From Streptomyces virginiae (GTDB lineage Bacteria > Actinomycetota > Actinomycetes > Streptomycetales > Streptomycetaceae), in NCBI RefSeq assembly GCF_000720455.1, contig NZ_JOAK01000010.1, positions 248,001 through 312,000 on the forward strand: DNA of 64,000 nt, read 5' to 3'. This document shows positions 1-64,000 of the stretch, piece by piece (positions within the stretch are counted from its first letter, which is position 1; each line of letters begins with the position of its first letter). The notes beneath the pieces are model-generated. The model did not search any database and was not told where the DNA came from. It saw only the letters and a program-made list of their open reading frames with translations. A program made the translations under genes and the position numbers.

Positions 1-372
1 CCCGCGCCGCGCCACGGACACCTGCCGCCCGAGATCGACGAGTTGATCGCGGACGACCCCGTGCGCTGCCAGATACGCATGGAGGACTTCGACCCGAAGA
101 AGACGACGCCGAAGGAGTTCGCGAAGAAACTCGCCGCCATCTCCGTGCCGGAGAACCGGCGGGCGGAGCACCAGGCCGCGATCTCACGGCTGATGTCGGC
201 GGACAGCTACCCGGAGCTGAACGAGCCGCGCGGTCCGGACCGCGCGCACGGTTTCATGGTGGCGGTGGACATCCCCGACAGGGTGCCCTCGCAACGGCCC
301 GCAGAGCACTTGGGCCACGGGGTGGTCAACCCCGTACCGGAACTCGCGCGCACCGCCGAGGTCGAGCGCTGA
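1..372 (+). CDS. 3' end of an unrecognised gene (partial)
   Basis: The frame is open from base 1, so the gene begins outside the window; about 123 C-terminal residues are visible. They are hydrophilic, with a basic stretch (DPKKTTPKEFAKKLAA) and no motif that I recognise. The stop codon TGA (370-372) overlaps the ATG of the next gene at 372, so the two are translationally coupled and probably cotranscribed. Because the partner is a DUF4913 protein, a family I associate with conjugative elements of actinobacteria, this could be the C-terminus of a transfer or coupling protein. That is inference from context only. Confidence 0.6.
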   Translation, partial: PAPRHGHLPPEIDELIADDPVRCQIRMEDFDPKKTTPKEFAKKLAAISVPENRRAEHQAAISRLMSADSYPELNEPRGPDRAHGFMVAVDIPDRVPSQRPAEHLGHGVVNPVPELARTAEVER

Positions 373-761
373 TGCCCGCCGGTACCGGGGCGCGGGAAGC
401 GCCCGCGGAGGGTACGGAGTTCCACTTCGCGGACGTCTTCGCGTTCGTCTCGGAGTATCTGGCGCCGACGGTCCGCCGCCGCCTGAACGGCACGTCGGCG
501 ACCTGGTGCCCCCGCTGGTGGGAGCACCCGGAGGCAGGCGCCAGGCTGGCCGCGCTGTGGCTGGCCTGGGAGCAGCTGCGCCTGGATCCCATGCTGGGGA
601 TGTCGACCTGGTGGCTGCACCACGCCGACCCCCACCTGCGGGTACTGACGGATCCGGACACTGGCCCGTTCGGCGCCTGCTCCCCCAGGGGCGGGCACAC
701 GGCCCACCCCTTCGATCCGCTGCCGGTCGACCCGTACGAACCGGGCGGCACCCGAGCCTGA
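372..761 (+). CDS. DUF4913 family protein
   Basis: A 129-residue protein with the family's tryptophan-rich core: a WCPRWWEHPEA motif near residue 45, then ALWLAWEQLRLDP and a GMSTWWLHHADPHL segment, ending in a proline-rich PHPF/PLP-type tail. The length fits the family. The biochemical role is unknown. In Streptomyces these proteins often sit beside conjugation genes of integrative elements (recalled knowledge). The start overlaps the stop of the upstream partial gene (TGATG), implying translational coupling. No signal peptide or membrane segment is seen, so it is probably cytoplasmic. The neighbourhood (partial upstream gene, broken secreted gene, conflict-type operon) suggests an accessory island. 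Confidence 0.75.
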   Translation: MPAGTGAREAPAEGTEFHFADVFAFVSEYLAPTVRRRLNGTSATWCPRWWEHPEAGARLAALWLAWEQLRLDPMLGMSTWWLHHADPHLRVLTDPDTGPFGACSPRGGHTAHPFDPLPVDPYEPGGTRA

Positions 762-1043
762 CGGGCCCGTGGGACCCGGAGCGGAGAACGGGTGGCTCTC
801 GATCCCCGCCCGGCGTGTTCGTCTACGAAGAGTGGCGGCCGTGCGGGGGACCGTGCTGCGGCTCGGGGGCGGCGTTCGGGCGGGGCGGTGCTGGTCCGTG
901 ACACCGACGGCCCTGTGTCGAGGGCCCGAATTCACCGAGCGGGATACGTGCATGGCGTCATACATCTGTCACCGTGTGTGACTGATCGTCGCCCCCGGGC
1001 AGGCGGTCCGCCCGTCCGCACGTGCTCGAAGGTGAGGAGTCAC

Positions 1044-1460
1044 ATGTCACGCAGGCACCGCCCCAGGAAGATCGCGGCGTCGATCTCCGCGCTCACAGCC
1101 ACCGCCCTCTTCGTCGCCGCCGTTCCCGCAGCCGCCCATGACGGGGCCGGCCACCCGACTGAAGCTGACGAAGCGGCCACTCTGGGGGCCGGGCATGCTC
1201 AGGAACATGCCAAGATCCGCGCGGCGGCCCAGGCTCTGGGCGGGTATTCCCAGCTCGCGCGGATCGAAAGTCTCAACGATCTGACCAGGTCCCAGGAGCT
1301 GGCGAACTCCAAGTTCCACCCCAAGGCGTACGGGCAGTTCGCGGATTACTTCCCATCGCCCGACTTCGCCGCCCACATCGCCATGCTGCCCACCGGCAAG
1401 GTGCTGCTCTTCTCCTGCGAGCGGGTGGAGGCCGACCCCAGGGGGCCGGACGCGTTCACC
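1044..1460 (+). pseudogene. Truncated secreted galactose-oxidase-like protein
   Basis: ATG at 1044 follows a good ribosome-binding site (GGTGAGGAG at 1031-1039). The product begins with a Sec signal peptide: basic residues, a hydrophobic ALTATALFVAAVPAAAHD stretch and an AxA-type site. The next part resembles the N-terminus of bacterial galactose/glyoxal oxidase-like proteins, including HIAMLPTGKVLLFSCERVE, which corresponds to the first kelch blade. Similarity stops near 1440; the frame then runs through unrelated low-complexity sequence to 1829, overlapping the 3' end of the convergent NTPase gene. Full-length family members are several hundred residues long, so most of the catalytic domain is gone. 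A deletion or insertion of the neighbouring operon probably broke the gene. Confidence 0.6.
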
Positions 1461-1658
1461 AGGAGACGGTTCTCGACCAGCTGTTGTCCGACCTGGTGTG
1501 ACGGCGTGCAGCGTCTGGCCGGCCGTGACGCTCCATGCGTCTGCAGCATTGCTCACCGTCGCGAAGGGCGCCCGACCCGGTTGGCGGCTCTTCCCACGGC
1601 TTGTCAGTACGTGGCCGAGGGGCGTGGGCGTACCGGTGGGGGCAGCTTCGACGCTGCC

Positions 1659-1686
1659 GCACTCCGCCTCCTCGCAGGCGGAGTGC
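1659..1686 (-). terminator. Hairpin after the conflict-type operon
   Basis: A perfect 10-bp inverted repeat (GCACTCCGCC / GGCGGAGTGC) with an 8-base loop begins 18 bases beyond the stop codon of the minus-strand NTPase gene (stop at 1704-1706). It has no T-run, as is common in high-GC actinomycetes. Its position fits a transcript end for the three-gene operon. Confidence 0.5.
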
Positions 1687-1703
1687 AGGCGCGACGGGGT
1701 CGG

Positions 1704-4700
1704 TCAGCGGCGGTCCAGGAGACCACCTGGTCCGAACAGGCTGGGCCGGGCTTCCTCCGCCGGGTTGCGCATCTGGTTGAGGAGGGAACGCAGTTCCTGT
1801 CGCCAGGGATCGACCGAGTGGACGCGTGACTGCAGCCGTCGTTCGACGGACGGCTTCAGCGCAAGGAGGAGCTGGTGCATTTCCTCGTGGTCCTGTGCAG
1901 TGCGGTATGCGAGGGCCAGTACGCCGAGTGACGCCTCCGCGCTGAGACTCCAGTACGTCTCGTTGACCGAAGGGTCCTCCAGACGGCCGGTGCGAGCGCA
2001 TGCGATCAGCGCCATGGTCGTGAGCTCGGCCTGACACCATGTGCGGGACGACCGTTGGAACGCGGGAAGCGCCTCGTCCAGGGCAGCCTGCTTCCAGGAG
2101 GAGTCGGGCAGCCAGGCGGCCGCCCAGCTCACCTCCGCCCCGTAGGCGCCGTTGACGGGGAGGCTCGGGGCTACATGCGGGAGCAGGTGCTCCTGGCCCA
2201 CCTCGTGGAGGGCTTGCGCAGCCCAACCGATGGTTTTCCAGTGGACTTCGGGGGAGACGACGAGGTGTCGCCGCAGGAACGACTCCAGCACGCGGCTCGT
2301 CGCGACTCCGAAGGCGTCGACGTCCCCACGGTTCAAGGCGTGCAGCCGCCGTAGGAATTGAGCGGATCCACTCAGGCCCAGCCGTTGGGCCAGGACGGGG
2401 TGCCCCTCAGTGCTGATCCTGTCGACGAGGGCGTGGGCCAGGTCCCGTTGACCCGTCAGCGTCAGAATGTGCAGGAGGCCGGGCACTTCCTTCACGTCCG
2501 CCGCGCTCCCGAGGCCGAGCCGGCTCAGGAGCTTGCCGGGGTCGACGCTGGCCGCGATCTCATGTCCCCACTGCTCGTCCCAGATGTAGGTCAGCTTCAA
2601 CAGATCGCGGACCGCACGGGGACTCGCGAGATGGGAAACGATCTTCAGCCACTTCTCGTAGACCAGTGCCTTCATCCAGGCCAGATTGCCTTGCCCGGGG
2701 AGCACACCGAGTCCTGCGAGCTGTCTGCCGATCCTGCCCTGGTTGCTGGGGTCCTGCTCGTACTGGAACTCCTCCGTGAAGGTCGTCCACGCGTGGTGGA
2801 ACTGGCGTAGGACCTCGAGCAGCCGCCGCCCCTGCCCCGGCTGGATCAGATCGACCGAGTGCAGGAGATTGGCCAGCTGGTCCGGTGTCGACACCGACCG
2901 CATGACGGAATCCTGCAGGTAGCTGGACTGCCCGTCCTCCGCCGTCCGGTCCAGCTCGTGGATGACGGTGGTCGCCAGGACGGGATCGAGCTTCCGGAGG
3001 TTGTCGAGCGCCTGGACGAGAGCCGCCGTGGTCGGGGTCTTGCGGATCTCGTCGGCCCAGTCCCAGGAAGGAACGGACTGCTTGAACCGCGACAGCAGCA
3101 GCGCCTGCGCGTTCTCCTCCCCGCTCATGCGCAGGGTCGTCGCGGTGGCCCGAAGACGCTGCGCCACCGAATCCGGGCTGGCCGGAACGAGGGAGACGAG
3201 CAGGCGGTCCATGTCGAACCTGGCCCTGTAGCGCTGGGGGATGTCCGGGTGGACCGCACGGGCCAGCTGGTGCAGGGCGGTGAAGGTCTCCGCCTTCAGC
3301 CCCGGCTCGGTCATCCGCTTGGCGAGGGGCAGGGGATCGAGTGCTTCGGAGAGCTTGGTGAGCAGCTCTTCACCGAAATAGTCGTCTCCGACGAGCAGCA
3401 GTCCCAGCGGGGCTGCCCATGGCCGGTGCAGCCGGTAGGAGGAGCCGATCGACTCGACGATCAGATGGAACGCACTGTCTTCGACGCGGCGCCGGTAGTC
3501 GGCCTCGGCTTCCCAGAGACCGCGCAGGAAGTAGTAGAGGACGGACGGCCGACGTTCGTCGTCCAGAAGCTCAAGGGCGAACTGCTCGCCCAGATGTGCC
3601 GCCAGTGTGCCCGCGAAGGTCTGAGCGGTATGGCAGTACAGCTCATCGACCCGGTGGGTGGTCGACAACAGCCTGCCCGCACCCTTGCCGTCGGTCAGTT
3701 TGCGTACCCGGTTGGCCAGTGCCCGCGCCAGGGAGGCGTCGGCTTCGATGACGCCATCGGCTTCGCGGTACAGCAGGAACCGGACGGTCACGCTGTGGAT
3801 CCTCGAGAGCACGGAAATGAGTTGAGCGGCCTCGGACGGCGCTGCTTCCCGCAGCAGCGCGCGGAACTGCTCCGTGGCACGCACCTTGTTGAGCATCTTG
3901 GTGCAGAAGCCTCGGTGATTGCGTGCCAGGTCGCTCAGGGCCAGACTCACCTCCGCGGCGGTCGCACGCCCGAGCGCTGCCCTCACCTGGAGTTCGTAGG
4001 AGCCGATGAGCTGGTCCCAGTCGATGTCCCGACCGTTGAAGTGGAGCTGCAGGGAGAGCCAGCCGACCACGACACCGAACCTCGCGTTGGCGGGCGGCCG
4101 GTGGTCCAGGACGTCCTGGATCTCCTGGCATCCCTCCAGCGGGCGTCGATGCTGCTGGGCATTCCGGTCCGGCATCCTTCGGTGGCAGCGGCTCAGCAGG
4201 ACGTCGAGCTTGCGCACGTGAATGAGATCCTCGGCCACGAGGGGACGGATGTCCCGCACGAGGGCGTCAGTGGATCTGATGAGCAGCGCCGGGGATTCGG
4301 CGTGGTACAGCCGGAACACCTTACGGGCCAGGTGGTATCGGTCCTCGACCGAGGCCGGCCTGTTCAGCACGGCTTCGAGCCCTTCCCCGGGCTTCCCCAG
4401 CCATTGCACCAAGGCCTCGAACTCTTCGAACTGCTGTGCGTGGTGCTGGTATCGGGAGATGAGTCGCAGAACGGATGACATGGTGCGGGCGGTCAGGCCC
4501 TCGGCGTCGGGCACCCGCTTGAGGATGCCCGGGAGCCTGGTCGGCACCCAGTTCGGTTCGAGGTAGCGATCGCAGACCGTCAGGACCGTGCAAACCGCGG
4601 AAACCTGACCGGTTTGCGTCCACTGCGCCACGGCGTCGCGTACGGCGGACTTGGAGAAGAGTTCCGCCATGAGGATGGAGTCGTACGCATGGCAGGTGCG

Positions 4701-6767
4701 CAGCAGACTGATCAGCTGATGCGGTCGATCGTCGCCGAACAGCTTCAGCAGGTACGACTCCAAGGGAGCCGACATGCTGGCCAGGACGGCGGCCGCAGCG
4801 TTCCCCTCGTCCTTGTCCGGGGCCGCTGTCAGTTCCTTGAGGACCTTCCGGGCGTAGTGACGGCTGGGAATCCTGACCAGGCCCATGGAGCGGCGGGCAC
4901 CGAACCGGTTGAGCGTCTCGGGGGACAGCGCGGACACGTAGTCCTCGGGTACCACGTCACCCAGTTGCGAGACTGCGGCCAACAGCCGTAGCGCCTCCGC
5001 TTCCGCCGGGCCGACCTGGGAGAGAGCGCCGGCCGGGTCCGACGGGGGTGAGTCTGCCTGGGGCGAGGACCGATCGCCCGTCTGCTTGGACGACTCCTCC
5101 CGCATGGAGCGGCTGAGCAGCCACAGGTCTCCCCTGGCCGCCTCCAGCAGCGTCGGCAGGGCGTCCGCTGCCCCGCCGTACACCTGCGGGTGTTCGTCAG
5201 CCATCTGCACGGCGAGCGCCCCGACCTCGCTCTGGCCGACCACGGCCGTCATCGGCGAGACGTTGTTGGAGTCCCACTCCACTCCGGAACCCTCGGAGAA
5301 CCGTGTGAGCGCGAGTACGCCGACGCCGACCTCTCCCACCAGGGCGGAGACCACGCGTCCGACGTCGCCCCGCTCCAACGGGTGCAGGTCTTCGATCACC
5401 ACAAGGGTCTTGACTCCGGGGACGATCCCGGTGAGATGCATCGCGGAGCGGACGATCGCCGGCAGGTCCCCGGGCAGGGGCAGTTGTTTGTCGGCCGGTG
5501 CCACGGCGAGTATCCGCCAGCGTTGTCCTTCCAGCCTGGAGGCCAACTGGCGGGCGATCACACTCTTGCCGCTGTTCGCCGGACCGCCGAGAACCATCCC
5601 CTGCTTCGGCTGGAGAAGGAGTTGCCCGTGAAGCGAAGCCACCTGCGAGGACTCCACGAGTGGCGGCTCGTCAGGGTCTTCCTGCCATACCAGGGCGTCC
5701 TGAACGTCGCGGGATTCGGGGGTCGCGTAGACGATGCTCCAGCGCTGTGCCTGAAGGCTTTCGGAGTGCCACCGGTCCTGGACGCCGTCCCACTCGGAGC
5801 CCCACAGGAGTTCGGCCGCCCCGTTCAGGGAGCGCTCCGCGGACGTCCGCGGAGCACCGCCTTCCTCCAGGGTCCACCCTCCCGCACTGCAGCTGAGGAC
5901 CGCCATCCCCGAGGCGCGGACCGTCTCCCAGAGGTGCAGGTCCTCCGGAGCGGTCCACTGGCCCTCGGGTGTGATGCCGGCCATGACGAAGACGTTCTTG
6001 CGTGCGGGAGAAGGGAGCCCCGTTTCTTGGGCGAGGTAGGTCAGCGCCACGGCCGCGGCGCTGACGCCGTCCTGGGCCGCGGAGGGCGAGTGCAGCCCGG
6101 GCGACGTGAAGGAGACCGTGATGCGCGGCGGCTGCGCCCGCCCCCGGGTCACCGCGAGGCGGCAGGCCTGGACCAACGCCAGCTGGGCCTCGGTCTCGAA
6201 TATCTCACCGGTCGCCGACCAGGGCGGGCTCCCCTCCGCACTCTGCTTGTCGTCCGGCGGGGCTTCCGCCAAGGAGGGGGAGAGCGCGGAGAACTCCGGC
6301 GTCAGGGTTGCGATCGCGGACCAGCCGCCCGCCGGCCGCAGCAACGTGTGAATGGCCTCGGGACCCTCGGGGTGGGGTGTCGGCGGCGCCGTTCGTGACG
6401 TGCCGCCGGAGGAGCTGAGCCGCTCGGCCCGTGCGACGAAGTCGTACAACTTGTCGACCAGTCCGGCTTCCCGCAGGGCCAGCAACTGGGGCTGCAGCCC
6501 TGTGGATCCGGGCTCCATGTCCTCGGCCAGCAGCGCGCCCACGCCGCTCAGCTGCTCCCTGGGCCCTTCGTAGCGGAGCGAGTCCAGGGGGAGCGGCGCG
6601 TCCGCCGTGAGCAGGTGCGTACGAGCGACGAGGGTCCGCACGAGCTGGAGCGCTTCGACGGGCGAGCCTCCCGGGCGCTGGGTGAGCGCCGCAATCGCGT
6701 GCAGCACGAGGAGGGTGTCGTATGTGGTGCGTTCGGCGGTCGGCTCGGTCGTGGTGCTGTCCGGCAA
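1704..6767 (-). CDS. Large Lon(S16)-like / P-loop NTPase protein with helical tail
   Basis: A 1687-residue protein, the last gene of a three-gene operon, starting at TTG 6767 behind a GGGGGAAAAG ribosome-binding site, 42 bases after the caspase gene's stop. Residues about 190-300 resemble a Lon (S16) protease fold: a QDGVSAA segment (Ser236) stands where Lon has DGPSAG, but the Lon catalytic lysine region reads EDLHLWETV, with no obvious lysine. Residues 394-402 form a Walker A motif (GGPANSGKS) and 455-460 a Walker B motif (LVVIED). From about residue 500 the protein is long, mostly helical and repeat-like with no recognised domain. The build (effector-like or regulatory N-terminus, NTPase switch, long superstructure-forming tail) is that of STAND/NLR-like signalling ATPases. 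The ligand and the outcome are unknown. Confidence 0.75.
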   Translation of the reverse strand: MPDSTTTEPTAERTTYDTLLVLHAIAALTQRPGGSPVEALQLVRTLVARTHLLTADAPLPLDSLRYEGPREQLSGVGALLAEDMEPGSTGLQPQLLALREAGLVDKLYDFVARAERLSSSGGTSRTAPPTPHPEGPEAIHTLLRPAGGWSAIATLTPEFSALSPSLAEAPPDDKQSAEGSPPWSATGEIFETEAQLALVQACRLAVTRGRAQPPRITVSFTSPGLHSPSAAQDGVSAAAVALTYLAQETGLPSPARKNVFVMAGITPEGQWTAPEDLHLWETVRASGMAVLSCSAGGWTLEEGGAPRTSAERSLNGAAELLWGSEWDGVQDRWHSESLQAQRWSIVYATPESRDVQDALVWQEDPDEPPLVESSQVASLHGQLLLQPKQGMVLGGPANSGKSVIARQLASRLEGQRWRILAVAPADKQLPLPGDLPAIVRSAMHLTGIVPGVKTLVVIEDLHPLERGDVGRVVSALVGEVGVGVLALTRFSEGSGVEWDSNNVSPMTAVVGQSEVGALAVQMADEHPQVYGGAADALPTLLEAARGDLWLLSRSMREESSKQTGDRSSPQADSPPSDPAGALSQVGPAEAEALRLLAAVSQLGDVVPEDYVSALSPETLNRFGARRSMGLVRIPSRHYARKVLKELTAAPDKDEGNAAAAVLASMSAPLESYLLKLFGDDRPHQLISLLRTCHAYDSILMAELFSKSAVRDAVAQWTQTGQVSAVCTVLTVCDRYLEPNWVPTRLPGILKRVPDAEGLTARTMSSVLRLISRYQHHAQQFEEFEALVQWLGKPGEGLEAVLNRPASVEDRYHLARKVFRLYHAESPALLIRSTDALVRDIRPLVAEDLIHVRKLDVLLSRCHRRMPDRNAQQHRRPLEGCQEIQDVLDHRPPANARFGVVVGWLSLQLHFNGRDIDWDQLIGSYELQVRAALGRATAAEVSLALSDLARNHRGFCTKMLNKVRATEQFRALLREAAPSEAAQLISVLSRIHSVTVRFLLYREADGVIEADASLARALANRVRKLTDGKGAGRLLSTTHRVDELYCHTAQTFAGTLAAHLGEQFALELLDDERRPSVLYYFLRGLWEAEADYRRRVEDSAFHLIVESIGSSYRLHRPWAAPLGLLLVGDDYFGEELLTKLSEALDPLPLAKRMTEPGLKAETFTALHQLARAVHPDIPQRYRARFDMDRLLVSLVPASPDSVAQRLRATATTLRMSGEENAQALLLSRFKQSVPSWDWADEIRKTPTTAALVQALDNLRKLDPVLATTVIHELDRTAEDGQSSYLQDSVMRSVSTPDQLANLLHSVDLIQPGQGRRLLEVLRQFHHAWTTFTEEFQYEQDPSNQGRIGRQLAGLGVLPGQGNLAWMKALVYEKWLKIVSHLASPRAVRDLLKLTYIWDEQWGHEIAASVDPGKLLSRLGLGSAADVKEVPGLLHILTLTGQRDLAHALVDRISTEGHPVLAQRLGLSGSAQFLRRLHALNRGDVDAFGVATSRVLESFLRRHLVVSPEVHWKTIGWAAQALHEVGQEHLLPHVAPSLPVNGAYGAEVSWAAAWLPDSSWKQAALDEALPAFQRSSRTWCQAELTTMALIACARTGRLEDPSVNETYWSLSAEASLGVLALAYRTAQDHEEMHQLLLALKPSVERRLQSRVHSVDPWRQELRSLLNQMRNPAEEARPSLFGPGGLLDRR

Positions 6768-6809
6768 ACTCTTTTCCCCCTGAGTCGATGCGGCTGTGTC
6801 GAGCAGTCG

Positions 6810-9800
6810 TCAGAATGTGATGCGTGCTGTACCGCGGTTGGTGCAGACGACGAGCCGGCCCGCGTCTTCCAGGTCGGCAGCCTTGATCTGGATGCCCAGG
6901 TCCGCCGAGACCGCAGCGAGACCCGGAGAGGCCGGGTCGAGTGGGGTGAGGCGCACGATGCCGTCGAGGCTGGTGGTCAGCAGCAGTGCGCCTTCGGCGA
7001 TGCGGCGCACCTTCATGGAGGTCACGGGCTGGTCATGTCGTGTGATGCAGTGCTGGTCCGTGCCGTACGCACTGCTGCGGAAGACGGTGCCGTCGTTGCT
7101 CGCCGTGAGGACATCGCCCTCGTACGACGCGATGTGAGTGAGCGCTTGGCGCTGCGGCGTCATGAACGTACGCTGCAGCGTGCCGTTCGGTGCCCACACC
7201 GCCACCTCGCCCGAGGAGCAGCCCACGGTCCAGCCCAGTTCTGGGAGTGCCAAGGTGGCCACCGAGGCCAGGACCAGTCCGCCCGTGTCGACGGGCAGGT
7301 CGCTGACGCCGGCCAGCCCGTAGCGCCGCCACGCGTGTGCCGTGGCCACCAGCAGCCCTTCGGTACCCACCTCACAGGCGACGATGCGGTCCGCGAAGGG
7401 GCGGGGGTCATCCATGGCATAGCGCTGACCAGTACCCAGGTCGTGGAGGACGACCCCGCCGTTCCAGGTGCCGAGGGCGGCGAAGGGCTTGCCGTTGAGC
7501 AGGCCGGCGCTCAGCGCGGAGACCGGGTCGTGCACTCCGGAGACCGGGTCGCCCACCGCCTCCAGCTCGCGCAGTCCGAGCCGGTCCCGCTCGCCGACCA
7601 GGGCGCCTCCGTCCTGTGTGCCGACGACGAGGAAGCTGCCGCCACGAACAACCGGCACACCTGTGACCGCGTCGGTCGGTACCCGGTGCACCCACGTGCT
7701 GTTCCAAAGCTTCTGCTTGCCCCCGGTGTTGCGCGCGAGTTCGGTCTGTTGGTGCGCCTGGGCGAGGAACTCCAGCCGCGATACGTCGGCCTCGTCCTCC
7801 CGGTTGCTGCTCCGCAGCAGGTCCATCAGCTCCCGCACGGCACGGGCCCGTGGCGTGCCGGCCAGTGTCAGGGCGCGCCGCAGGCGCATCGGGTCGACGG
7901 AAAGAAGGAAGTCCGGGTCCGTGAGGAAGTCGTCCAGCAGCCCGGCGCGTTGGGCGTGCTCGGCGAAGTTGCGGCGCGTGTAGTCATCGGCGGCCGACCA
8001 CTGGGGCTTGCGGTCCGGACCTGTGCCCAGTGCCTCGACCAAGGCACTGGTGAAAGCGGCATGCGCCTGTGCGGTGTCGTACTGCTGAGCGAGGAAGGAG
8101 GCGAACTCCTCACGCCGCAGGCGCCATCCGGCTGTGTTCGCGCTGCTCTGCGCGTCGGTGATGAACTCCTCCGCCGCGTGCAGGAGGCGATCGAGCGCAT
8201 CGTGGTCCACCCGCCGGGCGGTGAGCCGCTGGACGACGTCGATCCACAGCGAGAAGTTCGGCATGCCGGCGCCCAGAGCCAGCGCCAGGGGCGTCAGCAG
8301 ATCCTTGGCCCATGCGGGATCGTCCCGCTCCACACGGGCCAGCTGCTGCTCGAAGACGTCCACCACGGAGGTCTGCACTGCGGCCTCGTCTTGTGTCGGC
8401 TCTCGTCCTGCCAGATCGATGGAGAACAGATATGCCCGGAGGAAGGAGGTGTGGGACCGTTCGCGAACCCCTGCGGCGAGGTGTTCGAGCTGCTGCTGAG
8501 GCATGTCCTTGTGCAGAGACCCCTGGCGGCGGGCAAGGATGGTGCGAGAGAGCAGTTCGATGTCCTCAGGCTCGAAGTACTCGGGGCCGGCGAGCGGTAT
8601 CTCGCGCGCGCCCAGCCTGCTGAGGGGCGTCTCGGCGGCGACCACCAGGCGAATCGTGTCTATCGCGCTCAGCGGCAGGAGCACCTTCTCGATGAACTCC
8701 TGGAGGGCCGTGGGGTCTCCCACGTCGACGGCGTCGGTGGGGCCCACCCGGTTCACCGAGTCGATGAGGAGGCCCCTGGGAGCGGGCAGGGCATCCAGCG
8801 CCCGGAAGAACGCTTCGGGATCGTCCTGGTAGGGCACTCCCAGTTCGTTTCCGATCTCTTCCAGGACGAGGTCCCAGACGAGGCCGTACGCCTGCACCAG
8901 CGCGACGCTGCCACGGGGCACCCCGATCACGTCGGAGCCCGCGGCGGTCGGCAGGGGCTGTCCCTCCGAAGCCGCGGCGAGAGCGGCGAGCAAGGTGGAC
9001 TTGCCCGAGCCGGCATGGCCCGTCACCACGATGGGGCGTCGGTCGGGGTCGGTTCCGCTCACGTGCGGGACCAGTTCCCCCAGGGCGCGCTTACGGCCGC
9101 AGAAGGCCCAGCCGAAGCCCTCCGTGGCCTCGGGCATGTACTGCGGGCGGCGCTTGCGGAAGCGTGGGTTGGGGAAGGCGCGCAGCGGACGCTTGCCCAC
9201 GCTGCTGGGGGTGTGGCACAGGACCGACTGGCCGACCCTTCCCAAGCGGTGGTTCATGTCCCGGCAGAGGACGGCGGCTTCGACGTACTGCAGGCTGTTC
9301 GGTACTCCGGGGCTCTTCAGGGACGCAGAGAAGGCGTCCGCGAAGGCCAACTGGTGGGCCTCCTCGTTGCGGCCCGCGGCGGTGATCAGGTAGACGTCGG
9401 GGCCGATGTTTCCGATCTTGGCGATGCTCTCCTCCAGATGGAGGAAGGCGTCCCCGGCCGACCCGGATTCGCAGGCGTCGAACATGACGACCACCTGGTC
9501 CGGACCGGGTTGGTTGACGAGGCTCGCGATCTCGTGCGCCGAGATGCTGGTGGCGAAGTCCTCGCTGGTTCCGCAGGTGCCCTTGAAGGTGGCCAGCCGG
9601 TAGTCGGCATTGGTGGTGTATCCGTGTGCGGAGTAGTACAGCACCACGGCGTTCGGGTGGGCTCCTGCCTCCTCGCCGCCCATGGCCCGGCCCACCGCGC
9701 GCTTGAGGTCAGCGGGTGTGGGGTCGAGCGAGACATCGTCGAGCACTTCCAAGCCGACGTCCTTGAAAACGCTGCGGACGAGCGCGACCTCCTGCGGCAC

Positions 9801-9899
9801 GTAGGGAAGCGGCTCCAGGCCCGCCCCGTACAGCTGGGTGCCGGTGACGACGCAGACGCGGCGGAGCCCGTCCCGGGCCTCAGGCCGCGCCGAGGCCAT
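6810..9899 (-). CDS. Caspase-like peptidase - P-loop NTPase - WD40 repeat protein
   Basis: 1029 residues. The open frame extends further upstream, but ATG 9899 is chosen because the caspase fold starts there (LRRVCVVTGTQLYGAG) and it overlaps the upstream gene's end by 20 bases. Residues about 10-200 are a peptidase C14 (caspase/metacaspase) domain with the catalytic pair visible: His92 in YYSAHG and Cys143 in FDACESG. A STAND-type NTPase follows, with Walker A GHAGSGKS at 294-301 and a Walker B-like LLIDSV near 377. The C-terminal 300 residues read as WD40-type beta-propeller blades (for example TASNDGTVFRSS and TTSLDGIVRLT). Such fusions are known in bacteria as candidate NLR-like sensors: the propeller senses, the NTPase oligomerises, the caspase cleaves. 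Cytoplasmic. The target is unknown. Confidence 0.85.
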   Translation of the reverse strand: MASARPEARDGLRRVCVVTGTQLYGAGLEPLPYVPQEVALVRSVFKDVGLEVLDDVSLDPTPADLKRAVGRAMGGEEAGAHPNAVVLYYSAHGYTTNADYRLATFKGTCGTSEDFATSISAHEIASLVNQPGPDQVVVMFDACESGSAGDAFLHLEESIAKIGNIGPDVYLITAAGRNEEAHQLAFADAFSASLKSPGVPNSLQYVEAAVLCRDMNHRLGRVGQSVLCHTPSSVGKRPLRAFPNPRFRKRRPQYMPEATEGFGWAFCGRKRALGELVPHVSGTDPDRRPIVVTGHAGSGKSTLLAALAAASEGQPLPTAAGSDVIGVPRGSVALVQAYGLVWDLVLEEIGNELGVPYQDDPEAFFRALDALPAPRGLLIDSVNRVGPTDAVDVGDPTALQEFIEKVLLPLSAIDTIRLVVAAETPLSRLGAREIPLAGPEYFEPEDIELLSRTILARRQGSLHKDMPQQQLEHLAAGVRERSHTSFLRAYLFSIDLAGREPTQDEAAVQTSVVDVFEQQLARVERDDPAWAKDLLTPLALALGAGMPNFSLWIDVVQRLTARRVDHDALDRLLHAAEEFITDAQSSANTAGWRLRREEFASFLAQQYDTAQAHAAFTSALVEALGTGPDRKPQWSAADDYTRRNFAEHAQRAGLLDDFLTDPDFLLSVDPMRLRRALTLAGTPRARAVRELMDLLRSSNREDEADVSRLEFLAQAHQQTELARNTGGKQKLWNSTWVHRVPTDAVTGVPVVRGGSFLVVGTQDGGALVGERDRLGLRELEAVGDPVSGVHDPVSALSAGLLNGKPFAALGTWNGGVVLHDLGTGQRYAMDDPRPFADRIVACEVGTEGLLVATAHAWRRYGLAGVSDLPVDTGGLVLASVATLALPELGWTVGCSSGEVAVWAPNGTLQRTFMTPQRQALTHIASYEGDVLTASNDGTVFRSSAYGTDQHCITRHDQPVTSMKVRRIAEGALLLTTSLDGIVRLTPLDPASPGLAAVSADLGIQIKAADLEDAGRLVVCTNRGTARITF

Positions 9900-10722
9900 C
9901 CGCGATCCCCTTCGCGGCCTCAGCGGTCGTGAGATAGCGAAGGACGGAGTGCATGGCGAACCGGCCGTTGCGGACCGGCATGTCCTCGATGTCCTTGCCG
10001 AAGAGCGGGGCCAGCTCTTTGACGAGGGCGACCGGGTCCTCCACGGCGGCGATGTTGATCCAGCGTCGAACGCCCGGCCACTGCGCTTCCTGACCCTGCA
10101 CCAGTGGGGGCCGTAGCCGGGACGAGATGGCACCGAGCCCGAGTGGCGACCCCAAGGTGATCAGGGTGTCGACCTCCCACTCCGGATGGGCGCACAGCGC
10201 TTCGTATGCGACCAGGCTGCCGAGCGAGTGGGCCACGACGACCCGCGTGTCAGAGGTGACGACGCCATCCCAACGGGCTTGTACGGCCTCGCGAAGGGCT
10301 TCCTCGGTCAGGTACCGGTGTACCTGCTTGATCATCCAGATGATGGCCTTGGCGGGGACGTCGCCCAGCAACTTGCTGCGTTCCAGGCGCCTGAGCAGGC
10401 TCTGCACGGCGCCCTTCGTGCCGGCCTGCGCTGCCTCCGTGTTCTCGGCGAGGGCGCGTAACAGTTCCAGCTCGAGGTCGGCGCGGAGGTCGACGGGCCC
10501 GTAGTTGGGAAGGCCGGCGAACTCGTCCGGGCCGGTGGCGCTCTTGGACCCGGCGGAGCGGAAGCAGTTCCCGTAGTAGACGGCTGCCACGCCCGTCTCC
10601 TCCACCGGCTCGAAGCCGGTGTCGATCATGCCGGTCCGAAGCGCCTTGTACCACTCGGAGTGCATGCCGTCGCGATGCTGGTACGTGTAGCCGATTCCAT
10701 GGCACATCACGACCTTCGCCAT
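9880..10722 (-). CDS. Alpha/beta hydrolase, first gene of the conflict-type operon
   Basis: 280 residues, starting at ATG 10722 behind a GAGAGGA ribosome-binding site. An N-terminal VVMCHGIG segment gives a typical oxyanion strand, the nucleophile elbow is AHSLGS with Ser166, and a late MHSVLRYL histidine is a candidate for the triad. An insertion of about 80 mostly helical residues separates the first strands from the elbow. No signal peptide is seen. It could act as a lipase, esterase or peptidase. Its stop (9880) overlaps the caspase gene's start (9899), so the two are translationally coupled. In bacterial conflict systems alpha/beta hydrolases can be effectors or accessory enzymes, which would fit here. 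The substrate cannot be told from the sequence. Confidence 0.75.
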   Translation of the reverse strand: MAKVVMCHGIGYTYQHRDGMHSEWYKALRTGMIDTGFEPVEETGVAAVYYGNCFRSAGSKSATGPDEFAGLPNYGPVDLRADLELELLRALAENTEAAQAGTKGAVQSLLRRLERSKLLGDVPAKAIIWMIKQVHRYLTEEALREAVQARWDGVVTSDTRVVVAHSLGSLVAYEALCAHPEWEVDTLITLGSPLGLGAISSRLRPPLVQGQEAQWPGVRRWINIAAVEDPVALVKELAPLFGKDIEDMPVRNGRFAMHSVLRYLTTAEAAKGIADGLGAA

Positions 10723-10904
10723 GCTTGTCCTCTCGCCACGACGGGGGCGCGCGTCAGTGGCACCCGACGGCAGCAGGGTAGCGGTGAAACAGCAGCAATG
10801 TCGGCCAAGTCGGCAGGGAGGCCGCAGACTTCGGATGCCCCGCCGACGCCGAGCGGTACGAGGCCCGGCAGCAGGGCTGCCGGTCCGACGGCCGAGGTGC
10901 CGCC

Positions 10905-11753
10905 CTACCCTCCGGTGCGGGAAGGATCCGTACCGAGCCGGGTGAGGGCCTCGGCCGTCGGGGTGCCGGGGGCGGGCTGGTAGACGATGAGTTGCTGGCC
11001 CGGGGCGGCGCGGACGTCGAAGGACTGGTAGGTCAGGGTGAGGGGGCCGGCCACCGGGTGGTGGAGGTGCTTCGCGTCCTGGGTCTTGGTCAGGACGTCG
11101 TGGGTGGTCCACAGGCGGGCGAAGTCGGGGCTGCGGGCGGTGAGGGTCCGGACGAGGTCGCGCAGGCGGGCGTTGTCCGGGGCGATGCCGGTGGCCGCGC
11201 GCAGGTGACCCGCCGTGGCCCGGGACGTGGAGGTCCAGTCCGGGTAGAAGTGGCGGGCCGCCGGGTCGAGGAAGACCATGCGGGCCAGGTTGTCCGCCGG
11301 TGAGAACGGCGAATGCAGGGCCAGGGCGCAGGCGTTGGCCGCCAGGATGTCCAGGGCGGTGCTGACGACGAAGGCGGGGCAGTCCGAGAAGCCGTCGAGG
11401 AGCCGGCGCAGGGCCGGGTCGACCCGGTCGTGGGCCGGGCGGTCGGCCGGGCGCGAGCCGGCCAGGCGGTGCAGGTGGGCGTGGGCGTCGGGGCGCAGGC
11501 GCAGGGCGTGTGCGAGCGCGTCGAGGACCTGGGCCGAGGGGTGGCGCTCGCGACCCTGTTCCAGGCGGGCGTAGTAGTCCACGTTCACGTCGGCCAGGAC
11601 GGCGACCTCCTCGCGGCGCAGACCGGCGACCCTGCGTACGCCGTGGCTCGCCATGCCGACGTCCTGGGGTCGCAGGGCCGCCCTGCGCGCGTGGAGGAAC
11701 TCGCCGAGGGCCCGGTCGGCTGCCCGGTCGGCCGTGGTCGTCGTCGGGGTCAT
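10905..11753 (-). CDS. XRE-family regulator with MmyB-like ligand-binding domain
   Basis: 282 residues. The N-terminus (about 15-75) is a helix-turn-helix of the type FLHARRAALRPQD...RREEVAVLADVNVDYYARLEQG. The remainder matches the MmyB-like PAS-related domain found in many Streptomyces regulators (ALDILAANACALALHSP, then MVFLDPAARHFYPDW). This family usually regulates a divergent oxidoreductase gene, and here it is divergent from a short-chain dehydrogenase across a 139-base gap that carries an inverted repeat. It is probably an autoregulated repressor of that gene, with an unknown small-molecule ligand. It is unrelated to the preceding operon, from which it is separated by 182 bases. Confidence 0.88.
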   Translation of the reverse strand: MTPTTTTADRAADRALGEFLHARRAALRPQDVGMASHGVRRVAGLRREEVAVLADVNVDYYARLEQGRERHPSAQVLDALAHALRLRPDAHAHLHRLAGSRPADRPAHDRVDPALRRLLDGFSDCPAFVVSTALDILAANACALALHSPFSPADNLARMVFLDPAARHFYPDWTSTSRATAGHLRAATGIAPDNARLRDLVRTLTARSPDFARLWTTHDVLTKTQDAKHLHHPVAGPLTLTYQSFDVRAAPGQQLIVYQPAPGTPTAEALTRLGTDPSRTGG

Positions 11754-11785
11754 GGCCCCAGGTTAGGCCGTGGGGGTGGGCCCTG

Positions 11786-11806
11786 CCCGGGTGTGCCGCA
11801 CCCTGG
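11786..11806. promoter_or_regulatory. Candidate operator between regulator and dehydrogenase
   Basis: An imperfect inverted repeat, CCCGGGTG - 5 bases - CACCCTGG (one mismatch), lies in the 139-base gap between the divergent regulator and dehydrogenase genes. The position and symmetry suit a dimeric helix-turn-helix protein. No clear -10/-35 elements could be assigned. Confidence 0.35.
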
Positions 11807-11892
11807 CAACGCGCGTCCTGGTCGGCCCCCTTCCGCTCGCGAAGACTCGGTCGGGCAGGACGGACCTGCGACCGTTCGAGGGGTAGGGCAGC

Positions 11893-12618
11893 ATGACCAA
11901 GGTCGTGGCAATCACCGGAGCGAGCAGCGGGATCGGGGAGGCGACCGCCAGGCGGCTCGCCGCCGACGGGCACCGTGTGCTCCTCGGGGCGCGGCGCACC
12001 GAGCGGCTCGAAGCGCTGAGCAAGGAGATCAACGCCGCCGGCGGTGCCGCGGCGTACCGGCGGCTCGACGTGACGGACGCCGCCGACGTGCGGGCCTTCG
12101 TGGCCGCGGCGGGCGAGCGGTACGGGCGGCTGGACGTGATGGTCAACAACGCCGGGGTGATGCCGCTCTCGCCGCTGGACGCGCTCGCGGTGGACGAGTG
12201 GGACCTGATGATCGACGTGAACGTACGGGGAGTGCTGCACGGGATCGCCGCAGCCCTGCCCGTGATGCGGGCCCGGCGCGCCGGGCACATCGTGAACATC
12301 GCCTCGGTGGGCGCCTACGAGGTGTCGCCCACCGCCGCCGTGTACTGCGCCACCAAGTTCGCCGTACGGGCCGTCTCCGAGGGGCTGCGGCAGGAGTCCG
12401 GCGGTGACGTACGGGTCACCCTCGTCTCCCCGGGGGTGACCGAGTCCGAACTCGCCGACCACATCAGCGACCCGGCGGCGAGGGAGGCCATGCGGGCCTA
12501 CCGCGCCGTGGCGCTGCCGGCCTCCGCCGTCGCGGACGCCATCGCCTACGCGGTGTCCCAGCCGCCGGAGGTCGACGTCAACGAGATCGTCGTCCGTCCC
12601 GCCGCGAGCGCGCAGTGA
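11893..12618 (+). CDS. Short-chain dehydrogenase/reductase (SDR)
   Basis: 241 residues of a classical SDR. The cofactor motif TGASSGIG is at residues 8-15, the NNAG motif is in VMVNNAGVMP, and the catalytic Ser...YxxxK set reads NIASVGAYEVSPTAAVYCATK. An Arg in the GARRTER stretch after the second strand suggests NADP(H). It is probably a cytoplasmic oxidoreductase of a small carbonyl or alcohol substrate. It lies opposite an MmyB-type regulator, the usual arrangement for a regulated SDR, and its stop overlaps the next gene's GTG (GTGA), so the two are coupled. The substrate is unknown. Confidence 0.9.
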   Translation: MTKVVAITGASSGIGEATARRLAADGHRVLLGARRTERLEALSKEINAAGGAAAYRRLDVTDAADVRAFVAAAGERYGRLDVMVNNAGVMPLSPLDALAVDEWDLMIDVNVRGVLHGIAAALPVMRARRAGHIVNIASVGAYEVSPTAAVYCATKFAVRAVSEGLRQESGGDVRVTLVSPGVTESELADHISDPAAREAMRAYRAVALPASAVADAIAYAVSQPPEVDVNEIVVRPAASAQ

Positions 12619-13166
12619 CCGCCCCGGCGGATGACGGCGGCCTGGTCCGCCGGCTGCGCGTGCTGGAGGACAAGGAGGCACTGCGCTGCCTGCTGGTCCG
12701 TGGGTGGCGGGCGCTGGACGGCAAGGACTGGGCGACCTGGGCCGAGTGCTGGGCCGAGGACGCGGTGCTGGAGTTCGGGCCGTGGGGGGAGATACGCGGC
12801 AGGGAGGCGATCCGGGAGCAGGTGGAGGAGGCGGAGGCGCCCTTCCCGAGCATGCAGCACCACATCCTCAACACGCACTTCGAGGTGGACGGGGACCGGG
12901 CGACCGGCATCGGCTACATGTGGTTCGTCGCCGTCACGGGCAACGGGGCGCCCTCCGCCCCGTACTCCATGGGAGGCCCCTACGACTGGGAGTTCCGCCG
13001 GGCCCCGGACGGCGGCTGGCGCCTGGTCCGCCAGAGGCTCGGCGTCTGGTGGACCGCCGGGGAGGAAACCGGCCCCGAAGCCTTCCGCCGGCGCGCCGTT
13101 GCGTCGATCTCGTCGCGCGGGCGGGGCCCGACAATGGACGGGATGCCCCAAGCGCACGAGAGCTGA
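12615..13166 (+). CDS. SnoaL/NTF2-like fold protein
   Basis: 183 residues, starting at GTG 12615 in a GTGA overlap with the dehydrogenase stop. The sequence follows the SnoaL-like (NTF2 superfamily) pattern: a helical start (LEDKEALRCLLVRGWRALDGKDWATW), AECWAEDAVLEFGPWGEIRGREAI, then beta strands with HHILNTHFEVDGDRA. Members are small cyclases, isomerases, dehydratases or non-catalytic binding proteins. Coupling to the SDR suggests that it acts on the same metabolite. The last 30 residues are probably disordered. Confidence 0.75.
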   Translation: MTAPADDGGLVRRLRVLEDKEALRCLLVRGWRALDGKDWATWAECWAEDAVLEFGPWGEIRGREAIREQVEEAEAPFPSMQHHILNTHFEVDGDRATGIGYMWFVAVTGNGAPSAPYSMGGPYDWEFRRAPDGGWRLVRQRLGVWWTAGEETGPEAFRRRAVASISSRGRGPTMDGMPQAHES

Positions 13167-13176
13167 GGAACGGTCG

Positions 13177-13677
13177 ATGGAGTCGTACGCCTGCCCGCCC
13201 GCCGAGGACCCGCTGTTCGGAACGGTCACCGTCGAACTCGACCATGAGGCGGGCACGCTCGTCGTGGACGGTGACGGGGTGCCGCGGGCCGAGGTGCGGC
13301 GGGTCGGCGGTGCGGCGGTGGAGAGCCACGTGCCGATCGGGACGCGGGACCCCGAACGCCTGGTGATGGACGTCGGGGGAGCGGAGGTGGGGCTGCGGCC
13401 CGCCAAGGGGTTCCTGACGCGCGGGTCCTACCGGGTCGACGTCGGCGAGCACCGGTTCGTTCCCGTCTCGCTCGACGGCAGCCGGCTGTCGCGGGGCGGT
13501 GTGGCCCTCGGGGTCTTCGTGTCGACCGGCGACGGGCGGGTGAGCGCCGAGTGGGAGGAGGGGCGGCCGGAGGCGTACGACGCGGCCGTCGGGTACGCGC
13601 TCGCCGCGGCGTTCGGGACCGGCGCCGAGCCCATGTGGAAGCTCACCCTGGACGCGGTACTGGAGTTGTGGCCCTGA
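13177..13677 (+). CDS. Conserved-type hypothetical protein
   Basis: 166 residues, starting at ATG 13177 after a GAGGAA ribosome-binding site and 10 bases after the SnoaL-like gene, so it is probably in the same transcript. The protein is rich in predicted beta strands (FGTVTVELDHEAGTLVVDG, SYRVDVGEHRFVPVSLDG) with one C-terminal helix (YDAAVGYALAAAFGTG). There is no signal peptide, membrane helix or catalytic motif. I do not recognise the family. Confidence 0.65.
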   Translation: MESYACPPAEDPLFGTVTVELDHEAGTLVVDGDGVPRAEVRRVGGAAVESHVPIGTRDPERLVMDVGGAEVGLRPAKGFLTRGSYRVDVGEHRFVPVSLDGSRLSRGGVALGVFVSTGDGRVSAEWEEGRPEAYDAAVGYALAAAFGTGAEPMWKLTLDAVLELWP

Positions 13678-13789
13678 AAACCGGAAACCGGAAATTGGCC
13701 ACCTGTTCATCCGCGGCTATTGAGTGCGGCGGCGGCGTGGATATCGTGTCACGAGGTATCCGTGAACCGACTCCGCATCGAGGAAAACC

Positions 13790-14623
13790 ATGAGCCAATC
13801 AGGGCGAACGGCAAGGCCGCGGCATTATCTGATGTGTCGTCCGCACTACTTCGACGTACGGTATTCGATCAATCCGTGGATGGACCCCACGAAGCCCACG
13901 GTGACGGAAACCAGCCTTTCCCAGTGGAAGCGGCTGCATGATCTGTTCGTCGAGCTCGGGCACCGGATCGACCTCATCGAGCCGGTGCCCGACCTGCCCG
14001 ACATGGTGTTCGCGGCCAACGGGGCGACCGTGCTGGACGGGCGGGTGCTGGTGGCCCGGTTCCGGCACAGCTACCGGGTCGGGGAGTCCCCGGCGTACCT
14101 GGACTGGTTCGCCGAGCGGGGGTGGGGCGAGGTCCGGCAGGCGGAGTACGTGAACGAGGGCGAGGGCGACTTCCTGCTCGCCGGCGACACCCTCCTGGCG
14201 GGCAGCGGGTTCCGCAGCGACCCGCGCTCGCACGAGGAGGCCCAGGAGTTCTTCGGGCGCCCGGTCCTCGGATTGACGCTGGTCGACCCGCGCTTCTACC
14301 ACCTCGACACCGCCCTGTCGGTCCTCGACCGCGACGAGGTCATGTACTACCCGGCGGCCTTCTCCCCGGAGAGCCGCGAGGTGCTCGCCGAGCTGTTCCC
14401 CGACGCGATCCAGGCCGAGGAGGCCGACGCGGTGGCGTTCGGGCTGAACGCCGTCTCCGACGGCCTGCACGTGGTGCTGCCCGAGCAGGCGCGGGGGCTG
14501 GCCGCCCAGCTCGCGGAACGCGGCTTCGAGCCGATCGGCGTCGACCTGTCCGAGTTGCTCAAGGCCGGCGGCAGCGCAAAGTGCTGCACGCTGGAACTGC
14601 GTCCGGCGCCCGCCGCCGACTGA
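13790..14623 (+). CDS. DDAH-type amidinohydrolase (dimethylargininase-like)
   Basis: 277 residues, starting at ATG 13790 with a GAGGAAAA ribosome-binding site. It belongs to the guanidino-group-modifying (pentein) superfamily, DDAH branch. Visible landmarks are CRPHYFDVRYSINPWM near the start, LPDMVFAANGA, the catalytic histidine in RFYHLDTALSVL, and the nucleophile cysteine in GGSAKCCTLEL near the C-terminus. The expected reaction is hydrolysis of an N-methylated arginine or related guanidine to citrulline plus an amine; an ornithine/arginine-related substrate is also possible. It stands alone, followed by a 36-bp perfect palindrome that probably ends the transcript. Confidence 0.85.
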   Translation: MSQSGRTARPRHYLMCRPHYFDVRYSINPWMDPTKPTVTETSLSQWKRLHDLFVELGHRIDLIEPVPDLPDMVFAANGATVLDGRVLVARFRHSYRVGESPAYLDWFAERGWGEVRQAEYVNEGEGDFLLAGDTLLAGSGFRSDPRSHEEAQEFFGRPVLGLTLVDPRFYHLDTALSVLDRDEVMYYPAAFSPESREVLAELFPDAIQAEEADAVAFGLNAVSDGLHVVLPEQARGLAAQLAERGFEPIGVDLSELLKAGGSAKCCTLELRPAPAAD

Positions 14624-14719
14624 CCCGGCCGGTCGTGTCCGGCGCCCGCGCCGGCCGTCCGTATCCGCTTCCCGGGAGCGCATCGGCCGGTATTCGGGCG
14701 GCGCAATTCACGGCACCAC

Positions 14720-14755
14720 CCGCGGGGTCGTCCTGTCGACAGGACGACCCCGCGG
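14720..14755. terminator. 36-bp perfect palindrome, probable terminator
   Basis: Two 18-base arms pair without mismatch or loop, centred on GTCGAC; the arms begin CCGCGGGGTCG. It lies 97 bases after the DDAH gene stop. As RNA it would fold into a very stable hairpin. There is no T-run, as is common in Streptomyces. It could also serve as a protein-binding or cruciform site. Confidence 0.6.
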
Positions 14756-14936
14756 TCGCATTTCGGGGCGCCGTGAACTCTTATGCGTTCCGCCGGATAA
14801 TTCGAAATGCACGCCGCCCGGGAATCCCCCTGCCGCGACCCGCGACACCTGCGGCCCCGCGACCCGCGTGAGGCCGGTCCGCACCGTCCCGTGCTGTCGT
14901 GCGTGGATGTGCAGCGCGCGCCACCGCGCCCCGTGG

Positions 14937-15052
14937 TGGCGCCGCCATGGCTCAGCTTGGCTCATCGATGGCACACTGCCTGACCTGCGGTTTTGGAAAT
15001 GGTGGCACATGTGGCGCCAGATTGGCTCGCCATGGCGCCACTTGTGTGTCAT
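14937..15052 (+). promoter_or_regulatory. Repeated TGGCGCCA / TGGCACA boxes upstream of the RHH gene
   Basis: Two perfect TGGCGCCA palindromes at 15012-15019 and 15033-15040 are 21 bases apart, two helical turns. Related boxes occur at 14937 (TGGCGCC), 14969 (TGGCACAC) and 15003 (TGGCACAT), and a GTGTGTCAT box at 15044-15052 is nearly the inverse of the one at 14968. The cluster ends a few bases before ATG 15063. The same-face spacing suits cooperative binding, possibly by the ribbon-helix-helix protein encoded just downstream. Confidence 0.45.
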
Positions 15053-15062
15053 GCTGTGGGAC

Positions 15063-15602
15063 ATGGACCTCAGCCCCTATGTCGCAAGTCTTCGGCACGA
15101 GCTCGCGGTGGCCGCCGATGCGGGCGGCGAAGAAGCCCGCGCTCTCGCCGAGCGCCTCACCGCCCCGCTAGAGTCGGCAGCCAGACTCACCCTCCTGACC
15201 GCCCTGTCGGACGCCATGGGCGAGGTCACCCGGGAGCTCGCTCCCGGTTCGGTCGACGTACGGCTGCGGGGGCTCGATCCCGAGTTCGTCGTGACCGCCC
15301 CGCCGAAGGAAGAGCCCTTCGGGGCGGGCGGCTTCGACGAAGCGCCCGCGGCCGCCCTGCCCGCCGTGCCGCTCGCGCCGGAAGGGGAGGACAGCAGTAC
15401 CGCACGCATCAACCTCCGACTCCCCGGCCACGTCAAGACGCGGGCCGAACAGGCGGCGGCCCGTGAGGGGCTCTCCCTCAACGCCTGGCTCGTCAGGGCG
15501 GTTTCGGGCGCCCTGGAGACCGGCGGCGCCCGGCCGCCGGCCGACACGCAGGCGCCCCGGCGCGGCAGCGGCAGGCGGAGCTTCACCGGCTGGGTGAGCT
15601 AG
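15063..15602 (+). CDS. Ribbon-helix-helix (HicB/Arc-like) DNA-binding protein
   Basis: 179 residues, starting at ATG 15063. The open frame extends upstream, but that part lies in the repeat-rich control region and lacks protein character. The N-terminal half is helical (SPYVASLRHELAVAADAG, AARLTLLTALSDAMGEV). The C-terminal region has a ribbon-helix-helix motif of HicB type: ARINLRLPGHVKTRAEQAA then EGLSLNAWLVRAV. No toxin partner is adjacent; a DUF4097 gene and a drug-type ABC exporter follow. It probably regulates this small cluster and itself rather than serving as an antitoxin. Confidence 0.8.
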   Translation: MDLSPYVASLRHELAVAADAGGEEARALAERLTAPLESAARLTLLTALSDAMGEVTRELAPGSVDVRLRGLDPEFVVTAPPKEEPFGAGGFDEAPAAALPAVPLAPEGEDSSTARINLRLPGHVKTRAEQAAAREGLSLNAWLVRAVSGALETGGARPPADTQAPRRGSGRRSFTGWVS

Positions 15603-15731
15603 CACCGCGACCGGTGCCGCAGGCGCGGCACCGGGGCACACGACACCGGCGTACGGGAGCCGACCACTCCCGCGTCGTCTTCACGTCCCCGGAGCGGGGG
15701 CGGCCACCAGACCCACGAGGACGGGACAGCC

Positions 15732-16580
15732 ATGCCTTCTTACGAGACCAAGGGACCCATCACCGCGACCATCCACGTCGAGGTCGGAGTCGCCCGGATC
15801 AGCGCGTCGGACCGCACCGACACCGTGGTCGAGATCCACCCGCGCACCGCCGGGGACAAGGACGACCAGCGCGCCGCCGAGGAGACGAAGGTCGACTTTG
15901 CCGACGGGAACCTGACCATCCGCACCCCGAAGGCGCGCGGCCTGTTCAGCGCCCGCGGCTCGGTCACCGTCGACGTCGCCCTGCCCGAGGGTTCGCGCCT
16001 GCTCGGCACCCTGGAGATGGGCGACATCACCTGCAAGGGAACGCTGGGCGAGTGCGAGGTCCGCACCAGCGCCGGCTACATCCGCCTCGACCAGGCCGGC
16101 CCGGTCAGGCTCAAGACCCAGCACGGCGACATCCAGCTGGACTCGGCCGCCGGCGACGTGGACATCACCACCGGATCCGGCGAGGTCAGGGTCCGCGCGA
16201 TCGGCGGCGACGCCGACATCAAGAACTCCAACGGCAACACGTGGCTGGACGACGTGGCGGGCGATCTGCGACTGAAGGTCGCCAATGGAAACATCACCGT
16301 GGGCCGGGCGCAAGGGTCCGTGTCGTCAAAGAGCTCGAACGGCAACGTACGCATCGAGGAAGTGGCGCGGGGCACCGTCGAGCTCCAGACTAAAGCCGGC
16401 AACCTCGAAGTCGGGATCCGCCAGGGGACTGCCGCCTGGCTCGACATCAACTCCCAGTCCGGGACGGTCTACAGCACCCTCGGATCCGCCGAAGGCCCCA
16501 CCGAGGGCGCGGAGACCGTCAAGGTGCACGCGAGGACCAGCCTCGGTGACATCACCATCCAGCGTGCGCACGGCGCCTGA
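15732..16580 (+). CDS. DUF4097 family beta-strand repeat protein
   Basis: 282 residues, almost entirely short beta repeats of the type GDITCKGTLGECEVRTSAG, GDIQLDSAAGDVDITTGSG, GNITVGRAQGSVSSKSSNG. This predicts a right-handed beta-helix/solenoid (DUF4097). There is no signal peptide, so it is probably cytoplasmic, although family members elsewhere are often exported. It sits between the ribbon-helix-helix gene and the ABC exporter, 45 bases before the ATPase gene, an arrangement that I recall as common in Streptomyces. The function is unknown; a scaffold or sensing role for the exporter is possible. Confidence 0.85.
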   Translation: MPSYETKGPITATIHVEVGVARISASDRTDTVVEIHPRTAGDKDDQRAAEETKVDFADGNLTIRTPKARGLFSARGSVTVDVALPEGSRLLGTLEMGDITCKGTLGECEVRTSAGYIRLDQAGPVRLKTQHGDIQLDSAAGDVDITTGSGEVRVRAIGGDADIKNSNGNTWLDDVAGDLRLKVANGNITVGRAQGSVSSKSSNGNVRIEEVARGTVELQTKAGNLEVGIRQGTAAWLDINSQSGTVYSTLGSAEGPTEGAETVKVHARTSLGDITIQRAHGA

Positions 16581-16625
16581 CGTCAGAGCTCTGCCTCGCA
16601 ACAGCTACGAAATGGAGGGGGCACG

Positions 16626-17639
16626 ATGAGTGCCGCGACCGAACAGATGGCCCCGCCCAGGGGAATCAGCGCAGTCGGCCTGCGCAAGTCGTACGGCGAG
16701 AAGCTCGTACTCGACGGGATTGACCTGCACGTGCAGGCGGGCACGATCTTCGCCCTCCTCGGTCCGAACGGCGCGGGGAAGACCACCACCGTCCAGATCC
16801 TCTCGACGCTGATCTCCGCCGACGGCGGTGAGGCGACCGTCGTGGGGCACTCGCTCGACCGCAGCGCGGACGCCATTCGTGGCGAGATCGGTGTCACCGG
16901 ACAGTTCGCGGCGGTGGACGGACTGCTGACCGCCGAGGAGAACATGCTCCTCATGGCGGACCTGCACCACCTCGACCGCGCGGAGGGCAAGCGCCGCACC
17001 GCCGAATTACTCCGGCAGTTCGAACTCACCGAGGTCGCCGGGAAGATGGCCTCCACCTTCTCCGGGGGCATGCGCCGCAAGCTGGACCTGGCGATGACCC
17101 TCGTCGGCAACCCCAGCCTGATCTTCCTCGACGAGCCGACCACCGGCCTCGACCCGCGCAGCCGCCGCACCATGTGGCACCTGATCCAGCAGCTCACCGC
17201 CCAGGGCGTGACCATCTTCCTCACCACGCAGTACCTGGAGGAGGCCGACCAGCTCGCCGACCGGATCGCCGTCCTCGACAAGGGCAAGATCGTCGCCGAG
17301 GGCACCGCGGACGAGCTCAAGCGCCGGATCCCCGGCGGCCACATCCGCCTCCAGTTCTCCGACGTGCTCAGCCTGGACGCCGCCGCCCGCCGCCTCGCGC
17401 TCGGCCCCGGCGCCCGCGACGAGGAGAAGCTCACCCTGCAGATCCCCAGCGACGGCAGCATCCCCGCGCTCCGCTCCGTCCTCGACCTGCTGGAGAGCGC
17501 CGGAGTCGAGGCGGACGCGCTGACCGTCCACACGCCCGACCTGGACGACGTCTTCCTCGCCCTCACCGGCGACGGCTCCCGCCACCACGCCACCACCGTT
17601 CCCAGCCCCGCCGACGCGGTGAAGGAGGCCCGGCGATGA
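16626..17639 (+). CDS. DrrA-like ABC transporter ATP-binding protein
   Basis: 337 residues. The nucleotide-binding domain has Walker A GPNGAGKT (46-53), a Q-loop at TGQFAAVDGLLTAEEN, signature FSGGMRRKLD, Walker B LIFLDEPTTGLD and a switch region with TTQYLEEAD. The C-terminal 100 residues match the DrrA-family extension. It pairs with the membrane protein encoded at once downstream (ATGA overlap) to export a hydrophobic compound or drug. It is upstream of the NRPS cluster but separated from it by two hairpins, so whether it exports the peptide is uncertain. Confidence 0.93.
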   Translation: MSAATEQMAPPRGISAVGLRKSYGEKLVLDGIDLHVQAGTIFALLGPNGAGKTTTVQILSTLISADGGEATVVGHSLDRSADAIRGEIGVTGQFAAVDGLLTAEENMLLMADLHHLDRAEGKRRTAELLRQFELTEVAGKMASTFSGGMRRKLDLAMTLVGNPSLIFLDEPTTGLDPRSRRTMWHLIQQLTAQGVTIFLTTQYLEEADQLADRIAVLDKGKIVAEGTADELKRRIPGGHIRLQFSDVLSLDAAARRLALGPGARDEEKLTLQIPSDGSIPALRSVLDLLESAGVEADALTVHTPDLDDVFLALTGDGSRHHATTVPSPADAVKEARR

Positions 17640-18433
17640 GCACGACGTACGCGATGCGCGACTCGATGACGATGCTGCGCCGCAACCTCAAGCACGCCCA
17701 GCGTTACCCCTCGATGACGATCTCGATCGTCGCGATGCCGATCCTGATGCTCCTGCTGTTCGTCTACGTCTTCGGCGGCGCGCTCGGCGCCGGCATCGAA
17801 CTGCCGGGCGGCGGCACGGGCGACCGCGGCGACTACACCAACTTCGTCGCCCCCGGCATCCTCCTGATGGCCGCCACCGCCGGTGCCGTCTCGACCGCCG
17901 TCTCCGTCTGCACCGACATGACCGAAGGCATCATCAACCGCTTCCGGACCATGTCGATCTCGAAGTCCTCCGTGCTGACCGGGCACGTCGTCGGCAACGT
18001 CATCCAGACCATGATCAGCCTGGTCCTCGTCATCGGCGTCGCCCTCCTGGTGGGCTTCCGGCCCAACGCCACCTTCGTCGAGTGGCTCGCCGCCCTCGGC
18101 ATCCTCGCCCTGCTCGCCTTCGGCCTCAGCTGGCTCTCCGCCGCCATCGGCCTGGGCTCCAGCAGCGTCGAGGCGGCGAGCAACGCCCCGATGCCGCTGA
18201 CCTTCCTGCCCTTCCTCGGCAGCGCGATCGTCCCGCCGGAGTCCATGCCGGTCGGCCTGCGCTGGTTCGCCGAGTACCAGCCCTTCACCCCGATGACCGA
18301 CACCCTCCGCGGCCTGCTCATGGGCACGGAAATCGGCAACAGCGGCTGGCTCGCGCTGGGTTGGGGCGTCGTCCTCAGCCTCCTGGGCTTCCTGTGGGCC
18401 CGCTCGGCCTTCAAGCGCGAGGCGAAGATCTAG
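17636..18433 (+). CDS. DrrB-like ABC transporter permease
   Basis: 265 residues, starting at ATG 17636 in a four-base overlap with the ATPase stop. About six hydrophobic segments are visible (MTISIVAMPILMLLLFVYVF; FVAPGILLMAATAGAV; VIQTMISLVLVIGVALLVGF; WLAALGILALLAFGLSWL; a central PMPLTFLPFLGSAIV; and a C-terminal LALGWGVVLSLLGFLWA). The pattern and the ESMPVGLRWFAEYQPFTPMTD loop are typical of ABC-2/DrrB permeases. It is an inner-membrane partner of the preceding ATPase, and a strong hairpin follows. Confidence 0.93.
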   Translation: MSTTYAMRDSMTMLRRNLKHAQRYPSMTISIVAMPILMLLLFVYVFGGALGAGIELPGGGTGDRGDYTNFVAPGILLMAATAGAVSTAVSVCTDMTEGIINRFRTMSISKSSVLTGHVVGNVIQTMISLVLVIGVALLVGFRPNATFVEWLAALGILALLAFGLSWLSAAIGLGSSSVEAASNAPMPLTFLPFLGSAIVPPESMPVGLRWFAEYQPFTPMTDTLRGLLMGTEIGNSGWLALGWGVVLSLLGFLWARSAFKREAKI

Positions 18434-18460
18434 AGAGCTCCACCGCACGCACCGCAACGC

Positions 18461-18500
18461 GAACGGGGCTGCCCGGCCGAACGGCCGGGCAGCCCCGTTC
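18461..18500 (+). terminator. Terminator after the ABC exporter operon
   Basis: A perfect 19-bp inverted repeat (left arm starts GAACGGGGCTGCCCGG) separated by only two bases, so the real loop is a few bases larger. It starts 28 bases past the permease stop. No T-run. It is very likely the transcript end. Confidence 0.8.
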
Positions 18501-18509
18501 GCCGTGTTC

Positions 18510-18535
18510 CGGCCGTCCCGTCGACGGGACGGCCG
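18510..18535. repeat. 26-bp perfect palindrome
   Basis: A loop-free palindrome, CGGCCGTCCC then GTCGAC then GGGACGGCCG, placed 9 bases after the preceding terminator. It may be a second hairpin of a tandem terminator or a protein-binding site at the border of the biosynthetic cluster. It shares its GTCGAC centre with the 36-bp palindrome at 14720. Confidence 0.7.
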
Positions 18536-18805
18536 ACGGTGCGGTGCGGGGCGCGGACAACGGGACACGATGGCCGAAAACGCAAGCAGGAATCGCTCAC
18601 CAGTGCCGCCGCGGCAGAGCTGTACGGGCATTCCTTGCCCCGCCCACGGGCCACTCCTACGATCAATCCGGAAGGGCGGGGAAACGAATTCACGGCTGAT
18701 CTGATCCGGCCCCCAGTGCCATTCAATCCGGCACCGCATTCCATATTCCGTTTCCCCCTTCGTGCTTCCCGCTTCCGTCCGACGAAACGCAGAGGGGCCA
18801 TCGTC

Positions 18806-19594
18806 ATGCACACCCGCAGCCACGCAACGGAAACCGCCGCCGGACTGGTCGTCGAAAGCCCCTTCATATGGCGGGCCAGGCGGCCCGGACACCGTCACCA
18901 ACTGGTCTGCTTCCCGCAGGCGGGAGGCGGCGCCGGCGCCTTCAACGACTGGGTGCACCGGCTCCCGGCCGACATCGAAGTGGTCGCCGTACAGCTGCCC
19001 GGCCGGCAGAACCGGATCCTGGAGGACGCCGCCACCGAGGTCGGACCGCTCGTACGGACGCTGGCGCAGGCCCTGCGGCCCGTACTGGACGGACCCTTCT
19101 CCTTCTTCGGCCACTCCTGCGGTGCCCTGCTGGCCTTCGAGCTGGCCCTGGCCCTCCAGGCCCGCGGCGGCCCCCGCCCGGCCCACCTCTTCCTCTCCGG
19201 CCAGGCCTCGCCCGTGCCCTTCCGCGACCGCCCCCAGCTGCACGGACTCTCCGACGAGGAGTTCCGGGCCGAGGTGCTGCGGCTCGGCGGCTTCGACGCG
19301 GAACTCGCCGAGGACGAGGACGCCATGGAGGCCCTGCTGCCGCCCGTCATGGACGACTTCACGCTCTGGGAGCAGCACGCCATGCCCGTCGACGCCCGCC
19401 TCGACGTCCCCATCACCGCCCTCGTCGGCGCATCCGACAGCAGGGCGCCACGCGCCGAGATGGAGACCTGGGGCGCCCACACGGACACCGCGTTCGACCT
19501 GCGCGTCTACCCCAGCGGGCATTTCTATCTCTTCGAGCCGGAACTGGGCTCCGAGCTGCTCGAATTCATCGCCGGAACGGTTCTGGAGTCCTAA
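18806..19594 (+). CDS. Type II thioesterase (NRPS/PKS editing)
   Basis: 262 residues, starting at ATG 18806 with an AGAGGGG ribosome-binding site. It is an alpha/beta hydrolase of the external thioesterase family: CFPQAGGGAGAF near residue 35 (most relatives have FPHAGG, so His is replaced by Gln here), VQLPGRQNR, nucleophile elbow GHSCG with Ser104, and the late histidine in YPSGHFYLFEPE. Such enzymes clear wrongly primed or stalled acyl groups from carrier proteins; some members instead transfer aminoacyl groups between carrier proteins. It is the first gene of the NRPS arm, about 100 bases before the first NRPS gene. Confidence 0.93.
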   Translation: MHTRSHATETAAGLVVESPFIWRARRPGHRHQLVCFPQAGGGAGAFNDWVHRLPADIEVVAVQLPGRQNRILEDAATEVGPLVRTLAQALRPVLDGPFSFFGHSCGALLAFELALALQARGGPRPAHLFLSGQASPVPFRDRPQLHGLSDEEFRAEVLRLGGFDAELAEDEDAMEALLPPVMDDFTLWEQHAMPVDARLDVPITALVGASDSRAPRAEMETWGAHTDTAFDLRVYPSGHFYLFEPELGSELLEFIAGTVLES

Positions 19595-19696
19595 GCTCCC
19601 GATGGGCAATGCCTGTATGACAGCTTTTTCGGCTTGCCGCGCCACCGGCGTGGCTGCGATTAATTGAGAAATCAAACCCACGAGATCCCGGTCTTC

Positions 19697-26320
<6,624 letters not shown>

Positions 26321-26321
26321 A

Positions 26322-43886
<17,565 letters not shown>

Positions 43887-43888
43887 CC

Positions 43889-45121
43889 ATGACCGGGACA
43901 TCCGCCGGCGCGGAGGAGAAGGAAGCGGCGGCCTTCGTCGACCGCCTGGGCATCAACGACGAGTTCTTCTGGCTGCGCGGGCACCGGCCCGAGCACCCGG
44001 TCGAGGTCAACGACTACGGCATCGTCAACGTCTACGGCTACAAGGAGGTGCTGGAGGTCGTCGGCAACCCGGGGACCTTCTCCAGCGACGTCGCCGAACT
44101 CATCGCGGGCGACGTGGAGATCGACCCCGAGTTCAGCGACGGCACCCTCCTGCAGTCCGACCCGCCGGACCACACCAAACTGCGCAAGATCATCAGCAAG
44201 GCGTTCACCCGCGGGATGGTCGCGGCCCTGGAGCCGCGGATGGTCGAGATCACCCACGAACTCCTCGACGCGGTCGAGGGCCGGGACAGCATCGAGATGG
44301 TGAACGACCTGGCCTACCCGATGCCGATCATCGTCATCTCCGAGCTGCTCGGGGTGCCGCAGAGCGACCGCGACCTGTTCAAGACGTGGGTCGACCGCAT
44401 GGCCCACAGTGCGGTCGCCCTCACCTCGGGCGACCGCGACCTTGACGAGGACGTCGACGCCCAGGCCGCCATGCGCGTGGTCCCGGAGATGTTCCAGTAC
44501 CTGCGCGAACACGCCGCCGAGCGCCGCACCAAGCCGCGCGAGGACCTGCTGACCAAGCTCGTCGAGGCGGAGGTCGACGGCGAGCGGCTCAGCGACAACG
44601 CGGTGGTGAACTTCGCCAACGAGCTGCTCGTCGTCGGACACGCCACCACCAGCGCGCTCCTCGGCAACACCCTCCTGTGCCTGGACGCCCACCCCGAACA
44701 CCTGGCCGCCGTCCGCGGGAACCCCGGCCTCACCCCCGGCCTGATCGAGGAGTCCCTGCGCTACCTCAGCCCCATCGCGACGGCGTACAAGGCGTGCGTC
44801 GCCGAGGGCGAGCTGGCCGGCGTCCCGGTCCACCCGGGCCAGCTCGTCGCCATCTCCCTCTCGGCGGCCAACCGCGACGAGCGCATGTTCGCCCGCCCGC
44901 ACGTCTTCGACCCGTACCGCGACCCCAACCCGCACATCGGCTTCGGCCGGGGCATCCACTTCTGCCTCGGCGCGCCGCTGGCCCGGATGGAGGGCCGGAT
45001 CGCCACCGACATCCTGCTGGACCGCTTCCCGAAGATGCGGACGGACCCGGACAACCCGCCGGTCTTCCTGCCGCTGCCCCACGTCATCTCGACCTCGGAG
45101 CTCCCGCTCCTCGTCCGATGA
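43889..45121 (+). CDS. Cytochrome P450 (first of a tandem pair)
   Basis: 410 residues, starting at ATG 43889, two bases after the NRPS stop. The heme loop is FGRGIHFCLG with Cys359, and the ExxR helix is EESLRYL. In the I helix the usual AG(x)(D/E)TT reads VGHATTS, so the acidic residue before the threonines is missing. It shares the N-terminal pattern FFWLRGHRPEHPVEV with the next P450 (HFWLRGIRPEAPVEY), so the pair arose by duplication. The likely role is oxidation of the peptide or of a carrier-bound residue, for example hydroxylation. The redox partners are not in the window. Confidence 0.93.
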   Translation: MTGTSAGAEEKEAAAFVDRLGINDEFFWLRGHRPEHPVEVNDYGIVNVYGYKEVLEVVGNPGTFSSDVAELIAGDVEIDPEFSDGTLLQSDPPDHTKLRKIISKAFTRGMVAALEPRMVEITHELLDAVEGRDSIEMVNDLAYPMPIIVISELLGVPQSDRDLFKTWVDRMAHSAVALTSGDRDLDEDVDAQAAMRVVPEMFQYLREHAAERRTKPREDLLTKLVEAEVDGERLSDNAVVNFANELLVVGHATTSALLGNTLLCLDAHPEHLAAVRGNPGLTPGLIEESLRYLSPIATAYKACVAEGELAGVPVHPGQLVAISLSAANRDERMFARPHVFDPYRDPNPHIGFGRGIHFCLGAPLARMEGRIATDILLDRFPKMRTDPDNPPVFLPLPHVISTSELPLLVR

Positions 45122-45167
45122 GGCGCCGAACCGCGGCCCGTGACCGGGCCACCGAAGGAGACCCCCG

Positions 45168-46370
45168 ATGACCACCGCGAGCAGCCCCCTCGACAAGTGG
45201 GAGATGCACCCACGGCACTTCTGGCTGCGCGGCATCCGGCCCGAGGCGCCCGTCGAGTACGACCCCGAGGTCGGGATGTGGCACGTCTACGGGTACCCGG
45301 AGACGCTGGAGATCCTCAGCGACCCCGCGACGTACTCCTCCGCGGTGGCCGCGCGCTACGTCAGCCCGGAACAGGCCGCCGTCGCCTTCGACGGCAACCT
45401 CACCCAGGCCGACCCGCCGGAACACCAGAAGCTGCGCAAGCTGGTCGGGCGCACCTTCACCCTGAAGATGGTCGCCGAGCTCGAATCGCGCATCGCCGCC
45501 CTCACCCACGAACTGCTCGACCGGATCGAGGGCGACACCTTCGACCTCGCGGAGGCACTCGCCTACCCGCTGCCGGTGATCGTCATCTGCGACATGCTCG
45601 GCATCCCCCGCGAGGACCGCGAACTCCTCAAGGAATGGGCCGACCAGTCGCTCATGGCGAGCACCCAGCTCACCACGCACCAGGGCGACAAGGCACAGGA
45701 GGAGTCCCTCGACACCCAGGCCGAAGCGGCCATGGCGATGGGCTTCTACATCCTCGAACTGGTCACCGAGCGGCGCGCCCGGCCGCAGGACGATCTGCTG
45801 TCCCGCCTCGTCGAGGCGGAGGTCGACGGCGAACGGCTCACCGACCGGCAGATCGTCAACTTCGCCAACCTGCTGATCTCGGCCGGCCACATCACCACCA
45901 CCATGCTGCTGGGCAACACCATCCTGTGCCTGGACGCCTTCCCCGACGTCGACGAACGGGTGCGCAAGGACCGGTCGCTCGTGCCGACCCTGCTGGAGGA
46001 GTCCCTGCGCTACCTGAGCCCGCTGGCCGCGGGCTACCGGGTCACCACGCGGGACGTGGAGATCGCCGGCGTCAAGGTGCCCGAGGGCGACGTGCTGGAG
46101 GTCTGGTTCTCGGCCGCCAACCGCGACGCCAGGGTCTTCGAGGACCCGGACGTCTTCGACCCGGCCCGCACCCCCAACCCGCAGATCGGCTTCGGCCGGG
46201 GCATCCACTTCTGCCTCGGCGCCCCGCTCGCGCGGCTGGAGGGCCGGGTGGCCATGAACATCCTGTTCGACCGCTTCCCGAAGCTGCGGGTGGACCCGGA
46301 CGACAAGCCGACCTTCCTCACGTCCCCGGAGTTCACCGGGGTCTGGCGGCTCCCGATCCGGGTGGACTAG
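45168..46370 (+). CDS. Cytochrome P450 (second of a tandem pair)
   Basis: 400 residues, starting at ATG 45168 with a GAAGGAGA ribosome-binding site. Heme loop FGRGIHFCLG with Cys349, ExxR at EESLRYLSPLAAGYR. The I helix reads SAGHITTTML, again without the acidic residue of the usual acid-alcohol pair, as in the preceding P450. It is clearly a paralogue of that enzyme, with long shared blocks such as LLTKLVEAEVDGERL / LLSRLVEAEVDGERL. It probably acts at a different position of the same peptide. A perfect 17-bp hairpin follows at once, so expression of the downstream genes may be attenuated here. Confidence 0.93.
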   Translation: MTTASSPLDKWEMHPRHFWLRGIRPEAPVEYDPEVGMWHVYGYPETLEILSDPATYSSAVAARYVSPEQAAVAFDGNLTQADPPEHQKLRKLVGRTFTLKMVAELESRIAALTHELLDRIEGDTFDLAEALAYPLPVIVICDMLGIPREDRELLKEWADQSLMASTQLTTHQGDKAQEESLDTQAEAAMAMGFYILELVTERRARPQDDLLSRLVEAEVDGERLTDRQIVNFANLLISAGHITTTMLLGNTILCLDAFPDVDERVRKDRSLVPTLLEESLRYLSPLAAGYRVTTRDVEIAGVKVPEGDVLEVWFSAANRDARVFEDPDVFDPARTPNPQIGFGRGIHFCLGAPLARLEGRVAMNILFDRFPKLRVDPDDKPTFLTSPEFTGVWRLPIRVD

Positions 46371-46372
46371 CC

Positions 46373-46411
46373 GGCCGGCGGCCCGGACCCGACCGGTCCG
46401 GGCCGCCGGCC
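46373..46411 (+). terminator. 17-bp hairpin inside the biosynthetic gene string
   Basis: Two perfect 17-base arms (left begins GGCCGGCGGCCCGG) around a 5-base loop start three bases after the second P450 stop. A run of C rather than T follows. It could end the NRPS transcript or act as a partial terminator/mRNA stabiliser between the P450 pair and the FAD gene. Confidence 0.65.
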
Positions 46412-46474
46412 CTCACCCCCCCCGCATCCCCGTGACGCCCGCCACCGGGGCCGGCGCAGGACAAGGAGCATCTT

Positions 46475-47679
46475 TTGACCCACTACGACGTGATTGTGGT
46501 CGGCGCGCGCTGCGCCGGGGCTCCGACCGCGATGCTGCTCGCGCGCGCGGGCTACCGGGTGCTCATGGTCGAGCGCGGCACCTTCCCCAAGGACACCCTC
46601 TCCACGCTCTACATCCACCAGCCCGGCGTCGCCGCCCTCGCCCGGTGGGGCCTGCTGCCCGCGGTGGTGGCCACCGGCGCGCCCGCCCTCGACCGCGTCC
46701 GCTACACCCATGGGGACATCCGGCTCGACGGCTGCTCCTGGGCGGCCGACGGGCAGCGCGCCGCCTACGGGCCCCGCCGCTATCTCCTCGACCCGATCCT
46801 CGTGCAAGGCGCCGTCGACGCGGGCGTCGAATTCCGCGAGAACTGCTCGGTGAGCGACCTCGTCTTCGACGGCGACCGCGTCGTCGGCGTCCGGCTCGGC
46901 TCCACCGGCGCCGTGGAGCGGGCCACCCTCGTCGTCGGCGCCGACGGCATGCGCTCCACCGTCGCCGCGAAGGCCGGCGCCCCCACCGTCGTCGAGGACC
47001 CGACCTCGACGTGCGCCTACTACTCCTACTGGTCCGGCCTCGGGCCCGGGTTCCGGCTGTACGACGCCCCGGGGCACTGGGTCGGCACCGTACCGACCAA
47101 CGACGGGGCGACGCTCGTCGCCGGCTACTTCCCCCAGGAGCAGTTCCGCAGCGTGCGCGGCGACGCGCTGGGCGCCCTGCTCACGAACGTCGAGAAGACG
47201 GCCCCCGAGCTGCGGGAGGAGATGGCGGGCGGGGCCCGGCTGGAACGCGTCTACGGCACCGGCGACCAGCGCAACTTCTTCCGGCAGGCCGCCGGGCCCG
47301 GCTGGGCGCTCGTCGGCGACGCCGCCCACCACAAGGACTCGATCACCGCACGCGGCATCACCGACGGCTTCTACCAGGCCCAGCTGCTCGCGGACTGCAT
47401 CGGTGACGGACTCCACGACCCCGGCCGGCTGCGGGCGGCCCTCGACACCTACGCCGAACAGCGGACGGAGGCCCTCACACCGGAATACCGCGCCACGCTC
47501 AAGACGGCCCGGCTGAACCCGCCCGCCCACCACCTGGACCTGCTGCGCGCCGTCGCCACCAGCGGCGACCTGACGGACCGGTACTTCTCGACGCTGTCCG
47601 GTGTCTGCCCGATCGACGAATTCGTCACCCCCGAACTGCTCGACCTGATGGAAGAGATGGACATGAAAGGAACGAAGGG

Positions 47680-47683
<4 letters not shown>
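46475..47683 (+). CDS. FAD-dependent monooxygenase/oxidoreductase
   Basis: 402 residues, starting at TTG 46475 behind AAGGAGCATCTT. The N-terminus is a Rossmann FAD-binding motif (DVIVVGARCAGAPTAMLLARAG); the family's second FAD motif reads GWALVGDAAHHKDSITARGI, and VVGADGMRSTVA lies between. This is the group A flavin monooxygenase / geranylgeranyl-reductase-like superfamily. No tryptophan-rich halogenase motif was seen, so halogenation is unlikely. In this context it may hydroxylate or desaturate an amino acid or the peptide; related enzymes N-hydroxylate carrier-bound residues in some depsipeptide pathways (recalled, not shown here). Its stop overlaps the next gene (ATGA). Confidence 0.85.
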
Positions 47684-50859
<3,176 letters not shown>

Positions 50860-50885
50860 GGCCCGGACCCGAGGAGAAACCACCC

Positions 50886-52145
50886 ATGACCGCCCCCACC
50901 CTTCAGTCCGCGGCGCCCGCCGCCCCGGCCGAAGGGGCCGACCCGGCAGCCTTCGACCTCACCGACCCCCAGACGTTCGACGACAACGACCCGCACGAGA
51001 TGTGGCGGCCGCTGCGCGCCCACCACCCCGTCTTCTGGCACGCCCCCAGGGACGGCAAGCCCGGCTTCTGGGTCCTCACCAAATACGACGACATCATGGC
51101 GGCCTACCGCGACAACAAGCGGTACACCTCCGAGCGCGGCAACGTCCTGAGCACCCTCCTGCTCGGCGAGGACTCCGCAGCGGGCAAGATGCTCGCCGTC
51201 ACCGACGGCCCGCGCCACCGCGAGATCCGCAACCTGATGATGAAGTCCTTCTCGCCGCGGGTCCTGGCCCCGGTCGTCGAGAACGTCCAGCGGCTCACCG
51301 ACCGGCTGATCTCGGAGGCCGTCGAGGAGGGCGAGGTCGACTTCGTCACCGCCGTCGCCGACCGGATCCCCATCCACACCATCGGCGACCTGATGGGCAT
51401 CCCCGCCGGGGACCGCGAACTGCTCGTGGACTGGAACGCCCAGACCCTGTCCCGGTACAGCGCCGACGACGGCGAGGAGGTCTCGCTGATGGCGCGCAAC
51501 GAGATCATCCTCTACATCTCCGGCCTGATGGCCGAGCGCCGCCGCAACCCCGGCGAGGACGTCCTCAGCACGCTGGCCACGGCCACGATCGACGGCGAGC
51601 CGCTCACCGAAGAGGAGATCATCTACAACTCGTACAGCCTGATCCTGGGCGGCGACGAGTCGAGCCGGGCCACCGCCTCCGGCATCGTCCACGCCTTCAG
51701 CCAGTACGGGGACCAGTGGCGCCGGCTCAAGAACGCCGAGGTCACCCTGGAGAGCGCCACCGAGGAGGTCATGCGCTGGACCACCCCGACGATGCACTTC
51801 GGGCGGCACGCCCTGGTGGACATCCCGATCCGCGACCACGTCGTCAGGGCCGGCGAGATCGTCACGCTGTGGAACAGCTCGGCCAACTTCGACGAGGACG
51901 CCTTCGCCGACCCCTACACCTTCGACCTGGGCCGCACCCCCAACAAGCACGTCAGCTTCGGCCACGGACCGCACTTCTGCCTCGGCGCGTACCTGGGCCG
52001 CGTCCACATGATCTCCATGCTGGAGTCGCTCCGCACCCGCGTGTCCGGCATCGAACTCCTCGCCCCGCCCACCCGCCTCTTCTCCAACTTCGCCAACGGC
52101 CACGCCACCCTGAAGGTCCGCCTCACCCCCGAACACAACGCCTGA
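50886..52145 (+). CDS. Cytochrome P450, probably acting on the carrier-bound amino acid
   Basis: 419 residues, starting at ATG 50886 with a GAGGAGAAA ribosome-binding site. Heme loop FGHGPHFCLG with Cys365, ExxR helix EEVMRWT. The I helix reads LGGDESSRATA: the acid is kept and the usual threonine is serine. The sequence differs from the tandem P450 pair. Its position straight after the stand-alone C*-A-T gene suggests hydroxylation of the amino acid tethered to that carrier protein, as in the established A-PCP/P450 pairs that form beta-hydroxy amino acids. It is the last plus-strand gene before a bidirectional terminator. Confidence 0.92.
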   Translation: MTAPTLQSAAPAAPAEGADPAAFDLTDPQTFDDNDPHEMWRPLRAHHPVFWHAPRDGKPGFWVLTKYDDIMAAYRDNKRYTSERGNVLSTLLLGEDSAAGKMLAVTDGPRHREIRNLMMKSFSPRVLAPVVENVQRLTDRLISEAVEEGEVDFVTAVADRIPIHTIGDLMGIPAGDRELLVDWNAQTLSRYSADDGEEVSLMARNEIILYISGLMAERRRNPGEDVLSTLATATIDGEPLTEEEIIYNSYSLILGGDESSRATASGIVHAFSQYGDQWRRLKNAEVTLESATEEVMRWTTPTMHFGRHALVDIPIRDHVVRAGEIVTLWNSSANFDEDAFADPYTFDLGRTPNKHVSFGHGPHFCLGAYLGRVHMISMLESLRTRVSGIELLAPPTRLFSNFANGHATLKVRLTPEHNA

Positions 52146-52161
52146 CCCCTCGCGCACGGCG

Positions 52162-52194
52162 AAGGCCCTCCCGGTCCGAGACCGGGAGGGCCTT
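52162..52194. terminator. Bidirectional terminator between NRPS and PKS arms
   Basis: A perfect 14-bp inverted repeat (AAGGCCCTCCCGGT / ACCGGGAGGGCCTT) with loop CCGAG lies between the stop of the plus-strand P450 and the stop of the minus-strand thioesterase. The arms' A- and T-rich ends suit termination from both sides. Confidence 0.85.
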
Positions 52195-52209
52195 GCTCAT
52201 GCGGGCCGG

Positions 52210-53007
52210 TCAGCGAGTGGCGGCCAGCAGGGCGGTCCGGGTGAGGGTGTGGAGGTCGCAGGCCAGGGCCCGGGCCACCTCCGGTTCCTGGGACTGGAGG
52301 TAGAAGTGGCCGCCCTCGAAGAAGCGGACCGTGAACTCCGACGACGTGTGCTCGCTCCACCGCAGCAGGCCCTCGCGCGGCACGTTGTGGTCCTGCGCCC
52401 CCGAGTAGGCGTACAGGGGGCAGGAGACACGCGAGCCCGCCGCGCCCCGGTAGCTCTCCGCCGCCTTGAAGTCCGCACGGAGGGAGGGGAGCACGGCGGA
52501 CATCAGGTCCTTGTCGGCCAGCAGCTCCGGCGGGGTGCCGGACAGGTCCGAGATCGACGAGGCCAGGTCCTCGTCCGCCAGCCGGGACAGGCCGCGGCTC
52601 AGGTGGATCGCGGCCGCCGGCCGGCCCGAGACGATCACGCCGATCGGCGCACGGTCCGGGTGCAGGCCCTCCAGCCGCAGCGCCACCTCGTACGCGACGA
52701 TGGAGCCCAGGCTGTGCCCGAACAGCACGAGCGGGCGGCCCGCGCGGGGGAGCAGCGCCTCGACGACCCGGTCGGCCATCTCCCCGATGTCGTCGACGCA
52801 AGCCTCGCCGAGCCGGTCCTGGCGGCCCGGATACTGCACGTTGAGCACCTCGGCGCAGCCGGACAGGGCCTGCGCCAATGTGTAGTAGCCCGTCGCCGAG
52901 CCGCCCGCGTGGGGGAAGACGACCAGCGTCGGACCCTCCACCGGCGGCCGGTGGTACTGGCGCAGCCAGCCCGTCGGGTCGGAGCCGGGCCCGTAGGTTC
53001 GTGTCAT
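52210..53007 (-). CDS. Type II thioesterase at the end of the PKS operon
   Basis: 265 residues with the external thioesterase pattern: VVFPHAGGSATGYYTLAQAL, VQYPGRQDR, elbow FGHSLG with Ser99, and the C-terminal histidine in FEGGHFYL. It starts at ATG 53007, overlapping by four bases the stop of the thioesterase-oxidase fusion gene, so translation is coupled. It probably removes aberrant acyl groups from PKS or NRPS carrier domains. It is the third thioesterase of this family in the cluster, together with that at 18806 and the fusion. Only the NRPS has an integrated TE, so a role in PKS chain release or transfer cannot be excluded. Confidence 0.93.
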   Translation of the reverse strand: MTRTYGPGSDPTGWLRQYHRPPVEGPTLVVFPHAGGSATGYYTLAQALSGCAEVLNVQYPGRQDRLGEACVDDIGEMADRVVEALLPRAGRPLVLFGHSLGSIVAYEVALRLEGLHPDRAPIGVIVSGRPAAAIHLSRGLSRLADEDLASSISDLSGTPPELLADKDLMSAVLPSLRADFKAAESYRGAAGSRVSCPLYAYSGAQDHNVPREGLLRWSEHTSSEFTVRFFEGGHFYLQSQEPEVARALACDLHTLTRTALLAATR

Positions 53008-55025
53008 CGTCGATCTCCGTTCGCGAGGAGGTGCGGCCCGACGTCCGCCAGGGACGCGCAGCCGGTCAGGGCCAGGGCCAGCCCGAGGTCGGTGAGCAGG
53101 CAGCGCAGGACGTGCTCGACGCCGCGCTGCCCGTCGAGGCCGAGCCCGTACACGTACGGCCGGCCGTACAGGACGGCGTCCGCACCCAGGGCCAGCGCCT
53201 TGACCACGTCACTGCCGGTCCGGACCCCGGAGTCCATCAGCACCGGTACGTCCGGGCCGACGGCCGCGCGCACCGCCGGCAGCGCGTCCAGCGAGGACAC
53301 GCCGCCGTCGAGCTGGCGGCCGCCGTGCGTGGAGACGACCACACCGTCCGCGCCGTGCTCCAGCGCCAGCCGGGCGTCGTCCGGGTGCAGGACGCCCTTC
53401 ACGAGCAGGGGCAGCCGGGTCAGCCCGCGCAGCCAGGCCAGGTCCTCCCAGGTCAGGGTGGGGTCGGTGGAGATCTGCGCCCACCGCAGGACGGTCGTCT
53501 TGGCGTCCGCGTCCGCCGGCAGCCCGGCCCGGAAGGCGGGATCGCCGGTGAAGTTGGCGATGCCCGTCCCGCGCAGGAACGGCGAGTAGCCGCTGTCGAG
53601 TTCCGCCGGCCGGAAGCCGAGGTGGGTGGCGTCGACGGTGACGACGATCGCGCCGTACCCGCTCGCTTCCGCGCGCCGCACCAGCGACTCGCCCACCGCC
53701 CGGTCCGAGGGCAGGTACAGCTGGAACCAGCGCGGGTGGTCTCCCGCGGCCCCGGCCACCTCCTCCAGCGTGCGCGATGCGAAGGTCGACAACACCATCG
53801 GCACCCCGGTGGCCGCCGCGGCCCGCGCCGTCGCCGACTCGCCCTCGGGGTGGGCCACTTGCTGCGCGGCCAGCGGCGCCAGCAGGACGGGGACCGGCAG
53901 CCGCTGCCCGAACAGCGTCACCGAGGTGTCGGTGCGCCGCGTACCGCGCAGCATTCGCGGTACCAGCCTCCGGCGGTCGAAGGCCGTACGGTTGGTCCGG
54001 CCCGTCGCCCCGGATCCGGCGGTGCCCGACACGTACGCGAAGGCCTCCGGGGCCATCACCTCCCCGGCCGCGGCCTCCAGGGCGGTCAGGTCCGTCGACA
54101 GCCGCGGGGTGCGGCCCGCGAGGCCCTCCAGCATGAGCTCCCGCACCAGGTCGGCGAGCGGCTCGGCATCCTGAGCCGCGGACGCCCCGGACGCCCCGGA
54201 CGCCCCGGACGCCCCGGACGTGCCGGACGCCGGCGGCCGGGCCAGGTCCTCGCGGATGCGCCGGGTGAGCGGCGGCGCGCTCTCCCCGGGCCGTTCGAGG
54301 AGCGCGAAGTGCCCGCCGGACAGTGCGGCGATCTCGTGCCCGCCCGCGGTGTGGCGCGCCCAGTCGGCCATCTGCTCCAGGGAGTTCTTCGGGTCCGCCG
54401 ATGCCAGGAGCACCGTGACGGGTGCCGCCACCCGGGTGTCCGGCGCACAGCGGTGGCGCAGCAGTGCCCGGTGGTCGGCCCGCAGCAGCCGCAGGATCTC
54501 GCCGGCGACCTCCGGGTCGGCCAGCAGCGGTTCGGGTATGCCCCCGAGCCGCCGCAGCCCGGCGGTCAGCTCCTCGTCGCCGACGAGTGTCAGGTCGGGT
54601 TCCTGCCAGTCCTGCGCCGGCGGCCTGGCCGCCGACACGAACAGCCGGGCCACGGTGCCGCGTTCCTCCAGCAGACGGGCCGTCTCGAAGGCCACGAGGG
54701 CCCCCATGCTGTGGCCCAGGAGGAACAGCGGCCGGTCGTCGTGCCCGGCGAGGGCCTCCGCCACGCCCGAGGCCAGCTCGGACAGGTCCTGCGCGCAGGG
54801 CTCGCCGCGCCGGTCCTGGCGGCCGGGGTACTGGACGGCGAGCAGCTCGACGTCCTCGGGCAGCGCGGCCGACAGGGCCGTGAAGGCGTTCGCGGTCCCG
54901 CCCGCGTGCGGGAAGCACACGAGGCGTGCGGCCGCCGACGCGCGGGGACGGGGGGCGCGCAGCCACCGGGACGGGTCGGCGGCCCCGGCCGGTGAAACCG
55001 GGGCGGCCGTCGGGGTGTTGGTCAT
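53004..55025 (-). CDS. Fusion: type II thioesterase + FMN-dependent alpha-hydroxy-acid oxidase
   Basis: 673 residues, starting at ATG 55025 in a four-base overlap with the PKS stop. Residues about 30-255 are an external thioesterase (CFPHAGGTANAF, VQYPGRQDR, GHSMG with Ser106, GGHFALLE). A Gly-Ala-Ser repeat linker follows (about 262-285). The rest is an FMN-dependent alpha-hydroxy-acid oxidase/dehydrogenase (lactate, mandelate or glycolate oxidase family): LLAPLAAQQVAHPEGE, QLYLPSDR, LLVKGVLHPDDARLALEHGA, catalytic histidine in STHGGRQLDGG, and MDSGVRTGSDVVKALALGA. Such enzymes turn 2-hydroxy acids into 2-oxo acids. The fusion suggests coupled oxidation and hydrolysis, or transfer, of a carrier-bound 2-hydroxyacyl unit. 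The combination is unfamiliar to me. Confidence 0.9.
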   Translation of the reverse strand: MTNTPTAAPVSPAGAADPSRWLRAPRPRASAAARLVCFPHAGGTANAFTALSAALPEDVELLAVQYPGRQDRRGEPCAQDLSELASGVAEALAGHDDRPLFLLGHSMGALVAFETARLLEERGTVARLFVSAARPPAQDWQEPDLTLVGDEELTAGLRRLGGIPEPLLADPEVAGEILRLLRADHRALLRHRCAPDTRVAAPVTVLLASADPKNSLEQMADWARHTAGGHEIAALSGGHFALLERPGESAPPLTRRIREDLARPPASGTSGASGASGASGASAAQDAEPLADLVRELMLEGLAGRTPRLSTDLTALEAAAGEVMAPEAFAYVSGTAGSGATGRTNRTAFDRRRLVPRMLRGTRRTDTSVTLFGQRLPVPVLLAPLAAQQVAHPEGESATARAAAATGVPMVLSTFASRTLEEVAGAAGDHPRWFQLYLPSDRAVGESLVRRAEASGYGAIVVTVDATHLGFRPAELDSGYSPFLRGTGIANFTGDPAFRAGLPADADAKTTVLRWAQISTDPTLTWEDLAWLRGLTRLPLLVKGVLHPDDARLALEHGADGVVVSTHGGRQLDGGVSSLDALPAVRAAVGPDVPVLMDSGVRTGSDVVKALALGADAVLYGRPYVYGLGLDGQRGVEHVLRCLLTDLGLALALTGCASLADVGPHLLANGDRR
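54181..54225 (-). repeat. 9-bp tandem repeat encoding the fusion linker
   Basis: Five consecutive copies of GACGCCCCG (the fifth differs: GACGTGCCG). On the coding strand this gives the Gly-Ala-Ser repeat that joins the thioesterase and oxidase halves. Such in-frame repeats change copy number easily, giving a variable-length flexible linker. Confidence 0.9.
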
Positions 55026-58000
55026 GCCCACGCGGAGTGATCCTCCTTCATAGAACCCAGTTCGGTCAGCAGCTCGCGCAGCCGCTCGCTCACCACGGCG
55101 CCCTGCGCCCGGCTCAGGGGCCGGTCGGCCACCGCCGCCTCCAGCCGGGCGATGTCGGCGAGCAGCGCCACGGTGACGCCGGCGTCGTCCCCGGTGGGTG
55201 CCGGGGCCTCCGCCGGGGCCTCCACCGGGTCGTCGGCCGGCTGCGGGAGCAGCTCCCGCAGGTGGACGACCAGCTCGGCCGGGGTCGGCCAGTCGTAGAT
55301 GAAGGTGGCGGGCAGCCGGACGCCCGTCGCCGCGGCCAGCCGGTTGCGCAGCTCCACCGCGGTGAGCGAGTCGAAGCCGAGCCGGTCGAAGGCCCCGTCC
55401 CGGTCCACCGCCGCGCCGGAGGCGTGCCCCAGGACGGCGGCCACCTCGTGCAGCACGGCGTCCAGCAGCCGGTCCCCGGTCGGCGAGGGTTCCTCCGCCG
55501 GAGCCGGCTCCTGATCCCGCACCGTCGCCGCCACGGGCCCGGACACCGCGGCCGGCACCAGCCCCCGCAGCAGCGCCGGCACCGCCGCGCCCTGCGCGAC
55601 CGCGGCCCGCAGACCGTCGAGGTCCCAGCGCGCGGCCACCGCCACCGGCCGGTCGCGGCGCACCGCGGCGTCCAGCAGTTCGAGCCCCTGCTCCGAGGTG
55701 ATCGGGGCCACGCCCACCCGCGCCATGCGGGCGACGTCCGCGCCGGTCAGGCCGGCGCCCATGCCGCCGGCCCCCTCCCACAGGCCCCACACGACGGAGA
55801 CCCCGGGCCGGCCCACCGAACGCCGGTGCTCCATCAGCCCGTCGAGGAAGGCGTTGCCGGCCGCGTACCCGGCCTGCCCGGGAGCGCTGAGCGTGCCCGC
55901 GAGCGAGGAGAAGGCGACGAACGCGTCGAGTCCGAGCGGCTCGGTCAGCTCGTGCAGGTTGAGCGCAGCGTCCACCTTCGGACGCAGGGTCCGCTCCAGG
56001 CTCGCGCCGGTCAGCGAGGTCAGCAGGCCGTCGTCCAGGACGCCCGCCGCGTGCACGACACCGCCGACGCGGACCCCGTCGCCGGCCAGGGCCGCGAGGG
56101 CGGCGGCCAGCGCGTCCCGGTCGGCCGCGTCACAGGCCACCGTACGGATGTCCGCGCCCAGGTCGCGCAGTGCGGCGATGTCCCGGGCGGCGTCCTCGCC
56201 GGGCCGCCCGCGGCCCATCAGGACCAGCTGCCGTATCCCGTGCCGGGCCACCAGGTGGCGGGCGGCGAGCCGGCCCAGCCAGCCGAGACCGCCGGTGATC
56301 AGGACGGCCCGGGAGGTGTCCCAGCGCTCGTCCTCGTCCGCCAGGTCCAGGACGACCTTGCCGATGTGCCGCGCCTCGCTCAGGTGCCGGAAGGCCTCCG
56401 GCGCCCGGCGCAGGTCCCAGGCCGCCACCGGCGGGGCCTGGAGCGCACCCCGCTCGAAGAGGGCGAGGAGTTCGGCGAAGATCTCCTGGATCCGGTCCGG
56501 TCCGGGGTCGCGCACGTCGTACGTGCGGTACGTGACCCCCGGGTGCGCGGCCGCGACCTCGGCGGGCTCGCGCCGGTCCGTCTTGCCCATCTCCAGGAAC
56601 CGGCCGCCGCGCGGCAGCAGCCGCAGCGACGCGTCCGCGAACTCCCCGGCGAGGGAGTTGAGCACCACGTCGACGCCCCGGCCCCCGGTGGCGGCGAGGA
56701 AGGACCGCTCGAACTCCAGGGTGCGGGAGGAGGCGATGTGCCCGTCCGCGACCCCGGCGCCGCGCAGGGCGTGCCACTTGGCGGGGCTCGCGGTCGAGTA
56801 CACCTCGGCGCCCAGGTGGCGGGCGATCTGGAGGGCCGCCGTGCCGACGCCGCCGGCGCCCGCGTGCACGAGCACCGACTCGCCCGCGCGCAGGTCCGCC
56901 AGGTCCACCAGGCCGTAGTAGGCCGTCAGATAGGTGACGGGAACGGCGGCCGCCTGCCGGAACGACCAGCCCTCCGGGATCCGGGACACGAACCGGCGGT
57001 CGGTGACCGACGTCGGGCCGATGCCGTGGAACAGGCCCATCACCCGGTCGCCGGGCTTCAGGTCGGTGACGCCGGGGCCCACTTCGAGGACCGTGCCGGC
57101 GCCCTCTCCGCCCTGCCCCGAACCGCCCGCGTGACCGTCGACGGACGCCGGGATCACCCCGAGGGAGAGCAGCACGTCGCGGAAGTTCAGGCCGGCGACC
57201 CGCATCCGGACCCGCACCTGCCCCTCCTCCAGCGGGGCGGCCGCCTCCGGCCAGGGCTTCAGGGCCAGGTTCGCGAAGGTCCCCCTGGCCACGTAGTCGA
57301 GGTGCCAGTACGGGGTGTCGGCGGGCGCGGTGAGCAGCGGCTCCGTGGCCTGCGCGGAGAGCGCGGGACGGTAGGCGGCACCGCCGCGCAGGGCGAGCTG
57401 CGGCTCGCCGGTGGCCAGGGCCCTCGCGACGGCCCGGCGGGAGGCGGGGGTGCCGTCCTCGTCGAGCACCGTGAACCGGTCGGGATGCTCGGCCTGCGCG
57501 GAGCGCAGCAGGCCCCACACGGCGCGGTGGGACAGCTCACCGGGCTGCTGCTCGCCGCCCAGGGTGACGGCGCCCCGGGTGAGGACCGCCAGCCGGGTGC
57601 CGGCCAGCCGCTCGTCCGCGACGAGGAGCTTGACCGTGTCGAGGACCGCGTGCAGGGCCGTGCGCACGGCCGCGGCCGCGCTCTCGGTCGCGACGCCGGT
57701 GCCCGGTGCGCCGCCGCCCGGGGGCGGCGGGCAGGGCAGCAGGAGCAGCGCGGGGGCGTCCGCCCCGGCGTCCAGCGCCTCGGTCAGGGCGGCGGTGCCG
57801 GACAGGGCGCCGCCGAGGCCCAGTTCGTGCTCGTGCTCGTACGCGCCGAGCAGCGTCCAGCGGTGCGTCGCGGGGGCGGGGGGCAGCTCGGCCGGCCCCT
57901 CCCACGTCGGCAGCAGCAGGCCGTCGCCCGGCCCGGCCGCCGTGGCCAGGGCCCCCGCCGGGAGCGGACGCAGCACCAGCGAGCCGATCGAGGCCACCGG

Positions 58001-61000
58001 CCGGCCCGAGGCGTCCGCGACCTCGATGCCCACCGCGTTCGCCCCGGCGGGCGCGAGCCGGATCCGCAGCACCCGCCCGGCCGCGCCGTGGGTGCGTACG
58101 CGGGACCAGGCGTACGGCAGGAAGGTCCGCCCGTCGTCGCCGCCGCCGTCGGCGCCGTCGACCCCGTCGATCAGGCCGCCGAGCACGATCGGGTGCAGCG
58201 CCGCGTCGAGCAGCGCCGGGTGCAGGCCGTAGCCGTCCGTGTCCGGGCCGGCCTCGGCGGAGAGCGCCACCTCGGCGAAGACCTCCTGCCCGCGCCGCCA
58301 GACGGCGCGCACCCCGCGGAAGGCCGGGCCGTAGACCAGGCCCTTGGCGCCGAGGAGGCAGTAGAGGTCCGCGACGGGGCCGGTGACCGGCTCGGCGTCC
58401 CGCGGGGGCCACACCCCTGCCGGTTCGCCGCCGCCCCCGGCGGCGGGCTCCGGCCCGGCGCCGTCCGGCAGGACCGTGCCGTGGGCGTTGCGGGACCAGC
58501 CCCGCCCGTCGGCGTCGTCCTCGGGCCGGGAGTGCACGGCGACCGCCCGGCGGCCCGTGCCGTCCGTGGTGTCGGGGGCGGCCACGGACACCCGCAGCCG
58601 GACCTCGCCCTCCTCCGGCACGGCCAGCGGCGCCTCCAGGACGAGTTCCTCCACCAGGTCGCAGCCCGCCTCCCGGGCGGCGCGCGCCACCAGGTCGAGC
58701 AGCCCCGTGCCGGGCAGCAGCACCCGGCCGCCGACCCGGTGGTCGGCCAGCCACGGGTGCCGCGCCAGGGACAGCCGCCCGGTCAGCAACAGGCCGCCGG
58801 TGTCCGGCAGTTCCGCCGAGGCGCTCAGCATCGGGTGGCCGACCGCGGTCAGCCCGGCCGACCGTACGTCCCCGGTCGCCGCAGGCGAGTCGATCCAGTA
58901 GGGGCGGTGCTGGAAGGCGTACGTGGGCAGGTCCACGCGGCGGGCCCCGCGGTCCGCGAACACGGCGGCCCAGTCCACGTCACCGCCACAGGCGTGCAGC
59001 CGGGAGACCGCCGTCAGCAGAGCGGTCACCTCCGGCATGCGCCGCCGCAGCGACGGGATCAGCGTGTGGCCGGCCGGGCGCCCGCGACCCGCCTCCTCCA
59101 GGCACTCGGCGGCCATCGAGGTGAGGTCGGTGCCCGGCCCCACCTCCACGAAGCGGGCGCAGTCCAGCTCGGCGAGGCGGGCGACGCCGTCCTGGAAACG
59201 GACGGCGTGCCGCGCGTGCCGCACCCAGTACTCCGGGTCCGCGAGCACGTCCGCGCCCACGGGCCGCCCGGTCAGGTCCGAGACGAAGGTCAGCTGCGGT
59301 TCCGCGAAGGCCAGGCGCGCGACGACGGCCCGCAGCTCCTCCATCGCCGGCTCCATCAGCGGCGAGTGGAAGGCGTGGCTGACGCGCAGCCAGGTGGCCT
59401 TCCCACCCGCCGCCTCGAAGTCCGCGACCACACCGGCCAGGGCACCGCGCTCACCCGACAGGACCGTGGCGGCCGGCCCGTTCACCGCCGCCAGGGAGAT
59501 CAGCTCCTCGTGGCCTGCGATCAGGGCCGCCGCCTCCGCCTCGGAGGCGCGCAGCGCCACCATCGCACCGCCCGACGGCAGCCGCTGCATGATCCGCCCG
59601 CGTACGGCGGCCAGCTCGGCCGCGTCCGCCAGCGACAGGACCCCGGCCGTGTGCACGGCCGCGAGCGCGCCGACGGAGTGCCCGAGGACGGCGTCGGGCC
59701 GGACGCCCCACGACTCCAGGAGCCGGAACAGGGCCACCTCGAACGCGAACACAGCCGGCTGCGTGTAGCCGGTCCGGTGCAGCAGGGCGCCCTCGGGGCT
59801 GTCCTCGGCCGCGAGGACCACGTCCCGCAGCGGCCGCTCCAGATGCGGTTCCAGGGCCGCGCACGCCTCGTCGAACGCGGCCGCGTACACCGGGAACGCC
59901 TCGTACAGCTCCTGCCCCATCCGGGCGCGCTGGGAGCCCTGGCCCGCGAAGAGGAACGCGGTGCGGCCCTCGGCGGCGGTCGCCCGGACCACGTCCGCCC
60001 CGGGCACGCCGTCGGCCAGTGCCCGCAGCCCGTCGAGCAGTTCGTCGCGGCTCTCTGGGAGCAGCACCGCACGGTGCGGCAGGTGCCCGCGGGTGGTGGC
60101 GAGGGAGAAGCCGACGTCCGCGAGCCGGGCTCCGTCGGCTTCGGTCAGGTGCCGGTACAGCCGGTCGGCCTGCGCGCGCAGCGCGGGTTCGCCGGCCGCC
60201 GACAGCACCACCGGTACGGCCGTCGGCGCGTCCGGACGCCCGGCCGGGGCCGGCTCCCCCGGCACCTGCGGCTCGGGCGCCTGCTCCAGGATGACGTGGG
60301 CGTTGGTACCGCTGATGCCGAAGGAGGACACCGCGGCCCGGCGCGGCCGCTCGCCCTGCCCGGGCCACGGGATCGTCCCGGTCAGCAGGGAGACGGCACC
60401 GCCCGACCAGTCCACGTGCGGGGTGGCCTCGTCCACGTGCAGGGTCCGCGGCAGCAGCCCCTCGCGCAGCGCCATCGCCATCTTGATGACCCCGCCGACC
60501 CCGGCGGCGGCCTGGGTGTGGCCGATGTTCGACTTCAGGGAGCCCAGGTGCAGCGGCCGGTCCGCCGGGCGCCCGCTGCCGTAGGTGGCCAGCAGCGCCT
60601 GCGCCTCGATCGGGTCGCCCAGCGAGGTGCCCGTGCCGTGCGCCTCCACCGCGTCGACGTCGGCGGGGGTGAGCCCGGCGGCGGCCAGGGCCCGGCGGAT
60701 GAGCTGCTCCTGCGCGGGACCGCTGGGCGCGGTCAGTCCGTTGCTCGCCCCGTCCTGGTTGACGGCTGAGCCGCGCACCACCGCCAGCACGGGGTGACCG
60801 TTGCGGCGGGCGTCGGAGAGCCGTTCGACCAGCAGCAGACCGGCGCCCTCGGCCCAGCCGGTGCCGTCCGCCGACGCGGAGAACGCCTTGCAGCGGCCGT
60901 CGGGCGCGAGACCGCGCTGCCGGCTGAACTCCACGAACGGCATCGGCGTCGCCATCACCGTGGCGCCGCCGACCAGGGCCATCGAGGACTCGCCGCTGCG

Positions 61001-61592
61001 CAGCGAGGCACACGCCAGGTGCAGGGCGACGAGGGAGGAGGAGCAGGCGGTGTCGACGGTGATGGCCGGGCCCTCCAGCCCGAAGGTGTAGGACAGCCGC
61101 CCGGAGGCGACGGTACATGGTGCCGACGAACACCCCCGTGCGGCTGCCGCGCAGGGTGGCCGGGTCGATGCCCGCGTGCTCGAAGGCCTCCCACGCCGTC
61201 TCCAGCAGCAGGCGCTGCTGCGGATCGATGCTGTGCGCCTCGCGCGGCGAGATCCCGAAGAACTCCGCGTCGAACTCCGCGGCCCCGTACAGGAACCCGC
61301 CCTCCCGCGCGTACGAGGTGTGCGGCCGGTCCGGGTCGGGGTCGTACAGCTCCGCCAGGTCCCAGCCCCGGTCGGTGGGGAACGGGCCGACGGCGTCCAC
61401 CTCGTCGGTGGTCAGCCGCCACAGGTCCTGGGGGGAACGGACGCCACCCGGGTAGCGGCAGGCCATCCCCACGATCGCGATCGGCTCGTGCTCGCGTTCC
61501 GTGCTCTGGGCGTGCTCGGCCCTGAGCCGCTCGTTCTCCTTCAGCGCGGCCCGCAACGCCTCGACGACCTGCTGCTGGGTTGTGGAAGCCAT
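55022..61592 (-). CDS. Type I PKS module KS-AT-DH-ER-KR-ACP, frame broken in KS
   Basis: Starts at ATG 61592 with a coiled-coil docking segment ([19 protein letters not shown]) and ends without a thioesterase. KS: the N-terminal part reads to VGTMY near 61114, then the frame changes; the part with the active-site cysteine (DTACSSS, codon 61043-61045) continues in another frame. Relative to normal KS domains, about 25 codons between GTMY and VASGR are missing. AT: GHSVG and HAFHS, malonyl-CoA type. [13 protein letters not shown]...LLPG with catalytic His, and [16 protein letters not shown] and [27 protein letters not shown] motif (B-type), GYAAGNAF tyrosine. [15 protein letters not shown] fully reducing malonyl module, if expressed. 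The break may be a real mutation or a sequencing error. Confidence 0.85.
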
Positions 61593-61651
61593 CCTGTTCT
61601 CTCCGTACTTCCCCGTCGGGGTCTGGGTCTGGGTCTGGATGTGGTCTCTGG

Positions 61652-61682
61652 GCCCGGGTCCGGAAGGCGTCCGGACCCGGGC
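61652..61682 (-). terminator. Hairpin between the two PKS genes
   Basis: A perfect 13-bp inverted repeat (GCCCGGGTCCGGA / TCCGGACCCGGGC) with a 5-base loop, in the 104-base gap between the two PKS genes. The gap also holds three tandem GGGTCT-type hexamers near 61617-61636. It may be an attenuator or a processing site rather than a full terminator, since the genes are plausibly one operon. Confidence 0.45.
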
Positions 61683-61696
61683 GGGGGGTGTCTGCC

Positions 61697-64000
61697 TCAG
61701 CTCTGGCCCAGGGCCAGGCGGACCAGGTCGTCGGCGCTCATCGCGTCCAGCGCGCTCGCGTTCTCGTCGGCGGCCCCGCCGTCCGCGTCCGCGCCGTCCG
61801 GGACCTCGGGTACGAGCGCCGCCCGCAGCCGGTCCGCCAGGGCGCCCGGCGTCGGGTGGTCGAAGACGAGCGTGGGCGGCAGCTTGACGCCGGTCGCGGC
61901 CGCCAGGCGGTTGCGCAGCTCGACCGCGGTCAGGGAGTCGAAGCCGAGGTCCTGGAACCGGCGGTCGGCCGGCACCCGGTCCCCGTCCGAGTGGCCCAGT
62001 ACGGCGGCCACTTCGGTCCGTACGGTCCCGAGCAGGATGTGGTGGTGCTCCCGCCGGGGCGCCCCCGCGAGCCGTTCGCGCAGACCCGCCGGGGTGTTCC
62101 GGCCCGCGGCCTGCGCGGAGCCCCCGCCGGGGCGGGCCGGGACCAGCTCGCGCAGCAGGAACCCGACCGCGTCCGGATCCGCCGTCCGCAGGTCGAGGTG
62201 GGCCGCCGTCAGGACCGCGGCGCCGGAGGCGACGCCCGCGTCGAACAGCGCCAGGCCGTCCTCGGCGGACAGCGCCCCGATCCCGGAGCGGGCCAGCCGC
62301 TTCAGGTCCGCCGCACCCAGGTCACCGGTCAGGGTGCTCTCCTGCGCCCACAGGCCCCAGGCCAGGGACACGGCCGGCAGCCCTTCGGCGCGACGCCGGT
62401 GGGCCAGTGAGTCGAGGAAGGCGTTGGCCGCCGCGTAGTTGCCCTGCCCCGCCGAGCCCAGGGTGCCCGCCAGGGAGGAGAAGAGGACGAACGCCGACAG
62501 GTCCAGGTCCCGGGTCAGCTCGTGCAGGTGGAGGGCGGCGTCGGCCTTGGGCCGCAGCACCCCTTCCATCCGCTGCGGAGTGAGCCCGGCCAGCACGGTG
62601 TCGTCGGTGACGCCCGCCGCGTGGACGACCGCGGTCAGGGGCCGGTCCGCGGGCACGCCGGCCAGCAGGCCGGCCAGTGCCGCCCGGTCGCCGGTGTCGC
62701 AGGCGGCCACGGTCACCTCGGCCCCCAGGGAGGCCAGTTCGGCCGTGAACTCCTCCGCACCCGGCGTCGCGGCGCCGCGCCGACCGGTCAGCAGGAGCCG
62801 CCCCACCCCGTGCTGCTTGACCAGGTGCCGGGCCAGCAGCCGGCCCAAGGTGCCCAGACCGCCGGTGACCAGGACGTGGTCGTCCGGTCCGAAGACCGCC
62901 GGGGCGTTCGTGCCGGGAGAGGAAGGGGTGACGGGGGAGGCGGGCCGGTGCCCGCGCAGCGCCGGCGCCGACACCCGGCCGGCCCGCAGCGCGAGCTGCG
63001 GCTGCGCCGGGGCGAGGGCCAGGGCGTGGGCGAGAGCGCTTACGGACTCGGGCCGCCCGTCGGTGTCGACCAGGGCGAACCGGCCGGGCTGCTCGGACTG
63101 TGCCGACCGGATCAGGCCCCAGACCGCCGCCAGGGCGGGATCCGGGCGTTCGGTGTCCGCGACGGCGACCGCTCCCCGGGTGAGGACGGCGAGCAGGGAG
63201 TCCGCGAACCGCTCGTCCGCAAGCCAGGCCTGGGCCAGTTCGAGGACCGCGAGCACGGCCCGGCCGTCGGCGCCCGGTACGGCGGGACCGGCCGGCGCGG
63301 AGGCCAGGACCACGGTGGGTACCGGGGCACCTCCGTCGACCGCCGTCCGCAGCTCCGCCGGGCCCGGGTAGGCCCGGACGGCCACACCGGCGGCGCGTAC
63401 GGCGTCGACGACGGCTCCGCCGTCCTCGCCGAGGACGGCCCACGGACCGGCCGGCACGGGCGCGGCCGCCCGCAGCGGGGACCAGCGCAGGTCGAACAGC
63501 CCGGCTCCGTGGACCGGCCCGGCGGCGACCGCCGCGTCCGCCTGCAGCTCGCGTACCGCGAGACCGCCGGCCGTGAACACCGGGACGCCGTCCTCGTCCG
63601 CGATCAACAGCGAGTGGGCGTCGCCCGGGCCGCGGCGCAGGCGGACCCGCAGCCGCGCCGACCCGGAGGGCCGCAGGGCCAGGGCGCTCCACGCGAAGGG
63701 CACCACCAGCCGGTCCCCGGCGCCGGGCCCGACCAGGGCCGTGTGCAGGGCGGCGTCCAGGGCGGCGGGGTGGAGGGCGAAGCCGTCGGCGCCGGTGGCG
63801 GTGTCGGGGAGGGCGATCTCGGCGTAGACGTCGGTGCCGTGGTGCCAGGCCCGGCGCAGGGCCTGGAAGGTGGGGCCGTAGACGTAACCGCGTTCGGCGA
63901 GGCGGGCGTAGAGGCCGTCGACGGGTATCTCGGTCGCGTCCTGCGGCGGCCGGACGGCGAGGCCGGCGTCCTCGCCGGTCGTGGCGGGAACGTCGTCGGC
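61697..64000 (-). CDS. Type I PKS, C-terminal part: DH(end)-KR-ACP (partial)
   Basis: The frame is open to the right edge of the window, so the gene continues beyond it; about 767 C-terminal residues are visible. The 5' part shows the end of a dehydratase ([12 protein letters not shown], then [11 protein letters not shown] with the second catalytic Asp). KR: cofactor motif [25 protein letters not shown] (a B-type-like Asp, with Thr for the first Leu), Ser in FSSLAGT and Tyr in GNYAAANAF. No ER lies between DH and [18 protein letters not shown]. The tail ([17 protein letters not shown]) is a typical C-terminal docking helix, matching the coiled-coil start of the next PKS. It therefore probably hands its chain to that protein. 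Confidence 0.9.

Follow-up and report, generated by a model that had tools for sequence, protein, structure and literature searches.

Several described bacterial systems resemble the locus reported here. In the text available to us from Kaur et al., VMAPs that bear a caspase always have an α/β-hydrolase gene adjacent, and EACC1-caspase systems draw on up to 50 C-terminal domains, STAND NTPases included (Kaur et al., 2020, PMC7159879). The part of PMC8195603 covered here names nSTAND1 in EACC1 systems, links caspases to AP-ATPases, and treats α/β-hydrolase domains as predicted membrane-lipid effectors; sensor diversification in VMAP-like systems is addressed in the corresponding part of PMC10907252. 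In Canu, according to the accessible text of PMC12799240, the caspase activates a partner nuclease. LypABC of Caulobacter is, in the portion of PMC13236601 consulted, an NLR-like tripartite system that drives lysis for gene-transfer-agent release and resembles a CARD-NLR defence system.

Here, we describe a three-gene locus (the trio) in the window, i.e., the whole 64,000-nucleotide stretch of Streptomyces virginiae DNA that was analysed. Like the VMAPs, as far as PMC7159879 was available, the trio consists in part of a caspase protein with an adjacent α/β-hydrolase gene in a multicellular bacterium, and is a predicted conflict system; this hydrolase-beside-caspase feature is present in the window and in 7/7 other trio loci. 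Unlike the VMAPs in that text, the caspase is fused to a probable STAND NTPase and ends in a weakly WD40-like region, and a third component, giant, pseudo-Lon, and STAND-like, is present; the hydrolases are likened here by class, family identity aside. Whereas the 5′ gene of an EACC1 system encodes the membrane protein EACC1, that of the trio encodes the hydrolase in the window and in all seven other loci. It could still be argued that the trio is a published VMAP or EACC1 conflict system with an unusual third gene and not a distinct variant, since, in the available text of PMC7159879, caspase-bearing VMAPs always stand beside an α/β hydrolase and EACC1-linked caspases can carry STAND NTPases, and since the gene 2 caspase scores 64.9 bits on the NCBIfam model caspase_w_EACC1 (NF047832). 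This score is, however, far under the model's cut-off of 140, the gene 5′ of the caspase is not EACC1, and Pfam detected neither MoxR nor vWA in the proteins scanned from the neighbourhood (a subset of the neighbour ORFs, some of them picked mechanically). We regard this reading as improbable.

Canu and the trio are alike in having three genes, with a caspase and an effector enzyme in one operon, but the Canu effector is a gated MBL-fold nuclease (PMC12799240, accessible text), whereas that of the trio would be a serine α/β hydrolase, with the caspase fused to an NTPase switch; Pfam detected no nuclease domain in the trio proteins. LypABC/CARD-NLR is likewise tripartite, with two peptidase-bearing proteins and an NLR-like ATPase, required for lysis, and the trio shares both the three-part make-up and an NLR-like part. 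The LypA peptidase is, however, trypsin-like, and neither a caspase component nor a mention of ‘hydrolase’ occurs in the LypABC text covered (PMC13236601). The word ‘Lon’ is absent from the available text of Kaur et al. (2020, PMC7159879).

The earlier note did not recognise the trio as a named system. The literature matches listed (titles and abstract openings, with most subscription papers, preprints, and supplements out of scope) included no paper recognised as describing gene 3 or a trio with two switches, so this holds, in a check run in part, for the three-part system; because supplements lay outside that scope, the gene tables of Kaur et al. may list such loci. It does not hold for the hydrolase-caspase part, which is not new because Kaur et al. 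(2020, PMC7159879) describe it, in the text available, as a recurring module of predicted conflict systems. Thus, the pairing was already known, the third component was not found described in the literature searched, and the trio is apparently an undescribed variant of a kind of predicted bacterial immune system. Our main reading, to which we give even odds (a probability of about 0.5), is that the trio, whose make-up recalls the cell-death and immune switches of animals, is a co-inherited, apparently mobile, NLR-like cell-death switch of Streptomyces.

Results

Layout of the cassette

The window sequence contains three minus-strand ORFs in the order hydrolase, caspase-NTPase, 1687-residue protein (Table 1), and the arrangement claimed in the earlier note, including the overlap and the gap, was borne out at the coordinates first read. 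In the other trio loci, L001 to L007, the overlap between genes 1 and 2 measures 20, 20, 4, 8, 8, 8, and 8 bases, respectively, and the two genes are likely to be translationally coupled. The frame of gene 2 stays open upstream to a GTG at 10133, but in L002 the equivalent of the ATG at 9899 is the earliest start that the frame offers and gives an equal overlap, so this ATG was taken as the start. TTG is the start codon of gene 3 in the window and of its equivalents in L001 and L002.

Table 1. Features of the trio, in coordinates of the window.
Feature	Position	Strand	Remarks
Gene 1, α/β (lipase/esterase-like) serine hydrolase, 280 aa	9880..10722	-	Candidate triad Ser166, Asp229, His258
Gene 2, caspase + P-loop NTPase + weak WD40-like C-terminus, 1029 aa	6810..9899	-	His92/Cys143; P-loop 294-301
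Gene 3, degenerate Lon fold + STAND/NLR-like NTPase + α-solenoid, 1687 aa	1704..6767	-	
Overlap of genes 1 and 2, 20 bases	9880..9899	-	4-20 bases across the window and 7 other trio loci
Gap between genes 2 and 3, 42 bases	6768..6809	-	5-121 bases in 7 other loci
Gene 2 codons 240-241, caspase-NTPase junction	9177..9182	-	Invariant Arg240; candidate self-processing site, by inference only

Conservation of the trio

A pattern scan made with the gene 3 alignment alone, in a collection of one genome per species (84,980 species), found at least seven further gene 3 loci, all in Streptomyces; this number is a lower bound, because the scan uses two short peptide patterns and may miss records very close to the window. 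Homologues of genes 1 and 2 were present by tblastn in 7/7 of these loci with the order kept, and gene 3 identities range from 84% to 25%. The identities of the three proteins co-vary over 28 pairs (Pearson 0.984–0.996; Spearman 0.69–0.79), values to be read with the knowledge that the pairs are not independent and that many distant pairs are tied in the Spearman ranking. These data support the view, drawn from sequence, that the three genes are a co-inherited unit, and the question posed in the earlier note, i.e., whether they are conserved together, was answered in the affirmative for the part that was run. There is a hint of more trios elsewhere, e.g., in S. ziwulingensis. That the three genes are adjacent by accident, or belong to unrelated metabolism, might be suggested by the position of the window trio beside a peptide/polyketide biosynthesis region; the recurrence of the trio in the window and 7/7 loci, in several unlike surroundings and with an overlap between genes 1 and 2, already disfavours this explanation, which we consider extremely unlikely.

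The hydrolase and the caspase-NTPase protein

The candidate triad residues of gene 1 are invariant in 122/122 aligned sequences, and the predicted structure (pLDDT 90) has lipases and esterases as its structural matches. On alignment and model, gene 1 therefore has the fold and the Ser-Asp-His triad of a serine α/β hydrolase, as had been claimed. By analogy to Canu, gene 1 was considered as a proenzyme with a conserved cut site, and this was rejected, there being no conserved loop in the alignment. Near residues 55–72, the second trio clade has a shorter stretch. Gene 1 had no PADLOC match and no match in named phages, and an initial search of viral sequences using only gene 1 was likewise empty.

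The caspase domain of gene 2 spans approximately residues 13–220 and matches PF00656 with 39 bits against a Pfam cut-off of 21.4. The same model matches 8/11 members of the gene 2 family at E up to 0.01, and His92 and Cys143 are invariant in all 11 rows of an alignment from which P0133 and the distant P0138–P0143, among 11 search hits, were excluded. By sequence, gene 2 is thus a Peptidase_C14 caspase with the His and Cys dyad residues in place. The glycines and lysine of its P-loop (Gly294, Gly297, Gly299, and Lys300) are also invariant in 11/11 rows. Over the NTPase region, AAA_16, NACHT, and nSTAND1 all match under their curated Pfam cut-offs, and at E up to 0.01 they match 10, 5, and 4 of the 11 family members, respectively. 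In hhalign, the gene 2 profile aligned with the Streptomyces caspase-NTPase proteins P0138–P0141 over 725 columns (E 1.2e-72), an alignment that spans the caspase, the NTPase, and the next region, and leaves the C-terminus outside. The P-loop NTPase of gene 2 is probably of the STAND type.

The C-terminus distinguishes gene 2 from these relatives: in 3/4 of P0138–P0141, most of the C-terminus is annotated with WD40-type Pfam domains, whereas that of gene 2 is short, with barely detectable WD40. The WD40 signal in gene 2 has an E of 0.03, and WD40-type models match 2/11 family members at E up to 0.01. Hence, of the caspase-NTPase-WD40 architecture proposed in the earlier note, the caspase and the P-loop stood, and the WD40 part was found only weakly.

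Following the caspase domain is a motif, R-[AV]-[FL]-P-[ND]-P, whose Arg240 is invariant in 11/11 members. Inspection of 14 related non-trio proteins, with a slightly looser definition of the motif for the five P proteins and the stricter one for the nine locus proteins, showed a like motif near residues 240–250 in 5/14 (L009, L028, P0138, P0139, and P0140, with P0138 and P0140 being near-identical) and at other positions in L015 and P0141. An arginine two residues before the motif was found in 0/7 of these motif-bearing proteins; in particular, Arg is at the junction motif in 0/4 of P0138–P0141, in contrast to gene 2. Bacterial caspases and metacaspases often cleave after basic residues, and because this is general background, Arg240 is treated only as a candidate processing site.

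Comparison of the two NTPase proteins, those of gene 2 and gene 3, with each other aligned a P-loop stretch alone (70 columns, probability 16, E 0.0017), and PADLOC applied to genes 2 and 3 gave weak P-loop matches alone (best E 0.0004). The presence of two P-loop NTPases in one operon, as first noted, was upheld; that of gene 3 is STAND/NLR-like by fold.

A degenerate Lon fold in gene 3

Residues 1–1190 of the 1687 of gene 3 were modelled with pLDDT 82.4 and pTM 0.74. In this model, a helical N-terminus is followed by a Lon-fold domain (approximately 136–326), a STAND/NLR-like NTPase (approximately 347–735, with the P-loop at 394–402), and an α-solenoid that runs to at least 1190, the C-terminal 497 residues lying beyond the model. 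Gly395, Gly400, and Lys401 of the P-loop are invariant in 14/14 rows. As modelled, gene 3 is thus a STAND-type P-loop NTPase followed by superstructure-forming repeats. Foldseek placed SAMD9 (E 6e-7) and EfAvs5 (E 5.6e-5) among the best matches; their TM-scores are low (0.15–0.23), and therefore point to no more than membership of one class and do not indicate kinship. By its title, EfAvs5 is a SIR2-STAND protein.

Structure comparison of the model supports a Lon proteolytic-domain fold in gene 3. The catalytic dyad of E. coli Lon, which we take to be Ser679 and Lys722, was mapped by MAFFT, because profile alignment of the gene 3 Lon domain to one E. coli Lon sequence gave no match. The position of Lys722 is occupied by L, G, A, or R in 13/13 family rows, and the Ser679 column holds Ser in 0/13 rows, with 6/13 having Ser one residue off; three MAFFT settings gave one result, and although this may be shifted by one residue at the Ser, the finding on the Lys is unaffected. 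Compared to Lon protease, then, the gene 3 domain is without the catalytic Lys, does not conserve the Ser, and precedes a STAND/NLR-like module. Because the Lys is absent in 13/13 rows, the domain is probably not a protease. The ‘Lon-like-NTPase-helical’ description of the earlier note is therefore supported for the Lon fold, the STAND/NLR-like NTPase, and the α-solenoid; with the catalytic Lys missing, the idea that the Lon-like domain is an active third effector is rejected for now.

Among the gene 3 relatives seen, the Lon Ser and Lys are both retained in the alignment by one alone, the distant metagenomic protein P0012 (1664 aa), which from its sequence is possibly an active Lon-STAND protease.

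The hydrolase-caspase pair without gene 3

To survey the pair, nine of the 47 plasmid-collection records matching gene 1, picked non-randomly among the 20 matches listed, were taken together with 11 IMG/VR loci. The gene 2 profiles matched the neighbour of gene 1 in 7/9 plasmid records, from Embleya (L008), Rhodococcus (L009), Leptolyngbya (L011), Nonomuraea (L012), and Streptomyces (L026, L027, and L028), and in 2/11 IMG/VR loci (L015 and L016). In L026 the caspase-plus-NTPase profile alone matched; in L011 both profiles gave an equal score, so that in effect the caspase part alone was matched; and the matched neighbour in L027 is divergent. These profiles detected no caspase gene beside the gene 1 homologue of L013. 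The gene 3 profile matched in 0/20 of the loci, within the stretches covered.

By profile, the pair thus occurs again in records from actinobacteria and cyanobacteria; by annotation, it is also present on an alphaproteobacterial plasmid. In the latter, the conjugative Sinorhizobium plasmid pSinB (L010:4078-6913), an annotated caspase-family gene, unconfirmed by Pfam or by the gene 2 caspase profile, overlaps a gene-1-like hydrolase in reversed order soon after repABC. In the Leptolyngbya pair (L011:9572-17112), the hydrolase is accompanied by a 2216-aa caspase protein whose C-terminal part differs greatly and which has matches to the PIN-system domains HTH_upst_double_PIN and, weakly, PIN-TPR-GreABC. 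On a Streptomyces plasmid (L028:6864-13861), separate genes encode a WD40 protein, the hydrolase, a caspase/NTPase-like protein, and a WD40 protein.

As far as sampled, the hydrolase-caspase/NTPase pair appears widespread, and gene 3 appears to be a Streptomyces add-on, because the pair exists elsewhere without it. Gene 3 as an add-on would suit, in place of a sensor, a brake or decoy that keeps the pair inactive, or a caspase substrate, the loss or cleavage of which would fire the pair, and the lost Lon Lys would also suit a binding role. The invariance of the three P-loop residues in 14/14 rows fits an active switch and argues against gene 3 as a pure substrate; we consider the brake, decoy, or substrate explanation rather unlikely.

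Surroundings and apparent mobility of the trio

By blastn, the window matches L002 with 86% identity over 9,023 columns covering the trio, and in one 109-base match just upstream; no other flank match was found (window 1-1700 and 10725-22000 compared). Mutual matches between L001 and L002, and between L004 and L006, were likewise confined to the trio region in the flank comparison. Homology between the window and the relative closest to it ends at the edges of the cassette, and the trio therefore seems to move as a unit. In the window, GC3 of the trio is 0.85–0.88, compared to 0.90–0.95 in six neighbouring genes. The other loci are mixed in this respect: L002, L003 (slightly), and L006 have a trio of lower GC than their flanks, and a trio of higher GC is present in L001, L004 (compared to the left flank only), L005, and L007; L004, L005, and L007 have common flanks and are therefore not independent insertions. 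Judged from sequence, the trio is apparently horizontally mobile.

Carriage of the trio by phages or plasmids was considered and rejected: gene 3 had no match on plasmids or IMG/VR contigs, gene 1 was without a match in named phages, and gene 2 was found on plasmids in two records alone, both already seen as hydrolase-caspase pairs. A defence island was not supported either. PADLOC revealed no convincing defence neighbour among ten flanking ORFs, so the proximity to known defence genes for which the earlier note had proposed a search was not found in these ORFs. The strongest flank match, to the mad8/SspH models, was L003:17067-21269, a protein with FtsK/SpoIIIE domains; together with a nearby subtilase gene, it presumably represents secretion machinery.

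The same switch could serve a purpose other than phage defence: it could be a mycelial device for programmed lysis or development, or be triggered by stress or competitors. The lack of defence-island context in the flank ORFs scanned and the restriction of the at least seven trio loci found to Streptomyces speak for this, as does LypABC, which in the text covered resembles the defence-like CARD-NLR and yet drives lysis for gene-transfer-agent release (PMC13236601). For a developmental device in particular, however, trio-limited homology amid unlike flanks and the lower GC3 in the window are less expected, as these fit accessory, mobile genes better. We consider such a purpose unlikely, though less so than the brake, decoy, or substrate role of gene 3.

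Other genes near the trio were also noted. Just upstream in the window, on the same strand, is a gene for an MmyB-like transcription regulator with an MLTR ligand-binding domain and an HTH (10905-11753), which had no match in L001–L007 by blastn of the window flanks. In L002, a sigma-70-family sigma factor gene (L002:4455-5525) lies on the same strand approximately 500 bases upstream of the trio. A peptide/polyketide biosynthesis region occupies window 18539-63706, with NRPS genes for condensation, adenylation, and carrier domains in 19697-26320 and 47680-50859, a thioesterase, a cytochrome P450, an FAD enzyme, a second thioesterase, and minus-strand PKS modules; a 5858-codon frame within it (26310-43886) was outside the domain scan.

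Discussion

Sequence or predicted structure shows the triad, dyad residues, and P-loops, the gene 1 and gene 3 folds with the lost Lon Lys, and the cassette-like inheritance of genes in fixed order with overlapping frames; the order of action, trigger, target, and immune purpose of the NLR-like cell-death switch are inferred. Gene 3, where the effector position is taken by a degenerate Lon fold, would be a sensor or helper whose solenoid binds the trigger, and would recruit or license the caspase-NTPase protein. As for STAND proteins in general, the latter, as initiator, would exchange nucleotide and oligomerise, gathering its caspase domains. The active caspase may then self-process, perhaps at the invariant Arg240 junction, and act on, or together with, the hydrolase, to which its translation is probably coupled. 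The lipase-like hydrolase, as executor, would damage membrane lipids or other esters, so that the infected or stressed hyphal compartment dies.

A more specific version of this cell-death switch is paired-NLR immunity, in which a dead-Lon ‘helper’ STAND protein and an ‘executor’ caspase-STAND protein that activates a lipase would be two switches in series, leading to caspase-driven membrane lysis in a manner like the sensor/helper NLR pairs of plants. We propose this version tentatively, as a possibility well short of even odds.

Bacterial caspase and NLR relatives bear on the origin of cell-death immunity in animals and plants. A compact, transferable cassette comprising two NLR-like switches, a caspase, and a lipase-like enzyme would make both sensor/helper logic and caspase-lipase coupling testable in a tractable host.
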